Below are positions 1-64,000 of a stretch of DNA of 64,000 nt, piece by piece. The notes under the pieces are model-generated. The model was not told the DNA's origin. It saw only the letters and a program-made list of their open reading frames with translations, and did no database searches. The translations under genes were made by a program, and so were the position numbers. Position 1 is the stretch's first letter, and every line of letters starts with the position of its first letter. Source of the DNA: Lachnospiraceae bacterium (GTDB taxonomy: Bacteria > Bacillota > Clostridia > Lachnospirales > Lachnospiraceae); the NCBI GenBank assembly GCA_017618195.1, contig JAFZUW010000070.1:62001-126000 (forward strand), in the 5' to 3' direction.

Positions 1-124
1 CTTCGGTAACTTCCGTCTCTTTATCGTTTTTCCGTTTCCGCTTTTTCGAATCTTCCTCCTGACCGCAGGAAACGAAGATCACGGCAAGCAATAAGACACA
101 GAAAATGATTTTCATCTTCCTCAT
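1..124 (-). CDS. Lipoprotein, N-terminal fragment (runs off window)
   Basis: The first 41 codons of a minus-strand gene that continues beyond the window edge. The translation starts MRKMKIIFCVLLLAVIFVSC, a short basic N-terminus, a hydrophobic stretch and a Cys at residue 20 after F-V-S, which is a slightly unusual but acceptable lipobox. The mature part begins with a very charged linker rich in Lys, Arg, Asp and Glu. A purine-rich AAGGGGA lies about 8 nt before the ATG at 122-124. It follows valS by about 34 bp on the same strand, so it may be read through from valS. The function cannot be told from the fragment. Confidence 0.7.
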   Translation of the reverse strand, partial: MRKMKIIFCVLLLAVIFVSCGQEEDSKKRKRKNDKETEVTE

Positions 125-158
125 CGCAGCTGTCCCCTTTCGTTTGAAACGATGATGA

Positions 159-2828
159 TTACTGTTTTCCGAGATGCGCAAGCTGTTCCTCTACCTGCTT
201 CATCATCGCGGTGTATTTCTCAAGTTTCGCGCGTTCCTCGGCGATCTTTGCTTCGGGTGCCTTGGATACGAAACGCTCGTTGCTGAGCATGCCGTTTACA
301 CGGGCAAGCTCGCCGGTCAGACGCTCCTTTTCCTTCTGCAGGCGCTCAATCTCCTTTGCGATATCCACAAGATCCGAAAGCGGCATATAGACGGTCGCAC
401 CGGCGATCACTACGGAAACCGCATCGGGCTCGATACCGGTCTTATCGCTCTGAACCGTTACTTCGCTTGCGCTTGCAAGGGATGCGAAGAAGCTGCCGCT
501 TCCCTCGAAGATGCTGCGGATGTGTTCCGAATCGGAAACAACGAATACCTTTGCCTTACGTGACGGCGGAACGTTCATTTCGCTTCTGCGCGCACGCATT
601 GCGGTAACGGCTGCCTTGATAAGCTCAACCGCTTCCTCTTCCTTCGGGAAGTCAAGAGCGGGGTCAAACTGAGGCCATGCGGAAATCATGATGGACGTAT
701 CGTCGGTCAGAACGCCCTCCGCATCCTTTAAGGTGCGGTAGATTTCCTCGGTAACAAACGGCATGTACGGATGAAGAAGCTTCAGGGACTCGGTCAGAAC
801 GGTGCGAAGCGTCCAGATCGCAGCCTTCTTCGACTCCTTATCCTCACCGTACAGGCGGGGCTTAACCATCTCGATATACCAGTCGCAGAACTCCTCCCAA
901 ATGAAGTCGTAAATCTTTCCTACCGCGATACCGAGATCAAAGTTCTCCATGTTCTCGGTAACTTCCTTCGTAAGGCCGTTGGCCTTCGAAAGGATCCATC
1001 GGTCGGCGTCGGTCAGGGAAGCCGGAGCAACGTTCGTAACCTTGCCGTCCTCACCCATCTGCTCCATATTCATCATGATGAAACGGCTTGCGTTCCATAC
1101 TTTATTGGCAAAGTTACGGCTTGCCTCCACACGCTCCCAATAGAAACGCATATCGTTTCCGGGTGCGTTGCCGGTTACAAGCGTGAAGCGAAGCGCGTCG
1201 GCGCCGTACTTGTCGATTACTTCAAGAGGATCGATACCGTTGCCGAGCGACTTGCTCATCTTCCGACCCTGCGAGTCTCTTACGAGTCCGTGGATCAGAA
1301 CCGTCTTGAACGGAACCTCGCCCATATGCTCAAGACCGGAGAACATCATACGGATTACCCAGAAGAAGATGATGTCGTAACCGGTTACAAGCGTGCTCGT
1401 CGGATAGAAGTATTCAAGCTCCTTGGTCTTCTCGGGCCAGCCGAGCGTCGAGAACGGCCACAGTGCGGAGCTGAACCAGGTGTCAAGCGTATCGGGATCC
1501 TGACGCATCGGCTTTCCGCATTTCGGACAGATTGCGGTCTCGTCCTTCGTTACAACCATCTCACCGCAGTCATCGCAGTAAAATGCCGGGATCCGGTGAC
1601 CCCACCAGAGCTGACGGCTGATACACCAGTCGCGGATGCCCTCAAGCCAGTGATAATAAGTCTTATCGAAATGCTCGGGAACGAACTTCGTCTTGCCCTG
1701 CTTAACCGCATCGATTGCGGGTCCGGCAAGGGGCTCCATCTTTACGTACCACTGCATCGAAACACGGGGCTCGATCGTCGTATTGCAGCGGGAACATGTT
1801 CCTACGTTATGACTGTAATCCTCAATCTTCGTAAGGGCGCCGCAAGCCTGGAGGTCCTTTACAATGGCCTCACGCGCTTCGTAGCGGTCCATTCCGGCGT
1901 ATTTCGGATAATCGTCAACGATCTTGGCGTCGGGCGTCAGAACGTTCACTACTTCGAGATTATGGCGGAGACCTACCTCATAGTCGTTCGGGTCATGTGC
2001 GGGCGTAATCTTAACTACGCCGGTACCGAATTCCATGTCAACATAGTCGTCTGCGATAACCGGGATCTGACGGCCTACGAGCGGAAGCGTGATCATCTTG
2101 CCTACGCAGTCCTTGTAGCGCTCATCGTTCGGATTTACCGCAACGGCGGTATCGCCGAGCATCGTCTCGGGACGGGTCGTAGCCATCTCAATGTAGCCGC
2201 TTCCGTCGGTATAAGGATAACGCAAATGCCAGAAATGGCCTGCCTGATCCTCATAGTTAACCTCGGCATCGGAAATTGCCGTAAGGCAGTGCGGACACCA
2301 GTTTCCGATACGGTTTCCGCGGTAGATAAGACCCTTGTTGTAAAGGTTTACGAATACTTCCTTAACGGCCTTGTTGCAGCCCTCATCCATCGTGAAACGC
2401 TCACGGTCCCAGTCACAGGAGGAGCCCATCTTCTTAAGCTGCGATACGATGCGGCCGCCGTACTGGCGCTTCCATTCCCATGCTCTCTCGAGGAACTTCT
2501 CACGGCCGATGTCCTCTTTCTTGATGCCTTCCTGTGCCATAGCCGCAACGATCTTCGCCTCGGTCGCGATCGAAGCGTGGTCGGTGCCGGGAAGCCACAG
2601 TGTCTCATAGCCCTGCATTCTCTTAAAACGGATCAGGATGTCCTGCAGCGTGTTATCAAGGGCATGGCCCATGTGCAGCTGTCCGGTGATGTTCGGCGGC
2701 GGAATTACGATCGTGTAAGGCTTCTTGTCCGGGCGAACTTCGGCATGGAAATACTTCTTGTCCTGCCAGAACTGATACAGTCTGTCTTCAATCCCTTTGG
2801 GATCATAGGTCTTTGCTAGTTCTTTCAT
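159..2828 (-). CDS. valS: Valyl-tRNA synthetase
   Basis: Class I aminoacyl-tRNA synthetase that charges tRNA-Val with valine in the cytoplasm. At 889 aa it has the usual bacterial ValRS length. The ATP-binding HIGH motif is HMGH at residues 52-55 (after PPPNITGQL) and the KMSKS loop reads RKMSKSLGNG near residue 525. A zinc-ribbon-like CDDCGE...CPKCGKPM lies in the catalytic half, and the last 65 residues form the charged coiled coil (LVDIAKEIERLQKEKERL) that contacts tRNA in this family. A strong AGGAGGTATAAT site precedes the ATG. The T-box leader just upstream indicates control by uncharged tRNA-Val. Confidence 0.98.
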   Translation of the reverse strand: MKELAKTYDPKGIEDRLYQFWQDKKYFHAEVRPDKKPYTIVIPPPNITGQLHMGHALDNTLQDILIRFKRMQGYETLWLPGTDHASIATEAKIVAAMAQEGIKKEDIGREKFLERAWEWKRQYGGRIVSQLKKMGSSCDWDRERFTMDEGCNKAVKEVFVNLYNKGLIYRGNRIGNWCPHCLTAISDAEVNYEDQAGHFWHLRYPYTDGSGYIEMATTRPETMLGDTAVAVNPNDERYKDCVGKMITLPLVGRQIPVIADDYVDMEFGTGVVKITPAHDPNDYEVGLRHNLEVVNVLTPDAKIVDDYPKYAGMDRYEAREAIVKDLQACGALTKIEDYSHNVGTCSRCNTTIEPRVSMQWYVKMEPLAGPAIDAVKQGKTKFVPEHFDKTYYHWLEGIRDWCISRQLWWGHRIPAFYCDDCGEMVVTKDETAICPKCGKPMRQDPDTLDTWFSSALWPFSTLGWPEKTKELEYFYPTSTLVTGYDIIFFWVIRMMFSGLEHMGEVPFKTVLIHGLVRDSQGRKMSKSLGNGIDPLEVIDKYGADALRFTLVTGNAPGNDMRFYWERVEASRNFANKVWNASRFIMMNMEQMGEDGKVTNVAPASLTDADRWILSKANGLTKEVTENMENFDLGIAVGKIYDFIWEEFCDWYIEMVKPRLYGEDKESKKAAIWTLRTVLTESLKLLHPYMPFVTEEIYRTLKDAEGVLTDDTSIMISAWPQFDPALDFPKEEEAVELIKAAVTAMRARRSEMNVPPSRKAKVFVVSDSEHIRSIFEGSGSFFASLASASEVTVQSDKTGIEPDAVSVVIAGATVYMPLSDLVDIAKEIERLQKEKERLTGELARVNGMLSNERFVSKAPEAKIAEERAKLEKYTAMMKQVEEQLAHLGKQ

Positions 2829-2839
2829 ATTATACCTCC

Positions 2840-3120
2840 TGAAATCAGAAACGCCCCTCGTCGTATAAGGACGAGGGGCTGTCGTGGTACCACCTTATTT
2901 CGCAGCGGATGCTGCCTCTTTACGCCGCTCAACTAAGCAGCTCATCGTTAACGGGATTACCCGGAGACCTCTACTTCACTGGGGTTCGAAATCTCAGCTC
3001 CGAAGCTACTTCCGCTCCTCCGTTTCCGAACCGGTCTTTCAGCCTTGAACCGGTCTCTCTGGCGGTCGGTTGAAACGTACTCCTCTTCATCTCAGCCTTT
3101 GTGTGAATCAATTATGGACA
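2840..3120 (-). promoter_or_regulatory. T-box leader of valS with intrinsic terminator
   Basis: Minus-strand 5' leader between the valS promoter and gene. The T-box antiterminator core AAGGTGGTACCACG lies at about 2881-2897; its UGGU can pair with the ACCA end of tRNA-Val. It is followed by a GC-rich hairpin, CCCCTCGTCC...GACGAGGGG (2846-2879), which serves as terminator. Upstream, GGCUGAGAUGAAGAGGAGUA and CUUCGGAGCUGAG can form the Stem I base with a GA-rich kink-turn, which places a GUA (Val) triplet at 3007-3009 as the candidate specifier. The apical GNUG-type loop is not resolved by eye. Confidence 0.93.
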
Positions 3121-3121
3121 T

Positions 3122-3151
3122 ACTTTACCCCATCGGCGGGGGATTTGTCAA
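3122..3151 (-). promoter_or_regulatory. Sigma-A-type promoter for valS leader
   Basis: On the minus strand TTGACA (3146-3151), an 18-nt spacer and TAAAGT (3122-3127) lie just upstream of the T-box leader. The position fits transcription start a few bases before the Stem I sequence. Confidence 0.7.
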
Positions 3152-3214
3152 GCAAATTCTCCGAAGGGCGCCGTAACATTTGAAAAAACTCCGCAACGGC
3201 ACGGCCACGTTAAG

Positions 3215-3243
3215 TTTACAAACCTTTTTCAATCTGTTACAAT
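3215..3243 (+). promoter_or_regulatory. Promoter of the STAS-phosphatase-ABC operon
   Basis: TTTACA (3215-3220), a 17-nt spacer and TACAAT (3238-3243), about 40 bp before the STAS gene ATG. This is a good housekeeping-type promoter and the only convincing one before the five-gene plus-strand run ending at 8573. Confidence 0.75.
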
Positions 3244-3282
3244 GATATTCCGTATAAAGAATTTAAAAAGGACGGGTGTGAA

Positions 3283-3579
3283 ATGACTATACAGAAAACC
3301 ATTCAAAACCAAACCCTGACCGTTATGCCCGAAGGGCGTCTTGATACCATTACCGCTCCGCAGCTTGAGAGCGAACTCCGTTCCTCCCTCGGCGGCATTA
3401 CCGAACTGATCTTTGATCTTGATAAACTTGTCTATATTTCATCCGCGGGACTCCGCGTCCTTCTCTCCGCTCAGAAGACGATGAACAAACAGGGCTCCAT
3501 GGTCCTTTTAAACGTCCGTCCGGAGATTATGGAAATCCTTGAGATCACCGGATTCGCGGACATTCTGACCATCCGCTGA
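3283..3579 (+). CDS. Anti-sigma factor antagonist (STAS domain)
   Basis: A 98-residue single-domain STAS protein of the SpoIIAA/RsbV type. Members bind an RsbW/SpoIIAB-like kinase when unphosphorylated and are inactivated by Ser phosphorylation. The hallmark region is DLDKLVYISSAGLRVL (residues 46-60), with Ser53 at the position of the phosphorylated Ser; the usual Asp before it is Ile here. AAAGGACGG precedes the ATG. The next gene, 27 bp downstream, encodes a phosphatase with its own RsbW-like domain, so both antagonistic activities needed for a partner switch are adjacent. No sigma factor lies nearby, so the downstream target is unknown. Confidence 0.93.
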   Translation: MTIQKTIQNQTLTVMPEGRLDTITAPQLESELRSSLGGITELIFDLDKLVYISSAGLRVLLSAQKTMNKQGSMVLLNVRPEIMEILEITGFADILTIR

Positions 3580-3606
3580 TTTCTGCCTGTTAAGAAGGAG
3601 TTACCG

Positions 3607-5940
3607 ATGAAGAAGACAATCTCCGGAACATTTCTGCGATGGCTGCTTCTGATCGTGGGTGTGGCATTTGCCGTATCCATGGTCTTTTCGTGGAGCCTTC
3701 AAACGCGTCTTTCCAAGAAAAGCGCGGTCAATCTGCTGCGGCTGAACATCGCGGACGTGCGGCAGGACGTCATCGACGCTTCCGATGCCAACCTTTTAAA
3801 TCTGACGCGGACCATCGCTTCGGAAATTGACGGCGGAGCGCCTTCGGATGTCGCCGGACTGTCCGTTCTGATGACGCGCCATGACGTGGCGGAAATCAAC
3901 GTGATCAACACGGACGGCATCATTATTTCCACGACGCATCCGGATTTTCTGGAATATGACATGCGTACCGGACGCCAGTCCGCAGAATTCCTCGGGCTTT
4001 TGGACGGAACCGAAACCGAGCACGTCCAGAGCTATCAGCCGATCTCCTATGATTCGAGCCTTCTTCGAAAATACGCCGGCGTATGTCTTAAGGACGGCGG
4101 CTTTGTGCAGGTTGCGTACGATGCCGATCGTTTCCAGCGCGACATCGACCACCAGATCATCGGTGTGACACGAAACCGTCATGTCGGTGAAAACGGGTGC
4201 ATCATCATCGCGGGCGAGAACTGGAACATCGTCAGCGACCGGAACCACAACGAAGGAAAGAACCTGTACGCGACCGGCATCTGGATCGACCGTCCGACGA
4301 TGCCCGAAGGCGAGGTTTTCATTTCGGAAGTATACGGGGAAACATGCTCGTGCATGTATGTTTTCACCGAAGGCTATTACATCATTGCCGCTCTTCCGGA
4401 AAATGAGATTCTTCTCCAGCGCGACACTTCGGTCCTTCTGACCGCAGGGCTTGAAGTTCTTGTATTTCTTGCGCTTTTTGCCGTGATCTTCCTGCTGGTA
4501 CACAAGCTCGTCGTAAACAACATCAACCGCGTGAACTCTTCGCTTTCAAAGATTACCGACGGTGATCTCGAGGAAAAGGTGGACGTCCGGTCCAATACCG
4601 AATTTGCCTCCCTTTCCGACGACATCAACGCGACGGTAAGCACGCTGAAGCAATATATTTCGGCTGCTGCGGCCCGAATCGACCAGGAACTTGCTTTTGC
4701 GAAGAACATCCAGCAGTCCGCTTTGCCGTCCGTATTTCCGCCTTACCCGGACCGTAAGGATTTCAGTCTGTTCGCAGCGATGGATACGGCGAAGGAAGTC
4801 GGCGGCGATTTCTACGATTTTTATTTCCTTGATGAGAACCGGCTTGCGTTTCTCGTTGCCGACGTATCCGGCAAAGGAATCCCTGCCGCAATGTTTATGA
4901 TGACCGGCAAGACCGTTCTCCGGGACTATGCGGAACGCGGCGACGCGCCTGCCGATGTGGCCCGTTTTGCAAATGAGAAGCTGTGTGAAGGCAACGACGC
5001 CGAAATGTTCATCACTTCCTGGATGGGTTTTCTTGAGACCGATACCGGGCTCGTCCGGTTCATCAATGCCGGCCACAATGCTCCGGTTTTGATCCGGAAC
5101 GGCCATGCGGAGTTCATCAAACAGAAGGTCAATCTCGCACTGGCCGCCATGGACGGCGTGCCGTACCGCGAGCAGAGCCTGCAGCTAATGCCCGGCGACC
5201 TGTTATATCTCTATACCGACGGCGTAACGGAAGCCGAGAACGCGTCCGAAGAACTCTTCGGAAACGCCCGGCTGCTGTCCGTTCTTTCCGGCCCTTCCGG
5301 CAAAGGAGAAGCCGCGTGCCGGAACGTCTGCGCACGGGTTAAAACGGCGCTCAAGGCATTTACCGGCGATGCCGCACAGTTTGACGATATTACGATGTTA
5401 TGCCTGTATTATGCAGGCACGGAGGCAGACGAGGCATTTGCGGACAACGTTCCGGCACCGGACAGGGAATCGGCTGAAAACGTAATCGGACCGGACAATT
5501 CCGAGGCTGAAACCGTTACCGCGCCTGCTGATTCCGCGTCGGATACCGTTACCGTTCCGGCTTCCGCGGAGCACCTTGCGGAGGTGATCGCATTTGTCGA
5601 AGCGAAACTGAACGGGTTCGGGTGCTCTGAACGCATAAAACAGCAGATTACGGTTGCTGCGGAGGAAATCTTCGTGAACATCGCGCACTATGCATACGGG
5701 GATGCGGCCGGTAATGCAAGCGTCTCGGTCCGCCTTGAACAGGGCGATGCGGTTCTTACGTTCCGCGACCGCGGCACACCGTTTAACCCGCTTGAAAAAG
5801 ACGACCCCGACATCACGCTCGGTGCGGATGAACGTCCGATCGGCGGCCTCGGAATCTTTATGGTAAAGAAAAGTATGGATGAAGTGCGTTACGAAAGGGA
5901 TAAGGACGAAAACGTTCTTACGATACGGAAACGCCTGTAA
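3607..5940 (+). CDS. Membrane sensor SpoIIE/RsbU-type phosphatase fused to RsbW-like kinase domain
   Basis: A 777-aa inner-membrane signalling protein. TM1 is at about residues 9-29, followed by an extracytoplasmic region of roughly 250 residues that looks like a Cache sensor, TM2 (LEVLVFLALFAVIFLLVHKL) near 285-305, a HAMP linker with a coiled coil, and a PP2C/SpoIIE domain with metal-binding GGDFYDF and DVSGKGIPAAMF. After a low-complexity Ala/Thr/Asp linker comes an HATPase_c_2 domain with N-box EEIFVNIAHYAY, G1 FRDRGTPFNPL and G2 GGLGIFMV. It should dephosphorylate the STAS protein in response to an external ligand, while the C-terminal domain can phosphorylate it. The presence of both activities on one chain is known in clostridia; the ligand is unknown. 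Confidence 0.92.
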   Translation: MKKTISGTFLRWLLLIVGVAFAVSMVFSWSLQTRLSKKSAVNLLRLNIADVRQDVIDASDANLLNLTRTIASEIDGGAPSDVAGLSVLMTRHDVAEINVINTDGIIISTTHPDFLEYDMRTGRQSAEFLGLLDGTETEHVQSYQPISYDSSLLRKYAGVCLKDGGFVQVAYDADRFQRDIDHQIIGVTRNRHVGENGCIIIAGENWNIVSDRNHNEGKNLYATGIWIDRPTMPEGEVFISEVYGETCSCMYVFTEGYYIIAALPENEILLQRDTSVLLTAGLEVLVFLALFAVIFLLVHKLVVNNINRVNSSLSKITDGDLEEKVDVRSNTEFASLSDDINATVSTLKQYISAAAARIDQELAFAKNIQQSALPSVFPPYPDRKDFSLFAAMDTAKEVGGDFYDFYFLDENRLAFLVADVSGKGIPAAMFMMTGKTVLRDYAERGDAPADVARFANEKLCEGNDAEMFITSWMGFLETDTGLVRFINAGHNAPVLIRNGHAEFIKQKVNLALAAMDGVPYREQSLQLMPGDLLYLYTDGVTEAENASEELFGNARLLSVLSGPSGKGEAACRNVCARVKTALKAFTGDAAQFDDITMLCLYYAGTEADEAFADNVPAPDRESAENVIGPDNSEAETVTAPADSASDTVTVPASAEHLAEVIAFVEAKLNGFGCSERIKQQITVAAEEIFVNIAHYAYGDAAGNASVSVRLEQGDAVLTFRDRGTPFNPLEKDDPDITLGADERPIGGLGIFMVKKSMDEVRYERDKDENVLTIRKRL

Positions 5941-5946
5941 AATGCT

Positions 5947-6786
5947 ATGAATCTACGGAAACGAACAATCAAACGCGGCACGGCGGCAGTTTTTGCGGTC
6001 ATCCTGTCCGTCCTTCTTGCCGGCTGTAAGGCGCAGCGGAACGATACCCCTGTTACGGATGTATCCGATCTCGGCGGACGGAAGGTCGGCGTCGGAATCG
6101 CCTGCGACACGGACTACGCGCTGACCGTGCGGAAGGATCTGAAGCTCGTGCGGTACGATGAACTGCCCGGCATTCTTCTTGCGCTCCAATACGACAAAGT
6201 GGACGTTATGGCTCTTGACGAACTGCTCTGGAAATTCACTTCCTATTCGCACGAAGGACTCCGGCTCGTCACGCCTGCATTCGGCACTTCCGGCTACACA
6301 ATCTACTTCCGGAGTAATCTAAAGACGGTACGTGACGAATTTAACGAATTTCTGTCGCAGTACCGGCAAACCGAAGAATATGCCGCATTTCTGAACCGTC
6401 TGGAGGCATTTGACGGCGGCACCTACAACGGTCCGGACATTCCGCTTACGGGAACCGGACGCGAGCTCCGCGTTGCCGTTGACGCATCGGGCTTCCCGCG
6501 GTCTTTCGCCGAGGCGGACGGAGGCGCGCCATCCGGTTACGATCTCGAAGCGCTGAAGCTTTTCGCGAACGCTTACAATTACCGGCTTAAATTCGTCATC
6601 TCAAGCTACGACGATATGATCTACGGACTTCAGGGCGGCATTTACGATGTTGCGGCAGGTTTTTTAAGCGATCTGCGGGATGCGGAATCGTTAAGTTCCT
6701 ATCTCTGCACAACCGATTCCCTGTATGAAGTACCGCTTTACTTCATTGAAAAAACGCAGAATGACATTAAACTGATCGAACACTGA
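5947..6786 (+). CDS. Amino-acid-type ABC substrate-binding lipoprotein with swapped lobes
   Basis: A 279-aa lipoprotein: basic N-terminus, hydrophobic stretch and LLAGC lipobox (Cys27). Residues 38-150 read like the second half of an SBP_bac_3 domain (LGGRKVGVGI, then VDVMALDELL, then YTIYFRSNLKTV), while residues 160-279 read like the first half (LRVAVDASGFPRSF, GYDLEALKLFANAY, SYDDMIYGLQGGIYDVAAGF). The order is thus the reverse of a normal periplasmic binding protein. It starts 6 bp after the phosphatase stop, and the permease follows at 25 bp, so it is the receptor of the importer. Substrate is not predictable beyond polar amino acid or similar. Confidence 0.85.
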   Translation: MNLRKRTIKRGTAAVFAVILSVLLAGCKAQRNDTPVTDVSDLGGRKVGVGIACDTDYALTVRKDLKLVRYDELPGILLALQYDKVDVMALDELLWKFTSYSHEGLRLVTPAFGTSGYTIYFRSNLKTVRDEFNEFLSQYRQTEEYAAFLNRLEAFDGGTYNGPDIPLTGTGRELRVAVDASGFPRSFAEADGGAPSGYDLEALKLFANAYNYRLKFVISSYDDMIYGLQGGIYDVAAGFLSDLRDAESLSSYLCTTDSLYEVPLYFIEKTQNDIKLIEH

Positions 6787-6810
6787 CACACTCTTGGAGG
6801 AACCGACCTG

Positions 6811-7491
6811 ATGGAGGCTTTTCTGCACAAACTCTACCTGACCTTCGTGAAGGACGAGCATTACCGCTTCTTCTTAAGCGGTCTCGGAACAACCCTTTTA
6901 CTCACCTTTGCGAGTTTTCTGCTCGGAACGGCTCTCGGCATTGCTATGTGCGCCGCGCTCCGCAGCAAGCGCCCCGCGGTACGCAAAACCGCCGGAATCC
7001 TTCAGACGTTCTTCATGGAGCTTCCGACCATGGTTCTTCTGATGATCCTGATCTATGTCATATTCGGGCGGAGTTCCCTCCCGGTTCTGATCATCGTCAT
7101 CCTCGGACTGACCCTGAAGGCCGCAACGTATCTTGCCGAAATCTTCGACTCGGCGCTTGATACGATCTCCGCAGGCGAAACGGAAGCCGCGCGGACGCTC
7201 GGAATGACCCGCTGGCAGGCGTTCCGCTACGTCGTGCTGCCGCAGACGATCGATGCGGCTCTTCCGCTTTATCAGACACAGTTCGTCGATACCCTCGAAG
7301 AAACTTCCATCGTCGGTTATCTGGCCGTCGTCGACCTGACACGCGCTTCGGAAATCGTTGCGAGCCGCACCATGGACGCGTTTATCGGTCTTTTTACCAT
7401 CGCAATCGTATATTTCCTCATCGGATTTGCCGTGAAGCGGCTGATCCGCCTTCTCGCGAAAAGACGCCGTAAAGGAGGTGTGACCGCATGA
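6811..7491 (+). CDS. Amino acid ABC transporter permease (HisM/GlnP family)
   Basis: A 226-aa membrane protein with four to five hydrophobic segments (first at about 20-45, [22 protein letters not shown]). The EAA loop that docks the ATPase is clear: [20 protein letters not shown] near residue 120, ending in LPQ. It has the normal length for this family. A Shine-Dalgarno TTGGAGG precedes the ATG, and its 3' end overlaps the ATPase start by 4 bp (ATGA), which implies translational coupling. Confidence 0.95.
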
Positions 7492-8573
7492 TCAGCATCC
7501 GTAACCTTTCAAAAAGCTTCGACGGAAAGCCGGTTTGGGAAAATGTGAACCTCACCATCGAAAAAGGCGAAACCGTCGTGATCATCGGCGGAAGCGGAGG
7601 CGGCAAGAGCACGCTCCTACGCTGCATCAACCGTCTTGTGATTCCGGATTCCGGCGAGATCGTCATCGACGGGCAGAACATCCTCGCGCCCGGTACCGAC
7701 ATTAACGCGGTCCGGCGGAGCATGGGCATGGTTTACCAGCATTTCAATCTCTTCTCACATCTGTCCGTTTTGGAAAATATCATTCTCGCTCCGATGAAGG
7801 TCGCGGGAATGAGCCGTGAAGACGCCGTTACGGAAGCAAAGCAGTTGCTCGCCCGCGTCGGCATGTCCGGCAGGGAGGATGCGGACCCGAAAGACCTTTC
7901 CGGCGGCCAGAAGCAGCGTGTCGCCATTGCCAGAACGCTTGCGATGCATCCCGACATCATCCTGTTCGACGAGCCGACAAGCGCGCTCGATCCGACCATG
8001 GTGGACGAGGTGGAAGCCGTGATCCGTTCCCTTGCGGAGGACGGCATTACCGGAATCATCGTTACGCATGACCTCCGGTTCGCGAGGCGGATCGCATCCC
8101 GCGTCGTATTTCTCGCAGATCAGGGAATCTGCGAGGAAGGTACGCCCGAGCAGATCTTCGACCATCCCGCGAAGGTGCAGACGCAGCGCTTCCTGTACCG
8201 CTCCAGAATGTACGAACGCGAGCTTACGCCGGACGCACTCGACCTCTACGCGCTTGCAAGCGAGCTGCGGGCTTTCCTGCACCGCTATGAATTTGAGAAG
8301 AAACAGGAGAAGCTCCTTCCCGTATTGTGCGACGAGCTGTTATACCCCGTTTTGAAGCATTCCGAGGTCCCCGCCGAAAGCGCCTGTCTCAGACTCCTAT
8401 GCAGCGAAACAAGCAGCCGCCACACGCTGATGATCGGTTTTCGCGGAATCGAATCCGACCCGCTTGCGGAGCCGTATCTTGATGAGCTGAACCTGACCCT
8501 TTTGAACAATTTCGCGGAATTCGTATTTTCCCGCCGAAAAGATGACGGCTGGGAAGTATGCATCCAGATGTAG
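7488..8573 (+). CDS. Amino acid ABC transporter ATPase with extra HATPase-like C-terminal domain
   Basis: A 361-aa protein. Residues 1-245 are a standard GlnQ/HisP-type ATPase: Walker [10 protein letters not shown] (34-42), Q-loop, signature LSGGQKQR, Walker B IILFDEP and the switch His in VTHDL. The family normally ends near 245 aa. The extra 115 residues lack transmembrane or CBS features and instead align by eye with the RsbW-like domain of the upstream phosphatase: [18 protein letters not shown] (N-box-like), [17 protein letters not shown] (where a G1 box would be) and [15 protein letters not shown]. The ATP-lid Asp-x-Gly is missing, so it would be a degenerate binding module. This suggests cross-talk between transport and the partner switch; that is inference. 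Confidence 0.93.
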
Positions 8574-8586
8574 CCGTAAAACACGA

Positions 8587-8616
8587 AAAGCCCCTCGTCA
8601 GAAGACGAAGGGCTTT
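8587..8616. terminator. Bidirectional intrinsic terminator
   Basis: AAAGCCCCTCGTC pairs with GACGAAGGGCTTT around an AGAA-like loop, with T-runs on both strands. It separates the plus-strand ABC operon (ends 8573) from the convergent MATE gene (ends 8679). Confidence 0.9.
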
Positions 8617-8678
8617 CTTATTCTTTTCGGATCGGGCGCAATACAGCGGGAACTTCCTCGCGCCGTTCTCTCTTTCCG

Positions 8679-10127
8679 CTACGCCTCGCGAACCAGGTTC
8701 TGCACCCAGATTCCTTTCTTCACGAGGATAAATCCGATCAGGCATTTCAGCAGATCAACCATCTGCACGCAAAGGTAAAGCGAGATCACCGGCAGTTCCG
8801 TGAAGGTGCAGAGAACAAGCGCAAACGGAACGCTGATGCACCACAGGAACACGCTGTCGAACAGGAACGTAATGAACGTCTTACCGCCCGTCCGGAGCGT
8901 AAAGTAAGTCGCATGCATGAAAGCGAAGATCGGCATGCAGACCGCTCCGATTTTGATGAAGCCCGCTGCGAGTCCGCGCACATTTTCGGTCGTGTTATAT
9001 AAAAGCGGGAAGAGCGGCGCAAGCAGGAACAGTACTGCCCCCAAAACCGCGCTTGAGATAACGGAAAATGCGATGAGCTTCGTGTCGGTATCCTTTGCTT
9101 CCTCGAGCTTTCCGGCGCCGAGCAGCTGTCCGACCATGATCGCAACCGCGCTGCCCATGGCGATAAATACGACGTTGAAAAGGTTCGTGATCGTACTCGA
9201 GATATTGAGTCCCGCAACCGCGTCAAGGCCGCGTCTTGAGTAGCACTGGTTCAGCACCGCCATACCGCATGACCACATGATCTCGTTGAACATTAACGGC
9301 ATGCCTTTCGCGGTAATCTGTCCTGCAAGCTTTCCGGGAATGATCGGTCTAGCGATCATGACGGCATCGGAATCGTCCGTTTTTTTGCGAAGCTTTCCGA
9401 ATACGTGCGGAAATGCGTAAAGCCCCTGCGCGAATTTCATCCGGTTTGTATGAAGATGCGTCCAGAGGATGACGATCGCTGCCTGTACGAAACGGCTGAT
9501 CACCGTTGCGTATGCGGCGCCCGCAACACCCAGCCTCGGCGCGCCGAGCTTACCGAATATGAGCACATAGTTAAGTCCGAGATTCACAAAGACCGCTGCA
9601 AGGCCTGCCGCCATCGGAACGCGCGTCTCTCCGCATTCGCGGAGCGTGCTTGCGTAAACCTCCTCAATACCGAAAGGCACAAGGCCGATCAGCATGATGA
9701 ACAGGTATTCCTTTCCGTACTTTAAAACAAGTTCCGGCGACTGCAGCGAATCCGCGCTCTCATGCAGATAAAGGCTCATCAGCGAGTGGTTGAAGATATA
9801 TAAAGCCGCGATTCCGACCGCCACGAGGAACATGCTGATCAGCATTTTATAGCGGAACGAGTACCGCACGCCCTCGTGGTCTCCTTTGCCGTAAAACTGC
9901 GCGGCATAGATGCCGGGACCCGCAAGTGCGCCGAACAATGCCAGATACAATACGAACATCAGCTGGTTTACGATCGAAACGCCGGACATCGACTCGGTTC
10001 CGATGCTTCCGATCATGATGTTATCCAACAGGCTGACGAAGTTGGAGATGCCGTTCTGAATCATGATCGGCACCGCCACGGTCAGCACTTTTTTGTAAAA
10101 TTTTCTGTCTCCGATAATCCTGCTCAA
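8679..10127 (-). CDS. MATE-family multidrug/metabolite exporter
   Basis: An integral membrane protein with about twelve hydrophobic segments in two similar halves, of the MATE (MOP superfamily) type that exports cationic compounds using a Na+ or H+ gradient. The N-terminus RKFYKKVLTVAVPIMIQNGI and NLGLNYVLIFGKLGAPRLGVAGAAYAT in the fourth-to-fifth segment region are typical. I place the start at TTG 10127 (M-S-R-I-I-G-D), which has AGAGAGG 7 nt upstream; a TTG at 10151 in the same frame lacks a well-spaced ribosome site. Convergent with the ABC operon. Confidence 0.92.
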   Translation of the reverse strand: MSRIIGDRKFYKKVLTVAVPIMIQNGISNFVSLLDNIMIGSIGTESMSGVSIVNQLMFVLYLALFGALAGPGIYAAQFYGKGDHEGVRYSFRYKMLISMFLVAVGIAALYIFNHSLMSLYLHESADSLQSPELVLKYGKEYLFIMLIGLVPFGIEEVYASTLRECGETRVPMAAGLAAVFVNLGLNYVLIFGKLGAPRLGVAGAAYATVISRFVQAAIVILWTHLHTNRMKFAQGLYAFPHVFGKLRKKTDDSDAVMIARPIIPGKLAGQITAKGMPLMFNEIMWSCGMAVLNQCYSRRGLDAVAGLNISSTITNLFNVVFIAMGSAVAIMVGQLLGAGKLEEAKDTDTKLIAFSVISSAVLGAVLFLLAPLFPLLYNTTENVRGLAAGFIKIGAVCMPIFAFMHATYFTLRTGGKTFITFLFDSVFLWCISVPFALVLCTFTELPVISLYLCVQMVDLLKCLIGFILVKKGIWVQNLVREA

Positions 10128-10197
10128 AATAATAACCTCTCTATCAAACAAAACTTATGAGGTGACCTCCGCGCTGCGGCGATCACCTCATGCATTT

Positions 10198-11043
10198 TTA
10201 AGCGTCCCGATAATTCTTTTTCAGGCGGTTGACGGTTTCCTCGAACAGCCACCAGAAACCGCCGTCTTCGTCGTCGGCCGTTTCCTCGCGATCTTTCAAT
10301 TCCCTCAGCCGGAGCACGTTGATGTATTCCGGCGAATACTCCCGGTTCTCCTCTAAGAAATAGAATTGGTTTTCAAGGATACGCATTACTTCCGCTTCTT
10401 CGGAATACTTGATCAGCGCGCTGTTGAACTCCTGTTCCATTCCGCCGATCTTCAATGCATATAAATACTGGCAAAGGCTTTCCTTCATGGCGCCCTTCTG
10501 ATAGGCGATCAGGAAGTACTTTGCTGCGTTTTTAAACATACCGTTCTTCGCGAGAAGCACTGCCATGTTATGGTATGCCTTCGCCTGATCCTCATCCGGC
10601 ACATAGATGAAATCGCGGTCATCCAGAAGATTCCGGTACTCGAGCATCGCTTCACGCGTCTTGCCGTAGCGCAGGAATGCGTCGGCGTGACGTTTCTTCC
10701 GCTCGATCGGAAGCATGTCGAAATAAAGATCGATATCCGTGATCAGTTTATTGATCTCCTCTTCCGTGTAGTAGTCGGTACTACAGAAGATCGATACAAC
10801 CAGGTCTTTAATCCCCGCATTGCGGTCCATAAGCTGCTGCAGGAAATCCGCGCGCTCTTCCATGCCGAGCTCGTTTCGGATCCAAGGCACAAGCTGCCGC
10901 TCCGAAAGGTCTTCCTCCAGCGTCTCAATATTATGGTAGAGGTAATAGCACAGCTCTTCCATCGTATAGACCTTGGTCCCGGTGGACTGGAAGAAATACG
11001 GTTCTTTTGCTTTGTTTCCGATACAGAAGATCAATCTTCCCAT
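10198..11043 (-). CDS. Helical-repeat protein of unknown function, third gene of DUF5717/DUF5716-like operon
   Basis: 281 aa from the ATG at 11041-11043, chosen because AAAGGAGG lies 8 nt upstream; an in-frame upstream ATG has no such site. The N-terminus (MGRLIFCIGNKAKEPYFF) is followed by an almost all-helical protein with TPR-like pairs: GKTREAMLEYRNLL, then AKAYHNMAVLLAKNGMFKNAAKYFLIAYQKG. Motif YTMEELCYYLYHNI near residue 27 is distinctive. No signal peptide. It follows the Hsp70-fold gene by about 80 bp and is presumably cotranscribed with it and the 1181-aa protein. I do not recognise a biochemical function. Confidence 0.8.
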   Translation of the reverse strand: MGRLIFCIGNKAKEPYFFQSTGTKVYTMEELCYYLYHNIETLEEDLSERQLVPWIRNELGMEERADFLQQLMDRNAGIKDLVVSIFCSTDYYTEEEINKLITDIDLYFDMLPIERKKRHADAFLRYGKTREAMLEYRNLLDDRDFIYVPDEDQAKAYHNMAVLLAKNGMFKNAAKYFLIAYQKGAMKESLCQYLYALKIGGMEQEFNSALIKYSEEAEVMRILENQFYFLEENREYSPEYINVLRLRELKDREETADDEDGGFWWLFEETVNRLKKNYRDA

Positions 11044-11124
11044 AGTCTGTGCCTCCTTTCCCATAATTCTTAAGGCTGCCTGCATTACCGCGAAGGCTTA
11101 TGCCGGCAAATACAACACCGCATA

Positions 11125-12384
11125 TCAGATCTCCACGATCTTCTCCCAAACGCGGTACGTATTCGGATAAAACTGTCCGAATCCGAGATCCTTGACGGTA
11201 ATTACCGCCGTCTCACGGTCCAGACAACGTATTCCGATGGAAACGCGGGTCGTCTTGTTCTCGCGTCCGTGCAGGTTCTTCAAACTTACCACAACGTGCT
11301 TGGAATCTTTCTTTACGGTATGGTAGATCGAGAAGTAAACCTCCTCGGTATCGTCAAGAATGCCGACCGTCTTCGCATTTACCTCGCTCCAGCGGGTACC
11401 TGCGCGTACCATCGGGTAGTCCGCGATCTGATTGTCCTTGAACATCCGGATCGCTATGGTTGAGCGGATCATGTCCTCGGTGAGAAACAGGAAATCCCGC
11501 ATCTCGTCATCGTTCTCGTAAAGCCCGAAGTACGCGGCTCCTTTGGCGTAGAGATTCATCCCCTTGAATACTCTCCGGCCGGAGCAGAGCGCCTTCAGAA
11601 CATCATCGGACCAGTTGCTCTCAAAACCTTTACCGGTCACGTAAACCGTTGAGAGGATCTGCCGGTAAAGCACCTTGTCCGTAATCGTACGGAAGCAGTA
11701 TGCAAGCTGGTTGTCCGGCATCGTCTCAAGCATGTTCTCATCGAGAAGGTTGCTCAGATCGTGAATCTGCGCCGTAACCGTAATCGGCGCAACCTTCTTG
11801 GCGGTCGAAAGCTGCGTGTACATCAGTCCGTTCTCGTTGAAATCGAACAATCCGACGTCGTTGACCCACAGTTCCTTCTTCTGGCGGACCGCATAGAACA
11901 TGAAGCTCTGCAGATGGCTGCGCACACGGATGCTTTCGTGCCGTATTCCGGTTGTTTCCATTGCCTCGGCAACAATCCGGATAATCTTATCGCTCGGATT
12001 CCGCATGGAAATCACGACTTTGTCGATCTGATCGTTCTGATATTTCTGGCGGAGTACCGTCATGATCTTACGGAAGAACCTCTCAAACAGGTTCAAAGGC
12101 GTATATTCCGTATCGTGGATAAATACGCTTTCGTCCTCTTCCGCTTTTTTGATCAGATTGTCTATGAAGAAGCCCGCATTCCGGTTCTTACACCTTACGG
12201 CTTCATCTCCGAAAAGCCAGTCTCCGCTGTCGTTCCGCACACACAAGGCTGTCGGAAACACGTACTGTCCGCCCGCAGAAGAAACGCTGACGGATTCCGG
12301 CTCTTCACCGTCCCTGCTCACGGCAATCTGCGTTGTTTCCGGGGATAAGTCAAATCCTATGACAATCGGTTTTGTATCCGGCAT
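11125..12384 (-). CDS. Actin/Hsp70-fold ATPase-like protein (DUF5716-like)
   Basis: 419 aa. The N-terminus IVIGFDLSPETTQIAVSRD looks like the phosphate-1 loop of the actin-Hsp70 fold, followed by a GGQYVFPTALCV segment like the early strands of DnaK, and FERFFRKIMTVLRQ like the helix region. The C-terminal 150 residues (RAGTRWSEVNAKTVGILDD...) form a beta-rich unit, reminiscent in order of an Hsp70 nucleotide domain followed by a beta-domain, but the classical DnaK signatures are absent. From memory this resembles proteins labelled DUF5716 in Lachnospiraceae. GGAGGAAGGT precedes the ATG. It sits between the 1181-aa protein and a TPR-like protein in one operon. Confidence 0.82.
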   Translation of the reverse strand: MPDTKPIVIGFDLSPETTQIAVSRDGEEPESVSVSSAGGQYVFPTALCVRNDSGDWLFGDEAVRCKNRNAGFFIDNLIKKAEEDESVFIHDTEYTPLNLFERFFRKIMTVLRQKYQNDQIDKVVISMRNPSDKIIRIVAEAMETTGIRHESIRVRSHLQSFMFYAVRQKKELWVNDVGLFDFNENGLMYTQLSTAKKVAPITVTAQIHDLSNLLDENMLETMPDNQLAYCFRTITDKVLYRQILSTVYVTGKGFESNWSDDVLKALCSGRRVFKGMNLYAKGAAYFGLYENDDEMRDFLFLTEDMIRSTIAIRMFKDNQIADYPMVRAGTRWSEVNAKTVGILDDTEEVYFSIYHTVKKDSKHVVVSLKNLHGRENKTTRVSIGIRCLDRETAVITVKDLGFGQFYPNTYRVWEKIVEI

Positions 12385-12460
12385 GATACCTTCCTCCAGT
12401 CCCTAGTAATGTGCGTTACCGCCTTCCGCGCGGTACATCCCGCACCGCCGGGGCGTCATG

Positions 12461-15400
12461 CTATTCCGAAATTTCACGGAACAGCTGGGAAATAGCATAT
12501 TCATCTTTGATGTAGCGGTCCAGCAGATCCAACGCCTTCTCGCGGTCGCCCTCCTTCTCGGAAGCGATGATCCGGTTGATCTGTGAGAACCGGCTTGTGG
12601 ATTCGTTGTTCTTATCGAGCGTGCCGACCAGGGTCGTCTTCTCGGAGATCACATTTTCCTCAGCGGATTCATCCGTGATGATGTATTCGATCGTTTCGCC
12701 GTAGAACAGAACCAGTTCCTTGACGAAGATTCCGTAGCAGATGTCGCGCATCGGAACGTCCCTCTGCTGCCGCTTTCCGGCTACACGGTACGAATAGTGC
12801 AGCGTCACGCGGTGCTTCGGATTGGTGCGGTACTCGATCAGGCGCTTGTCCTCCAAGCTCTCCGGCAGCGCAAAATACTTGCAGAGCCGTAAGAATTCGG
12901 GAAGGACTTTGCCGCGGCTTTCCATTCTGGTCAGCCAGTATTCCGCGAAATCACGGTCCTCGGTCGAAAGATCCTCCGCCTCGGCGCACAGCTTTAGAAG
13001 CGCCAGAATGCAGATGTCGTACTCGTCGAGGTTCGTGTCCTTCTTCATGATGTTGACCGTCTCTTCGGAGATCGGCGTATCAAACAGAAGATATTTATAC
13101 GCGACATAGGTCATGTAAGCCTTGCAGAGCTGACGGTTGCCGAGCGGGCTGTAATACTTGCGGAATACCGCATCACCGTACGGCAGATACGCCTCCGTGA
13201 AGAGAATCTGCGCAAGCAGGCGCTCATCCATCTTCCCGGTATCGATCTGACGGTCGGTTGCTTCCTGCCAGAGCGTGTAAAGATCAACGGTGCGTCCCTG
13301 GAAATTCTCCAAAAGCACCGTAAACAGTCTCGGATGTCTGCGTCCCTGACGGAATACGTAATACATGAGGTCCGTCATGAAGACGAGGTTGTCCGCAAGC
13401 AGTTCCTGCGGAAGTTCCGCACAGAAACGCTCCAGATGGCGGATGTCCACCGAACGATAGCCGTACGTCTGCATCAGCTCAAGCGCCTTGCGGTACGAAT
13501 TGCGGCCGATCAGCATGCCGATCATGCGGCTGCGCTGCTTGTCCGGGACAAATGCCCAGTTGAGCGCCTCAAACATGGACTCAAGCCTAGTATCTTCAAG
13601 ACTCTCGCTGAAGTTCAGGATCAGCGTCCGGTTCAGCTCGTCCGCAAAGACGGAACGGAGCCCCGGAATCCGGGATGCCTTCTTGCGGAGTTCGATCGAA
13701 TAAGCGTCGGTCTTCTTCTCCTTTAACGCCTTCTCGGCAAGCGCAAGAAGAATCTTATCGCTTCCGGGATTCATCTGGAAAGCTTCCTGAAAACAGTCTT
13801 CGGCGTTCATCAGCTTGCGGTCTTCGTACGGAATGCCGTGCAGATAGCGGTTATGCTTTTCGTCCATCAACGCGACGGTCGCATGCTCCGTGTAAATGTC
13901 CACCTGCGCCACTCCGCCGACAAGCGGAACGATGATCTCCTGGTCAAACTCGCGATGGGAAACGCATACATAGCGGATTCCCGGCGCGGAACAGCGGATC
14001 TCGTGACGGAAGGCGATTCCTTCGAGTCCGTTTAAGAATTCCTTCCGGAGCTGCTCATCGTTCATGCACTCATTGTAGAGGATGGTCAGATACGGATCGT
14101 TCTTCTGCTCGCGCATCGCCGAAAGCGCGTACTCGGAAATCTTGTTCTTATAGATGTCGTAAGCGTCACGGTTGCTTTCCTTGTGCACTACGATGTTCGC
14201 ATACAGGTAGGAAAGCCGCTTGTCGTGAAGCTTGCTGTTATAAGCAAAATAGGTCAGAACAGCCGGCTCGAGCACTTCGTCGAGATCGCTGCTCTTCGTG
14301 TACATGTAATATTCATACAGTTCCGGAATACGAAGCTGCTCATCAACGCCCTTCTGGTACCAAACGGCGTAAACCGGATCCTTCTTCTTCGCGCGGATCA
14401 GCATCTGGCACAGCGCGGAAAGCGCTTCCTTCAGCTGGAACTGCTTATAAATTCCCGTCAATACGAGATAATAAAGGTCTCTGTATTCCTTAAGCCGTTC
14501 CGCAAGATACGAGAACTGCAGTGCAGCCTCTCTCTCGAGGTAGCGGTGTCTTACGGCAAATGCGACCGTCTGCACTTCAAACATTCCGGGCTCATGCAGC
14601 AGCGACGGCTCCTCGTTGATCAGCGCAGCCGCATCCGCAAACAGGATCGGCGAGCGGTTTCCGTCATCATACATGCCGCGCAGCTCGTCAAGCTTAAGTC
14701 TGCGGTTCTTCGCGTAGCGCGCATCCAGTTCAAGAAGCAGAAGCCCCGGAACAAAACGCGCATCCTCTTCGCTGCAGAGGATATATAACTGCTCCATCAG
14801 ATCGCCCTTATTGGCGGACGGAAGCTCCGTACTCAGATAGAGATATACCGCCTTAACATACGTTCCGTTGCCCTTCCACTCCGCATCGGTGATCGCGCGG
14901 AGTCTCGCATTGGCAGCGCTTTCCCTGCCGGCAAGGCGGTCCAGATGAACGCGGTACAGGCGGAGCATGATCTCCGGCTGCGCACCGGATGCCTCAAGCT
15001 GCGAAACAAGGTTCTCGGCCTCGGCAACATAACGTCCGACCGAAATATGGTTCATCCGGAACGAAAGGAAATTCTCGCAAAGCTTGCTGAACGCTTCCTT
15101 CCGCTCGTGACGGCGGATCATCGGCTCCGGATCGGGAATCATCTTGTCGCAGCATACCGTAATGTGGATCTGCTGGTTCTGCGCCTCGATCGCGATCGTC
15201 GCCGTACTGCTTCCGTACCCGAGCTTCTCGGCAATTACGGAAAATGTGATATCGCACCGGTTATCCCGGAAACTCTCGGTCGTAATCTGCTCGCGGTCAA
15301 CAACCAAAAACTCCGCGGAGGTCGTTACCCGCGCATTCACGTAGCCCCACGTACTCTTCGTGAGCTCGATGCGTCCGGATACGGGCGCGCCGCTGATCGT

Positions 15401-16006
15401 GTAATCCATCCGCTCGCGGTCAGCCTGCAGAACGACTCCCATTTTCTTGCCGGTCGCAACAAGGAATTCCTCCATCGCGCGGTCGCTTGCATGGCTCTTT
15501 CTGAGGAATTCGAGAAGGAATACGCTCTTCGGCTCATGGTACTGTAAAAACGGCAGGAACGCCGGGTCATTGTATAATCTGAGCGCCTCGTCCCAATGAT
15601 AGCGGGCAAGAGACACGAACTGGTTCATATCGGAGATGGAGCCCTCGGAGGAAACAAGCGAAGGAGCGCTTACGGTAATCCGGTACGGGAGCGAAACCTC
15701 GCCGCAGTCGGTGATGAACGTAATCTCTCCGGAAAGTTCTTCGCAGCTTAACAGGTACTCGCCGCGGATCACGTATTCCACGGTGTTGTTCACGCCGACG
15801 AACTGCGGTGTGGTGATCTCCACGACGCGGCTGTCGGAGCATACGATTCCCTTCATCGTAACGCCCGTACTGTTGGTGATCCCGATCCTTCCGGCCTGTC
15901 TTCTCCACATTTCGGCGGAAAGGATGAGCTTCTCTTTGGACAGAATGATCCGCGGAAGTTCATACTCGATGATGCCGCGTGAAATCTTTCCGATTTTCTC
16001 TTTCAT
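12461..16006 (-). CDS. Giant beta-sandwich plus helical-repeat protein (DUF5717-like)
   Basis: 1181 aa with no signal peptide or clear membrane segment, so probably cytoplasmic. Residues 1-115 and about 195-290 read as two Ig-like beta-sandwich modules (for example GRIGITNSTGVTMKGIV and SGRIELTKSTWGYVNARV), each followed by helical stretches; residues 300-1050 are a long alpha-solenoid with TPR-like pairs (DAALNSAL-type spacing, many Leu/Ala/Tyr). The last 130 residues return to strands (HRVTLHYSYRVAGKRQQ) and end in helices. It resembles proteins I know as DUF5717. First gene of the operon, with GAAAGGAG before the ATG and its own promoter. Function unknown; scaffold-like by shape. Confidence 0.85.
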   Translation of the reverse strand: MKEKIGKISRGIIEYELPRIILSKEKLILSAEMWRRQAGRIGITNSTGVTMKGIVCSDSRVVEITTPQFVGVNNTVEYVIRGEYLLSCEELSGEITFITDCGEVSLPYRITVSAPSLVSSEGSISDMNQFVSLARYHWDEALRLYNDPAFLPFLQYHEPKSVFLLEFLRKSHASDRAMEEFLVATGKKMGVVLQADRERMDYTISGAPVSGRIELTKSTWGYVNARVTTSAEFLVVDREQITTESFRDNRCDITFSVIAEKLGYGSSTATIAIEAQNQQIHITVCCDKMIPDPEPMIRRHERKEAFSKLCENFLSFRMNHISVGRYVAEAENLVSQLEASGAQPEIMLRLYRVHLDRLAGRESAANARLRAITDAEWKGNGTYVKAVYLYLSTELPSANKGDLMEQLYILCSEEDARFVPGLLLLELDARYAKNRRLKLDELRGMYDDGNRSPILFADAAALINEEPSLLHEPGMFEVQTVAFAVRHRYLEREAALQFSYLAERLKEYRDLYYLVLTGIYKQFQLKEALSALCQMLIRAKKKDPVYAVWYQKGVDEQLRIPELYEYYMYTKSSDLDEVLEPAVLTYFAYNSKLHDKRLSYLYANIVVHKESNRDAYDIYKNKISEYALSAMREQKNDPYLTILYNECMNDEQLRKEFLNGLEGIAFRHEIRCSAPGIRYVCVSHREFDQEIIVPLVGGVAQVDIYTEHATVALMDEKHNRYLHGIPYEDRKLMNAEDCFQEAFQMNPGSDKILLALAEKALKEKKTDAYSIELRKKASRIPGLRSVFADELNRTLILNFSESLEDTRLESMFEALNWAFVPDKQRSRMIGMLIGRNSYRKALELMQTYGYRSVDIRHLERFCAELPQELLADNLVFMTDLMYYVFRQGRRHPRLFTVLLENFQGRTVDLYTLWQEATDRQIDTGKMDERLLAQILFTEAYLPYGDAVFRKYYSPLGNRQLCKAYMTYVAYKYLLFDTPISEETVNIMKKDTNLDEYDICILALLKLCAEAEDLSTEDRDFAEYWLTRMESRGKVLPEFLRLCKYFALPESLEDKRLIEYRTNPKHRVTLHYSYRVAGKRQQRDVPMRDICYGIFVKELVLFYGETIEYIITDESAEENVISEKTTLVGTLDKNNESTSRFSQINRIIASEKEGDREKALDLLDRYIKDEYAISQLFREISE

Positions 16007-16074
16007 GAGAGCTCTCCTTTCTTCAAAAGTGGGGCGACAAATCCCATTTCACCCTTTGTTAAACATACAAAGAT

Positions 16075-16103
16075 ATTGTATCACAGCGCTTCGGATTTGT
16101 CAC
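16075..16103 (-). promoter_or_regulatory. Promoter of the DUF5717-like operon
   Basis: Minus strand GTGACA (16098-16103), 17-nt spacer, TACAAT (16075-16080), about 70 bp before the ATG at 16006. It lies directly after the rplT terminator, so the operon is separated from the ribosomal genes. Confidence 0.7.
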
Positions 16104-16146
16104 GAAAAAAAGGCAGTTTCCGATTTGCATCGAAAAACTGCCTTTC
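16104..16146 (-). terminator. Intrinsic terminator of infC-rpmI-rplT
   Basis: On the minus strand AAAGGCAGTTT...AAACTGCCTTT forms a stable hairpin followed by seven T, 17 bp after the rplT stop codon. Confidence 0.92.
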
Positions 16147-16162
16147 TGCGTTCAAAAATCAA

Positions 16163-16519
16163 TTACGCAAGCTTTGCCTTTGCGGTATCGCAGAGCTTTG
16201 CGAAGCCCTCTGCGTCGTTGATTGCAAGGTCGGAAAGCATCTTGCGGTTGATGGAAACCTCAGCAAGCTTCAAGCCGTACATGAACTTGCTGTAGGAAAG
16301 TCCGTTCATTCTGCATGCCGCGTTGATACGAGCGATCCAGAGAACACGCATCTCTCTCTTTCTCTGCTTGCGTCCTGCAAATGCGGAAGTAAGTGCGCGC
16401 ATTACGGACTGCTTAGCGATACGGTACTGCTTGGAGCGTGCTCCGCGGTAACCCTTTGCCAGTTTCAAAACTCTGTTATGCTTCTTCTTAGCGTTTAAGC
16501 CGCCTTTAATTCTTGCCAT
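16163..16519 (-). CDS. rplT: 50S ribosomal protein L20
   Basis: 118-aa L20, a 23S rRNA-binding assembly protein of the large subunit. MARIKGG...KKHNRVLKLAKGYRGARSKQ at the N-terminus and WIARINAACRMNGLSYSKFM are diagnostic. GAAGGAGG lies before the ATG. Last gene of the infC-rpmI-rplT operon; in Firmicutes L20 also represses this operon by binding its leader. Confidence 0.99.
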   Translation of the reverse strand: MARIKGGLNAKKKHNRVLKLAKGYRGARSKQYRIAKQSVMRALTSAFAGRKQRKREMRVLWIARINAACRMNGLSYSKFMYGLKLAEVSINRKMLSDLAINDAEGFAKLCDTAKAKLA

Positions 16520-16544
16520 AGTATTCGTCCTCCTTCAGACAGTC

Positions 16545-16742
16545 TTACAGATAGGGTAAGATCTTTTTCATATTTCTTTCGCTGGCATGGTCAACCGTGG
16601 TTGCATGTCTCAGGTTTCTCTTCATCTTGGTAGACTTTTTGGTAAGAATGTGCTGCTTGCCGGCTTTCATTCTCTTAAGCTTACCGGTTCCCGTCTTCGA
16701 AAACCGCTTTGCAGCGGAACTGCTCGTCTTCATCTTAGGCAT
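16545..16742 (-). CDS. rpmI: 50S ribosomal protein L35
   Basis: 65-aa L35, highly basic: [31 protein letters not shown] and a Lys/Arg-rich C-terminus are diagnostic. AAGGAGGAC precedes the ATG, with 29 bp to infC and 25 bp to rplT, the standard order. Confidence 0.99.
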
Positions 16743-16771
16743 AATAAAATGTCCTCCTTGTTTAAAAAATC

Positions 16772-17266
16772 TTATTTCTTCTCCGCCAGAATTACGACCA
16801 GATTACGGCCTTCCATCTTCGGCGGCTTATCGATAGACGCCACGTCCTCAAGCTTCTGGCAGAATTCCATAATGGTTTCCATACCGCCCTGCTGATGTGC
16901 CATCTCTCTTCCTCGGAAACGAAGCTCGACTTTAACCTTATTCCCTTTCGCAATGAACTTACGAGCCTGACCTGCTTTCGTGTTCAGGTCATTGTCGGCA
17001 ATACCGGGGGTAAGCTGAATCTCTTTCGTTTCGGTAGTTCTCTGTTTCTTCTTGTTCTCTTTCTCTTTCCGTCTCTGTTCATACCGAAACTTGCTGTAGT
17101 CAATGATACGGCATACAGGCGGTTCCGCGTTGGGCGCAATCTTAACCAGGTCAAGATTCGCTTCCTGCGCGATTTTGAAAGCATCCTTACTCGGCATAAT
17201 GCCAAGCTGTTCCCCATGCTCGCCGATCAGTCGGATCTCCTTATCTCTGATCTGCTCGTTAATCAT
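16772..17266 (-). CDS. infC: Translation initiation factor IF-3
   Basis: IF-3 binds the 30S subunit, keeps it apart from 50S and proofreads the start codon-initiator tRNA pairing. The N-domain begins [14 protein letters not shown], and the linker ([16 protein letters not shown]) and C-domain ([35 protein letters not shown]) are typical; the family is about 165-175 aa. The coordinates use the ATG at 17264-17266, but AGGAGG sits 21 nt upstream of it. An in-frame ATA at 17276-17278 has the ideal 9-nt spacing and would add I-S-D-Y, giving 168 aa, so I think the real start is ATA (see findings). Expressed from a leader controlled by L20. Confidence 0.97.
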
Positions 17267-17284
17267 GTAATCGCTTATAGTTCA

Positions 17285-17468
17285 ACACCTCCTAAAAGGG
17301 AATTGATTACGCTTTTCTCTGCTTAAGCAAAAGAAAAAAGCGGATACCATGACCCGCTCTGCACAATACACTCTCCCTTTCGGGAAAATATGAAATTGCA
17401 CAACCTCTTTGCTGAATCGCTGGAGGTGAGAGCGGATACTCTGCTTCGTTGCTGTTACAACATGAGTG
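17285..17468 (-). promoter_or_regulatory. L20-type autoregulatory leader with attenuator
   Basis: A roughly 180-nt transcribed leader before infC. It ends in a terminator-like hairpin, GAGCGG...CCGC followed by TTTTTTCTTTT (17328-17359 region), and upstream a second copy of the pairing partner, GTATCCGCTCTC (near 17430), can pair with AGAGCGG to form the alternative fold. CCCGAAAGGGA makes a small hairpin between them. Layout and position match the Firmicutes L20 leader, where L20 binding favours the terminator. The exact fold needs a covariance-model hit. Confidence 0.8.
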
Positions 17469-17497
17469 AGTGTAACACCATAGGATGGAAAAGTCAA
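17469..17497 (-). promoter_or_regulatory. infC operon promoter
   Basis: Minus strand TTGACT (17492-17497), 17-nt spacer, TACACT (17469-17474), directly upstream of the L20-type leader. Confidence 0.82.
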
Positions 17498-17547
17498 GCA
17501 CTTTTTTCGAAGAAGCCTTTTGTTTCCTTAATTTTCCGCATAGGCCG

Positions 17548-17577
17548 TTGACAAATGCTCCGCGGTTATGCTATCGT
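17548..17577 (+). promoter_or_regulatory. Promoter before leader peptide and ABC-class ATPase
   Basis: Consensus TTGACA (17548-17553), an 18-nt spacer and TATCGT (17572-17577), the latter preceded by TGC, an extended -10. Divergent from the infC promoter; 41 bp before the leader-peptide start. Confidence 0.65.
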
Positions 17578-17618
17578 AACGCCGTAACCAAAACTATGAT
17601 CCTTGGGAGGTGATCAGC

Positions 17619-17687
17619 ATGAAACAAATGAACCACTTGTTTAACAGCCTGTCTGAGCGGAAGCTGATCGCCCGAAATATTCTGTGA
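17619..17687 (+). CDS. 22-aa leader peptide
   Basis: ATG with a near-perfect TGGGAGGTGATC ribosome site; translation is MKQMNHLFNSLSERKLIARN plus I-L. It lies between a strong promoter and an intrinsic terminator that precede the ABC-class ATPase gene, the classic layout of a translation-dependent attenuator. GATCAGC overlapping its ribosome site (17612-17618) is complementary to GCTGATC inside the reading frame (17663-17669), so the ribosome position could change the RNA fold. The peptide matches nothing I recognise. Confidence 0.6.
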   Translation: MKQMNHLFNSLSERKLIARNIL

Positions 17688-17718
17688 TCCTCTGATCATC
17701 CTTTTTCGAAAGATCATC

Positions 17719-17747
17719 GGCGCATCCGGCATGGATGCGCCTTTTTT
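17719..17747 (+). terminator. Intrinsic terminator / attenuator upstream of the ABC-class ATPase
   Basis: GGCGCATCC (17719-17727) pairs with GGATGCGCC (17733-17741) followed by six T. It stands 32 bp after the leader-peptide stop and 150 bp before the ATPase, so the gene can only be reached by readthrough or a second promoter. Confidence 0.88.
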
Positions 17748-17844
17748 ATGTTCTGCCGGGCATCGCCCGCGCATGCATTCCGCCGTCCTGTTTGACAACC
17801 GGTTTCCATTTGCGGTTACGCATCCGATGAAAGGAGTGAGTAAC

Positions 17845-17907
17845 ATGCTTTTTTGTACCCTGAAACTGACTGACCGATTGAAAAACGAGGTGATGTGTAA
17901 TGAATGA
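17845..17907 (+). CDS. 20-aa upstream peptide overlapping the ATPase start
   Basis: ATG after AAAGGAGTGAGTAAC, translation MLFCTLKLTDRLKNEVMCNE. Its stop codon (17905-17907) lies inside the first codons of the ATPase gene (17900), so ribosomes finishing it could reinitiate on the ATPase. GAGGTGATG just before 17900 is the ATPase's own ribosome site and lies inside this small frame. Could be a real coupling peptide or chance. Confidence 0.4.
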   Translation: MLFCTLKLTDRLKNEVMCNE

Positions 17908-19618
17908 AAACAATAATAAACCGATTGTACCGATGCATAAACTGTACGACCTGTTCAAAGGAAGAACAAGCTTAAACGGAGCGGACAAGACGCATTTCCG
18001 CGACGTAACGGAAAGCATCTATGAAAACTTTGACGGAATCCGGTTCTCATTCCGCGCGGTGAACTATCGTTTCCCCGAGTGGATGAGTCTGACCGTTTCC
18101 GTTCCGAAAGGGCTGCTTGCTTTTTCGCAGGAGGACCTGAACGATCCGCTCTGCTGCGAAGATTTCGTACTGCGGAGCATTCATCCGTTCTTATCCCGGT
18201 TCGCGGAGTCTCTGAAGAACGATAACAAAGAAACGCGGAACCGCGGCGAACTGCGGCTTGCCGGTTTTGACAGCCGGGTCCTGCGGCGCTCCTTTGTCCG
18301 ATACGAGGGCGGATTCTTTCATGTAAGTCTGTTCTGCCGGATGCCGCTTCTCGGAATCTCCCGGATTGAGGGAAAGCACTGCATCCGCTTTCTGAAGGGA
18401 ATTCTTCAGACATTTTCCGACTTGTGCGCACGCTTTTCTTTGAACGGCTTTCCCGAGGAGCGGCGCGTATGCCGCGAGTACCGGGAGATTCTCACCTATC
18501 TTCATCAAAACGGCTACTGCTGTTTCATCGGAAACGGCACCGTCATCGCAAGAGGCGATTCCGACAGTGAGCCGTTGAGGGATGCGGTTCCATTTGTCTC
18601 TCCCGGGGAGGATGAGATTACCGTTCCGCTTTCCGACGGAAGTACGCGTACCGGAATGGGCATCCGAAAGGGCGTGACCGTCATTACCGGCGGCGGATAC
18701 TCCGGAAAGACAACGCTTCTCGACGGAATCGAGAGCGGCATCTATCCGCATATTCCCGGAGACGGACGCGAATATATCGTAACCGACCATACGGCTCTCA
18801 AAGCGTACGCGGAGGACGGGCGGATCGTGAACAACCTGAATCTTTCACCGTTCTTCAAGGACAATTTTCTAAATCAGAAAGTCAGCCGATTCCATACCGG
18901 CTACGCGAGCGGAAGCGTTTCACAGGCTGCCAATATCACGGAAGGGCTGTACGCAGGCAGTAAGCTTCTCCTTGTCGATGAAGATAAGTCGGCAACCAAC
19001 TTTTTAACAAAGGATGCTCTGATCCGGGCGATCAATCCGAACGACCCGATTATTCCGTTCACCGACCGGATACGCGAACTGACAGAGACACGCGACGTTT
19101 CCGTCATCATTGTTGTCGGCGCGGTAAGCTCCTATTTCGAGTATGCGGACACGCTTCTGCTTGCGGAGCATTTTACGGTGCGTGACGTAACGGGGAAGCT
19201 TCCGATTGCGAAGAACACCGAACCCGTCAGCGCTTCAAACTGGACGGCAAAGCGGTATTGTGAGAAAGCAGAAGGGCTGGCGCAATGCTTCTTCCGGACC
19301 GTCAGCACGGAAAATAACCGGATGATATTTGTCGGGAACTACCGCGCGGACGTCCTGCCGCTGTCCGCGATCAGAAGCACGGAGCAGCTGAATTCGCTCG
19401 CCTGCGCGATGGAGCTGCTGCTCTCACAGACCGAGGATTTCGAGATCCGTGAAATCGCGGAACGGATCACGGCGGATATCGTATCGGACGACACAAGACC
19501 GCGTACCGGTCTTGAAAGGATGCTTGCGGCCGCGAACCGCTGGTATGAGGAAATCCGCCCGATCGACGTCATCTGCTGCCTGAGTCGCATGCGCGGCGTC
19601 ACGCTGCGGGATGGATAA
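17900..19618 (+). CDS. Predicted ATPase of the ABC class (PF09818/COG3044 type)
   Basis: 572 aa. The family is a set of soluble, uncharacterised ABC-type ATPases. The N-terminal 230 residues contain RFSFRAVNYRFPEWMSLTVSVP-like strands (split here for length) and an all-alpha part; the ATPase core has Walker A GGGYSGKTTLLDGI near residue 257, Q-loop region EYIVTDHTALKAYAEDGR, then SGSVSQAANITEGL where an ABC signature would lie, and Walker B KLLLVDEDKSATNF with the catalytic acidic residue shifted (DED). VSVIIVVGA precedes the switch region. Substrate and partner are unknown. It is preceded by a leader peptide, an attenuator-like terminator and a coupled 20-aa frame, so its expression is probably controlled by translation or RNA structure. 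Confidence 0.88.
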   Translation: MNENNNKPIVPMHKLYDLFKGRTSLNGADKTHFRDVTESIYENFDGIRFSFRAVNYRFPEWMSLTVSVPKGLLAFSQEDLNDPLCCEDFVLRSIHPFLSRFAESLKNDNKETRNRGELRLAGFDSRVLRRSFVRYEGGFFHVSLFCRMPLLGISRIEGKHCIRFLKGILQTFSDLCARFSLNGFPEERRVCREYREILTYLHQNGYCCFIGNGTVIARGDSDSEPLRDAVPFVSPGEDEITVPLSDGSTRTGMGIRKGVTVITGGGYSGKTTLLDGIESGIYPHIPGDGREYIVTDHTALKAYAEDGRIVNNLNLSPFFKDNFLNQKVSRFHTGYASGSVSQAANITEGLYAGSKLLLVDEDKSATNFLTKDALIRAINPNDPIIPFTDRIRELTETRDVSVIIVVGAVSSYFEYADTLLLAEHFTVRDVTGKLPIAKNTEPVSASNWTAKRYCEKAEGLAQCFFRTVSTENNRMIFVGNYRADVLPLSAIRSTEQLNSLACAMELLLSQTEDFEIREIAERITADIVSDDTRPRTGLERMLAAANRWYEEIRPIDVICCLSRMRGVTLRDG

Positions 19619-19621
19619 ACT

Positions 19622-20800
19622 CTACATTTCATCGATGGTCTGCTGCCGGTTGACGTACTTTGCGATGACTCTGCCGTCATTCAGAACGTCAAATCTCGAT
19701 ACGGAACCTGCCTTTCCTTTGAAGCGGAAATGTTGCTGTTCGTATAAAGAGCGTCCCATCAGCATCGCCTGGAGGAAACTGAGCGTCGTTCCGTGCGAAA
19801 CAATCAGAATGCGGTCCTTATCATTGGTCATAATCTCCTGATAAAAAGGATACAGACGCTTCCAAAGGTCGCGGTCGGACTCCGCGTCCGGGAACGGACG
19901 GTAATCGATGTCATAGATGTCGTGAGGCTCTGCCATATTTGCCTGAAACCAATCATTCGGCTGTCCGTTTCCGGCACCTGCGTTCACTTCGCGGATCACA
20001 TCGGTAACGATCGGCGTAAGTCCGAGCGTCCGATTAATCTCCTCGGCGGTCTGATACGCCCGCTTCAGGTCGGAAACATACATCGTGTAACCTTCCCCGC
20101 AGCCTTCTTTCAGAAGATACCGGCCGATGGCAGCGGCCTGCTTATGTCCGAGTTCGGTCAGGTCCCAGTCGCCCCACGCACCGGCATGACCGTTCGTGTG
20201 ATGTACCGACTGCGTGTGCTGCACGGTGACGATTGTCTTTCGGACGAAAAAATCGATTTTAATCTTCTCTCCGGAAAGATATTCCTTCTCGGTTATCTGA
20301 AGTTCGACGATCTTCCATTGCTCCGAGCCGATCTGCTCCACTGTGTCCGGAAGCAGCGTCGAATGCCGGAACCCGACGGAGGTATAACAATGATAAGCAG
20401 AGGTATTATTCTCAAATACGCCTATCGTGACCGTTTCAGCCTTCAGAATGCGGAACGCGTAATCAAGGCCGAGGCGGAGCATTTCCTTTCCGCAGCCTTT
20501 GCCGCGCTTAGCCGCGTCCACGATTACCCAGCCGAACCGGAGAATCTTCGGATTTCCATTGAGATAACGCATGATGAAATGACCGACAGCCTCGTCCCCG
20601 TCGCATGCCGTCATCGGATAGAAATTGTCCGGTTCGCCGCAGTCGCCGTTGGAACCGAGATACTTGGCGTTCATCGCTTCTCCGGTGATCGGGTAGGAAC
20701 CGAACCGCTCCCCACCCCAGAAAAGGAACGTCTTTTCATCCTTAATCCACGATGCGATCTTGTCCGCATCGCATGGTTTATATGGTCTTAATCGTAACAT
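19622..20800 (-). CDS. GNAT acetyltransferase fused to histidine phosphatase domain
   Basis: 392 aa with two enzymes. Residues 1-170 are a GNAT N-acetyltransferase: MLRLRPYKPCDADKIASWI, acetyl-CoA loop WVIVDAAKRGKGCGKEML (about 91-108) and FENNTSAYHCYTSVGFR. Residues 186-392 are a phosphoglycerate mutase-like histidine phosphatase: the RHG box is VTVQHTQSVHH with nucleophile His195 kept but Arg replaced by Gln; DLTELGHKQA, SDLKRAYQTAEEI and VSHGTTLSF supply the remaining pocket. Start from ATG after CAGGAGACGG. Convergent with the ATPase (3-bp gap). Substrates of both halves are unknown. Confidence 0.9.
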   Translation of the reverse strand: MLRLRPYKPCDADKIASWIKDEKTFLFWGGERFGSYPITGEAMNAKYLGSNGDCGEPDNFYPMTACDGDEAVGHFIMRYLNGNPKILRFGWVIVDAAKRGKGCGKEMLRLGLDYAFRILKAETVTIGVFENNTSAYHCYTSVGFRHSTLLPDTVEQIGSEQWKIVELQITEKEYLSGEKIKIDFFVRKTIVTVQHTQSVHHTNGHAGAWGDWDLTELGHKQAAAIGRYLLKEGCGEGYTMYVSDLKRAYQTAEEINRTLGLTPIVTDVIREVNAGAGNGQPNDWFQANMAEPHDIYDIDYRPFPDAESDRDLWKRLYPFYQEIMTNDKDRILIVSHGTTLSFLQAMLMGRSLYEQQHFRFKGKAGSVSRFDVLNDGRVIAKYVNRQQTIDEM

Positions 20801-20889
20801 TTTCCGTCTCCTGACATAGTCGTTAGTGCATTCTCCTTACTGCCTGCGCATTTCGCGCTTTGCGGGATGTGTCCGGCAATCGAGGCGTC

Positions 20890-22104
20890 TTACAGTTCAT
20901 CCAAAAGATCGTAGATTCCGTCCTCTGAAAGAACGCCGCGCTTCAGATCCTTCGGAAGCCTGCCCGCTTCATCGGCTTCGAAGTCTTCTCTCCAAAGAGG
21001 ACTCTCGTAATATTCCTTCAGGCGGGCTGCCGCCGCACACAATTCCTTTTCTTCGCGTGCGGACTTCTTCTCTTTCTTATTAAGTGCGAGCGCGCGGTCG
21101 AATAGTTCCTCCATCTCGCGGACCCGGGCAATCGTTTCGGACTGCTTGTATCCGATCCTGCGGTCCACAAGCCGCTTTAACGGAAGACCTTTACAGTAAC
21201 GGTCAAAATCCTCAAGGAACATCGCAACAATCTTCTCAACCGTAAGCGGAAGCGTCCAGTTGCCCGCCACATGCGTCGTAAGGATCAGCCGCGGGCAGTC
21301 CCACAAAGTGCTTTCCTTCGGCAGCGGTTCCTTCTTAAAAACGTCAAGCGCAGCACCGCCGAGCGTCCCGTTTCGAAGCATTTCCTCGAGCGCCTTCTGA
21401 TCGATCGCGTCACCGCGGCCGACATTTACGACAAATGCGCCCTGCGGAAGCATCGCGAGCCTCTCGGCGCTCATAATCCCTCTTGTTTCCTTCGTTGACG
21501 GAAGGCCCATGATCAGCAGGTCTGTTTTCTTAAGCACCCGGTTCAGTCCCGAAAGCGGCACGATCCGGTCGAAAAGCTGTTCCGGATTCGAACCGTGACG
21601 GTTTACGCCGATCAGACTCTTCGGGGCAAATGCGCGGATCCTCCTTGCAGCCTCCTGTCCGATATCGCCGGTCCCTAAAAACGTAACCGTTGCGCCGTAA
21701 AGCGAGCGTACCGGCAGATTCTGCTTCCAAACGCGCTCCTCCTTAAGCCTTATGTATTCCGGGCGGTTCCGCATTACTTCAAGCGCCGTCATAACGATAT
21801 GCTCCGCGATCGTCACGCCGTACGCGCCGGACGAGTTCGAAAGAAGGATATCGGTTCCTTCGAGTTCACCGAGCACATGATCCACACCCGCAGACGGCGT
21901 ACAGAACCACTTAAGGTTCGGCCCGGCCTTCGCAAGCCGCTTGTCAAGGCTCATGACGATCTCCGCGTCTTTCGCTTCCTTAAGCGCTTCATCTGGGTTC
22001 GTGCAGAACACCGCCCGGAAGCCCTTCTTCTCTGCCTTAGCCGCAATCTGCTCCCGCTGTTTCTCCGTTAACGGGGCAAATGCCATCACCATCTTTCTAT
22101 CCAT
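20890..22104 (-). CDS. D-2-hydroxyacid dehydrogenase (NAD-dependent) with C-terminal extension
   Basis: 404 aa; the family is usually about 310-330. The Rossmann motif is TFLGTGDIGQEAARRI near residue 140, and the catalytic triad is seen as Arg in NVGRGDAID, Glu in FKKEPLPKES and His in TTHVAGNW. It reduces or oxidises a 2-keto/2-hydroxy acid in the cytoplasm; the substrate cannot be told. The last 90 residues (from about 315) are a charged helical extension, KKEKKSAREEKELCAAAARL, absent from typical members. AAAGGAGGCG precedes the ATG. 18 bp upstream lies an APH gene. Confidence 0.92.
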   Translation of the reverse strand: MDRKMVMAFAPLTEKQREQIAAKAEKKGFRAVFCTNPDEALKEAKDAEIVMSLDKRLAKAGPNLKWFCTPSAGVDHVLGELEGTDILLSNSSGAYGVTIAEHIVMTALEVMRNRPEYIRLKEERVWKQNLPVRSLYGATVTFLGTGDIGQEAARRIRAFAPKSLIGVNRHGSNPEQLFDRIVPLSGLNRVLKKTDLLIMGLPSTKETRGIMSAERLAMLPQGAFVVNVGRGDAIDQKALEEMLRNGTLGGAALDVFKKEPLPKESTLWDCPRLILTTHVAGNWTLPLTVEKIVAMFLEDFDRYCKGLPLKRLVDRRIGYKQSETIARVREMEELFDRALALNKKEKKSAREEKELCAAAARLKEYYESPLWREDFEADEAGRLPKDLKRGVLSEDGIYDLLDEL

Positions 22105-22122
22105 CTCGCCGCCTCCTTTTCA

Positions 22123-23106
22123 TTACGCGAGACTTCGAAGCGTCTCACGGATTTCCTCTTCCAGACCGCACAGATACTGAATCCGCCCGATCGTATTGCG
22201 GACCTCGCTCTCTCCGAGCGTTTCCTCGCCGGCACCTTCCAGACCGAGAGCCCGGCGCACGTTGTATTCGAGCCACTCAAGCCACGTGTACGCGATTCCG
22301 AACAGCTGATCATAGTCCCGGAACCCGTTATCAAACGTGCTCCGGTAGCCTTTGTGGAACGCAATAAGGCAATCTCTGTTGTACTTCCCGTTCACAATCC
22401 CCGCCCACTGAAGCGACAGGTCCATGCACGATGCCACAGGATTCCCGTAGGAAAGGCACTCCAGGTCGATCACATAAGGATTTCCTTCGTGCCACATCAC
22501 ATTTTTCGGGTCCATATCATCGTCGCAGATGCATTTTAAAGACGGAAGGCTCCTGCGTGCGTTGTTCAGCTTTCTCTTTGCGTTACGAAGCAGCTCGAGA
22601 TTGTCCGAAAGCACATCCGCGACCGGACTCTCCTTTTCCGCCGCAAGCTGCGCGTATTCCGTAAAATCCGTCTCGAAAATCTCCGGCTCTTCCGGTTCCG
22701 CAAGACTCGAATCAATCGCGTGAATCCTACCGAGGATTTCGCCGGCCTTCCGGCACTGCTCGGCCGTTATGCTGTTCCAATCCGTAATGCTTCCCTGCTG
22801 CCAGCGGTAGAGGTAGAAATAATTCCCGTCAAGCTCAATCATCTTCTTTCCGGCAAATGTCATAGCCGGAACGATCGGAAGCCCATTTTCCTCCAAAACC
22901 GTCTCCAGCGCTTCCGCGGTTTTATAATTGTCCATCGCCTGCGGGCGCTTCATAATCGTCGGATTCAGGTGTTTTACGGCATAGGTTCCCTGCTCCGTCT
23001 GCACTTTATACATGCGGTGCATCAGCCCGCCCGACACCGGAGCAGGCTCCCCGGTCAAAGTTCCGAGACCGCACTGTTTTAATACTTTTTCTAACATATC
23101 TCTCAT
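22123..23106 (-). CDS. APH-family phosphotransferase
   Basis: 327-aa protein-kinase-like small-molecule kinase of the APH/choline kinase superfamily. The N-lobe begins GGLMHRMYKVQTEQGTYAVK (ATP-binding Lys in AVK). The catalytic loop reads ICDDDMDPKNVMW, with Asp and Asn kept but the usual His replaced by Asp, and the metal-binding Asp is in VIDLECL. Overlaps the upstream methyltransferase by 4 bp, so the two are coupled. Substrate unknown; annotation as an antibiotic kinase would be unsafe. Confidence 0.88.
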   Translation of the reverse strand: MRDMLEKVLKQCGLGTLTGEPAPVSGGLMHRMYKVQTEQGTYAVKHLNPTIMKRPQAMDNYKTAEALETVLEENGLPIVPAMTFAGKKMIELDGNYFYLYRWQQGSITDWNSITAEQCRKAGEILGRIHAIDSSLAEPEEPEIFETDFTEYAQLAAEKESPVADVLSDNLELLRNAKRKLNNARRSLPSLKCICDDDMDPKNVMWHEGNPYVIDLECLSYGNPVASCMDLSLQWAGIVNGKYNRDCLIAFHKGYRSTFDNGFRDYDQLFGIAYTWLEWLEYNVRRALGLEGAGEETLGESEVRNTIGRIQYLCGLEEEIRETLRSLA

Positions 23107-23894
23107 TCTTTCTCTCCAAGCGTGATAAACATCCCGTACTCCTTCGGAACGCTCAGCACGCCGTCCTTCATGTTCCGCACCAACACTTCGCGGATTTCCG
23201 TTTTCGGCACATCCGAGAGTGTCGACATGCCCTGCAGCGAATAGATATACTCGACCATGTCGTCCGGATCGGTCACCGCAAGCGAATCGATGTATTCGCG
23301 CTTTTCGATCTTACCGAAGAACTCTCCGAGAATCCCCGCGCCGTTCTGCAGCGTAAATACCTTATTGATCTTATCTTCGACCCCGTACCTCCCGAGAAGC
23401 GCTGCAAGATACTCGACAATCCCATGCTCGCCGTATGTTGCGCAATAAAATGCCCCGTTCTTCTTAAGTACTCTGCGCACTTCCGACAGCCCCTTTTTAA
23501 GATCCGGCACATGATAAAGCATCATATTGGCGATCACGGCGTCAAATGTGCCGTCCTCGTAAGGAATATCCTGAATGTCGATTACCCGGTACTCCGTGTT
23601 CGGAAGCGCCCCGAGGTTTCTCTTCGTCGTCTCAATCATTCCTTCCGAAAAATCGGACAGCACAAGTTCCGCGCACCGCTCGGCCACGTTTCCGTGCCCC
23701 TTCCACATGTCTCCGGTGCCGCAGCCGAGCTCGAGTACCTTCATTCCGGGCTCGATCCGGTAATTCGAAAAGATCCAGTTCCCAAATCCCTGCTTATTCA
23801 CCGAATACTTGTCATGAATCGAGATCCGGGTGTTCAGTTTGCCCGAATCCGCATATTGCTTCTTTACTTCCTCGGAATTATTAACCGTTGTCAT
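23103..23894 (-). CDS. Class I SAM-dependent methyltransferase
   Basis: 263 aa. SAM-binding motif I is MKVLELGCGTGDMWKG near residue 55, motif II VIANMMLYHVPDLKKGLSEV, motif III VLKKNGAFYCATYG. The fold is the UbiE/Methyltransf_11 type acting on small molecules. It starts after AAAGGGGAG and is coupled by a 4-bp overlap to the downstream APH gene, which suggests that both modify the same or related compound. Substrate unknown. Confidence 0.93.
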   Translation of the reverse strand: MTTVNNSEEVKKQYADSGKLNTRISIHDKYSVNKQGFGNWIFSNYRIEPGMKVLELGCGTGDMWKGHGNVAERCAELVLSDFSEGMIETTKRNLGALPNTEYRVIDIQDIPYEDGTFDAVIANMMLYHVPDLKKGLSEVRRVLKKNGAFYCATYGEHGIVEYLAALLGRYGVEDKINKVFTLQNGAGILGEFFGKIEKREYIDSLAVTDPDDMVEYIYSLQGMSTLSDVPKTEIREVLVRNMKDGVLSVPKEYGMFITLGEKE

Positions 23895-23993
23895 TCTGTT
23901 CTCCCCTTTTCACTTTGTTCGCGCTGATTTTCATGTTACTGCATCTCCCCGCCGTAACAGCGTCCGCATAGCCGCCGCAGCGGCATGTCCCGG

Positions 23994-24215
23994 TCACTGC
24001 GCCCCGCCTGCCGTCTCAAGACTCTGAAGATACGCTTCCGTTTCCATGATCGCAACGAGTTTCGCGTCAAACTCCTCCGTGGTCACGGTCGTCCGGTCCG
24101 GCAAATGCCACAACATATCAAGATAATAAAGCGGAAGCCCCGTCTTGTCTCTGAGCTTTCTCGCGAACGTGCTCTTTCCGGCACCCGGGCTTCCGATAAT
24201 GATGATTTTCTTCAC
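23994..24215 (-). pseudogene. Truncated FlaR-type P-loop kinase
   Basis: 73 codons from GTG (GGGGGAC before it). The first 55 residues match the start of the adenylate-kinase-like FlaR/topology-modulation family: MKKIIIIGSPGAGKSTFARK, then LPLYYLDMLWHLPDRT, EEFDAKL. Family members are about 170 aa, and here the reading frame ends soon after EAYLQSLET, which may correspond to the N-Y-x-R-T-L-E motif. The rest of the kinase (lid, substrate-binding part) is absent, and the 100 bp downstream are GC-rich with no recognisable continuation in other frames. A deletion remnant, unlikely to be catalytic. Confidence 0.7.
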
Positions 24216-24225
24216 ATTTGTCCCC

Positions 24226-24711
24226 CTACTGTAATATCCGCTCCGAAACCTGTTCGATGCTCAGTCCGGTCGTATCGATCACATTGTCCGCTGCTGAAAA
24301 GAAAGGAAGAGATTTGAGGCTCACCTGAAGCCAGTCATCCGTTCTCCACTCACAGTTTGTGTCGTGAATCCAGCGGTCCCAAAGCGTCTTTTCATCACAG
24401 GTAAGCGTAACGCTCCGCAATTCAAGCTGCATCTTTTCGATGCCTTTGATAATGCTTTCGGTAACCCACGGCTCGTCCATCAGCCATACGAGCACGATCA
24501 TCCTGCAGACCGAGCAGGTCCTGTAATTATCAATCATTTGAAGGATATTGTCAACCGCCATCTTTTTGGTCTCATGATTACCCACGAACGGATGAATGTC
24601 GAGGCACCAGTCACCGTCAATAAACGCGGTCCCCGGATTGCCGTCCGCAATATACTTCCCGACCGCGGTTTTTCCGACTCCCATCGGTCCGTTGATCATG
24701 ATCACTTTCAT
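24226..24711 (-). CDS. P-loop nucleotide/small-molecule kinase-like protein
   Basis: 161 aa of the AAA_33/shikimate kinase-like class. Walker A is INGPMGVGKTAVGK (7-20), DGDWCLDIHP follows as the usual acidic substrate-side motif, and IDTTGLSIEQVSERI closes the protein. VTLTCDEKTLWDRW with later W-R-T-D-D resembles a lid region with Arg. GGAGGAGAAAG precedes the ATG. It abuts the truncated kinase at 24215 (10 bp). Substrate unknown. Confidence 0.85.
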   Translation of the reverse strand: MKVIMINGPMGVGKTAVGKYIADGNPGTAFIDGDWCLDIHPFVGNHETKKMAVDNILQMIDNYRTCSVCRMIVLVWLMDEPWVTESIIKGIEKMQLELRSVTLTCDEKTLWDRWIHDTNCEWRTDDWLQVSLKSLPFFSAADNVIDTTGLSIEQVSERILQ

Positions 24712-24735
24712 CTTTCTCCTCCAGATCGGTTAGTC

Positions 24736-25509
24736 TCATTTGGCGAATCGATCCATCTCGATTTCCGAGGCTTCCGCCTCTACCCATGCGGGCTCAAAGC
24801 CGCACGAAAGCGCCGTCTTCCAAGATGGCAGATTCGATAGGCTTGTGCCGTAATACGGAATCGCATCCCTGCGGAACGCTTCGTCCCGGAGCAGGGATAC
24901 CAGCGTTACCGCGATTCCGCGCCCGCGGTACGCTTTCTTCACGTCGATGCCGATCTGCCAAAGCTCGGGCGTGTCCGCCGAGCATCCTGCCATACCCATG
25001 ATTTCGTCGCCGTCAAGCGCAACCACAGCAAGCACATCCGGCCGCTCCGGACGGAACCGGTCACAGATTGCGTTCGGAAACTCTTCGCCTCCGTAGTACT
25101 GCTGAATCTCCTCCTGCTCAAGCCACCGGATTTTGAGGTTCGTCCGCACATTCAGAAGTTCCGCGCGCGGCGTAAACATATGGTGCGTAAGCGACATTTT
25201 ATACCCGTATTTGCGAAGTTCCGTCTCCAGTTCGAAGTAGTTATGCTGCTCGAAAAGCCAGATTCCCTGCTTCCCCTTGACCCATTCGGAAAGCCACGGA
25301 TGCAGCCGCTCGTCTGCGGAGATTACGGTATTCCGCCCCATAGTCGCCATCTGGAGAAAGAACGGCTTATCGCGGAACTTTCTCCGCTTTTCGTGCAGTA
25401 TCGGCGTCGTGATAACCGCTTCCTCTTTCGAAAAATCACACGGTTCGCAGTTGAACTCGCAGGCAAGCTGCCTGAGAATTCTTTGATTGATTTCCTGTTT
25501 TGTCATCAT
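24736..25509 (-). CDS. GNAT-family N-acetyltransferase
   Basis: 257 aa. The C-terminal half is a GNAT domain: VLAVVALDGDEIMGMAGCSAD, then IGIDVKKAYRGRGIAVTLVS (acetyl-CoA pyrophosphate loop R-G-R-G-I-A, split here), and ending YGTSLSNLPSWKTALSCGF. The N-terminal 120 residues are a separate domain with helices and a strand (MATMGRNTVISADERL) seen in larger GNATs of this type. Substrate unknown. First of three consecutive GNAT genes on this strand. Confidence 0.88.
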   Translation of the reverse strand: MMTKQEINQRILRQLACEFNCEPCDFSKEEAVITTPILHEKRRKFRDKPFFLQMATMGRNTVISADERLHPWLSEWVKGKQGIWLFEQHNYFELETELRKYGYKMSLTHHMFTPRAELLNVRTNLKIRWLEQEEIQQYYGGEEFPNAICDRFRPERPDVLAVVALDGDEIMGMAGCSADTPELWQIGIDVKKAYRGRGIAVTLVSLLRDEAFRRDAIPYYGTSLSNLPSWKTALSCGFEPAWVEAEASEIEMDRFAK

Positions 25510-25517
25510 GTGCGGTT

Positions 25518-25961
25518 CTACCCGATCACCTTTCGCATTTTAATGCATTCAAACGGACCGCTCTGAATCACGGTTCCGTCAATCATTTTGTATCCGAGCT
25601 TCTCGTAGAAACCGGTCGCAACCACCCTGCTGTCCACCTCAACCGAAGTGTAACCGCATTCGCGCATCCACGCTTCGGCTTCCCGAAGCATCATCGCGCC
25701 GATCTTCTTTCCGCGGTATTCGGGGAGCACGACAACTCTTCCGAGGATAACGGACGTTGCGTCCTTCTCGTAAAAGCGGCACGTTCCGATCGGGTAACCC
25801 GCATCCAGTATTACGATATAGCGCGTCCCGTCGCAGTCATGCTCGTCAAATTCCTCACGAAGGGATATTCCGTGCTGCCGGTTCATCCCCTGGATCCGCA
25901 CCGAATAAGCGCCTGCGCGCTGCCATTCCTGCTCCGCCCGGAGCACTTCCAATTGTTCCAT
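25518..25961 (-). CDS. GNAT-family N-acetyltransferase
   Basis: 147-aa single-domain GNAT. The acetyl-CoA loop is VVVLPEYRGKKIGAMMLREA near residue 75, preceded by TCRFYEKDATSVILG and followed by VDSRVVATGFYEKLGYKM, a common ElaA/small-GNAT pattern. GGAGAG precedes the ATG. 8 bp from the next gene. Substrate unknown. Confidence 0.9.
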   Translation of the reverse strand: MEQLEVLRAEQEWQRAGAYSVRIQGMNRQHGISLREEFDEHDCDGTRYIVILDAGYPIGTCRFYEKDATSVILGRVVVLPEYRGKKIGAMMLREAEAWMRECGYTSVEVDSRVVATGFYEKLGYKMIDGTVIQSGPFECIKMRKVIG

Positions 25962-25983
25962 GTTTCTCTCCGTTTTATTCTGC

Positions 25984-26538
25984 TTATTCCGCCTTCAGAT
26001 TCAGTACCATATGGATGTCGTCCGCATAGGTTCCGTCGTCGTAGCGGTTGGCGTTCGGGATGCGTCCGCACTCGCGGAATCCGAGGCTTTCGTACAAATG
26101 GTACGCCCGTTCGTTTCCGCCGACCACGGTCAGTTCCGCCTGCTCAAAGCCGCACTCTTTGATTGCCTTGATAAGCCGCGTAAGCATAAGTCTTCCGAGT
26201 CCGAACCCGGTATATTTCAAAAATACGGCGATACCGAGGTCTGCGCGGTGCTTTGACCGGCGGCTCGGTCCGATGCTTGTGAACGAGCAGTTGCCGGCAT
26301 ATTGTCCGTCAACAAATGCGAGGATCAGCATGGCATCGTCCGCCTCGTTATGCTCTTTGATAAATTCCGCCTCCTGCTCGTCCGTATAATGTACTTCGTC
26401 CGGATAGCAGAGAAGAAACGGCGTCTCGCCGCATACGGTCTTCAGATAATCAACAAGCATGGCGCCGTCTTCGGCCGCCGCGCCGCGAAGCATGATATCA
26501 TGGCCGTTCAATTCGTAGTGTTCTTCGTTTAAAAACAT
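25984..26538 (-). CDS. GNAT-family N-acetyltransferase
   Basis: 184 aa with RimI/RimL-like order: DIMLRGAAAEDGAMLVDYL at the N-terminus, LGIAVFLKYTGFGLGRLMLT as the acetyl-CoA loop (about residues 108-127), and VGGNERAYHLYESLGFRECG. The last residues (RYDDGTYADDIHMVLNL) match the common C-terminus of GNATs that acetylate amines or protein termini. Third gene of the GNAT run. Confidence 0.92.
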   Translation of the reverse strand: MFLNEEHYELNGHDIMLRGAAAEDGAMLVDYLKTVCGETPFLLCYPDEVHYTDEQEAEFIKEHNEADDAMLILAFVDGQYAGNCSFTSIGPSRRSKHRADLGIAVFLKYTGFGLGRLMLTRLIKAIKECGFEQAELTVVGGNERAYHLYESLGFRECGRIPNANRYDDGTYADDIHMVLNLKAE

Positions 26539-26580
26539 TCGGATGTCCTCATTTTCCTCATAAAATCCGTAAGATCCGGG

Positions 26581-27348
26581 TTAATCTTCCCGTCTTGAAC
26601 CGCATTCCGCGCAGAATTTGCCCTGGTTTTGGTTGAAGCCGCAGCATTTACAGGTCCAGCAGCCGGGTTCCGGCTCGGGCAGTTTCTTCGGCTCCGGCTC
26701 CTGCGTCTCAGTCGGAACGGGTGCTCCGCTTGCAGCGGCAGGACGCGGGGCAGCACATCCCATACAGAACGCCCCGGTGTTTTCTTTCTTTCCGCACACG
26801 GGACACTCCCACTGCTCTGCCGTCATTCCCATCATAGCGAATCCGAGTCCCATCATTCCCACAATACCGTTCGGCTGTTCCTTCATCTCGCTTACGATGC
26901 ATTCCCCGCTCTCGCGGCACGCTCTGATGAGGCCGCAAAGCGTTCTCTCAATCTCCCCGAAGGTCATGCCGGCCGCCCCGCAGTTCAGGTTATAATGCTC
27001 CCGGTCCCAGGGATTTCCGTTCAGGTCGCCGTATTCCATGTTAATGGTCACGCTTGTGAAGCAGTCATATACAAGCGGAAGCGGAATATCCTCTTTCGAA
27101 AGCTGTGCAAGCCTCTTCTCGTTTACATATTCGCGCACCTTCTCGGCGAATTCCGGGTCCACGCGGTACTCAAGGTGAATGCTCTTTCCGCCGCCGTTAT
27201 TGGTACTGGTAAGAATGACGCTTCCGTCCTTTTTCCAGTCAAGCCTCTCTCCGCCGAACGAACTCGTTCCGGCCATCATTCCGTGAGAAGATGTGTTGTA
27301 GCTTACGCTTAAAAGCTGTCCCTGAATCTCTTCTTTGTTCCCGTCCAT
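26581..27348 (-). CDS. Double zinc-ribbon protein of unknown function
   Basis: 255 aa. Residues 1-170 form a beta-rich domain (SVILTSTNNGGGKSIHLEYR) of unknown type. Residues 171-255 contain two four-Cys zinc ribbons: CPVCGKKENTGAFCMGC and CWTCKCCGFNQNQGKFCAEC, separated by a Pro/Glu-rich linker (PVPTETQEPEPKKLPEPEPG). The ribbons resemble the N-terminal double-ribbon of other Firmicutes proteins, but here they are at the C-terminus. GGAGGATTAAACG precedes the ATG, 3 bp after the upstream gene. No enzyme motif seen. Confidence 0.8.
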   Translation of the reverse strand: MDGNKEEIQGQLLSVSYNTSSHGMMAGTSSFGGERLDWKKDGSVILTSTNNGGGKSIHLEYRVDPEFAEKVREYVNEKRLAQLSKEDIPLPLVYDCFTSVTINMEYGDLNGNPWDREHYNLNCGAAGMTFGEIERTLCGLIRACRESGECIVSEMKEQPNGIVGMMGLGFAMMGMTAEQWECPVCGKKENTGAFCMGCAAPRPAAASGAPVPTETQEPEPKKLPEPEPGCWTCKCCGFNQNQGKFCAECGSRRED

Positions 27349-27351
27349 CGT

Positions 27352-27876
27352 TTAATCCTCCAATAATTCACGCGTTATTTCTTCGTATCTGCCGTCTATC
27401 AGGGTAACCGGTTCGCCTGCCTTAAGGCAGCCTTCCCGGTACTCGCGGTTTGCTTCTTTGAGCCACTCGATCGTGCAGTCCGAATCATCCCCGCGGTTTT
27501 CGACATCCGAACCATGCTCCAGAATCGCTCCGAAGTTCGCGTCGATGTATTCATCCGTCAACGCAAGGCAGATGTAACGGATTTCCGAAAGATACTCCTC
27601 GTCGAAATCCTTCCGCCAGTCAAACGGCACATAGCAGCCTTCCACGATCATGTTCTGGCAGTTTTCGATTGCCGTCTTGATCATCTCCCGCACGATCGGC
27701 CACAGATAATCCGTCAGCTTGTCGTCATCCATCGGCGTCAGCGTCGTATTGCCGCTTCGGATCAGTCCCATCTTCAGATGGTCGATTGAAAGGTACGGAT
27801 AATGATACTTTTCAAGCATTTTCTGCGCCAGCACGGTCTTTCCGGCGTGCGACGCGCCCGTAATTATGATTATCAT
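27352..27876 (-). CDS. P-loop kinase-like protein (AAA/2-phosphoglycerate kinase type)
   Basis: 174 aa. Walker A IIITGASHAGKTVLAQK at the N-terminus, then YLSIDHLKMGLIR (the D-H-L acidic/substrate motif seen in 2-phosphoglycerate kinase-like and adenylate kinase-like proteins), MIVEGCYVPFDWRKDF, and CLALTDEYIDANF. Strong GGAGGGAACAT ribosome site. It may phosphorylate a small metabolite; substrate unknown. 3 bp before the zinc-ribbon gene. Confidence 0.85.
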   Translation of the reverse strand: MIIIITGASHAGKTVLAQKMLEKYHYPYLSIDHLKMGLIRSGNTTLTPMDDDKLTDYLWPIVREMIKTAIENCQNMIVEGCYVPFDWRKDFDEEYLSEIRYICLALTDEYIDANFGAILEHGSDVENRGDDSDCTIEWLKEANREYREGCLKAGEPVTLIDGRYEEITRELLED

Positions 27877-27887
27877 ATGTTCCCTCC

Positions 27888-28523
27888 TTACACCTGCCGG
27901 TTCCAGGCAAATGCAATCTCATCGATATATCCCTCACCGGCTTTCAAGGCGTTCACTTCCGCAATGCATCGTTTCAGGCAAAGCCCGATGCACTCGTCCG
28001 TCATTTCCTTCGTAAAGAAGAAAATATCACCGTCCGGCTGTTCCGTAAAGTAATTCCGGAAATTCCGAAGGAATCCTTCTAAATCGAACCGGCAGTCCGC
28101 GAACAGCGGCTCCTCTGCGATTCCGTCCGGAAGCGCGATATCCGGCTTAAGCCCGTAGCGCTCTATGATATAGCGGTTGGTGATCGCGTAATCGTTATGA
28201 AGCCGCTCCACGTTGCCCTCCGGCCGCGGATCCCAGTGGTGTATCCTGTAAACATAATCCCGATACACGAGGTCCTGCACCAGGTGAAGATAATATCCCA
28301 GGTACAGCGCGTCCGTCTTCAGCTGCCCGCGGAACTGTTCCCGGAACCCGGGAAGATCGTAAGTTTTCTTCGTCTCGTCACAAACATTGATCTTTCGATG
28401 GCCGTTGCCGCCGACCGCCGCGTCGGGAAGCATCGAACCAAGCAGAAAGCGGTTTCTGTCAATCTCCGGAAATTCCCGCAGCACCCTGTCGGAAATTGCC
28501 ATGTGCATAATTGCCGAAGCCAT
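27888..28523 (-). CDS. Zinc-dependent phospholipase C/S1-P1-like hydrolase
   Basis: 211 aa, all helical. MASAIMHMAISDRVLREF, then LLGSMLPDAAVG and YLGYYLHLVQDLVYRDYV, with HNDYAITNRYI, supply His and Asp ligands (H7, D31, H78 D82 region, H108 D110) like the metal-binding pattern of the zinc-dependent phospholipase C family. No signal peptide, so cytoplasmic. GGAGGAATAATT precedes the ATG, and a gene remnant ends 3 bp upstream. Substrate uncertain; family assignment moderate. Confidence 0.65.
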   Translation of the reverse strand: MASAIMHMAISDRVLREFPEIDRNRFLLGSMLPDAAVGGNGHRKINVCDETKKTYDLPGFREQFRGQLKTDALYLGYYLHLVQDLVYRDYVYRIHHWDPRPEGNVERLHNDYAITNRYIIERYGLKPDIALPDGIAEEPLFADCRFDLEGFLRNFRNYFTEQPDGDIFFFTKEMTDECIGLCLKRCIAEVNALKAGEGYIDEIAFAWNRQV

Positions 28524-28525
28524 AA

Positions 28526-28660
28526 TTATTCCTCCACGTTTAGGTCTGAAAAACTCACCTGATCGTACTTGTCAGGCAGTTCGTTCATATAATCGAAACA
28601 GGCATCTTCCTTGTACATAATCCCGTGCGCTTCGCACGTGGTTTTAAGAAGCTTTCCTAT
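28526..28660 (-). pseudogene. C-terminal remnant, possibly of an SPL-type radical SAM protein
   Basis: After the Nudix stop codon a different minus-strand frame stays open for 44 codons and ends 3 bp before the next gene. It reads LLKTTCEAHGIMYKEDACF, then DYMNELPDKYDQVSFSD. This resembles the last 40 residues of spore photoproduct lyase-family radical SAM proteins (C-x-x-x-G-I-x-Y-x-x-x-x-x-F-x-Y-L...Q-x-S), from memory. No start or catalytic domain remains. It could also be a 30-aa free-standing frame from ATG 28616-28618. Confidence 0.4.
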
Positions 28661-29115
28661 ACTCCGTTCCACTTGAGGCCCCGCGCCGTCTTCAGCGCTT
28701 CTTCAAGCATCCGGTTGCCCGCCTCGTCGGGATAAGCGACGTACTCTTTCAGCCGATCCGCGGGGACCAGTTCGCGCCCGTAGACTTTCCCGGACGAAGG
28801 GTCCACACGGCTCTCCCCGATACGCACGATCTTTGCGATCATTCTTACCTGAGCGAAGCGCGCCGCTCCGTCTTCCACCAACAGATACCCGAGATAATGA
28901 ATATCCGTAAGCTCCGTATTCAGCTCTTCCAGATACTCGCGTGTTAACGTTTCCTCGTACGTCTCCCCGCTCTCCGGCCTTCCGCCGCTCAGCTTATACC
29001 GCCCGCCGTCGATTCTTAAAAGCGTCTTTCCGTCGCCGTCAAATACGACTGCGTACACCTGCCTCACCGGAAGACCTTCCGGCACCGGTCCGGTAAACCA
29101 TGTATATTCCGCCAT
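28657..29115 (-). CDS. Nudix hydrolase
   Basis: 152 aa. The Nudix box is GGRPESGETYEETLTREYLE near residue 43, with R-E-x-x-E-E kept as REYLEEL, so metal-dependent cleavage of a nucleoside diphosphate derivative is expected. It begins MAEYTWFTGPVPEGLPVRQV; GGGGGAGAAA precedes the ATG. The substrate cannot be told from sequence. 39 bp after the MutS-like gene. Confidence 0.93.
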   Translation of the reverse strand: MAEYTWFTGPVPEGLPVRQVYAVVFDGDGKTLLRIDGGRYKLSGGRPESGETYEETLTREYLEELNTELTDIHYLGYLLVEDGAARFAQVRMIAKIVRIGESRVDPSSGKVYGRELVPADRLKEYVAYPDEAGNRMLEEALKTARGLKWNGV

Positions 29116-29154
29116 TTTCTCCCCCTGTTATACGTTTATTCCAAGCGGCCCGAA

Positions 29155-30774
29155 TCAGTCCGCTCCGACGATTCTTTCATAGATGTCCAAACCGAAACTG
29201 GTCAGCTCCGGCTCGCTCTCGATCATATGGTACGTACGGGTTCCGTCTTCCTTTCTTTCCGCCGACAGGAACTCAACACCCGCATCCGGCTGCCCCTTCG
29301 TCTCTTCGTAAACGCGCTTCGCAAAGGAAAGAAGATGCGTTACGGTCAGAATCCGCACTCCCGCCTCCTTCAGCGCGCGGATTACGTCGTACGCGATCAC
29401 GGCGCCTTCCTTTTCGGTCGTCGTCGCAAACGATTCATTCAGAAATACAAGCGAACCGTCCCCGATATGCTCTATGATGCCGTTCATGCGGTTCAGTTCC
29501 TCATCCAGACGTCCGCTGTTCATCGCGCTGTCTTCGCGGCGCGTAAAATGCACGAATATCCTCGGGAATATCCCGCTTCGGAACGTATATGCCGTTACCG
29601 GCAGCCCGCACTGCATCATTACCTGCGCGATTCCGATGCTTCGAAGGAACGTCGATTTGCCGCCCTGGTTGGCTCCGGTTACGATCAGCAGATCTTTCTG
29701 TTTCATCGAGCACGTATTTCCGATTACGTTGACTCTCTGCTCAAGCGCCATCACAAACTCTTTCAGGCTTACGAACTCGAGATCCCTCCGTTCGCAGACC
29801 TCCGGGAAACAGTACTTCAATCCGAAGCGTTCGATGTGCTGACGCATCAGGATCGCGGCGAGATAAAATGCCGTCTGGAATTTCAGCTGGTCAAAGAAGG
29901 TCTGGAACTCGTCCGTAAACCTTCTGAGCTTTCTTACCAGATGATTGACCACCCCGTATTCGAGCTGAAGCGTCTGCTCCTGGATCCGCACTTCCTCTAC
30001 CGTGGAGAAGGAATCCGCCATGCGTCCTTCAAAGAATTTCTGAATCTTATCCCGCGTGCTTCCCTTGCGGATAAACTTCGTACTCTGGGACGAAACTTCT
30101 TCTATCTTCATCGAACTGAATTTGAGTCCGTCTTCAAGCCCGCATTCGAGCACGATTCTCGGACGGATTACCTGGTCACGGCCCTCATCCTCCTGATCGA
30201 GTCCGCTCGTATAAAACGAAATATCATTGAGCACTTTTCGGATGTCCGCTTCCCGTTCTTCGGAGAACGCCTTATTCAGTTCGTCCCGGAATGCGCAGAG
30301 TCCTTTCGAGGCAAGTCCCTCGCGGCTTTGCAGCAGAGTGCGGACCTTTGAGAGCGTGTCGCAGAACAGGTGCAGCACGCGGATCTCCGAAATCAGTTTC
30401 ATAACGGGATTGCTGTGGCGGATCCTGCCTTTGGTTCCGCGTCCGAGCTCATTCCATTTACGGAGCATGCCGTCGCTTGTCTGATACAGCTCGCGGATCA
30501 GTTCCGGATCGTTATAAGCGTCCTTCACGATCTCCTGGCGGAATACGATCTGCTCTTTGGTCGTAAGCGGCGTCATCATGATCTTCTGCATGGTATCCAT
30601 CAAAAACGGATCCTCTTTCTCGACCTTCACGACTTCCCCGTTCTCGTAGACGAGCTCCTTCGCGGAAACCAGAAAGATTGACTTCAGCCCGAGGTCCTGA
30701 ATAATGCTCGCGGTATCGTAATAGGTTTCTTCCTGAAGCCGTTCCCGGTCTTCATACAACAGACAAACCTTCAT
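29155..30774 (-). CDS. MutS-like ATPase, short form (first of pair)
   Basis: 539 aa. It lacks the mismatch-binding and connector domains of MutS and keeps a helical core (residues 60-330) plus the ATPase. Walker A is TGANQGGKSTFLRSIG; Walker B GSLVFLNESFATTTEKEG has Asn where MutS has the Asp of D-E; the signature serine helix and ILTVTHLLSFA follow. Start overlaps the paralogue's stop by 4 bp. Members of this family are annotated DNA mismatch repair MutS-like but have not been shown to repair mismatches. With its coupled partner it probably forms a heterodimer; inference. Confidence 0.9.
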   Translation of the reverse strand: MKVCLLYEDRERLQEETYYDTASIIQDLGLKSIFLVSAKELVYENGEVVKVEKEDPFLMDTMQKIMMTPLTTKEQIVFRQEIVKDAYNDPELIRELYQTSDGMLRKWNELGRGTKGRIRHSNPVMKLISEIRVLHLFCDTLSKVRTLLQSREGLASKGLCAFRDELNKAFSEEREADIRKVLNDISFYTSGLDQEDEGRDQVIRPRIVLECGLEDGLKFSSMKIEEVSSQSTKFIRKGSTRDKIQKFFEGRMADSFSTVEEVRIQEQTLQLEYGVVNHLVRKLRRFTDEFQTFFDQLKFQTAFYLAAILMRQHIERFGLKYCFPEVCERRDLEFVSLKEFVMALEQRVNVIGNTCSMKQKDLLIVTGANQGGKSTFLRSIGIAQVMMQCGLPVTAYTFRSGIFPRIFVHFTRREDSAMNSGRLDEELNRMNGIIEHIGDGSLVFLNESFATTTEKEGAVIAYDVIRALKEAGVRILTVTHLLSFAKRVYEETKGQPDAGVEFLSAERKEDGTRTYHMIESEPELTSFGLDIYERIVGAD

Positions 30775-32297
30775 AAGCGCTCCTTCAGCTGTTCGTAAGT
30801 CAGCCGGTACTTGTTCACCTGGTTGGCGGCAAATGCGATGTCCTCCGCCGGCCCTCTGCGGATCTTAAACGTCTGAAAGCCGTTCTCATCCAGTTCGGCA
30901 CGGATGCTTACCACGCCGTTTCCTTCGTCGGCAAGCTCCTTCAAGTGCGTAACGTATATTCCCATGCAGCCGAGTTCGATAAAGTGCTTCAGAACCCGCT
31001 TTCCCATAATCTGCGCGTCATAGTTTGCGGCCGTCGTGAACAGCTCATTGATAACGACAAAGGAACCTCTCCTGCGGTCTTTCATCATCGGTGCAAGCCG
31101 CACCAGCTCCTCCATCAGCTTGCCGCGTCCGGTCTGCACGCTTTCCTCCACCGAGAAATGCGTCTGAATCCCCGGGAAGAACGGCACATTTGCCGACACC
31201 GCCGGCACGTCGAGCCCCATCTTGGTAAAATAAATCAGCTGACCGAGACTTCTCGCAAAGGTCGTCTTGCCGCCCTGGTTCGGGCCGGTAAGCACGAAGA
31301 ACCGGTCGCCCTCTTCGAAGCGGAAATCGTTCGGAATCACCTTCCGGCCGCTCGCGAGCGAAGCAACCGCAAGCGCCAGGTCGTAAAGCCCCGCCGCCTC
31401 CATCTGCTTTCCTTCGTCCGTGCCCGGCACGGCAAATGCGAACCCTTCCTTCTCCATGTCCCGTTGGAACGTGCAGAACGAAAGGTAGAACGGTATCTCC
31501 TTCTCAAAACGGCTCAAAACCGGGTACTCATAGCCGTCCTTGTTCTTCGAAACCGCCTCGAGTTCGCGGAAGAATTCCGGCTTCCTCTTTTCGAGCATGT
31601 CAAGGCACGCTCTTTCAAGATCCGTCACGGGTATTTCCGCCAGAAACGGATTCTGTAACGGCGACGCTTCCTCGCCGCTGATGCCGTCCAGCCATTCCTC
31701 GTAGGCTCCGGCGCCTTCGACTTCCCCGAGTTTTACACTGATCCGCTCCTTGTCATAGGTGATGATGAAGCGGAGTCCGCGGATCTCTTTCAGAATCCTT
31801 CCGGTCCGCTCCTTCTTTGCGCGGTACTCGCTGCTTTGAAGAATGCCATGCAGCACGGAAAGCAGCCTCTTCATGCCCTCCGAATCGGGGTTTGCGGCCG
31901 CAATCTCGCGCTCGAGCTGTTCGTAAACGGTATAATAAGCGTCCTCCTCGCGGACTCTCCATACCGCCTTCTGCATCGGGTCGGAAACCTTCTCCTTTTC
32001 CCTTCGAAGAGCTTCCACATCGGACAGATTCTTCGTAAACGTAATCAGAGCGCTGTAAACCGCTTCTTTCTTCACGTCTCCGTAAACCGCGCGGCGGTAA
32101 GCTTCGTCCTTCCGGTCCTCCGGCAGGAAATAGAAGTACCGGCGGATGCCTTTGCCCCATTTGGCGGTCAGCTTATCGAATATCTGCAGCAGATTCAGAT
32201 CCTGGTGGTACGCTTCATACTCCTCCGCGTCGCACTGCGCCCCGTACACGTTCAGGATGCTGAATTCCTCGGTTGTCATGATGTTGTCTGCACCCAT
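30771..32297 (-). CDS. MutS-like ATPase, short form (second of pair)
   Basis: 508 aa, same architecture as the neighbour it overlaps by 4 bp. Walker A VLTGPNQGGKTTFARSLG, Walker B GSFVVINELFTTA (Asn-Glu again), then GIYVTHLKELADEG. Helical core DPMQKAVWRVREEDAYYTVY. The C-terminus ends QVNKYRLTYEQLKERL, a coiled coil. GAGAGGTGG precedes ATG 32295-32297. Two divergent copies side by side with coupled translation argue for a heteromeric clamp like MutS2/MSH pairs. Confidence 0.9.
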   Translation of the reverse strand: MGADNIMTTEEFSILNVYGAQCDAEEYEAYHQDLNLLQIFDKLTAKWGKGIRRYFYFLPEDRKDEAYRRAVYGDVKKEAVYSALITFTKNLSDVEALRREKEKVSDPMQKAVWRVREEDAYYTVYEQLEREIAAANPDSEGMKRLLSVLHGILQSSEYRAKKERTGRILKEIRGLRFIITYDKERISVKLGEVEGAGAYEEWLDGISGEEASPLQNPFLAEIPVTDLERACLDMLEKRKPEFFRELEAVSKNKDGYEYPVLSRFEKEIPFYLSFCTFQRDMEKEGFAFAVPGTDEGKQMEAAGLYDLALAVASLASGRKVIPNDFRFEEGDRFFVLTGPNQGGKTTFARSLGQLIYFTKMGLDVPAVSANVPFFPGIQTHFSVEESVQTGRGKLMEELVRLAPMMKDRRRGSFVVINELFTTAANYDAQIMGKRVLKHFIELGCMGIYVTHLKELADEGNGVVSIRAELDENGFQTFKIRRGPAEDIAFAANQVNKYRLTYEQLKERL

Positions 32298-32321
32298 TTT
32301 CCACCTCTCAAAGTATTCCTG

Positions 32322-33524
32322 TCACTCTCCGTCCGCCCGTTCCGCCTTCCTTCCGAACATCCGCGGCATCGTCCAAAGCCGTGTCGCGCAGGCAAATACG
32401 ACGAGCATCAGGACGTAGAACACGGTTAAGAAGAACGGGAAGGACCTCATTCCGAGCACCTGCCCGATCAGACCGCATAAGATCGGTCCGGTTATGATCG
32501 CGAAACTGGAAACCGCCATCTGCGTTCCGATGATGGCGGGCGAACGGCTCTCGCCGAAATTCTCGGGCGTCAGATAATTGAAGTTCGGGAACATCGGTCC
32601 GTTTCCGAGCCCGATCAGCATAAGCGCCGCGATCGTCACGATGTTGTTCGGAACGAAAATCAGCAGCAGGAGCGCCGCTCCGAGTATCAAAAGACCGGTT
32701 TTGATGATCTGCCAGCTGTGAAGCCTGCGGGCGAACACACCCGACAGCAGTCTTCCTATTGTCATTCCGAGATAATAAAACGTTACGCTTGCGGCAGCCA
32801 TCTCGTTGTTCAGATGCCTGTGCTCGACAAGGAACGTGCTGCTCCAGCTTCCGACCGAAACCTCGATCGTTACCGAGCAGATGAAGAGAAGCCACATGAT
32901 CTTAACGCCTTTGATCGCGGCAGCCTCCTTAAGCGAAAGCGTCTCGAATTTCTCTTCCGCCCCGGCTTCGCTGCCGTGAACCTTCCTCCACACCGGAAGC
33001 GTCACGATGATTAAAAGCGCCAGCCCGAGCTGAATGCCCGAAGCGATCCGGTATCCGCTTCTCCAGCCCATACCGCTTCGGAATACGAGCGTCATGATGA
33101 ACGGGCTTACCGTCACGCCGACTCCGTAGAAGCAGTGCAGAAAACTCATCTGCGACGCGCTGTAATGGAGTGCGACATAGTTGTTTAAAGCCGTGTCGAT
33201 TGAACCCGCACCGAGACCGAGCGGCAGGGAAAGCAGACACAGAAACAGGAAATTGTTCGAAAAGCTGAACCCGAACAGCGAAACTCCCGTAAGAAGCGTA
33301 CATGCCGCCGTAAGCTTATTGGTTCCGAGCCGCTTGATCAGCCGTGCGCTTAACAGACTCGATATCATCGTTCCGCTCGAGCAGATGCACGTGATCACTC
33401 CGCCGAGGGAGAACGGCAGCCCGAATTCGGTATAAACGGACGGCCAGGACGTTCCGAACAGGGAATCCGGGATTCCGAGGCCGACAAATGCGGCGTAGAT
33501 TACAATGATCAGCAATGTTGCCAT
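32322..33524 (-). CDS. MFS transporter
   Basis: 400 aa from ATG 33522-33524 (GAGGAAG 7 nt before); a longer in-frame extension to 33716 has no ribosome site and covers the promoter. Twelve hydrophobic segments; the first is MATLLIIVIYAAFVGLGIPD. MFS motif A is GTMISSLLSARLIKRLGTNK (loop 2-3). C-terminus is a basic tail, RLWTMPRMFGRKAERADGE. It looks like the YbjJ/FucP-related sugar or drug group, but the substrate is unknown. Followed at 24 bp by the MutS-like pair, possibly one operon. Confidence 0.92.
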   Translation of the reverse strand: MATLLIIVIYAAFVGLGIPDSLFGTSWPSVYTEFGLPFSLGGVITCICSSGTMISSLLSARLIKRLGTNKLTAACTLLTGVSLFGFSFSNNFLFLCLLSLPLGLGAGSIDTALNNYVALHYSASQMSFLHCFYGVGVTVSPFIMTLVFRSGMGWRSGYRIASGIQLGLALLIIVTLPVWRKVHGSEAGAEEKFETLSLKEAAAIKGVKIMWLLFICSVTIEVSVGSWSSTFLVEHRHLNNEMAAASVTFYYLGMTIGRLLSGVFARRLHSWQIIKTGLLILGAALLLLIFVPNNIVTIAALMLIGLGNGPMFPNFNYLTPENFGESRSPAIIGTQMAVSSFAIITGPILCGLIGQVLGMRSFPFFLTVFYVLMLVVFACATRLWTMPRMFGRKAERADGE

Positions 33525-33609
33525 AAACAATCTTCCTCTTGTGATATTCGCGCTCTTCTCTGCCGCCTGCACGCATTGTCGTTCCGGCATTCGCGACAGA
33601 TATAGAGTT

Positions 33610-33615
33610 ATTATA
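33610..33615 (-). promoter_or_regulatory. Extended -10 promoter element for MFS gene
   Basis: Minus strand TG-G-TATAAT (TATAAT at 33610-33615), 86 bp before the MFS ATG; no good -35 is seen, which fits an extended -10 promoter possibly needing an activator. Confidence 0.5.
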
Positions 33616-33674
33616 CCACATTTAACGCCCATATCATCCGAAAAATCAGCAGAAAAGAGGATTCTTTTTCTTTC

Positions 33675-33697
33675 GACAAATGGTATTACCATTTGTC
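33675..33697. repeat. Perfect 23-bp palindrome, operator-like
   Basis: GACAAATGGTA and its exact reverse complement TACCATTTGTC flank one central T. It is about 60 bp upstream of the MFS -10 element and lies in the non-coding gap before the MFS gene. Symmetry and A/T-rich centre fit a dimeric repressor or activator site; no regulator gene is adjacent. Confidence 0.7.
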
Positions 33698-33774
33698 CCT
33701 GTTCGGCCGTTCTCACACAAAAAGTTCATATTTTGAAAGAATTGCAACCATAGGACGTTGTCATCTGCAGACAG

Positions 33775-33817
33775 AACAGCCATCCCGAGGGAAGTAGGGG
33801 TATTCGGGATGGCTGTT
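33775..33817. repeat. Imperfect terminator-like hairpin
   Basis: AACAGCCATCCCGA pairs with TCGGGATGGCTGTT (14-bp stem) with a 15-nt loop. No T-run follows on either strand, so it is not a normal intrinsic terminator; it lies 115 bp downstream of the SPASM gene ending at 33933. The rest of the 33717-33932 gap holds nothing recognised. Confidence 0.6.
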
Positions 33818-33932
33818 GCTGGGGGTCTTCAATTTTTAGTATTTCGCGCGGGATCCGACGGGGGGACGGACATGTTCCGCAGCGAAAGAATCAGCGATTT
33901 GTATAATATCCGACATCTTTTCGTGACGCGTG

Positions 33933-35309
33933 TCACGCATTTTCGGACTGCGCCGTTCCGGAATTGAGGAAACGATCCCTCCAGCCGTACTTGTACAGGG
34001 CGCACATGAACGGGTCGGGTCTGTCGGGCGAGCCGTTCTCGGTCATTGCGTATGCTCCGCATCCGGCGCCGCATTTTTCGAAATGCTCGCAGGCGGAACA
34101 CTCCGGGATATGCTTCAGACGGTCCTTCTTTCTGCGGCATACGAAATGCCTGAGGGCGGAATCCTTCCAGATTTCGGAAAGGCGGTCGCGGTACAGGTTC
34201 GGCATCTCCTCCATAAGGAACGAACCCGTGTAGCCGGTACACGGCAGCAGCGTGCCGTCGGGCAGAAGGAATATCTTCCACTGCGTCGTCGGGCACTCGA
34301 AGCTTTCCGGGGAATAGCAGTCTATTGTTTCACGGGAATATATCGGCTCATGGGCGTTGCCGTTGAAAAACTTTTCAAGCCCGATCGTGATCGGACGCCC
34401 GTCCGCTTCCCAGCGGCGTTTGAGATCAAGGCACAGTTCCGCGATCTCCTCGGTTGTCAGAGCGTCTTCACCGCCCTGCCATGCGCCCATCTTCTGCGGG
34501 CGGCTTACGAGCCATTCCTTGATTCCGCGGTTCTTAAGCCACTCATAGGTCGCCGCGGCGGTATAGCGGTTCTTTTTGGTAAACAGCGTGCATACGGACA
34601 ATTCGTGGTCTCTTTCGATTACCTTCTGAATGCCCCGCAATACGCTCTCCTCCAGGCCTTCGGTTCCGCGCATGAGGTCATGCGTTCCGATGCCGTCAAG
34701 ACTGATCTGGAATTCCGGCCAATGACCGCATTCCTTTAAGAAATCGATCAGATCGTCATCGATCAAAACGCCGTTCGTTACAATCAGGTTAACGATCATT
34801 CCCTTTTCCGTAATCGCTTTCACAATCTCACGAAAATGCGGGTGGATCAGCGGTTCCCCGCCCGTAATGGAAACCCGGAGCACGCCGGCTTCATAAAACT
34901 GATCGATCAGTTCCCTTGCCTGCTCTAAGCTGACCTGCCCGTACCGTCCTTCCGGAGCCTCCATAAAGCAATGCGGGCATTTCATGTTGCAGTACCCGGT
35001 AATTGCCCAGTGGATCTCGGTCAGAAGCGGTGAGGGAATAATCCGGAACATCTGTCCGGGTTCATTTGTTTCTCCGAAAGAGCACTCTTCCACGATGCCC
35101 TTTTCCATTAATCCTCTTAAAATATTACGATGCACGGGAAGGAACGCGAGGGAATCAAAGTCACTGTTTCCGTCACAGTTTCTAAGCACATACGCCTCCT
35201 GTTCGTCCGGATAATCCTGCATCGGATATTTCCGGTTCATGAGCATCAGCCGGCCGTCACTGAACTGTCTCAGCGCCCACAAATGCCGCAAACGTGCGTA
35301 TGTTCCCAT
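33933..35309 (-). CDS. SPASM radical SAM enzyme with PqqD/RRE-like N-terminus (paralogue A)
   Basis: 458 aa from ATG 35307-35309 (GGGGGAA 4 nt before). Residues 1-95 contain AYVLRNCDGNSDFDSLAFLP, a compact winged-helix-like unit shared with the other cluster enzymes and shaped like a PqqD peptide-recognition element. Radical SAM Cys are C107, C111, C114 in GYCNMKCPHCF, with GGEPLIH downstream. The C-terminal SPASM domain has PDGTLLPCTGY and CSACEHFEKCGAGC, then C near DPFMC, enough for two auxiliary 4Fe-4S clusters. Such enzymes install carbon-sulfur, carbon-carbon or epimerised links in RiPP precursors. Follows the YcaO-like gene on the same strand. Confidence 0.93.
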   Translation of the reverse strand: MGTYARLRHLWALRQFSDGRLMLMNRKYPMQDYPDEQEAYVLRNCDGNSDFDSLAFLPVHRNILRGLMEKGIVEECSFGETNEPGQMFRIIPSPLLTEIHWAITGYCNMKCPHCFMEAPEGRYGQVSLEQARELIDQFYEAGVLRVSITGGEPLIHPHFREIVKAITEKGMIVNLIVTNGVLIDDDLIDFLKECGHWPEFQISLDGIGTHDLMRGTEGLEESVLRGIQKVIERDHELSVCTLFTKKNRYTAAATYEWLKNRGIKEWLVSRPQKMGAWQGGEDALTTEEIAELCLDLKRRWEADGRPITIGLEKFFNGNAHEPIYSRETIDCYSPESFECPTTQWKIFLLPDGTLLPCTGYTGSFLMEEMPNLYRDRLSEIWKDSALRHFVCRRKKDRLKHIPECSACEHFEKCGAGCGAYAMTENGSPDRPDPFMCALYKYGWRDRFLNSGTAQSENA

Positions 35310-35415
35310 AAAATTCCCCCTTCGCCGTGAAAACGGCCTTTCTGTATGTAAGGTATTCGTTCCGCGTATGCCGGAATGCTCTTTCGCATGCGGCATTCCT
35401 TTATCCGATTAACGG

Positions 35416-36219
35416 TCAAGCGGTATAATAATCGCTCTCTGTGTTCCAGCCCGGGTTCGGCTCGTCCAACAGGACCCGCATTACCGATAACCCTTCCACG
35501 GATATGTCCTTTGCCCGGATTACGGTATGATAGCGCTTGGCCATAGCAAGGTATTCGCCGATTGCCTCCGCGGTGCTTCGGTAAAATCCGGACGAAGCGG
35601 GATACGACGGATCATCATCCGAATAAGCCGGAATCCCTTCCGGTTTTCCAAACAGGCGTCTGCGGATATCCCGCGAGATGCAGTCAAGAACCGCTTCTTT
35701 CCACGTCGTGCCGGCTCCGGGGACAAGCTGCCCGTCAATCTGCAGGGCAAGAACCGGATACCTCTTCAGCATTCCGCAGTCCTTAACGGAAACGTCCATG
35801 CCCGCCGAAAGGTATCTTTCCCGATAGGGCTCCCAAAAACCGGGGATTTCTTCCCCCGCGTCCGGAGCAACCAGGCGGACGCTTTTCAGTTTGAATCGCA
35901 TTGCACAAATGAACAGGTCCTGCCAGGCGGCGGCAAGCGCATCTTCTCTCGTACTGCCGCATCCGAGTCCCGGAAAGCCGTTCTCCGGCATAAGGGACGC
36001 GCAGTGAATTGCCGCAGCAAGCTTCCGCAAGGTCTTTTCAAGAGCCGGACCCGCTTCCGTATCCGCGGACCACGCCTCCGTTCCCTCGAGCCTTGCGCGG
36101 CACCAGTAAAGTCCTGTCACTTCATCCTGCCCCTGTTCTACGGCGGCGGTTTCGGCCACCCAGCTGCGAAACGGGGCAAACAGGTCTCCGTTTTTTGAAA
36201 AATTCAATGAATTTAACAT
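35416..36219 (-). CDS. Degenerate YcaO-like protein
   Basis: 267 aa. Three blocks run in the same order as in the YcaO enzyme at 40341-42149: GLGCGSTREDALAAAWQDL matches GNTPLEAIVHGISEIAERF; YLSAGMDVSVKDCGMLKRYP matches RPLGYRYEIRDCSLGIGLP; PGAGTTWKEAVLDCISRDI matches GADPRAHVALERCLTEI. The acidic E-x-x-E-R site of the true YcaO is not kept (W-Q-D-L-F here), so ATP activity is doubtful. It might be a partner subunit or an inactive peptide-binding copy. It shares the -10 region of its promoter with the divergent radical SAM operon. Cytoplasmic. The family call is an inference by eye. Confidence 0.55.
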   Translation of the reverse strand: MLNSLNFSKNGDLFAPFRSWVAETAAVEQGQDEVTGLYWCRARLEGTEAWSADTEAGPALEKTLRKLAAAIHCASLMPENGFPGLGCGSTREDALAAAWQDLFICAMRFKLKSVRLVAPDAGEEIPGFWEPYRERYLSAGMDVSVKDCGMLKRYPVLALQIDGQLVPGAGTTWKEAVLDCISRDIRRRLFGKPEGIPAYSDDDPSYPASSGFYRSTAEAIGEYLAMAKRYHTVIRAKDISVEGLSVMRVLLDEPNPGWNTESDYYTA

Positions 36220-36228
36220 AAATGTCCC

Positions 36229-36257
36229 TTTACATTTGTTCCCGTTGATTATATAAT
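36229..36257 (+). promoter_or_regulatory. Promoter of the B-C-D-YcaO operon
   Basis: TTTACA (36229-36234), 17-nt spacer, perfect TATAAT (36252-36257), 117 bp before the first enzyme ATG. Strong by sequence, and it overlaps the opposing promoter. Confidence 0.85.
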
Positions 36258-36284
36258 TCTATAATACAGCGACGCATTTTTCAA
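36256..36284 (-). promoter_or_regulatory. Divergent promoter of the degenerate YcaO-like gene and SPASM A
   Basis: Minus strand TTGAAA (36279-36284), 17-nt spacer, TAGAAT (36256-36261). Its -10 shares bases 36256-36257 with the plus-strand -10, so the two RNA polymerase sites exclude each other. Confidence 0.75.
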
Positions 36285-36374
36285 GTGCTTACTTTTAAAA
36301 ATTTTTACAAGTTTATTTCCTGTCATTTTTCTAAAAACCGTTATTTCTACTTATATTTCAATAAAAGAGGTTTC

Positions 36375-37652
36375 ATGCGATACTATTATTTGAAAACAAA
36401 TGCCTGCGATTCGGAAAACCTTTCCGCGGACCTTCGGTATGTTCTCGACGCCATGGACGGATATACAAATTTGAACAGTTCGGCTTTTCTGCCGAAGCAT
36501 CGTGCGATTGCCGAAGAACTCTGCCGTAGAGGTGCGGCGTTCCGCTGTGCCCGCGGTTTTCGGGGAACTTCCCCCGGCCCGATCCGCGGCGCATATTGGG
36601 CGATCACGGGTTTCTGCAACTTACGATGCACCCATTGCTACATGTCGTCACCCGTCAATCATCCGAAACCTCCGGAACTGAAACGCCTTATGACGCTTGC
36701 CGACCGGCTTGCTTCGGGCGGAGCCGTCGAACTGATTCTGACCGGCGGCGAGGTATTTTCTTATCAGCAGCTTCCGGAACTGCTCGATTATCTCGAGGAG
36801 TCCGGTTTTTATGTTTCCAATATTCTTACAAACGCCACACTTGTTACGGAGTCAACTCCCGCACTGTTTACGGACCGCGACATGTTTCCCCGTTTTCACG
36901 TAAGTTTTGACGGAGTCGGTCATCACAGCCGGTTCCGCGGCGTTATGGATGCGGAGGAGCGGACGCTTCGCGGAATCCGGATTCTGAAAGACGCCGGGTT
37001 TCATGTCGGCGTCAACACAAGTATCGATGCGGCCAATCTGACTTCGCTTCCGGCCACCTACGAGTGCATGAAGGAGCTCGGTGTCGACGAATGGGGCGTT
37101 GCAAGACCTCTCCGGTTCGGCTGTGCCAAAGGAATGAGCATTCCGTCAACGGATGCATTTGCCGCGGTATGTACCGATTTACAGGAACGCTGGCTTGCCG
37201 ACGGACGTCCCATGACGCTCGGCCTCGAAGGTCTCTATTCCTACCGCCCCGGAGCTGTGCGCACAATCCGCCCGTTTGACGGCAATCAGCCGTCGTGCTG
37301 GGAATGCAGGGACTATCCGTACCTTTCGGACAAAGGTCTTCTGATGCCTTGCTCCGCATATACCGATTCGCCGGTCTCGGATTCCTTCCCGGATCTTTCC
37401 GCCATGGAATTCGAGGATGCGTGGAACTCCGAATTCCTGCAGAAGGTCATGTCGATCACGCCTGAGGACGTGATGGCTCATTCTCCGGAATGCCGGACAT
37501 GCGAATACCTTTCCGAGTGCAAGACCGGATGCCGCGCAAGCGCCCTCATCAACGCCGGCTCCGTTTACGCGGCCGACCCCTACAACTGCGAAATCCTGAA
37601 GCGTCAGATGCAGAAACAATATTATCAAAGGGAGAAAGAACATGGAGAATAA
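36375..37652 (+). CDS. SPASM radical SAM enzyme (paralogue B)
   Basis: 425 aa from ATG 36375 (AAAAGAGGTTTC before it; a longer in-frame ATG at 36285 lies too near the promoter). N-terminal unit is shorter than in the others: YVLDAMDGYTNLNSSAFLPK with D-G at 28-29. Radical SAM Cys C81, C85, C88 (GFCNLRCTHCY); the glycine motif is TGGEVFS. SPASM: CWECRDYPYLSDKGLLMPCSAY and CRTCEYLSECKTGCRASA, ending YNCEILK. First gene of a four-gene operon. The next enzyme starts 10 bp before this stop. Confidence 0.93.
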   Translation: MRYYYLKTNACDSENLSADLRYVLDAMDGYTNLNSSAFLPKHRAIAEELCRRGAAFRCARGFRGTSPGPIRGAYWAITGFCNLRCTHCYMSSPVNHPKPPELKRLMTLADRLASGGAVELILTGGEVFSYQQLPELLDYLEESGFYVSNILTNATLVTESTPALFTDRDMFPRFHVSFDGVGHHSRFRGVMDAEERTLRGIRILKDAGFHVGVNTSIDAANLTSLPATYECMKELGVDEWGVARPLRFGCAKGMSIPSTDAFAAVCTDLQERWLADGRPMTLGLEGLYSYRPGAVRTIRPFDGNQPSCWECRDYPYLSDKGLLMPCSAYTDSPVSDSFPDLSAMEFEDAWNSEFLQKVMSITPEDVMAHSPECRTCEYLSECKTGCRASALINAGSVYAADPYNCEILKRQMQKQYYQREKEHGE

Positions 37653-39036
37653 CGGGTCCTTATATGCTGTATTGAATGACGACTGGGTGCTTCGCGGCTG
37701 GAGTAATCTCGAATGTGCCCTGGTGAATTGGCATACGAACGAGATGGAGTATCTGCCGCCGGACGAAAGGCATGTTTTGAAATCCTGTGACGGCCGCCAT
37801 GATTTTCATTCCGCCCTGTTTCTGCCGGTCCATCACGTCCTGCTGGAAAAATATACGGAAAGAGGAATTGTACGGCAGTGCCGGGAAGGTGAATGCACAA
37901 TCCACCCGGCGCAGGCATACCGCCGCGCAGACTGCCCGGTAACCAAAAGCGTTCTTTGGTCCCTTACCAACAACTGCAACTTCCGCTGCCGCCACTGCTA
38001 CATGTCGGCGCCGCAGCGTGCCTATAAGGAGCTCAGCCGCGACGAGCTGTTCTCGGTTCTTGACAAGCTGGAAGCGGCCAATGTGCCGGACATCTCATTT
38101 ACCGGCGGCGAGCCGCTGCTTCGACCGGAACTGCCGGAGCTGTTACGCCGCATGAAGGAAAAGCACATCAATTTCACGGAAATCTTTTCCAATGCCTCTC
38201 TGGTTACCGATGAGATTCTCGATGAGATCGAAGCAATCGGCTACATGCCCGCCTTCAAGGTCAGCTTTGACTGCATCGGAACCCATAACTACATGCGCGG
38301 CGTTCCGTTCGCGGAAGAGCAGACGCTCCGCGGGATCCGCACGCTGACGAGGCGCGGGTATACGGTAATCATCATCTCGAGCGTCGATTCGGTCGTACTT
38401 CCGCAAATCCCGGAAACGCTTGACGCGCTGATCGATCTCGGCGTCGACAGCTGGTGGATCTCGCCTCCGGTTGAGGTCGGCGTGTGGAAGGGAAGCCAGA
38501 CGAAATCCAATCTGAACGATACGATCTCCGCATTGAAAAACCTCGCAAAACTGTGGGTGGACCGCGGACGTCCGATTGAGCTTCTGCTCTGGTATTTCGG
38601 AATCTTTAAGCGGAAAGGAAGCGAACAGCTGCATGTCGGAAACGGACGGCTGTTCGTGCCCGAAGATTACGAATGCCTTGCCTGCCACTACTATCCGTAC
38701 GTTGCCCCGGACGGCAAAGTCCTTCCCTGCGGAAGCTATATCGGAACCGAGATCGCAAAGCCCCTTCCGAGCCTGACGGACATGACGTTCGCGGAAGCAC
38801 TGAACGACGCCTCGCTGAGACGGTACTGCGACATGAAAAAGGATGAAATCTGGAACAACAGCGAATCCTGCCGGTCATGCGCACATTTTCCGGACTGCGG
38901 AGGCGGCTGCCGGATTGCCGCGTTCACCGAAACGGGCGATTTTCTGCACCGCGAGCCGACCAAATGCGCACTGTTCAAGGGCGGTATCCGGGACAGCTTC
39001 ATCGAATACGTAAAGGAGCTTGTATCCCATGAATAG
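37642..39036 (+). CDS. SPASM radical SAM enzyme (paralogue C)
   Basis: 464 aa; ATG after AAAGGGAGAAAG. N-terminal RRE-like unit: HVLKSCDGRHDFHSALFLPV (CDG at 49-51). Radical SAM Cys C112, C116, C119 (NNCNFRCRHCY), GGEPLLRPEL. SPASM: CLACHYYPYVAPDGKVLPCG and CRSCAHFPDCGGGCRIAA, then TKCALF. It overlaps B by 11 bp and D begins inside its last codons. The N-terminus ALVNWHTNEMEYLPPDERH aligns with D and A, showing that the paralogues arose by duplication. Confidence 0.93.
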   Translation: MENNGSLYAVLNDDWVLRGWSNLECALVNWHTNEMEYLPPDERHVLKSCDGRHDFHSALFLPVHHVLLEKYTERGIVRQCREGECTIHPAQAYRRADCPVTKSVLWSLTNNCNFRCRHCYMSAPQRAYKELSRDELFSVLDKLEAANVPDISFTGGEPLLRPELPELLRRMKEKHINFTEIFSNASLVTDEILDEIEAIGYMPAFKVSFDCIGTHNYMRGVPFAEEQTLRGIRTLTRRGYTVIIISSVDSVVLPQIPETLDALIDLGVDSWWISPPVEVGVWKGSQTKSNLNDTISALKNLAKLWVDRGRPIELLLWYFGIFKRKGSEQLHVGNGRLFVPEDYECLACHYYPYVAPDGKVLPCGSYIGTEIAKPLPSLTDMTFAEALNDASLRRYCDMKKDEIWNNSESCRSCAHFPDCGGGCRIAAFTETGDFLHREPTKCALFKGGIRDSFIEYVKELVSHE

Positions 39037-40348
39037 TCTCTACGCCCGAATCGGGCGCAACTACATATTGCGCGGCTGGACCGACTGTCCCTTCGCGCTG
39101 ATCGAACGGTGGTACGGCCAGGAATTCTTCCCCTGCGAAGAATACGCCTACGTGCTCCGCTCCTGCGACGGCCGCTGCGACTTTTCCTCTCCGGCCTTCA
39201 CGCCCGCCCATCGGCGTCAGCTTGACTTTCTCGTCGGCAAAGGCTACGCGGAAATCTGCGAATACGGCGACGGTCCGGATCCCGTTCAGAATTATCGGTA
39301 CACCCCGTGTCCCCGTCTCTATAGCTTGAGCTGGGCAATCACCGATGCCTGCAATCTGCACTGCGTACATTGTTTTATGGAATCTCCGGGCAAGACCGCC
39401 CCGGACGATGCGAAAAGAACAGACCGTCTTCTTAAGGAAATCCTTCGGGCAAATGTACCGTTTGTGTCACTGACCGGAGGAGAGCCGTTACTGTCTCCTC
39501 ATTTTCCGAAAATCGTACGCGAATTGAGCAAGGCAGGCGTGCGGATCACGGAAATCTCCACGAACGCAACGCTTCTAAACGACCGGGTGCTGGATCTCTT
39601 TCTTCAGTACGGACAGCACCCGGATCTGCTGATCAGTTATGACGGCTGCGGCGTTCACGATACAATCCGCGGTGCACGCGGACTCGAAGAAAAGGTACTC
39701 CGCGCGGCAGAGCTCGCCCTCTCCCGCGGCTTTGCCGCCGTCATGGTAACTACCCTCATGGCGCAGAACATCGGATCGCTTCCCGCCACCTACGAACGGC
39801 TCAAGGCACTGAAACCTTCCGGCTGGTTCGTCAACCGCGCACAGTCAACCGGGCTTTACAAAAACGAACACCGGCTGACAACCGCCGAGGCTGCGGAAGC
39901 ATGTGCCGAGGTCCACGAAATGTGGCTGCGGGACGGTCGTCCCTTCCCGGTCATGTTCGAACAGTTCCGGCCGGCGGAACGGAAGACCGCTTTCACCGCG
40001 GACAGCCCGGAATGCTCCGGTACTACGTGCGGCGCGTTTCTTCTGCCCGACGGAACGCTGATGCCGTGCCCCGGATTTGTTACCACGCCCATACAGAACG
40101 AGATGCCCAACGCTTTGGAACTCGGTCTCCCGGAAGCCTGGAGCTCCGATTCGATCGTCCGTTTCCGAAATGTCCGCAAATCGGTCCGGCTTGAAAAGAA
40201 TCCGCAGTGTGCGGCATGTCCGAATTTCGAAGAATGCGGTATGGGATGCCGCGCTTACGCATTGACCGAAACGGGATCCATTGACAGCCGGGATCCCGAT
40301 CTGTGCGACATCTTTACCAATAACCGGAGGAATGCTTTCCATGAGTGA
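39029..40348 (+). CDS. SPASM radical SAM enzyme (paralogue D)
   Basis: 439 aa from ATG 39029; AAAGGAG sits 10 nt upstream, whereas an in-frame TTG 9 nt earlier is too close to it. RRE-like unit: YVLRSCDGRCDFSSPAFTPA. Radical SAM Cys C108, C112, C115 (DACNLHCVHCF), GGEPLLSPHF. SPASM: GTTCGAFLLPDGTLMPCPG and CAACPNFEECGMGCRAYAL, ending DLCDIF. Start overlaps C, and the YcaO start overlaps its stop by 8 bp, so the enzymes are made in step. Confidence 0.93.
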   Translation: MNSLYARIGRNYILRGWTDCPFALIERWYGQEFFPCEEYAYVLRSCDGRCDFSSPAFTPAHRRQLDFLVGKGYAEICEYGDGPDPVQNYRYTPCPRLYSLSWAITDACNLHCVHCFMESPGKTAPDDAKRTDRLLKEILRANVPFVSLTGGEPLLSPHFPKIVRELSKAGVRITEISTNATLLNDRVLDLFLQYGQHPDLLISYDGCGVHDTIRGARGLEEKVLRAAELALSRGFAAVMVTTLMAQNIGSLPATYERLKALKPSGWFVNRAQSTGLYKNEHRLTTAEAAEACAEVHEMWLRDGRPFPVMFEQFRPAERKTAFTADSPECSGTTCGAFLLPDGTLMPCPGFVTTPIQNEMPNALELGLPEAWSSDSIVRFRNVRKSVRLEKNPQCAACPNFEECGMGCRAYALTETGSIDSRDPDLCDIFTNNRRNAFHE

Positions 40349-42149
40349 GAACAACAATCGTCCTTATAAATGCGCCGATCCGCTTTCCACCATTAACCGC
40401 GTGCGGCAGGCGCTGGAGCGGTGCGGTCTTTTTACCATCGAAAAAGGCTTTTACCATCCGTCCGCCAATGTTGCCTGTTCCCGCGTGATGCTCGGCGATG
40501 AGGAACTGCTTTCCTTCGGTGTCGGCACAAACGGCAAAGGGATGAATATGCGGTACGCGCTCGCAAGCGCATACGGCGAGTTCCTGGAACGGCTTCAAAA
40601 CGGAATGCTTTTCCCGAACCGCCAGCTGCAGTTTTCCCCGAACGGACTGTTCCGCTTCGGACCGGACGAGATTCTATGCACGCCGGAGGAAACCGTCGCG
40701 GAGTGCGGCGACATCGTGCGTGAAATCTTCAACCTTTCAACGGATGCGGATGCCCTGAATCTGTTAAAGCAGGCGTTCGGAGATAAGCGTGTGCTCTGCG
40801 CCCCATTTGCCGACATAACCGGAGGATGTGTCCGCAACGTTCCGATCAAGCTGTTTTACAACACAAGCGGCACCAACGGCATGTGCGCCGGCAATACGCC
40901 CTTGGAAGCGATCGTTCACGGCATAAGCGAGATTGCGGAGCGCTTTGCCATGCGTGAAATCTACATGGAACGCATTACTCCCCCGATTGTCCCGCCGGAA
41001 TGCTTCGAAGGTACCGTCATCCATTACCGTCTCGAAGCGATGCGGCCGCTCGGCTACCGTTATGAAATCCGCGACTGCTCGCTCGGAATCGGCCTGCCGG
41101 TGATCGGGCTCCTTCTCTTCAATGAAAAGGGGGAGCACACCTTCCACCTCGGAGCAGATCCTCGTGCGCATGTCGCTCTTGAGCGCTGCCTGACCGAAAT
41201 TTTCCAGGGAAGCGAGGAGGATATCGCCGAGCGTTTTACGGCCGAAACGCTTCCTTACCCGGAAACCAAAACGGAGAAGAATCTCTATTGCCGCCAGTTC
41301 AGCGACTCCACGATCCGCGGAACCGGTCTGTGGCCTTCAAGCCTGTTGAACGAGCAGCCGTCCTATCCTTTCGAAGGGCTTTTCCCCGCCGGAAACAGCG
41401 ACGAGGAGGACTTTTCCCTGCTGTCGTCCCGCCTTGCGGAGCTCGGGTACCGGCTCTTTATCCGCGACTGCTCCTATCTTGATTTCCCGGCGTATTTTGT
41501 TTATATCCCGCGTATGAGCGATCTCGATTTCATTTACGACGACGGCGGCGATTTTATCCGCGCCATGCGCCTTGTCGGGATGCAGCGGACCTTCATCGGC
41601 CCGAGAAGCGCGTCTGAAAAAGATCGCCGCACCTTCGCCGAATGTCTTGACCGATATCTTCGGGAAAATGTGTCCGCTCCGGTCAATCCGGTTCAGTTCT
41701 TCCTTTTGAACAGTTCTCCGTCCATGTGCGATGCGGATCCGTATCTGATTACGGCTTTGTTCACGGGAACCGGCGGTGATCCCGGACTCGCTTCCGAGTA
41801 CATGGAACAGCACCTTAAGAACAGCCCCGCAGCCGTACAGAACCGCAAGCTTTGTACCGCGCTTGCATTTTACTGGCACGAAAAGGCGCGCGGCGCCGAA
41901 GACGGCACGCTTCGCGAACTGCTCAGCCGGATGTTCGATCAAAAAACCGTGGACATTTGCTTTGCCCACGGTCTCAATCCCGGATTATTCGATTATTTTC
42001 TGTGGCCGGAATGTTTCCGCTGCGGCCAATGTCTGCGGCGTTCCACCTGCATGTATGACCGGCTCGTTGAAATCCTTACGCCGATTCAGCAGATATACCG
42101 GGAGCACACTCCGGATCAGGAAGCGCTTCTGTCACTGCTTACTTTTTGA
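40341..42149 (+). CDS. YcaO-domain enzyme
   Basis: 602 aa from ATG 40341 (GGAGG 10 nt before; the closer ATG 9 nt upstream has a 1-nt spacing). YcaO enzymes use ATP to activate backbone amides of RiPP precursors, giving azolines, thioamides or amidines. Blocks: GTNGKGMNMRYALASAYGEF (residues about 54-73), NTSGTNGMCAGNTPLEAIVH then SEIAERF, IRDCSLGIGLPVIGLLLF, GADPRAHVALERCLTEIFQG. The 220-residue C-terminal part repeats a RLFIRDCSYLDFPAYFVYIP block and ends in ECFRCGQCLRRSTC, four closely spaced Cys that could bind a metal. No cyclodehydratase partner (ThiF/E1-like) or TfuA is in the window. Confidence 0.93.
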   Translation: MSENNNRPYKCADPLSTINRVRQALERCGLFTIEKGFYHPSANVACSRVMLGDEELLSFGVGTNGKGMNMRYALASAYGEFLERLQNGMLFPNRQLQFSPNGLFRFGPDEILCTPEETVAECGDIVREIFNLSTDADALNLLKQAFGDKRVLCAPFADITGGCVRNVPIKLFYNTSGTNGMCAGNTPLEAIVHGISEIAERFAMREIYMERITPPIVPPECFEGTVIHYRLEAMRPLGYRYEIRDCSLGIGLPVIGLLLFNEKGEHTFHLGADPRAHVALERCLTEIFQGSEEDIAERFTAETLPYPETKTEKNLYCRQFSDSTIRGTGLWPSSLLNEQPSYPFEGLFPAGNSDEEDFSLLSSRLAELGYRLFIRDCSYLDFPAYFVYIPRMSDLDFIYDDGGDFIRAMRLVGMQRTFIGPRSASEKDRRTFAECLDRYLRENVSAPVNPVQFFLLNSSPSMCDADPYLITALFTGTGGDPGLASEYMEQHLKNSPAAVQNRKLCTALAFYWHEKARGAEDGTLRELLSRMFDQKTVDICFAHGLNPGLFDYFLWPECFRCGQCLRRSTCMYDRLVEILTPIQQIYREHTPDQEALLSLLTF

Positions 42150-42181
42150 TGCACCCGGAAGCGGGGCGAACCGTTCGTGAG

Positions 42182-42724
42182 TCACCGCTTACCGTCTGAT
42201 TCATTCGGAAGTCGGGCGATCAGTTCGCGGAACCGTAACGGGGTGTCCTTGTCCGCACGCCTGAGAAAGCCGGAACCGCGGACAAATTTCGGAAGTTCCT
42301 CATAATCGAGGATTCTTTCCGCGGTCATCATGCCGGAAGCGGAAAAACAGTGCTTCAGGCGCTCACAGCTGATCAGCATCGCCGTATTTCCGTTGTCGGA
42401 CCAGATCTCCGAATAGAGCGCAAAGCATCCGCCTTCGTTAAGAAGGCCGCGAATCCTTTCGGCAAATGCATCCTCTTTGAGGATCAGCATCGGCGGAGCC
42501 GGAAAAACAGAATAGATAACATCATATCCCCCTCCCATATCTCCATACAAACTGTCCTGCAGGAAAGAAACATTATGCCTGCAGGACAGTTTCTTTTTTG
42601 CGTCCTCGATACATTCCCGCGAAGGTTCCAACCCGACGATTTCCGACTTGTCATCATCAAATGCCGCGATTTCTTCGCCTCTTCCGCAGCCGATGAAAAG
42701 GATCCTGGCCTTTGTTTCCGTCAT
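42182..42724 (-). CDS. Small SAM-dependent methyltransferase
   Basis: 180 aa with motif I ILFIGCGRGEEIAAFD at residues 9-24, an acidic IVGLEPSREC second strand and YDVIYSVFPAPP where motif II lies. Short for class I enzymes. CGGAGGATGACAT precedes the ATG. It is the last gene of the precursor-peptide strand, after a terminator hairpin, and it converges on the YcaO gene (32 bp gap). It could methylate the peptide, but that is inference. Confidence 0.8.
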   Translation of the reverse strand: MTETKARILFIGCGRGEEIAAFDDDKSEIVGLEPSRECIEDAKKKLSCRHNVSFLQDSLYGDMGGGYDVIYSVFPAPPMLILKEDAFAERIRGLLNEGGCFALYSEIWSDNGNTAMLISCERLKHCFSASGMMTAERILDYEELPKFVRGSGFLRRADKDTPLRFRELIARLPNESDGKR

Positions 42725-42751
42725 ATGTCATCCTCCGATTTATGAAACAAA

Positions 42752-42791
42752 GCGCCCGAGAACCGGGCGTATAAACCGGGTTCTCGGGTGC
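42752..42791 (-). terminator. Terminator after precursor genes
   Basis: Minus strand GCACCCGAGAACCCGG and CCGGTTCTCGGGCGC form a 15-bp stem around a TTTATACGC-type loop, followed by TTTGTTTC. It ends the short precursor transcript; the methyltransferase lies beyond it. Confidence 0.8.
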
Positions 42792-42830
42792 TGAATGCTT
42801 CCTTTTGAGCGTGCTTCGTCCGTTCAAAAA

Positions 42831-43151
42831 CTAGCGCTGCTTGCCGAGATAGTGGCCGAGGAAGGTACCGCAGATTTCGGTACAAACCTTTGTACAGCCG
42901 GGCTTGGGTTCGGGGCAGTCACCGTTTCTTGCTCCGGAAATCTGCTCCAGCTCTTCTGCGGAAAGGTTTGCCTGCTCCGTATAGAACTTTTTGAAATCGT
43001 CAACGGATACGTCAAAGCCGTTCTCCTTCGCGATCTCAACAACCTTCTCGGCAACGCTCAACGGCGCGCCTTTGATCCCCATAACCTTCTCCTTCAGGGC
43101 ATCGTCTTCCATAACCTTTTTGTAGAATGCTTCTACCTGCTGAATTGCCAT
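42831..43151 (-). CDS. Nif11-leader RiPP precursor peptide 1
   Basis: 106 aa from ATG 43149-43151 (AAAGGAGAAACAAGGCT). Residues 1-73 are a Nif11-type leader: MAIQQVEAFYKKVMEDDALK, then GAPLSVAEKVVEIAKENGFD and LSAEELEQISG. The core after G-A (residue 74) is C-rich: Cys79, 86, 90, 94 in GDCPEPKPGCTKVCTEICG, then TFLGHYLGKQR. The leader is nearly identical to that of peptide 2, while the N-terminal part of the core differs and the last 16 residues do not. This is a substrate for the neighbouring radical SAM and YcaO enzymes. Confidence 0.93.
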   Translation of the reverse strand: MAIQQVEAFYKKVMEDDALKEKVMGIKGAPLSVAEKVVEIAKENGFDVSVDDFKKFYTEQANLSAEELEQISGARNGDCPEPKPGCTKVCTEICGTFLGHYLGKQR

Positions 43152-43230
43152 AGCCTTGTTTCTCCTTTGTTTTCTTTTTCCACAAAAACGCATTTTCATG
43201 CGTCAATGTTCTCTCTTGGCGCGCATCACA

Positions 43231-43554
43231 TCAGCGCTGTTTGCCGATATAATGTCCGAGGAAGGTACCGCAGATTTCAACACAACTCTTGGAGCAGTTC
43301 GGATCCTGATGGAGGCACTCGCTCCAGCCTAACCCTCCGGAAACCTGTTCCATTTCTTCAGCGGACAAATCTGCCTGCTCCGTATAGTACTCTTTAAAGT
43401 CATCAACGGATACGTCAAAACCATTCTCCTTCGCGATTGCAACAACCTTCTCGGCAACGCTCAAAGGCGCGCCCTTGATACCCATAACCTTCTCCTTCAG
43501 GGCATCGTCTTCCATAACCTTCTTGTAGAATGCTTCTACCTGCTGAACTGCCAT
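43231..43554 (-). CDS. Nif11-leader RiPP precursor peptide 2
   Basis: 107 aa from ATG 43552-43554 (AAAGGAGGAACAATGTT). Leader MAVQQVEAFYKKVMEDDALK as in peptide 1, ending LSAEEMEQVSGG, a classic double-Gly site. Core: LGWSECLHQDPNCSKSCVEI, then CGTFLGHYIGKQR; Cys80, 87, 91, 95. The spacing C-x6-C-x3-C-x3-C is the same as in peptide 1 although the residues between differ, which means the Cys positions are under selection. 80 bp from peptide 1. Confidence 0.93.
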   Translation of the reverse strand: MAVQQVEAFYKKVMEDDALKEKVMGIKGAPLSVAEKVVAIAKENGFDVSVDDFKEYYTEQADLSAEEMEQVSGGLGWSECLHQDPNCSKSCVEICGTFLGHYIGKQR

Positions 43555-43603
43555 AACATTGTTCCTCCTTTGCCTTTTCGTTTTTCTATACTGCAACGCA
43601 TCT

Positions 43604-44983
43604 TCATGCGTCAGGTTCTTTCGTATACTTCTTAACCAATTCGTTCAAACGGTCAGAGAAACCTCCGAAGAAATATGCGCACCGCATCGGATCGGTTCCG
43701 CACAAGTCACCGGACAGGCCGTACGCCAGCGCCCGGCACCCGCCGCAGCAGGCATCCCGGTACGGGCATTCGCGGCACTTTGCATTGACGCGGTAGATGT
43801 CTTCCAGTTTCAAAAGCGTCCAATCCGTCAATTTGGATTCGGAGAGAATCTTTTGTAAAGGGTCCTTCTTAACATTCCCCATACTGATTCCCTTCATCAT
43901 GAGGAAGCCCGAAACCGGCATGCACGGAGCCGCCTCTCCCGACGCGCCGATGAAGAAATTATCATGTGCATCCTGACATGCAGTCCATTTGCCGCTGCAC
44001 GGCCCGGTATTATGCATGGGCCGGATCAGAATATGCCCCTCTTGGTAAGTGTATTGCAGCATCCGCCACACACGAAAGTTGAGCGTTCCGCCCTCTGCCG
44101 CATAGCGTTCCGTCAATTTCAATCCGGCATCATAATACTCTTCAAACGTAAGCGTCTGATCAAGATACTGCTCTGCCCATCTCGGTGCTTCGCTTGCACG
44201 CATGAACCGCATGGAACTGATTCCGCGGGTTTCAAAATACTTGAGCGTGTCCCACATCCTGTCCGTGTTTCCGCGGTATACGCACATCTGTACCGACACG
44301 TCAAAACCCGCACCGACGATGCGGTCAATCTGATCAAGCGTCTTCTGCTCGATTCCTTCGGCATTCCTAAGCCAGTCATGGGTTCCCAATCCGTCAAAGC
44401 TGACGGTGAAAAGCGGGTCAACCTTCAGTTCCTTTAAACGTTTGAGAAACGTATCGGTGACCAGCAGTCCGTTTGTTACAATTCTTCCAATCTTTATATC
44501 GCTGCGGGAAAGTTCTTCAATAATCTTATCAAGTTCGGGATGCATCAGCGGTTCGCCGCCCGTCAGGTCAACTTCATGAACGCCGCACGCCTTCAGCTCG
44601 CCGATCAGCTTCTTCGCTTCTTCCAAGGTGAAGCGGTCGGCGGTACGGTTTGCATCCTTTGCGGCAAAACAGTGCCGGCAGTTCAGATTGCAGGCCGAGG
44701 TTACCGCCCAGGTCACAGTACGGAAATAACGGTTGTCATAATAGACATAGCGCTGTGATTCCGAAACGGGAATGGGTTCCGGAGAGCCTTTCAGAATATT
44801 AAGGCTGCATAACCGTTTAATCGAATCGGTCAGCGGCATATCCGTTGAACCGTCACACGTCCCGATTAAATCGGCATCATCTTTGGACAGAACACTGAGC
44901 GAGCCGACAACCCGGTGATACAACAGATACGGAAGTCCGCGGTAGCCGCATATCCTGTAATCCGGATTTAATGCATAAAACAA
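43604..44983 (-). CDS. SPASM radical SAM enzyme (paralogue E), precursor-linked
   Basis: 459 aa from TTG 44983, which has GGAGGG 7 nt upstream; no ATG is nearby. It starts FYALNPDYRICGYRGLPYLL; RRE-like unit has LIGTCDGSTDMPLT (CDG 43-45). Radical SAM Cys C98, C102, C105 (SACNLNCRHCF), GGEPLMHPEL. SPASM: CSGKWTACQDAHDNFFIGAS then PCMPVSG, and CRECPYRDACCGGCRALAYG, ending PMRCAYFF. It is the most divergent paralogue and sits directly upstream of the two precursors, so it is the best candidate for the first modifying enzyme. Confidence 0.92.
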   Translation of the reverse strand: MFYALNPDYRICGYRGLPYLLYHRVVGSLSVLSKDDADLIGTCDGSTDMPLTDSIKRLCSLNILKGSPEPIPVSESQRYVYYDNRYFRTVTWAVTSACNLNCRHCFAAKDANRTADRFTLEEAKKLIGELKACGVHEVDLTGGEPLMHPELDKIIEELSRSDIKIGRIVTNGLLVTDTFLKRLKELKVDPLFTVSFDGLGTHDWLRNAEGIEQKTLDQIDRIVGAGFDVSVQMCVYRGNTDRMWDTLKYFETRGISSMRFMRASEAPRWAEQYLDQTLTFEEYYDAGLKLTERYAAEGGTLNFRVWRMLQYTYQEGHILIRPMHNTGPCSGKWTACQDAHDNFFIGASGEAAPCMPVSGFLMMKGISMGNVKKDPLQKILSESKLTDWTLLKLEDIYRVNAKCRECPYRDACCGGCRALAYGLSGDLCGTDPMRCAYFFGGFSDRLNELVKKYTKEPDA

Positions 44984-45031
44984 GGCTGGTCCCTCCGTCG
45001 GTTTTAGAATTTTAAATATCTTAATATGAAA

Positions 45032-45060
45032 ATTTTAACATTGAAAATTTCATAAGTCAA
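45032..45060 (-). promoter_or_regulatory. Promoter of the precursor operon, inside an inverted repeat
   Basis: Minus strand TTGACT (45055-45060), 17-nt spacer, TAAAAT (45032-45037), 49 bp before the TTG of SPASM E. The region 45025-45054 is an imperfect inverted repeat (TATGAAAATTTT and GAAAATTTCATA, plus strand) covering the -10 and spacer, and a perfect ATGTTTAAACAT palindrome stands at 45090-45101. Both look like operators. Confidence 0.75.
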
Positions 45061-45461
45061 TACTGATGTTTCATATTTTTCCATGTATGAATGTTTAAAC
45101 ATATGAAAAACAAGACAGTGCAAAAGACCCGCCCGCAGTTTCTTTGAGCAGTACCCGGAATTCTCGTAAAAAGGGCATTAAAAAGGGTGGCGCTCGCAAC
45201 ATATAGTGTCTGCAAGCGCCTGTTTATCTATAATTTATATGGTTTTTCCGATTTCCGGAAGCCGGCGTCCGCTGCCTCCGACGGCCTTCTTCCCGCTGCC
45301 TTTCCGCGGACATCCCGCATTCTTATGGAAAATGCGAAATTTTTATATATTTTCGTGCTTGCATTTTTACATAGGAATCGGCGTGAATGTTAAATTTATC
45401 AAATATCTTTCATTTCTGCATTCCGTTATTTCACTTTTTAAACTAAAAACTTGCAAAAAAC
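45061..45461. other. Non-coding, A/T-rich gap
   Basis: About 400 bp without a supported gene between the precursor operon and the HemN-like gene. It contains the ATGTTTAAACAT palindrome (45090-45101), a hairpin GGCGCT-C-GCA...TGC-A-AGCGCC (45190-45221) and several long A/T runs. Short open frames occur but have no ribosome site or recognisable family, so I leave them out. Confidence 0.6.
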
Positions 45462-45491
45462 AAAGAAGCCTTCCAATCGGAAGGCTTCTTT
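45462..45491. terminator. Bidirectional intrinsic terminator
   Basis: AAAGAAGCCTTCC pairs with GGAAGGCTTCTTT around a 4-nt loop, with T/A runs on both sides. On the minus strand it stands about 75 bp after the HemN-like gene. Confidence 0.85.
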
Positions 45492-45564
45492 CCGCCGAAA
45501 CTGATCTTTTAGAACGGCTCCTCCGGAGGATTCCGCCTTGCGGCGCAGTTCAAACCCGTCACCC

Positions 45565-46818
45565 TCACAGCGTAATCTCCTTCGGAAAAGCCTCTTTCCG
45601 CATAATGCCCCACATCTTGTCGATATAGGCAAGCGTATAGAAGTTCTCATAGTAATGATAATAGAATGCTCCCTTCAGCGTCATCACGTGGACTCCGCCG
45701 CGCTTCTTCGTAAAGCCGAACAGCTGCGCCGCCTTGAGCTCAAATCCGTACATTTTCTTAAGCGGAACACCGAAGAACCGCTCGAACGCCTCCGGATCCA
45801 CCTCGGTACTGTACGCGGTCCAGAACAGATAGTATACCATGCGCTGTCTTCGCGTAAACCGAAGCGTAAGCGATGTCGGAAGCGTCTCCTGCAGGATTCT
45901 TTCGCAATATGCGTCCACGGAAAATGTGTTGATCTTAAACCGGTCTTTCAACAGCGTCGTGGCCGAACACCCGAAGCCGAGGAAATTGTCTCTTGTCATC
46001 GACGAATACTTCGCCTGCTCTTCGCTTGAAAAAGTCCAGATCGTGCTCCGCTTATACCCCTTCCTCGCGCAGTAATCCGTAATGCTGTCAAGAAGAAGCC
46101 GTTTCTCTTTCTTGGGCATCGCCTTTACGGGACTCTTTGTAAACGTAAAATCGATAAACGGATAGATCGCGACATGGTTCGCCCCGATACGGAACGCTTC
46201 GTCGACATCCGATTTGAGGTCTTCAAACGTCTGTCCCGGCAGGGCAAAGATGAAATCCATCGAAACCGTTTCGAAAGGCACTTGCGAAAGCGCTTCTCTG
46301 AGCTGCTCCGGATTGACTGCCGCGCGTCCGAGGATGCTCTGGTATTTGCCGAGAAATGACTGGATCCCGATGCTGATTTTCGTCACGCCGGCATCCTTCA
46401 GCTTCCGGAGCACATCCGGCTTCACATTGTCCGGATGCAGCTCTAAACCGATGCCTTCGGTAATCGTAAAATACTCGTTCATTGCCGCGATGATCTCTTC
46501 GAGGCGGTCTGCTGCCAGCGCAGGCGTTCCGCCGCCGAAATAAAGGCTCGTGACCGTCTTCTTTCCGGGGTAAGTGCTTCCGACCATATGAATCTCGCGA
46601 AGGAGCGCGTCGATATAGCGGTCGCACGTCTCACGGTCATACTTCACCTTGCAGTACGGACAGAAATTGCAGATGCTTTTGCAGAACGGAATATGTACGT
46701 AAAGTCCGAGGTTTTCACAGTCGCCGTACGGAAGCACCTCGTCATATTCGTTTCTAAAACGGAACGGCTTAAACGATCTCGTAAGCCACATTCTTGTCAA
46801 GTTTGTAATGATGCTCAT
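45565..46818 (-). CDS. HemN-like radical SAM protein
   Basis: 417 aa. Radical SAM Cys in HIPFCKSICNFCPYCKVKYD near residues 42-61 (C-x3-C-x2-C). SLYFGGGTPALAADRLEEII, TKISIGIQSFLGKYQSILGR and VSMDFIFALPGQTFEDLKSD are the HemN/HemW glycine and SAM-binding blocks. The C-terminal HemN domain is divergent. Proteins of this kind act in heme insertion, or as class C radical SAM methylases in natural product pathways; true oxygen-independent coproporphyrinogen oxidase is less likely because the gene stands with another radical SAM gene. AGGAGCGG before the ATG; 8 bp to its upstream neighbour. Confidence 0.88.
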   Translation of the reverse strand: MSIITNLTRMWLTRSFKPFRFRNEYDEVLPYGDCENLGLYVHIPFCKSICNFCPYCKVKYDRETCDRYIDALLREIHMVGSTYPGKKTVTSLYFGGGTPALAADRLEEIIAAMNEYFTITEGIGLELHPDNVKPDVLRKLKDAGVTKISIGIQSFLGKYQSILGRAAVNPEQLREALSQVPFETVSMDFIFALPGQTFEDLKSDVDEAFRIGANHVAIYPFIDFTFTKSPVKAMPKKEKRLLLDSITDYCARKGYKRSTIWTFSSEEQAKYSSMTRDNFLGFGCSATTLLKDRFKINTFSVDAYCERILQETLPTSLTLRFTRRQRMVYYLFWTAYSTEVDPEAFERFFGVPLKKMYGFELKAAQLFGFTKKRGGVHVMTLKGAFYYHYYENFYTLAYIDKMWGIMRKEAFPKEITL

Positions 46819-46826
46819 AACCGCTC

Positions 46827-47729
46827 CTAAATATACTTCAGATATGTTCTGAGCATCTCGCAGATGATCTTCGGATTGCCCTTAAATAACAGCGTATATT
46901 CCGCCACAAAGAAATATCCGCATTCTTCGCAAAGCCCCGGCACGTCGATGCAGCGACCGCATACGGATATTTTGCCGTTCTCGATTACGACGCATTGGTG
47001 GCAGGGAGTCGGGAAGCGGTTTTCAATCAGATACGGAAAGGCGCTCTTCAGGTTAAATACGGGCACCTTTTCCTTCATCATCTGTTTAATGACTTCGCAG
47101 CATTCGCGCTTTTCTTCCTTCGAAAGCGCAAGCTCACGGGTATCGGGGTACGGCGTATGGAAGTTAAAGGAGACCGCGCGCACATTTGCCGTATCCCTTG
47201 CAAGACGGCACACGTCGGCGACCGCGTCCTTGTTGATCTGATTGATCGCCATATAAAAGCAGATGTTGTCCGACGTCGCGTTCTTGATGTTCTCCATGAT
47301 CGTGTCGTACGTGTCGCCGCGCACCGCGTTGTGGCGTTCGCGGTCGCCGTCCAGGCTTAACAGGATCAGGTCCGCTTCCGGCAGATCTATCGGAAAAGTC
47401 CCGTTGGTTACGACGTTCACGATCAGGAATCCCATCTGCTTCGCTTCGCGGACAAGGTCGCGGATGGTCTTCTCGCCGTCCCGCCAAAGAAATGTCTCGC
47501 CGCCGCAGAAGAACAGAATCCTGACTCCCATATCGTAAAGCGTCTTCATCTCGCCCATAATCTGTGCGTACGGATGCATGACGGCCGTAATGTTGTTAAC
47601 CGAGCAGTGTCTGCATTTTAAATTGCACCGATCCGTAACAATGACCGTGCCGAGAATCGGGTCCTTCTTCCGGAACAGGATCGTCTTGATCCCGAATCCG
47701 GCAAACCGCAAGAACGATGTTACTTTCAT
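46827..47729 (-). CDS. Radical SAM protein, short
   Basis: 300 aa. VTDRCNLKCRHCSVNN near residue 31 gives C-x3-C-x2-C; ILFFCGGETFLWRDGEKTI is the GGE block; LILLSLDGDRERHNAVRGDT follows. The C-terminus has six or more Cys: FPTPCHQCVVIENG, VCGRCIDVPGLCEECGYF, room for another Fe-S cluster like a shortened SPASM. GGGGGAGAAAC precedes the ATG. Middle gene of a three-gene run; product unknown. Confidence 0.9.
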   Translation of the reverse strand: MKVTSFLRFAGFGIKTILFRKKDPILGTVIVTDRCNLKCRHCSVNNITAVMHPYAQIMGEMKTLYDMGVRILFFCGGETFLWRDGEKTIRDLVREAKQMGFLIVNVVTNGTFPIDLPEADLILLSLDGDRERHNAVRGDTYDTIMENIKNATSDNICFYMAINQINKDAVADVCRLARDTANVRAVSFNFHTPYPDTRELALSKEEKRECCEVIKQMMKEKVPVFNLKSAFPYLIENRFPTPCHQCVVIENGKISVCGRCIDVPGLCEECGYFFVAEYTLLFKGNPKIICEMLRTYLKYI

Positions 47730-47751
47730 GTTTCTCCCCCTGTGACATTGA

Positions 47752-49353
47752 TCAGAATAAATCCAGCATGCTGTCCAGATATACCTCTTCGCGGATTTTC
47801 AGACGGTATTCCGGCTTCACCATGTAGTATAAAAGCATCTCAAGGACAACCGCACTTCCGAGGCTGCGGCCCTCGATTTTAAACTCCCGGAACCCTGCCG
47901 GCAGATACGTATCCGCAATATCCTCTGTCCCGATAAACCCGGGATTGGCCATTGCATCCGAGAAGCGGTATCCGCGCTCCGCCGTAGGCGATACGCACAC
48001 ATGATCCTCACAATCTTCGCCGAGGCTCTTGCGGCTTACGTTCTCATAGCAGTTCTTCCGGTCATAACAGCCGAACCAGCAGCATTCGTTACATAAAAAC
48101 TCTACCTTGCGCTTCTGCTCATCACTTAATGCGTTCAGAACATTCCACGCTTTATTCAGCCGGAAATCCGGCACGACATAGCGGAACTCGTCACGGTTCA
48201 GTTCCGAAACGAACTGTCCCGGGTCCGTCAGCACCTTTGTCGTCGAAGACACGAAGCAGAATCCCGGATAATGCTTTTTGATATAATCAAGCAGCAGATC
48301 GGAATGAATCACGATGCCATTTGCCGCCTCCGAATGCTCGAACATCGCGCAAAGTTCATTGCAGCGGCGGTCCGCCAGATGCTCCTTCGTAAGCAGAGAA
48401 TTGCTGAACGTGAGGTGCGCCGGAATCCTGTATTCGTTCATAAGCGCAAGCACGTCGGATGCTTCCGCGTCCCCGAACCCGACACGCCCGCCGCCCCAGA
48501 TGCAGTCTTTCGGAGCGCCGTAAATCGAGCCGATTTCGCACCAGTCATAGAAATACTCCCTATGCTCGCGGAAGATCGGCAGAAACGCCTTATAAAGATC
48601 GTAAAACTCAAATAAACCGGGCAGGTGATAATATGCCTTCATCCCCTCGGGGATGCACCGGCCACCCGGCTTTTGAAATTCCATGTACCAAAAGAGCGGG
48701 ATGTCCTCATTGCCCGCGGAACCGTCATAAGCCTTCGGCTCATCGGCATGCACGAGTGTGAGCCCCGCTTCGGCCGCGGCATTCAGATAGAAAGAAAGCG
48801 GCCTGTGGTAGTGCGTTGTCGGTCCCCAGAAACGGTTTTCGGATTCGTGAGGGGTGATATAGGACGAAACAAGCTTGCCTGCCGTGCCGTCCTCACCCTT
48901 TACCCACGGACCGTTATAAAACGCAGGGTGCACGATCGAGCCGTAAAATGTTCCTCCGGGCTTCAATATCCTGCGGCATTCCGCCAAAATCCCGCCGACA
49001 TTCTCCACATCCATCAGCACCTGGTTGCAAAACACGATATCAAACGCCTCGTCCGGAAACGTCATCGGCTCCGTAATATCCATTACGGCAAATGTGACGC
49101 CCGGGTATTTCTTCTTCGCGAGTTCGATCATCGCCCGAGAGCCGTCCGCTCCGACGGCCTGCCCGCCGATCCGGTTGAAGTAATCGGTATACCGGCCGTA
49201 GCCGCATCCGAGGTCCAGAACATATTCGCCGTTAAGTTGTTTGAACCGTTCCCGAACGGCTTCCTCATTGGCATTGGCAAATGCCGAGCGTTCCTGCTCC
49301 GCGGCATACGATTCCGCCGCTTCGTTCCATTGTCCGATGACATGTTCACTCAT
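47752..49353 (-). CDS. SAM methyltransferase fused to Cys-rich TIM-barrel-like domain
   Basis: 533 aa. Residues 1-235: class I methyltransferase with VLDLGCGYGRYTDYFNRIGG near residue 45, DIVFCNQVLMDVENVGGILA and ILKPGGTFYGSIVHPAFYNG. Residues 245-533: a family I have met only as a free-standing uncharacterised protein, starting MKAYYHLPGLFEFYDLY, with GSIYGAPKDCIWGGGRVGFG, AHLTFSNSLL, NGIVIHSDLLLDYIKK, VVPDFRLNK, then the Cys cluster CNECCWFGCYDRKNC, and FKIEGRSLGSAVVLEMLLYY. Strand-helix order suggests a U32-like TIM barrel; this is inference. The junction has no separate start site, so this is one protein. Confidence 0.82.
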   Translation of the reverse strand: MSEHVIGQWNEAAESYAAEQERSAFANANEEAVRERFKQLNGEYVLDLGCGYGRYTDYFNRIGGQAVGADGSRAMIELAKKKYPGVTFAVMDITEPMTFPDEAFDIVFCNQVLMDVENVGGILAECRRILKPGGTFYGSIVHPAFYNGPWVKGEDGTAGKLVSSYITPHESENRFWGPTTHYHRPLSFYLNAAAEAGLTLVHADEPKAYDGSAGNEDIPLFWYMEFQKPGGRCIPEGMKAYYHLPGLFEFYDLYKAFLPIFREHREYFYDWCEIGSIYGAPKDCIWGGGRVGFGDAEASDVLALMNEYRIPAHLTFSNSLLTKEHLADRRCNELCAMFEHSEAANGIVIHSDLLLDYIKKHYPGFCFVSSTTKVLTDPGQFVSELNRDEFRYVVPDFRLNKAWNVLNALSDEQKRKVEFLCNECCWFGCYDRKNCYENVSRKSLGEDCEDHVCVSPTAERGYRFSDAMANPGFIGTEDIADTYLPAGFREFKIEGRSLGSAVVLEMLLYYMVKPEYRLKIREEVYLDSMLDLF

Positions 49354-49477
49354 ACTTGCGTCTCCGTTTCTTACTCGTGACCGGTTTGATCCACAGCATC
49401 TTCCGGCTTCCGGCAGGCCTTACTGTCCGTAACGATCCCCGGTAAGCCATATTACCGGTATTGCTCCGGGGCAAACC

Positions 49478-50395
49478 TTATTGTCCGTACCGCTCCCGGT
49501 ATTCCGCAGTGTACCAATCGGGAATGATCTTGCGGAAACCGTTATAATGCTCAAAAGCCGCCTTAGCCCTTCGGACCATGCCGTCGATATCCTTCTGACC
49601 GAACGGCTCGGCCCATTTGATGGAGAACAGGGAAGCCTGCGCGACATACACCGCGTTTGCGCTCCAGAAGTCTTCCGGAATCTTATCCCCGAAATAGGCG
49701 TCGATCTGGCCGATGCAGTAAGGTACGCTGATCTCGGTCCCGAAGCTTTCGAGCTTGTAAAACTCCTCGTACGGATCCCCGATCTCCCACCGGTTGAAAT
49801 CGATCACGCCGATCGATCCGTCTGCCATATAGATCAAATTGCCCGGATGATAATCCCCATGCATGTACACCGGCGGCTGCTGCCAGATCTTGTCGATATT
49901 GTCTTTCACGTAGCGGATTGCAACCTCATCGTCCGCAATCCGCAGGTTCGAACTTTCGTACCGCCCGAGCTGCATCAGTTTCTTCTCCTGCTTGGTCTTC
50001 TGCGGAATATCCTCAGTCTCCAAAGGAATTGAGTGAATTTTTCGAAGAATCTCACCCGCCTGCCTTCCGAGCCGGTACTGTTCCTGTTCCGGCATCTTCG
50101 GAAGCATTTCCTCAAGATCACTTCCCTCTACCCACGAAAGAAGCATGTATACGCTCTTCCCGCCGTCGCAAGTGCCGAACGAAACCGGCATTGACATGGC
50201 AAAACCGAGTTTCGAGTACTTTTCGATTACGCGGTATTCCTTCTTCTTTTCTTCAAACTGACCGATATCCGAGACCCGAAGCAGCAGCTTCTCACCGGAG
50301 TTCGTCCGGATCCGGTATTTGCGGTCGCTTGACCAGCCTTTGTCGACCGGCTCTATGCTTTCCCAGTTCTTACTTTCTTCGATATCCAAAAACAT
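49478..50395 (-). CDS. APH-family phosphotransferase
   Basis: 305 aa from ATG 50393-50395 (GGGGAGAAG before; the longer frame to 50491 has no ribosome site). Catalytic loop YMHGDYHPGNLIYMADGSIG with H-G-D and Asn, metal Asp in VIDFNRWEIGD; N-lobe KYRIRTNSGEKLLLRVS. Intact where the APH at 22123 is altered. The C-terminus ends YTAEYRERYGQ; 30-60 bp downstream a related copy of the last codons (T-G-D-R-Y-G-Q-stop, 49420-49447) remains, perhaps from a past duplication. Substrate unknown. Confidence 0.92.
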   Translation of the reverse strand: MFLDIEESKNWESIEPVDKGWSSDRKYRIRTNSGEKLLLRVSDIGQFEEKKKEYRVIEKYSKLGFAMSMPVSFGTCDGGKSVYMLLSWVEGSDLEEMLPKMPEQEQYRLGRQAGEILRKIHSIPLETEDIPQKTKQEKKLMQLGRYESSNLRIADDEVAIRYVKDNIDKIWQQPPVYMHGDYHPGNLIYMADGSIGVIDFNRWEIGDPYEEFYKLESFGTEISVPYCIGQIDAYFGDKIPEDFWSANAVYVAQASLFSIKWAEPFGQKDIDGMVRRAKAAFEHYNGFRKIIPDWYTAEYRERYGQ

Positions 50396-50420
50396 TTCAT
50401 CTTCTCCCCATTCACGTTTT

Positions 50421-50765
50421 TCAGAAATTACCGCCGTTCCATCCCCAATCCTGCGTCGAGGAGTATTTGACGTAAACCATTTCGCCCGCAATTCCGAGCA
50501 CCTCGCCGAAGATTTTCGTAATCTCGGCCGTCATATTCGAGAGCGCGCCGCTGTCGGCCGTTCCCAGGATGCTCACTTCGACAAATGCCATGGGGTTACT
50601 GTTGTCGCCCCGGAAATACAGATGATAGTTATCCTCAAACCCCGTCATCAGCCATGTTTCGCTCTTTCCGGGAAGCAGCGCAATCGCCTGCCCGAGTCTT
50701 GCTTTCAGTTCCTTTTCCTGCGCATCCGTAATTTTGATGCTGATTTTCGAATCAATAAACGGCAT
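50421..50765 (-). CDS. Tautomerase (MIF-like)
   Basis: 114 aa from ATG 50763-50765 (AAAAAGGAGGATAACATT). The mature protein would begin with Pro after Met removal (MPFIDSKISIKITDAQEKEL), the catalytic Pro1 of the tautomerase/MIF superfamily. AFVEVSILGTADSGALSNMT and VKYSSTQDWGWNGGNF match the phenylpyruvate tautomerase-like end. It interconverts keto and enol forms; the true substrate is unknown. Confidence 0.92.
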   Translation of the reverse strand: MPFIDSKISIKITDAQEKELKARLGQAIALLPGKSETWLMTGFEDNYHLYFRGDNSNPMAFVEVSILGTADSGALSNMTAEITKIFGEVLGIAGEMVYVKYSSTQDWGWNGGNF

Positions 50766-50781
50766 AATGTTATCCTCCTTT

Positions 50782-51534
50782 TTATATACTTCCCGCATAG
50801 GCAACCGATTGATTGGCAATCGTCACGTTTCCCTCTGCGGCATATTTTTCAAACACATCGGCGACTGCCTTCAGGTATTCCTCATACCGCGCGTCGCCTT
50901 CCATCAGCGAGTAAGAACCGGACAGGCTTCTAAGGATAAATGCGTCACGGTTCAGATACAGCGGATTCGCGAACGATACGAATTCGTATCCGTTCCGGAA
51001 GAACTCCCGGATCCGCGGGTCATCCTTTACGATTCCGCCGTTAAAGCCCTTAAAGTGCGGGCAATATTCCGTATAGATTTCGCGCATGTCCCGGTTGAGC
51101 GGATCCGATTCATCGCGGATGTTCCAGATTAAGAATACCATCCCGTCGGGCCTTAAGATACGGGCGCATTCGCTGCGGAATTTCGCAACATCGAACCAGT
51201 GGAACGCCTGCGCCGTCGTAACAAAACCGACGGAACCCGCTTCGAGCGTCGTATCAGACGCATCTCCTTTTACGGAGCGGAAGTTTGAAAGCCCGCCGAG
51301 TTCCTGTTCCGCCGTACGGCGCATGTCGTCATTCGGCTCCACGCAGAACACCGTGCTGCCGCGCTCCAAAAGCTGTGCGGCAAATTTGCCGGTGCCGGAA
51401 CCGATATCGGCGATGACCGAGTCCGCGGTAACGCCGTAACAGCCGTACAGACAGTCAATCAGTTCTTTCGCGTAGCTCGGCCGCCCGGCCGCGTAGGCCT
51501 CGGCGTGGCCGTTAAAAAGTTTCGTTTCGTCCAT
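50782..51534 (-). CDS. Class I SAM-dependent methyltransferase
   Basis: 250 aa from ATG 51532-51534 (AAAGGAGACCT); an upstream in-frame ATG overlaps this ribosome site. Motif I is VIADIGSGTGKFAAQLLERG near residue 36, AGSVGFVTTAQAFHWFDVAK, and LRPDGMVFLIWNIRDESDPL, a pattern common in ubiE-related enzymes of unknown substrate. 17 bp before the tautomerase. Confidence 0.93.
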   Translation of the reverse strand: MDETKLFNGHAEAYAAGRPSYAKELIDCLYGCYGVTADSVIADIGSGTGKFAAQLLERGSTVFCVEPNDDMRRTAEQELGGLSNFRSVKGDASDTTLEAGSVGFVTTAQAFHWFDVAKFRSECARILRPDGMVFLIWNIRDESDPLNRDMREIYTEYCPHFKGFNGGIVKDDPRIREFFRNGYEFVSFANPLYLNRDAFILRSLSGSYSLMEGDARYEEYLKAVADVFEKYAAEGNVTIANQSVAYAGSI

Positions 51535-51636
51535 AGGTCTCCTTTCCATGGAGGCTATGAGTTCCGGGATGATTACATGAGATTCCTCCTGTCCCCGGGA
51601 TGCTTGCAGCCGATCCCCCTCGGGTCCATCGGATAA

Positions 51637-52836
51637 TCACAGAAGCTTCCCCTTCCACTCCGATTCCGGAAGCATCGGGACACCGAGATATTCACTGAAT
51701 CTGCGGAACGCGTCACCGATCGCGGCGAGCATCTCGCCGGTTACCTTGACATCCTTCTCCCACCACCAGTTTTTGAGTTTTAACGGCTCCTTTCCGTTGT
51801 TCTTCTCGGGTTCAAACCGCGCAACGAAGCGGTTCCCGTAAAGCACCGGCAGAACGTAATATCCGTACTGCCGTTTCGCGGCCGGTGTATACACCTCCCA
51901 CGAGTATTTGAAATCAAATATCTGTTCCGTGATCCCGCGGTCCCAGATCAGGTTGTCAAGCGGTGCGATGAACTGCGCCGTCACATCGGTCACCGGTTTT
52001 CCGAGAAGGTTTTCGTCCTCCTTTCGGATGTAAAGCGGCTCCTTCGTGCCGTTAACCCGAAGCTCCGCGAGTTCTCCGTCCTCAACCAGCTCACGGATGA
52101 TTTCCTCGCGCGGATGGCGGTTATACAGAAAATGCCACAGCCAGGCGCCGGTGTTCTTGTTCCATACCATGCCGATGCTTCCGATTCTTCGCTTGATGTA
52201 CCAGCGAAGGAACTCCTGCTCGTCGGCAAACGGATCCGCTCCGTTCAGAATCTCCGGCTTATAAAGCCTCTCACTCAGATCGTACACCCGCTGTGCCTTC
52301 TGCTTCGAGTGAATACCGATCCGTCCGTCATGGAACAGATAATCAAGCGCCGCGCTCGAAAGTTTTCCGTGACCCCAGCCTCCCTTTTCCGCGCGGCCGC
52401 CGATGTTGATTTTATTGGCCGGAAGCGGTCCGTTCTCCCGGACATAGGCAACCGTCTCATCGAGCATGTTCAGCGCTTCCGAGGAGCCTCTGTTTGCAAG
52501 AATTCCGACCAGTGAATCGGTCGTCGCCTTGCGGACTCTGGCCATGCTCGGGTAGTCCTCCATCAAAATGATCGAGACGACTTTGTCAAAGCCGTCGACC
52601 AGAAACCGTTCCTTGTAAAGCATGTCGTAAAGCATCTGCGGACGGTAATTCTTCACCCGCGACTGCAGCACCAAGTCCGGATTCCGCCCGACCACATTGA
52701 GCGGATCATACTGGATGCACCGCACCCGCTCCATAAAGCGCTTTGCGCCTTCGTAACCTTCGAACCGGCCGAAATCGCCGAGTCCCTGGTAAGTCACAAG
52801 GAAATCTCTTGCATTTTCCTTCGAAATCTCAATCAT
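51637..52836 (-). CDS. AlkZ/YcaQ-like DNA glycosylase
   Basis: 399 aa of the HTH_42 family that unhooks interstrand DNA crosslinks or alkylated bases. The catalytic region is RVRCIQYDPLNVVGRNPDLV, where the QxD/QxQ site appears as Q-Y-D (about residues 41-43). AKIVGSIGMVWNKNTGAWLW and IWDRGITEQIFDFKYSWEVY, plus the last TPAAKRQYGYYVLPVLYGNRF, are typical. No signal peptide. Function by family; lesion specificity unknown. Confidence 0.92.
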   Translation of the reverse strand: MIEISKENARDFLVTYQGLGDFGRFEGYEGAKRFMERVRCIQYDPLNVVGRNPDLVLQSRVKNYRPQMLYDMLYKERFLVDGFDKVVSIILMEDYPSMARVRKATTDSLVGILANRGSSEALNMLDETVAYVRENGPLPANKINIGGRAEKGGWGHGKLSSAALDYLFHDGRIGIHSKQKAQRVYDLSERLYKPEILNGADPFADEQEFLRWYIKRRIGSIGMVWNKNTGAWLWHFLYNRHPREEIIRELVEDGELAELRVNGTKEPLYIRKEDENLLGKPVTDVTAQFIAPLDNLIWDRGITEQIFDFKYSWEVYTPAAKRQYGYYVLPVLYGNRFVARFEPEKNNGKEPLKLKNWWWEKDVKVTGEMLAAIGDAFRRFSEYLGVPMLPESEWKGKLL

Positions 52837-52881
52837 GTCCTGTCCCTTGGATTCTTTCGCGCACCGCTTGGAATCCCTATT

Positions 52882-53298
52882 CTAATATTCCGTCTTCACC
52901 GTATCCAGTTCAAAAATCTTTTTGAACCGTTCTTCATCCTCGGGCGTGCGGATAACCATTACTTCCGTAAACTGCCCGTTCTTCCGGTTCTTAAAGCCTG
53001 CGACCCTCTCACCGGTGCAGATGGAACTGCGGATCACGGCATACTGCGTCTCAGGGTCGTATGCAATCTTTTCACGCAGGTTTTTCTCATAATACGGAAC
53101 CCTTGCGGAATCCTGACTCATCTCAATCATAAAGACAACGAGAAATGCCAGAAGGCTCACACTGCCGATGATAACCGGCACCCAAAATACCCGCCCGGTA
53201 ATCAGCCACAGCACGAACGGGACCGCCGCACCTATGAGAAGGCTTGCGCCGATCCACTTGCCGGCATAACTGTTCGTATTAATCTTCGGAATTCTCAT
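52882..53298 (-). CDS. Small membrane protein of unknown function
   Basis: 138 aa. Two hydrophobic segments, GASLLIGAAVPFVLWLIT (17-34) and VFWVPVIIGSVSLLAFLVVF, then a cytoplasmic-looking beta-rich tail (VMVIRTPEDEERFKKIF). The pair-of-helices plus globular tail is common in small uncharacterised proteins. GAGGTATG precedes the ATG; 10 bp to the HD gene. Confidence 0.8.
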   Translation of the reverse strand: MRIPKINTNSYAGKWIGASLLIGAAVPFVLWLITGRVFWVPVIIGSVSLLAFLVVFMIEMSQDSARVPYYEKNLREKIAYDPETQYAVIRSSICTGERVAGFKNRKNGQFTEVMVIRTPEDEERFKKIFELDTVKTEY

Positions 53299-53308
53299 AA
53301 ATCATACC

Positions 53309-53893
53309 TCAGGGGCGGAAATGATCCTTATCCACCGCCGTATACAGGTCCGTTCCCATCCTCCGCTCAAAATACTCCTTGAGCCCAAGGTTCGTGTTCC
53401 ATTTGTCCGGGTCGTAAAACCCATAACGTCTCTTCACATCGGACATGCGGTCGATGATGTCCATCACGCCTTCCGCCCCGGAAATCGCGTCGCAAAGCTG
53501 GATCAGACGGTCGTAATCGTCATACTCGGCTGCGGCAAGCTGATCCATGATCAACTTTGTTTCCTCGGGCGTCGTATCCTTGTTGCCCACATAACTTTCA
53601 AACACCTTGTTATTGAACGAGTGCGTGAGGCAGATCTTCGCGGCCTCGTCGTAACCGAGCGACATCATGTAGGTATAGCCGTCGTAAACATGGCCGAGAT
53701 GTCTCTTGCCGAACCGCCGTCCGATATCATGCAGCAACCCGACCACATACGCCTTCTCCGCATTCATTCCGGATCTCGCTGCAATCGCCTCCGCGCAGTG
53801 CGCAGCTGTCCGGCAGTGGTCGCCCCACGGCCCCGGATTGAGCAGCTCCGATTCCTTTACAAGCCGCTCCGCTTCTTCTCTTGTCGGATACAT
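53309..53893 (-). CDS. HD-domain phosphohydrolase-like protein
   Basis: 194 aa. HD motif: HCRTAAHCAEAIAARSGM and YVVGLLHDIGRRFG (H-D at about 58-59), then GHVYDGYTYMMSLGYDEA, HSFNNKV with D later. Family includes metal-dependent hydrolases of nucleotides. TPR-free, no membrane segment. GGGGGAAAATAAA precedes the ATG. Confidence 0.9.
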   Translation of the reverse strand: MYPTREEAERLVKESELLNPGPWGDHCRTAAHCAEAIAARSGMNAEKAYVVGLLHDIGRRFGKRHLGHVYDGYTYMMSLGYDEAAKICLTHSFNNKVFESYVGNKDTTPEETKLIMDQLAAAEYDDYDRLIQLCDAISGAEGVMDIIDRMSDVKRRYGFYDPDKWNTNLGLKEYFERRMGTDLYTAVDKDHFRP

Positions 53894-53935
53894 TTTATTT
53901 TCCCCCTGTTGTATTATTTCGCGCGGGCACTGCGG

Positions 53936-54055
53936 TCACGCCTGCGTTTTCTTTTCGTAATCGGCCAGGAATCCTCCCTGAGCCTTTGCTTTCTTCATCG
54001 CCGAAGCGAGTACGCCGTCAAAGCCGTGCTTGCGATAGCCGAGACTTACTACCAT
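53936..54055 (-). CDS. 39-aa conserved-looking small protein
   Basis: ATG 54053-54055 with GGGAGGCGACATT. Translation MVVSLGYRKHGFDGVLASAM, then KKAKAQGGFLADYEKKTQA: basic, amphipathic, no membrane segment. Lies 17 bp after the ceramidase-like gene stop and 42 bp before the HD gene, so it is probably in the same transcript. I do not know a family for it; good ribosome site and normal codons argue for it being real. Confidence 0.5.
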   Translation of the reverse strand: MVVSLGYRKHGFDGVLASAMKKAKAQGGFLADYEKKTQA

Positions 54056-54071
54056 AATGTCGCCTCCCGTA

Positions 54072-55367
54072 TTACGCCTTGCTGTCCGTGATAAAGCGGA
54101 TCAGCCGCGATGCTTCCTCCCGCCGGAACGGGTATACCCGCTCGATGTACACATAGTAAATCAGCATCGACCAGAACACCTCGTATCCGCCGTAATCAAA
54201 TTCCTCTTCCGTCGGAAAATACAACAGGCACCCGTTTGTGTAGCCGTTCACATAGAAAAACTCATCCTGCGTAAGCCGTTCCGCTTCAAGCGCAAAGCCG
54301 GCCATGAATTCGTACGGGCCGCCGCACATGGTAACATCGCCCAGCGACCAATACTGCATCTCCACATCCTCGTGCTGCTCGCAGATACCCTCCCCGTTGA
54401 GGCGTTCCACCCTGGCAAGCCACCCGGTGTCGGCAATCCCGCACAGCTCACGCGCTTCCTTCGCGATGCGCTGCGCTTCGTCGTTCGAAGGGACATCAGA
54501 GGAGAGTGTGATATGTCTTGCGTACATGCTCACACTGCAGTCTTGCTGCAGCTTAATGTCACCGTACACCTTCGCAACCGCTTCGGTAACCTCGCAGGCC
54601 ATGTCCTTGAGGGCTGTTCTGCTTCTTATGTACCGTTCGCCCGTCGCGTCAACCGGCGTCTCCTCCGAGCAGAAATACTTCGGCGCCGTACTGCCTGCGG
54701 AGCCCTGGATCACCATTACGGGACATCGGAAACGCTCTCCGGCAATCTCGCGAAGGTCTCCGAACCAATCCGGGGAAATCTTATTGTTATCTCTCTTAAG
54801 AACGTTTCCGTGCGCGGTCACGCGAAGGATCAGAAGCTTCGGAACAAGCCTTTCGCGTCCGTCACAATTCTCTCCTTCTTGAGACGTACTCTCCGGAACC
54901 TTGCAGACCTTGATCACTCCGATCCGGTCATCGGTCGCGTCCGAGACCGGCCGACGGTTCACACCGATCTTCGCCTCTGCATTGGACCACCCGACGGAAA
55001 CCGCTGTCAGATCGGCCGCTGCCTGACGCACTGCCCCGAGGATCCTGTCGCAGACCGTACCGTAATACTCCGGCTCCCGGTCTGCATCCGGTGCGGCATG
55101 CGTGTGCGAAAAGCACAGCATGACCTTCTCTGCGGTCACGCCGAGAGTGGCGGCAATCATTTTCCGAAGCTGATCCGACAGCTCCCTCGTAAAGCCGATG
55201 CTGTCAATCGTAATCAGGCAGCACTTTTCCTCCGCTTCCCACACAGTAACCTGTGCGAGCAGCGGTTTCAGCACTCCTGCTGACTTGTTGTCAGGGCGAT
55301 AAAACCCGACCAGTTCCATCGGCCGGTCCGGCGTGATATCCGCCTGACTGTAACCTAAACGCAACAT
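54072..55367 (-). CDS. Neutral ceramidase-like alkaline/neutral hydrolase
   Basis: 431 aa. N-terminal AtsA/ceramidase-like core: YSQADITPDRPMELVGFYRP, ITIDSIGFTRELSDQL, MLCFSHTHAAPDADREPEYY (His-x-His site), later VMVIQGSAGSTAPKYF where Ser is the usual nucleophile-side residue, and ARHITLSSDVP. No signal peptide, so a cytoplasmic hydrolase, unlike secreted ceramidases. The substrate is unlikely to be ceramide. GAGGGGAG precedes the ATG. Confidence 0.82.
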   Translation of the reverse strand: MLRLGYSQADITPDRPMELVGFYRPDNKSAGVLKPLLAQVTVWEAEEKCCLITIDSIGFTRELSDQLRKMIAATLGVTAEKVMLCFSHTHAAPDADREPEYYGTVCDRILGAVRQAAADLTAVSVGWSNAEAKIGVNRRPVSDATDDRIGVIKVCKVPESTSQEGENCDGRERLVPKLLILRVTAHGNVLKRDNNKISPDWFGDLREIAGERFRCPVMVIQGSAGSTAPKYFCSEETPVDATGERYIRSRTALKDMACEVTEAVAKVYGDIKLQQDCSVSMYARHITLSSDVPSNDEAQRIAKEARELCGIADTGWLARVERLNGEGICEQHEDVEMQYWSLGDVTMCGGPYEFMAGFALEAERLTQDEFFYVNGYTNGCLLYFPTEEEFDYGGYEVFWSMLIYYVYIERVYPFRREEASRLIRFITDSKA

Positions 55368-55377
55368 GTTCTCCCCT

Positions 55378-55851
55378 CTATATGGGGTAACTGATCTCGT
55401 CGCCCCACCGTTTGATCTCGTTGAAAAATCCTTCGACCTGCATCAGACCGTATGCCCACAGAAACGCACGGTCCTTCTCGCTGATCTCGTCAAGCGACAT
55501 CCACAGCACTTCCTTTAAAGGCGGATCGTCGCCGGTCTGCTCAGGGTCGTAGCCCGTGATCGCGTCCTGATCATCGGGGATACGCACCTCGAACGAGTAC
55601 TCCGCGGCGCCGTCTGACTTGTACTGCACCGTGAGCGGCCGCACGATTGTTCCGTCCAGACCGCACTCTTCCCGAAGCTCGCGGATTGCCGCCTGCTCCG
55701 GTGTCTCGCCTTCCTCGATGCCGCCGCCCGGTACCGTGTAGAACAGTCTCCCGAAATAGAAGACCTTCTCCATCAGGATTTTTCCGTTCCGCGTGACGAT
55801 CGCGACGCTGCGGCTGCGGCGATATACATATTCTATCTCCTTGTCCATCAT
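55378..55851 (-). CDS. Nudix hydrolase
   Basis: 157-aa form from ATG 55849-55851 (ACGGGGTGCAG before it); GTG 55855-55857 is a possible alternative. Nudix box GGGIEEGETPEQAAIRELREECG near residue 45, complete (G-x5-E-x7-R-E-x2-E-E; listed in parts: GGGIEEGET, REECG). VAIVTRNGKILMEKVFYFGR is the N-terminal strand. 11 bp after the previous gene. Substrate unknown. Confidence 0.92.
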   Translation of the reverse strand: MMDKEIEYVYRRSRSVAIVTRNGKILMEKVFYFGRLFYTVPGGGIEEGETPEQAAIRELREECGLDGTIVRPLTVQYKSDGAAEYSFEVRIPDDQDAITGYDPEQTGDDPPLKEVLWMSLDEISEKDRAFLWAYGLMQVEGFFNEIKRWGDEISYPI

Positions 55852-55862
55852 CTGCACCCCGT

Positions 55863-56228
55863 TTATACTGTCTCGTCCGGATACTCCCAGAATCCGCCCT
55901 TGTGGAAGTTCTCATTCCCGAGCGGCTTTGCCGTCAGCCGAAACATGACGCATCCGTCCGGGCACACGATCGTCTTCGTGTATTTGCTGTCACCGCCGAG
56001 GTTCTCGAGGTCGCCGCCGCTGCGGATCGCCTCCATCAGCGGGTACAGCATCATCATGGTCTTTGAGCAGATGCCGTAGCCGTCCTTGTTCACCGGGCAG
56101 CCGTACGTGCACGTGTACGTGTCGCCGATCTCCTCGCCGTTGCGGCAGTACCGCTCGGTGTGGTCACCGTGCAGAAAGCCGGTAACCTCAACCGTAAACT
56201 CGCATTCTTCATCGTACCACTTTTTCAT
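55863..56228 (-). CDS. TIGR04076-like Cys-containing protein
   Basis: 121 aa from ATG 56226-56228 (GGAGAGGAGAG before). Family hallmarks: CEFTVEVTGFLHGDHTERYC, TYTCTYGCPVNKDGYGICS and CPDGCVMFRLTAKP, so a cluster of Cys which probably bind metal. Similar to a short conserved protein family I know as TIGR04076; function unknown. The longer frame to 56291 reads through the stop of a 21-aa frame and is not used. Confidence 0.85.
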   Translation of the reverse strand: MKKWYDEECEFTVEVTGFLHGDHTERYCRNGEEIGDTYTCTYGCPVNKDGYGICSKTMMMLYPLMEAIRSGGDLENLGGDSKYTKTIVCPDGCVMFRLTAKPLGNENFHKGGFWEYPDETV

Positions 56229-56229
56229 A

Positions 56230-56295
56230 TCATTTTCTCTCCTCTCCAATCGCCTTGAGCGCACCGAGTTCCTTATAAAGCTCCGATTCACTCAT
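56230..56295 (-). CDS. 21-aa coupled small frame
   Basis: ATG 56293-56295 overlaps the stop of the MGMT gene (ATGA), and its stop (56230-56232) overlaps the start zone of the TIGR04076-like gene. Translation MSESELYKELGALKAIGEER plus K. It is short, and I would call it a possible relay peptide linking translation of the two genes, or the remains of a longer gene. Confidence 0.3.
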   Translation of the reverse strand: MSESELYKELGALKAIGEERK

Positions 56296-56924
56296 TCTTC
56301 ATTTCTCCACTGATACTTCGAAAGGTCAACGACACCGTCCTTAACTTCGATTCCTTCGGCTCTCAAAAGTTTTGCCTGCTGCCCGGCTCCGCCGAAGGCA
56401 AATTCGCCGGCAAGCTCCCCCTTTGAATTCACGACACGGAAGCACGGGATTCCCGCCGGATCCGGATTTTTGTGCAGGGCGTTGCCGACTGCACGCGCCA
56501 TCTTCCGGTCGCCTGCGGCCTTAGCAACCTGTGCATAAGTCGCCACGCGGCCGTACGGAATCTTCTTAACCGCCTCGTAAATCCGTTTGGACGGACTGTC
56601 GGCAATCAGATCGTAGCTCTCCGCAATCATCAGCTTTACGTCCCGGTCCGGAATGCTTCCGTCAAGAATTACCGTGTTCCAGTGATCCTTGTTCTGATGA
56701 TAGCCCGGGATTACCGAGCGGTAGATCTGCCGCCAGAAGAACGCCTTCTCCGGCACGACCTTGACGTTCAGATTGATGTACCCGTCCTTCTCATAAGTCC
56801 ATAAAAACGCCTTCTTGTTGCCCTTATACCTTACCAGCTGCCAGTTCGTATCATGAAACGGTGCGTCCTGATACGTATCCGGAAAGGAAAGGCCGTAAGC
56901 AATTGCTTCTTCACGTGTTTTCAT
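56292..56924 (-). CDS. MmcQ/YjbR protein fused to MGMT-like domain
   Basis: 210 aa from ATG 56922-56924; the longer frame runs through a terminator and is excluded. Residues 1-108 are MmcQ/YjbR: AIAYGLSFPDTYQDAPFHDT, NKKAFLWTYEKDGYINLNVK, a DNA-binding-like cyclophilin-shaped domain. Residues 113-210: alkyltransferase-like, with KIPYGRVATYAQVAKAAGDR and AVGNALHKNPDPAGIPCFRV. The active-site box PCHRV appears as PCFRV: Cys161 is kept, but the His that activates it is Phe. So it may bind alkylated DNA like an ATL protein rather than repair it fully, or use another base. Confidence 0.88.
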   Translation of the reverse strand: MKTREEAIAYGLSFPDTYQDAPFHDTNWQLVRYKGNKKAFLWTYEKDGYINLNVKVVPEKAFFWRQIYRSVIPGYHQNKDHWNTVILDGSIPDRDVKLMIAESYDLIADSPSKRIYEAVKKIPYGRVATYAQVAKAAGDRKMARAVGNALHKNPDPAGIPCFRVVNSKGELAGEFAFGGAGQQAKLLRAEGIEVKDGVVDLSKYQWRNEE

Positions 56925-56984
56925 ATCATTTTCCGCCGATTTCGTATTTTGACACTCTCTTCGAAAAGTCCCGGTCGCAAAAAT

Positions 56985-57015
56985 CCCGGTCATCTGATTA
57001 TATCAGATAACCGGG
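56985..57015 (-). terminator. Terminator of the AraC/GyrI gene
   Basis: Minus strand CCCGGTTATCTGA and TCAGATGACCGGG form a 13-bp stem around TATAA, then ATTTTTGC. It is 27 bp after the stop of the regulator gene and shows that the MGMT gene cannot start further upstream. Confidence 0.85.
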
Positions 57016-57041
57016 GGTTACTGCTACTGTTTATCGCTATT

Positions 57042-57875
57042 TTATTCCGTTTTCTTAAGCGGAACCCATATAAAAGTCCGCACCTCGTTCGAACCGGGTT
57101 CCGGAGCAAGATAAACTTCGATGTCGTATTCGTCCACAAGTTCATATCCCTTCAGTGCCGGAAGCCACTCGGACCAGATCTTCGTATTGGTTTCCTGCAG
57201 CGTTTTGAGCGTACATGGGAACTGTGCCCAGAAGCTTGCGGGAATCACTCTCGTCTCGCACCCTTCCGGAACCTCCTCCCACGGAAAATACATATCCGCG
57301 ATCCAGTAATCGAATTCCTTTCCTTCCATGTCAAGGCACAGCCCGAACGTTCCCATGATCGGGCGCTTATCACCCTGCGCCATCCATTCATCCCAGAACT
57401 TCGGAACCTCCTGATAGCTTGTGTCGGAATTAAAGCGTCTCTTTACGCCTACGATTGTAAACTGCGCCTTTTCAACAATACGATAATCCATCATTGATCC
57501 ACCCTCCATAGTAATTTTGATATGCATCGGGGCAAATGAGCGGAGCAGCGCACCGGGTTCCCTGGCCTGTGACGGTGTGATTCCGTGGAACTTCTGAAAG
57601 GCCTTTGCAAAGCTGTCCGGCGAGTCGTAACCGTACTTGACGGCAACGTCGATCACCTTGATGTCCTTTCGGTTCAGTTCCTGGGCTGCCAGCGTCATTC
57701 TGCGCGCACGGATATATTCACCGACAGTCATACCGCACAGAGCCCCGAAGATGCGCTGGTAGTAAAACGGCGACAAAGCCGCCTTACCGGCGATTACCTC
57801 GATATCGAGGTTCTCTGTCAGATTTGCCTCCATGAAATCGATGGATTCCTGAAAGCCTTCAATCCAGCCCTTCAT
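57042..57875 (-). CDS. AraC-family regulator with GyrI-like ligand domain
   Basis: 277 aa. N-terminal double HTH: FMEANLTENLDIEVIAGKAA, YQRIFGALCGMTVGEYIRAR and VAVKYGYDSPDSFAKAFQKF (the AraC recognition signature). C-terminal half, residues 120-277, is an effector-binding GyrI-like domain (MDYRIVEKAQFTIVGVKRRF, DIEVYLAPEPGSNEVRTFIW) like Rob/SoxS-linked or BltR-type multidrug sensors. AAAGAAAGGAG precedes the ATG. Target genes unknown. Confidence 0.93.
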   Translation of the reverse strand: MKGWIEGFQESIDFMEANLTENLDIEVIAGKAALSPFYYQRIFGALCGMTVGEYIRARRMTLAAQELNRKDIKVIDVAVKYGYDSPDSFAKAFQKFHGITPSQAREPGALLRSFAPMHIKITMEGGSMMDYRIVEKAQFTIVGVKRRFNSDTSYQEVPKFWDEWMAQGDKRPIMGTFGLCLDMEGKEFDYWIADMYFPWEEVPEGCETRVIPASFWAQFPCTLKTLQETNTKIWSEWLPALKGYELVDEYDIEVYLAPEPGSNEVRTFIWVPLKKTE

Positions 57876-57980
57876 CCCGGTTGCTCCTTTCTCTTTTTGC
57901 TCTCTGCACTGTCAATATATCATTCTCCGGCGGATGATGCCCGACATTCCGTGCTCTCCCGGTCGGGTATGCGGGTTTCG

Positions 57981-58751
57981 TTATTTCCGCAGTTTCTTAA
58001 TCCGTTTGGAGGTGTATTCTTCAATCTGCTGCCACAGCGACTTCAGCTGCCTCTTGTGCGTACACAGTTTCTCCGTACAGTTCGCGCATTTCAGATACTC
58101 GTTGGTCTTCTCGGAGAACCGTTCGGGATGCAGGTAAAACGTGATCTCCCAACGGACCAGAAGCGCTACCGACAGTGCTAAGAGGCTCCACGTGTACGTC
58201 TTCTGCACGAAGAACAGAGGCGTGAACATCATCGCGTAGTCCCAATTATAAATTCTGCAGGCGCAGCAGCATTTGTTCTTCAAAAACCACGTCTGGAACG
58301 GGCAGAAGAACAGGATGCAGATAATGTCACAAATCGAATACGCACTGCATAAAAGGATCATGATTCCGTCATCCAGAATCCCCGCCATGTGAAGGGCTCC
58401 GAAGATGCCGTTAAATACGACCCAGATCAGCGCAACGAGCACGGTCGCGTTATTGTCCGCGATCTCGATATCGGTGCTTCCGGATTTGATGTAATTGCGG
58501 GCAAACTGCTTCTGGCAGCCCGGACTTTCGTATTTCGACGGGAAGAACCGCATAACCATTTCCACGACGAAAACCGCCCACGTAACATAGATGATGACCG
58601 GAATCTTCTCCAGACTTTCTATGATCGATGCCTTGCTGAACAGCCGGAAACGTGTATACCCGATTATAAGCAGGATAAATAACACCGACCGGTAGACCAG
58701 GCGGATATAATGCACGGTATTGACAACACTCAGTTTTTTCCTGTTACTCAT
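57981..58751 (-). CDS. Polytopic membrane protein of unknown function
   Basis: 256 aa with five or six hydrophobic segments, starting LVYRSVLFILLIIGYTRFRL near residue 18. Between them lies a Cys-rich loop, CCCACRIYNWDYAMMF, and C-terminal cytoplasmic CANCTEKLCTHKRQL, which together give six or more Cys. The tail EEYTSKRIKKLRK is basic. I recognise no family. A weak ribosome site (ACGAAAACC). Confidence 0.8.
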   Translation of the reverse strand: MSNRKKLSVVNTVHYIRLVYRSVLFILLIIGYTRFRLFSKASIIESLEKIPVIIYVTWAVFVVEMVMRFFPSKYESPGCQKQFARNYIKSGSTDIEIADNNATVLVALIWVVFNGIFGALHMAGILDDGIMILLCSAYSICDIICILFFCPFQTWFLKNKCCCACRIYNWDYAMMFTPLFFVQKTYTWSLLALSVALLVRWEITFYLHPERFSEKTNEYLKCANCTEKLCTHKRQLKSLWQQIEEYTSKRIKKLRK

Positions 58752-58762
58752 TGGTTTTCGTC

Positions 58763-59091
58763 CTAAAGCTCTTTTTTAAAACAAATGATCCGGTTCGCTT
58801 CCTCAAATCCCATCGCCGGATGAAATCTCAGGCTCTCCTCATTAACCGGTTCGCAGTCGCTTGCGAACTCGGCGCAGCCTTTCTCCTTTGCCCGCTTCTC
58901 GCATGCCTCAGCCGGCACTGCGCGAAAGCAACCGGCCTGCCGTCAACATACTTGAGGAAGCATGCCGCGTCTTCATTGTCAATGATATCATGAAACTCAT
59001 CCGTGAGTTCATCAACCGTATGGTCCTCTCACATCTGTACGGCGAGCTCCGCGAGAACCTTTGCGTCTTCTCTGTCTGCCTTTCTTATCAT
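58763..59091 (-). pseudogene. Aminoglycoside 6'-N-acetyltransferase-like GNAT pseudogene
   Basis: Minus strand, ATG 59089-59091: MIRKADREDAKVLAELAVQM, then TGA at 59029-59031 where the family has Trp (M-W-x-D-H-T), then in the same frame EDHTVDELTDEFHDIIDNED, AACFLKYVDGRPVAFAQCRL-R-H. The middle of the gene, the acetyl-CoA-binding core of about 35-40 codons, is deleted with a frame change, and the tail continues as ACEKRAKEKGCAEFASDCEP, NEESLRFHPAMGFEEANRII-C-F-K-K. So there is one nonsense change (TGG to TGA) and one internal deletion. Family length is about 145 aa; 109 codons remain. Confidence 0.85.
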
Positions 59092-59095
59092 AATT

Positions 59096-59857
59096 CTAGT
59101 GTGTCCTTTCGTCTGAAGAAACTTCATATGCGGTATATTCATGATCAAATTCGTATCCGAGCTTCTCCGCAAGATGTACGGATCCCGTGTTCTGCGCGTC
59201 CCAGCTCGGATACAGCCCCTCGGACAGGCACCTGAGGATCAGCGCCGAGCAGGCGATCAATGCGAGATTCTTCCTTCGCTCCGGTTCGGCCGTGTCAACC
59301 TCAATTTCAATACCCTCTCTGTAGCGCGTATAGGAAGAAGCTCCGGATACGATCTGTCCGTTCTTCAGAATTACGACTCCTCTGCCGTCTTCCAGATACT
59401 TTTCCTTACCGGCAAATGAGGACACGAAATCGGCCGTTACCGGATTCTCGAGGCACCGGTCGTAAATCTCCGCGTCAATATTCCTGATCTCATAGCCGTC
59501 CGGAAGCATCTTCAGGTTTTCTTCCAGAGCGGAAACATCAAAGCGGGTATCCTTTTTGATCGCGTACCGGATCACCTTCCTCGCTTCGGGATATACTTTT
59601 TCAATCAGATCCGCCCATGCTTTGTTCTGAGGCGTCATTATCACGAATCCCGCGGGCTTATTCCTCACAAGTTCCTCATCCGGTTCACCCGCGAAGAACC
59701 CGAAGCATCCGACAAATGCGAAAGCGGCTTTCGGGGCCTCAGGATCGGTCACATAAACCTTCCCCATCACCTTTTGCAGGCAGGACCGGATCAGCGTCTC
59801 CTGCCAGCCGTCAAATAAGCTTTCCGCTTTCGATGTGTCAATCAGTTCATAAACCAT
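59096..59857 (-). CDS. GNAT-family acetyltransferase, long form
   Basis: 253 aa with two GNAT-like halves, resembling the GNAT_acetyltran (PF12746-type) group. N-half: FAFVGCFGFFAGEPDEELVR; C-half: VVILKNGQIVSGASSYTRYR and IEIEVDTAEPERRKNLALIA, with SWDAQNTGSVHLAEKLGYEF. The acetyl-CoA loop is weak (P-E-R-R-K-N-L-A). Directly upstream of the pseudogene start on the same strand. Substrate unknown. Confidence 0.85.
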   Translation of the reverse strand: MVYELIDTSKAESLFDGWQETLIRSCLQKVMGKVYVTDPEAPKAAFAFVGCFGFFAGEPDEELVRNKPAGFVIMTPQNKAWADLIEKVYPEARKVIRYAIKKDTRFDVSALEENLKMLPDGYEIRNIDAEIYDRCLENPVTADFVSSFAGKEKYLEDGRGVVILKNGQIVSGASSYTRYREGIEIEVDTAEPERRKNLALIACSALILRCLSEGLYPSWDAQNTGSVHLAEKLGYEFDHEYTAYEVSSDERTH

Positions 59858-59897
59858 TACTTTATACCTTCATAAAACAAGTGCGGCATTGTCCCCG

Positions 59898-61259
59898 CTA
59901 TCCGCGTACGAGCAGCGCTGCCGTCTCGACATGCACGCTTCCGGGAAACTGGTCCACGGGCTGTACGCGCTCGATGCGGTAACCTCCGGCGCACAGAACC
60001 TTCAGGTCCCGGGCAAGGGTTGCCGGATCACAGGAAACGTAAACGATGCGCTCCGGCGCCATCGTAAGCATCGTCTCAAGAAGTTTCGCGTCACAGCCTT
60101 TGCGGGGCGGGTCAACCACGATCACGTCCGCGCGGTAACGGTCATCCTCCGCAACAAGCTTCGGGAACACGTCCTCGGCCGCACCGACGTAGAATTCGGC
60201 GTTTGCAATCCCGTTGGCTGCAGCATTCTTCTTCGCATTTTCAATTGCCTCCGGAACGATTTCGATTCCGAAAACCCGTCTTGCCGCCTTTGCAAGAAAC
60301 AGTGATATCGTTCCGATCCCGCAATAAAGATCCCAGACCGTCTCGCGCCCGGTAAGTCCGGCAAATGCGAGCGCCGTGTCGTACAAAACCTTCGTCTGGA
60401 CCGGGTTTACCTGATAGAATGCCATCGGAGAAATTTCAAACGAAACGTCTCCGATTCGGTCCGTGATACAAGGATTCCCAAAGAGCGGAATGAGCCGGTC
60501 CCCGAGGATCACGTTGGTCTGCGCGCGGTTTACGTTTAAGGAAAGCCCGGTCATGCCGTGGATTTCCGAAAGATTCTTCCAAAGCAGCTCGCCGGCGGGG
60601 ATCCGCTCGCCGTTTATGACAAGGCATACCGCAATCTCACCGGTTGCAAAGCCTTTCCGCATCAATACGTGACGGACTAGTCCCTTGCCGGTCTCTTCGT
60701 CGTATGCGGAGGCACCGCTTTCCGCCATCCACGCGCGTACCGCGGTAAGAATCGCTTCATGACCGGGCCAGAGCATCAGACAACCGTCAGTCGGCACGAT
60801 CCGGTGCGAACGCCCCGCGTAGAAGCCAAGCGCCGCTTTGCCGTCCGCGCCGGTTCCCACAGGGAACTGGCCTTTGTTCCGGTACGCCTTCGGCTCGTCC
60901 ATGCCGATGATCGGTTCCGCTGTGACATCCGTAAATCCGCCGATTCTGCGGATGCAGTCCTGCACCTTCTTCTGCTTCAGACGGAGCTGCTCCTCATAGC
61001 TCATGTAAGAAAGCTGGCAGCCGCCGCATTTTGCCGCCTGCGGGCATTCGGGAACGACTCTTGACGGAGCTTCCTTACGGAATTCTTCGACTTTGCCGAT
61101 CGCATAGGTTTTCTTGGCCTTCAGGATGCGCACGAGGCATACGTCTCCGGGAATCGCACGGTTCACAAAGACGGTTATGCCGTCCGCGTGCCCGATTCCT
61201 TCGCCGGTATCCGTAATATCTTCGATTGTCAGCTCGATTAATTGATTCTTTTGAAACAT
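59898..61259 (-). CDS. rlmD: 23S rRNA uracil-C5-methyltransferase (RlmD-type)
   Basis: 453 aa. N-terminal TRAM beta-barrel (residues 1-60), then a 4Fe-4S-binding CPQAAKCGGCQLSYMSYEEQ (Cys pattern C-x5-C-x2-C), the RNA-binding central domain, SAM motif VWDLYCGIGTISLFLAKAAR, VDPPRKGCDAKLLETM, and catalytic Cys in IVYVSCDPATLARDLK. Bacterial RlmD/RlmCD methylate U1939 (and often U747) of 23S rRNA. I cannot tell single from dual specificity, so the symbol is by family. CGGAGTTTAACGG precedes the ATG. Confidence 0.95.
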   Translation of the reverse strand: MFQKNQLIELTIEDITDTGEGIGHADGITVFVNRAIPGDVCLVRILKAKKTYAIGKVEEFRKEAPSRVVPECPQAAKCGGCQLSYMSYEEQLRLKQKKVQDCIRRIGGFTDVTAEPIIGMDEPKAYRNKGQFPVGTGADGKAALGFYAGRSHRIVPTDGCLMLWPGHEAILTAVRAWMAESGASAYDEETGKGLVRHVLMRKGFATGEIAVCLVINGERIPAGELLWKNLSEIHGMTGLSLNVNRAQTNVILGDRLIPLFGNPCITDRIGDVSFEISPMAFYQVNPVQTKVLYDTALAFAGLTGRETVWDLYCGIGTISLFLAKAARRVFGIEIVPEAIENAKKNAAANGIANAEFYVGAAEDVFPKLVAEDDRYRADVIVVDPPRKGCDAKLLETMLTMAPERIVYVSCDPATLARDLKVLCAGGYRIERVQPVDQFPGSVHVETAALLVRG

Positions 61260-61290
61260 TCCGTTAAACTCCGTCTGCCTTTTCGAAAAA

Positions 61291-61313
61291 TGCCGCAGGC
61301 TTTTCCTGCGGCA
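61291..61313 (-). terminator. Intrinsic terminator of the YhaM-HtrA-kinase operon
   Basis: Minus strand TGCCGCAGG AAAAG CCTGCGGCA followed by TTTTTC, 24 bp after the YhaM stop and just before the rlmD gene. Confidence 0.92.
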
Positions 61314-61336
61314 CGGTTTCGGTTTTATCTTTCTGA

Positions 61337-62278
61337 TTATTTGGATGTGGCGCGGATATTGCTCTCAAACAGTTTCTGGTATCCGAGCCAGCCGCCTGCC
61401 GCACTCTCATTGCCGGCGAAAAGCTCCTTAAGCGTCTCCATCTTGGCATCGAGGTTGTCTGCCATACTGAGTACAAGCGCCTCCGCGATGGCAGGTTTCT
61501 TCGGTGAGCCGAATTCAAGCTCCCCGTGATGCGCCAGAATGCAGTGCCTGAGCTCCGAAGCCAGCTTCTGCGGGAAGCGGTCCACTTCTTCAATCTTCTT
61601 TCCGATGTATTCCGCTCCGAGGAATATGTGTCCGAGCAGGTTTCCTTCGTCGGTGTAGTCATTTTCCGGGAAGGACGAAATCTCAAACAGCTTTCCGATA
61701 TCATGGAAGATCGCCGCCGTAACAAGCAGGTCACGGTTCAGCATCGGGTAGTCCTCCGCAATCTGCGAGCAGAGCTTCGTTACGCCGAGCGTATGCTCCA
61801 AAAGACCGCCGATGAACGCGTGATGGATTGCCTTTGCCGCGGAATGGGACATGAACTTTCCGACTATGTCATTGTCGGCAAATACGACCGTTAACAGGCT
61901 GTGCAGGTGCGGTTCCTTAACGGTTTCGATCATTTTCTTCAGCTCCGCATACATTTCCTTGCGGTCGCGGCCGGAAACCGGCATATAGTCTGCCGGATCG
62001 TATTCGCCTTCGTCGGCTTTGCGGATACGCCGCACGTTCAGCTGGAGATTGTTCTGAAACGTCGTCAGCTGTCCCTCCACCTTTACATAATCCATCGCAT
62101 CGACATTGCCGATGCCCGGGCCGAGATCCCATATCTTCGCCTCAAGCGTGCCCGTCTGATCCTGCAGCGTCAGCGCCATGTAATTCTTTCCGGTCTTCGT
62201 CTTAAGCGTCTGGCACTGTTTGCAGAGGTACACCTCCGTAAGCATCTCGCCGTCTCTTAACTCATTGATATAACGCAT
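61337..62278 (-). CDS. yhaM: 3'-5' exoribonuclease YhaM-type
   Basis: 313 aa. N-terminal OB fold (YLCKQCQTLKTKTGKNYMAL, QDQTGTLEAKIWDLGPG) and a C-terminal HD domain (IHHAFIGGLLEHTLGVTKLC, LVTAAIFHDIGKLFE, CILAHHGELEFG), which is the YhaM/CBF1 architecture. It trims RNA 3' ends with Mn2+ in the Firmicutes. AGGAAGAGG precedes ATG 62276-62278. 14 bp from the HtrA-like gene. Confidence 0.92.
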   Translation of the reverse strand: MRYINELRDGEMLTEVYLCKQCQTLKTKTGKNYMALTLQDQTGTLEAKIWDLGPGIGNVDAMDYVKVEGQLTTFQNNLQLNVRRIRKADEGEYDPADYMPVSGRDRKEMYAELKKMIETVKEPHLHSLLTVVFADNDIVGKFMSHSAAKAIHHAFIGGLLEHTLGVTKLCSQIAEDYPMLNRDLLVTAAIFHDIGKLFEISSFPENDYTDEGNLLGHIFLGAEYIGKKIEEVDRFPQKLASELRHCILAHHGELEFGSPKKPAIAEALVLSMADNLDAKMETLKELFAGNESAAGGWLGYQKLFESNIRATSK

Positions 62279-62292
62279 TTCTTAACCTCTTC

Positions 62293-63558
62293 CTACATTA
62301 CCTTCATTTTCTTCTCGTATTTCTTTCCGTTCCGATAATAGGTTATCGTGATTTCATCCCCCCGCGAATATCCGGTGTACATAAGGAAGAATTCCTCCAC
62401 GGAAGTCACCGGCGTAGTGTCGATCATCGTAATAATGTCGCCCTGACGGAACTGCTGAGATGCGGCGATTCCGCCCTCCGAGACGGAATCGATGATGATT
62501 CCGTTCTGGATGGAAATCTGCTTCAGTACACTGTCCTCGATGTCTCTGAATACGGCTCCGAATTTCGGATAATTCTTCTTGTTAACAAGAAACTGCAGAA
62601 GCTTTTCCACCTTATCAATCGAGATCGCTTCGATGTTCACTCCGTCTTCACGGAACTTGTTGGTGATGATGCCGACCAGCTGTCCCTTTGTATTGATGAG
62701 GATTCCGCTCTCCCCGCGCCCGCCGTACATGTTGGTCTCGAGAATCTCCAGCGAAGTGTCCGTAATATATACTTTCCGGGGACGGCTCGTGATCATACCC
62801 ATATCAACGGACGTATCGTGCCCGTCCGGGAATCCGACCGCTATCACAACGGACCCGATCGTCAGATCCTTGGAATCTCCGAGAGCAGCCTTCGTAACCG
62901 CTTCCTTCTCATAGTTCCGGAAATCCTTATACTCTACGGACAGGATTGCGGCATCCGCTTCGGGAGCCGTACTGCAGAGGTACGCGCGTTCCGTCCGTCC
63001 GCCGTAAAATGTCACGTAAATCTTATCGTATTCCACCGACTTCAGCTTGGAATATGACGTATAGATCAAAAACTCCGCACCGTTATCGCCGATCACCACG
63101 CCGCTCGTTTTCTCAACGCTCTGCGTAACGTCTTCAAACACCGGATCCGTTACGTTCTTTGAGAAGATAACCGTCGTCATTGACGGATCCAATGCCTTCG
63201 CGGCAGCTTTTACGCCGTTAATGATGTTCTCATAGTTTTCAAGCGCTTTCTCATCAATAACGGGGCGGTATTCTCCGCCCAGGTTTACCGCCATCGTCGG
63301 CGTCGGCCGGAGATTCACCGGCTCGCGGTCATTTTCCGTAAAGAACCTGCGGATAATGTAATCCGAAAAGCCGTAGGAGCATCTGGCGATGATTCCGAAC
63401 AGAACACCGCAGCCGATTACCAAAAGGACCGTTCTTAAAACCCGCACGCGTTTCTGCCATTTTCTCTGGGGCACGCGCTCCTCTTTGATAAAGCCGTAAT
63501 TCTCCTCTGCCTTCTTCTTATCGTTGGCGTTATTCGATTGGTTATTATTCGGGCTCAT
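62293..63558 (-). CDS. HtrA-like PDZ protein with degenerate protease domain
   Basis: 421 aa. A cytoplasmic, Asn/Lys-rich N-terminus, one TM (VLLVIGCGVLFGIIARC, about 45-61), a trypsin-like fold, and a PDZ domain (GIIIDSVSEGGIAASQQFRQ, GDIITMIDTTPVTSVEEFFL). In HtrA/DegP the motif T-N-x-H-V carries the catalytic His; here the site reads LIYTSYSKLKSVEYD with no His. Asp (EADAAILSVEY) and Ser (GRGESGILINTKGQLVGI) positions remain. So activity as a normal serine protease is doubtful, and a binding role is more likely. AGGAGGATAT before the ATG; 8 bp after the kinase. Confidence 0.88.
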   Translation of the reverse strand: MSPNNNQSNNANDKKKAEENYGFIKEERVPQRKWQKRVRVLRTVLLVIGCGVLFGIIARCSYGFSDYIIRRFFTENDREPVNLRPTPTMAVNLGGEYRPVIDEKALENYENIINGVKAAAKALDPSMTTVIFSKNVTDPVFEDVTQSVEKTSGVVIGDNGAEFLIYTSYSKLKSVEYDKIYVTFYGGRTERAYLCSTAPEADAAILSVEYKDFRNYEKEAVTKAALGDSKDLTIGSVVIAVGFPDGHDTSVDMGMITSRPRKVYITDTSLEILETNMYGGRGESGILINTKGQLVGIITNKFREDGVNIEAISIDKVEKLLQFLVNKKNYPKFGAVFRDIEDSVLKQISIQNGIIIDSVSEGGIAASQQFRQGDIITMIDTTPVTSVEEFFLMYTGYSRGDEITITYYRNGKKYEKKMKVM

Positions 63559-63566
63559 ATATCCTC

Positions 63567-64000
63567 CTAACTGTCCGCTCTCTGCAAACTGAAGACAAAT
63601 TCCGTCCCCACACCTTCCGTGCTGATAACCTTTATGTTTTCATTGTGCGCCGCAATGATCTGCTTGGTAATGGAAAGACCGAGGCCGGTTCCCCTCTTGT
63701 CCTTGCCTCGGGAAAGGTCGGTTTTGTAGAACCGCTCCCAAATCTTTCCGATCGCATCCTTCGGAATACCGATTCCGGTATCTTTCACGGAAACGAGAAC
63801 CTTGTCCCTTTTCTCCGCAACGACTACCGTTACGACGCTGTCCGGTTTGCTGAATTTGATCGCGTTGTCGATCAGGTTATGCACAACCTGCTGGATCTTA
63901 CCCTTGTCCGCATAAGCGAACAGCTCGTTCTCGGGAAATACGAGACGGATCTTCATATTCTTCTGGGAACATTTTCCTTCGAAGGTGGACGACGACTGCT
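63567..64000 (-). CDS. Sensor histidine kinase, C-terminal fragment (runs off window)
   Basis: The reading frame is open to the window edge; the visible 144 codons start SSSTFEGKCSQKNMKIRLVF. The HATPase_c domain is complete: N-box VVHNLIDNAIKFSKPDS, G1 VSVKDTGIGIPKDAIGKIWE, F-box RFYKTDLSRGKDKRGTGLGL and GTEFVFSLQ. It resembles WalK/PhoR-type kinases. The dimerisation and sensor domains lie outside the window. It is followed at 8 bp by the HtrA-like gene, a pairing seen in Firmicutes envelope-stress operons. Confidence 0.95.
   Translation of the reverse strand, partial: QSSSTFEGKCSQKNMKIRLVFPENELFAYADKGKIQQVVHNLIDNAIKFSKPDSVVTVVVAEKRDKVLVSVKDTGIGIPKDAIGKIWERFYKTDLSRGKDKRGTGLGLSITKQIIAAHNENIKVISTEGVGTEFVFSLQRADS

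Follow-up and report, generated by a model that had tools for sequence, protein, structure and literature searches.

A probable Nif11-leader RiPP locus with several SPASM radical SAM enzymes and a YcaO in a Lachnospiraceae genome

We analyzed a 64,000-nucleotide stretch of DNA (the window) from a Lachnospiraceae bacterium, in which ten genes, all open at the positions first assigned to them (33933..44983), form a biosynthetic cluster. From the observed genes, their order and the encoded core, and from the chemistry that we infer from them, we consider it somewhat probable that the product is a hypermodified RiPP, encoded behind a Nif11 leader and ending in a constrained core of 20 residues. 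A sequence-only reading of the window had proposed a RiPP locus joining Nif11 leaders, SPASM radical SAM (rSAM) enzymes and a YcaO, and profile matches bear this out, together with seven other loci in which the core genes recur in one arrangement.

Both precursors are encoded on the minus strand. Precursor A (preA, 42831..43151, corrected start 43151; 106 amino acids) consists of a Nif11 leader, an ISGA junction and the core RNGDCPEPKPGCTKVCTEICGTFLGHYLGKQR, and precursor B (preB, 43231..43554, corrected start 43554; 107 amino acids) of a Nif11 leader, a VSGG junction and the core LGWSECLHQDPNCSKSCVEICGTFLGHYIGKQR. The junctions are of the double-glycine type and read GG in six relatives. As had been proposed, both peptides are Nif11-leader precursors: they scored 47.0 and 46.6 bits against PF07862 (cut-off 23.8) and 57.5 and 59.5 bits against TIGR03798 (cut-off 32.3), and they are the only Nif11 matches in the whole 2.75-Mb genome, a draft in 82 contigs that is 98.77% complete.

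The last 20 residues of the core are strongly constrained (CxxxCxx[CIS]CGxxLGx[WY]xG[KR]Q) and include three invariant cysteines spaced by four (CxxxCxxxC). In 22 of 23 cross-lineage pairs, this 20-mer shows higher conservation than the leader does (means, 60% and 39%). Such a balance between core and leader, seen between lineages, runs counter to what is usual for Nif11 precursors. Core copies inside one genome diverge more than the leader, which speaks against a fixed core. The dN/dS ratio between preA and preB is 0.25 (leader, 0.10; core, 0.53), indicating that the precursors are kept as proteins.

Five proteins of the cluster have Radical_SAM and SPASM matches in Pfam, with rSAM2, at 15.6 bits for SPASM, lying under the Pfam cut-off of 21.5. 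The three rSAM cysteines (CX3CX2C) and seven SPASM cysteines are kept in 25 of 25 aligned enzymes, including all five from the window, so that the original count of five SPASM enzymes holds. Pairwise identity among the five is 24-39%. In the phylogenetic tree, rSAM2 (36285..37652, plus strand, likely start ~36375) falls in clade A (support 100/99), which has one member per cluster in the tree, and rSAM3 (37642..39036, plus strand) falls in clade B (100/100). We assigned rSAM4 (39020..40348, plus strand) to type C from the tree and from a position like that of the type C enzyme elsewhere. Beyond this set, rSAM1 (33933..35396, minus strand; PF04055 81.9 bits, SPASM 30.7; start possibly ~35309) is 39% identical to rSAM4 and groups with it and with the C-type enzymes of loci L050, L052 and L055 (87/89). 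The fifth enzyme, rSAM5 (43604..44983, minus strand), belongs to a separate clade (100/99) with enzymes of L120, L121, L016 and L036. Its relatives, at 34-35% identity, lie upstream of an NHLM exporter in L120, L121 and L122 (the last not in the tree), which are the DNA upstream of L055, L050 and L051. What had been described as five paralogues for two precursors we would rather see as a conserved trio, an exporter-side enzyme (rSAM5) and a second C-type copy (rSAM1).

The order Nif11 precursor, rSAM types A, B and C, YcaO was found in 7 of the 59 loci retrieved by searching with the YcaO. The hosts are all Clostridia: four Limiplasma-group MAGs (Clostridia/Eubacteriales incertae sedis in the NCBI taxonomy), a Heliobacteriaceae MAG, a Clostridia MAG and a Desulforamulus. 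One of the clusters (L084) is broken by frame shifts, and in three of the seven loci, all from the Limiplasma group, rSAM5 relatives lie beside the exporter. The neighborhoods gave a mixed answer to the concern that the SPASM genes might occur without these precursors: more distant SPASM relatives also lie beside other Nif11 precursors, but A, B and C were encountered jointly only with the present precursor family. Within the family of the window, rSAM3 had matches at E <= 1e-45 in 9 of 397 genomes (four in its own genome, two in G145 and one in each of seven others). No further A-B-C cluster was found besides the carrier in 113, 396, 21 and 9 genomes related to the carriers, the set of 396 being a sample with at most 4 candidates scored per genome. 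One match each occurred in four of the 113 and three of the 396 genomes, the context of the latter three being left out. Among viral contigs, 72 pattern matches gave 0 confirmed examples.

We propose that each SPASM enzyme would hold the Nif11 leader through a putative RRE-like domain at its N-terminus. The fold and the 3+7 cysteines resemble those of the RRE-rSAM-SPASM RiPP maturases SkfB, CteB and SuiB, with SkfB ranking first in sequence as well as in fold comparison. In contrast to these maturases, identity on the model alignments is 14-20%, and several orthologous enzymes, plus a YcaO, accompany each precursor. The rSAM3 model aligned to SkfB from residue 13 and to SuiB from residue 9 but to CteB only from residue 98, the part before residue 97 being barely tested, and no PqqD match was found in the window rSAM enzymes in Pfam. 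Types A, B and C may each install one specific radical link on the three-cysteine core, the simplest being a thioether that joins an invariant cysteine of CxxxCxxxC with some residue in the GxxLGx[WY]xG[KR]Q tail.

The same RiPP system might instead use its rSAM enzymes to form C-C, C-O or C-N links, or epimers, involving the Trp/Tyr and Arg/Lys positions conserved in the tail, leaving the cysteines free or metal-bound and giving a cyclophane-like or metal-binding product. We regard this as a credible but less probable reading: the three invariant cysteines are spaced by four, a spacing with a parallel in thioether RiPPs, and the top match to SkfB likewise argues against it.

In the thioether reading, rSAM5 could act on an extra cysteine in an N-terminal extension of the core. 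Both the rSAM5 type and the extra cysteine are present in the window, L050, L051 and L055, and no enzyme of this type was found in the 16 kb upstream of L084; in this comparison, L049, L052 and L053 end at contig ends. A scheme of one enzyme per cysteine is suggestive only, and the counts do not match. Separately, an rSAM protein at positions 26-1294 of L049 is only 20-28% like the enzyme set.

The cluster is an insertion that was not found in 21 congeners examined. On one side, rSAM6 (45565-46818), rSAM7 (46827-47729) and the methyltransferase MT2 (47752-49353) were rejected as cluster parts because they co-occur in genomes G005 and G011 without RiPP genes. On the other side, an MFS gene (32322-33716) had been named as the only nearby transporter. 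We disfavor it as the exporter: it abuts MT2 in G013, where the cluster is absent, and it is probably not part of the cluster because it adjoins the MutS genes in cluster-free congeners. As noted before, no dedicated protease or exporter is adjacent, and searches of the genome found no C39 peptidase or NHLM exporter either. The C39 peptidase profile (PF03412) had 0 matches in the host genome, while a control search had matches in 8 of 14 genomes, and the best score for an NHLM exporter (TIGR03796) was 359.7 bits against a cut-off of 853.3. The L050 exporter, in comparison, scored 904.5 bits and has a C39 domain. In the relatives, such an exporter would be expected to cut after GG and then export the product. 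No candidate for this step was found in the host genome.

Next to rSAM1 lies a gene for a 267-amino-acid protein (35416..36219, minus strand) that had been called a probable inactive YcaO-like protein. It has zero Pfam or NCBIfam matches and is tied to YcaO by profile comparison alone (hhalign probability 84-91 to YcaO sets). It comes nearest to YcaO-2, which is the second such protein in clusters of the Limiplasma group (16.3 bits to YcaO-2 versus 4.3 to YcaO-1). Most of the ATP site is missing, the Arg of the second ATP motif being kept or lost according to the gap placement of the aligner. Its placement in the YcaO tree is unsure (branch length 4.49), and its AF2 model is uninformative (pLDDT 43.9, pTM 0.30). 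Inactivity is plausible rather than proven; the protein would serve as a scaffold at most.

A degenerate YcaO, an insertion not found in 21 congeners, and the missing peptidase and exporter would all fit a transplanted, partly decayed copy, in which the export genes were lost or never brought and little or no mature product exits the cell. We think this unlikely. All ten genes are open, the enzymes match their relatives in length, the cluster cysteines are intact and the precursors are under purifying selection. The draft state of the genome also tempers the argument from missing genes.

The YcaO proper (40341..42149, plus strand) matches PF02624 with an E value of 1e-46, in agreement with the sequence-only reading, and looks intact from its sequence. 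Its best match is the stand-alone E. coli YcaO (4q84, 115 bits), with which it shares the ATP residues. In contrast to that protein, a helper of S12 methylthiolation, it carries an extra C-terminal CxxCxxCx5C motif, lies in a peptide cluster and scored 152.5 bits against the E. coli YcaO equivalog NF040716, below the cut-off of 700. All 10 intact cluster YcaOs carry the motif, as do all 8 Bacteroidales YcaOs examined (four from L054 and one each from L056, L058, L059 and L067). In the tree, the window YcaO and those of the other clusters share a clade (97/99), and the cluster YcaOs form one group with the Bacteroidales YcaOs (99/99, midpoint root).

The small class I methyltransferase (42182..42724, minus strand) has weak profile matches (PF13649 29.9 bits). 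A homologue is fused in frame to the YcaO in L053, where the core is a bare 20-mer, and adjoins the YcaO in L049 and L084, so that the methyltransferase belongs to the system. The YcaO may activate a backbone amide with ATP in the manner of ItfB, and the methyltransferase would methylate the resulting product. An amidine or thioamide is preferred to an azoline because the cluster contains no ThiF/SagB-type partner. TfuA, the thioamitide marker, had no match among the ten window genes. Conversion of the cysteines to azolines or thiazoles in a LAP/TOMM-like pathway, with the rSAM enzymes acting elsewhere, would suit the Cys-rich core and the cyclodehydratases described in other NHLP/Nif11 clusters in the available text of two papers (PMC2887384; PMC4289311), but is improbable given that no ThiF/E1-like, SagB-like or dehydrogenase match was found among the ten window genes and that the YcaO, closest to the stand-alone E. 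coli protein, scored only 39 bits against SagD (cut-off 219).

The full scheme, in which three RRE-rSAM-SPASM enzymes form one link each and the YcaO-methyltransferase pair leaves the backbone of a constrained 20-residue product with a methylated amidine, thioamide or thioimidate, is speculative and, taken as a whole, unlikely. If it is true, the constraint on the core would point to a specific role, as a signal, a metal carrier or a cofactor-like peptide, and not to a combinatorial antimicrobial. In that case the product might act inside the cell in this bacterium, since no cognate peptidase-exporter was found.

The closest precedent in the portions of the literature available to us is the Bacteroides ItfABD-type RiPP, with the YcaO ItfB, the rSAM ItfD and the C39 exporter ItfE (PMC11002830, PMC10352776). 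ItfB is described as a fusion of a YcaO with an [Fe-S] domain (PMC11002830), a likeness by description to the C-terminal, putatively [Fe-S], Cys module of the window YcaO. As in ItfABD, such a YcaO would act together with SPASM rSAM enzymes on one peptide, and C39 ABC export is expected in relatives of the window cluster. ItfABD as described in those texts has no Nif11 leader, one rSAM and a core ending in Ile-Thr-Phe, whereas in the window system three rSAM types are conserved, the core is a Cys core and a methyltransferase is linked to the YcaO. With NHLP/Nif11 clusters, the system shares the Nif11 leader, the GG junction and, in relatives, the NHLM exporter (PMC2887384, PMC4289311). The accessible text of those papers describes one modifying set serving many variable cores (PMC2887384, 2010) and, in a 2014 survey of anaerobes, "several radical SAM proteins" near NHLP/Nif11 precursors (PMC4289311). 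Their hypervariable cores and SagCD-type cyclodehydratases contrast with the present family, where the core exceeds the leader in cross-lineage conservation and the YcaO is of the stand-alone type. Neither the cluster type nor the core was found described in the literature searched, which lay mostly outside subscription papers and did not include the 2022 ItfB/rSAM study cited in PMC10352776. The significance of the system is that a single constrained core, common to distant Bacillota, would be the shared target of several specialized radical enzymes and a YcaO. It would allow a direct test of how three paralogous SPASM enzymes share work on neighboring cysteines, and of whether the YcaO and methyltransferase, fused in L053, act as a coupled pair.

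Three promoters had been proposed, and promoter-like sites, identified by consensus match only, do occur ahead of rSAM5 and in the intergenic stretch that separates the YcaO-like gene from rSAM2. The region as a whole has 13 such sites versus 7.7 (sd 2.7) in shuffles, which is weak evidence. The divergent region at 36220..36350, between the genes for the YcaO-like protein and rSAM1 and those for rSAM2, rSAM3, rSAM4 and YcaO, holds a plus-strand site at 36229-36257 (11/12) and a minus-strand site at 36284-36256 (10/12). The region at 44984..45130 (minus strand), ahead of rSAM5, preB, preA and the methyltransferase gene, holds a site at 45060-45032 (10/12) with a TG before the second hexamer.

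We examined the gene content of the interval at 33933-44983, which the sequence-only reading had called a RiPP locus. It holds ten genes, all open. rSAM1 and the YcaO-like gene lie on the minus strand; the plus strand carries rSAM2, rSAM3, rSAM4 and the YcaO, their ends overlapping; and the minus strand also carries rSAM5, precursor B (start at 43554), precursor A (start at 43151) and the methyltransferase. Profile searches bore out this content, returning two Nif11 precursors, five radical SAM/SPASM enzymes and one YcaO. Both peptides match the Nif11 profile, and nothing else in the genome does. Profile matches of the methyltransferase were weak, the 267-aa YcaO-like protein matched no curated family, and no SPASM enzyme scored above roughly one third of the curated cut-off among its best 25 NCBIfam families. 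A terminator-like stem (42753-42769, by consensus match only) lies between precursor A and the methyltransferase and may increase precursor dosage relative to the methyltransferase.

To look for the same arrangement elsewhere, we scanned one genome per species (84,980 species) with the window YcaO, using exact short peptide patterns, a search that is not exhaustive, and recovered 59 loci. In seven of these (L049-L053, L055 and L084), a Nif11 precursor precedes three SPASM genes and a YcaO that keep the gene order of rSAM2-rSAM3-rSAM4-YcaO (types A, B and C); in L049, a second precursor sits between the first two SPASM genes. Because the four loci of the Limiplasma group (L050, L051, L052 and L055, three of them in Clostridia by NCBI taxonomy) are alike, the seven represent about four lineages. 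Eight of the remaining 52 loci match a window rSAM protein (L054, L056, L058, L059, L062, L067, L068 and L098); gene-by-gene examination of the 52 covered L054, L056, L057 and L058. L049, L053 and L084 also contain a radical SAM gene similar to those of B12-dependent methylases, with no Pfam match to a B12 domain in the L049 and L053 proteins. The Desulforamulus aquiferis locus L084 (5463-12183) has several frame breaks across the precursor, A, C, YcaO and methyltransferase genes, which could be either decay or assembly error. L054 (1-21821), from a Bacteroidales MAG, encodes four YcaO paralogues, all with a C-terminal cysteine motif, and two small rSAM-like genes.

Precursors A and B are tandem copies, with 89% DNA identity in the leader-containing stretch and 74% in the core stretch. 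Their dN/dS of 0.25 overall (0.10 in the leader, 0.53 in the core) indicates that both are kept as proteins. In nine sequences, picked by a pattern fixing the cysteines plus some Gly, Leu and Gln positions, the final 20 core residues read C[AST][KRS][KSV]C[GHTV][EN][CIS]CG[LMT][FHL]LG[HTY][WY][ILMV]G[KR]Q, which one Arg follows in the window cores. In 22 of 23 cross-lineage pairs, conservation was higher in this 20-mer than in the leader (means of 60% and 39%; the pairs are not independent), the exception being precursor A with the second precursor of L049. In contrast, the leader was the more conserved part in both within-genome pairs: in the window, 66/74 leader and 16/20 core residues are identical, and in L049, 67/73 and 11/20. 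The core has four cysteines in the window, three in L049, L053 and the L084 piece, and five in L050, L052 and L055. An extended core and an rSAM5-type gene occur together in the window, L050, L051 and L055; L084, with a bare core, has no rSAM5-type gene within 16 kb upstream. Collectively, our results indicate that the cluster represents a Nif11 RiPP family that is real and conserved and whose core is constrained.

The family is undescribed within reach of our literature searches, which returned no account of this cluster type or its core sequence. The combination had been flagged as unfamiliar; its use of several radical SAM genes near a Nif11 peptide is not new, since a 2014 survey reports several such genes near Nif11/NHLP peptides in anaerobes (PMC4289311).

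The window YcaO scored 115 bits against E. coli YcaO and retains the motif glutamates and arginine, which we take to be ATP-site residues. It ends in CxxCxxCx5C, a motif present in 10 of 10 intact cluster YcaOs, in all eight Bacteroidales YcaOs examined, and in those of three further loci (L060, L061 and L071). The motif is absent from the YcaOs of L057 (truncated), L063, L068, L075, L098, L105, L014 and L015; of two YcaOs in L012, one lacks it and the other has part of it. Cluster YcaOs and that of L057 form one clade (97/99), nested under midpoint rooting in a group with the Bacteroidales YcaOs (99/99). In one of the closest known systems, as a review describes it (PMC11002830), the Bacteroides protein ItfB combines a YcaO with an [Fe-S]-recognition domain and introduces an amidine into the peptide backbone, and the rSAM enzyme ItfD makes a Trp-Ile link. 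The degenerate YcaO-like protein scored 16.3 bits against the second YcaO of the Limiplasma-group loci, compared with 4.3 against the first. Its first ATP motif is absent; in the second, the glutamates are changed and the arginine is kept or lost depending on gap placement. Regarding YcaO, degenerate partner and METHYLTRANSFERASE, the YcaO frame of L053 runs on into the methyltransferase (773 aa).

The family is very large, with 334 genera represented among 397 genomes, a breadth that suggests Lachnospiraceae. Within it, a match to the window YcaO reaches E <= 1e-10 in 4 of the 299 genomes searched, counting the window's own. In the enzyme tree, A and B of the window fall together with the Limiplasma-group loci (support 100/100 and 100/99), a placement consistent with horizontal transfer. 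SPASM relatives occur singly or in pairs beside other Nif11-like peptides; therefore, A, B and C may have expanded from a one-enzyme Nif11 system. Two further records, L132 (9948-11868) and L131 (10753-12836), encode SPASM enzymes 52-53% identical to the L049 type C enzyme; in L132, the enzyme adjoins a Nif11-like peptide whose core is Pro-rich and which lacks a GG junction. L012 (7000-17500; genome G224, same family) holds a further YcaO-rSAM cluster with two YcaOs, one rSAM gene and five tandem small genes. These are Nif11-like by eye, one matching precursor B by BLAST, and their Gly/Ala-rich cores after VAGG are unrelated to those of the window.

For export, L050 encodes a protein with a C39 peptidase that scored 904.5 bits (NHLM_micro_ABC1 cut-off, 853.3), and L055 and L084 contain relatives of it. 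The window's genome yielded no NHLM_micro_ABC1 match over the cut-off and no C39 peptidase match; as this genome is a draft, such a gene may have been missed.

The cluster was found in none of the 21 other genomes in a 22-genome genus search (at most 13 candidates scored per genome), and its interval gave two matches in these congeners among the matches listed, both under 50 bases and in G010. About 20 bases separate the MFS gene from the MT2 homologue in G013, MT2 follows the MutS genes at a short gap in G019 and at about 1.8 kb in G008 (a gap known by length), and rSAM6-rSAM7-MT2 is present without RiPP genes in G005 and G011. Because of these arrangements in congeners lacking the cluster, we regard the MFS gene and rSAM6/rSAM7 as neighbours rather than members. 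The comparison indicates that the cluster is a species-level insertion. No tRNA was found in the window.

Several features of the flanking genes were also observed. rSAM6 and rSAM7 (45565-47729) are a radical SAM pair without a Pfam SPASM match; their counterparts in two congeners, G005 and G011, are 84% and 93-94% identical. In three other congeners, the stretch separating MutS/MFS from MT2 showed no such pair. MT2 (47752-49353) looks like a fusion, as four congeners match only about residues 231-533, leaving the N-terminal methyltransferase domain unmatched. Two tandem MutS-like ATPases at 29155-32297 are about 27-28% alike as judged from cross-matches in congeners, and MutS domain V was confirmed in the first.
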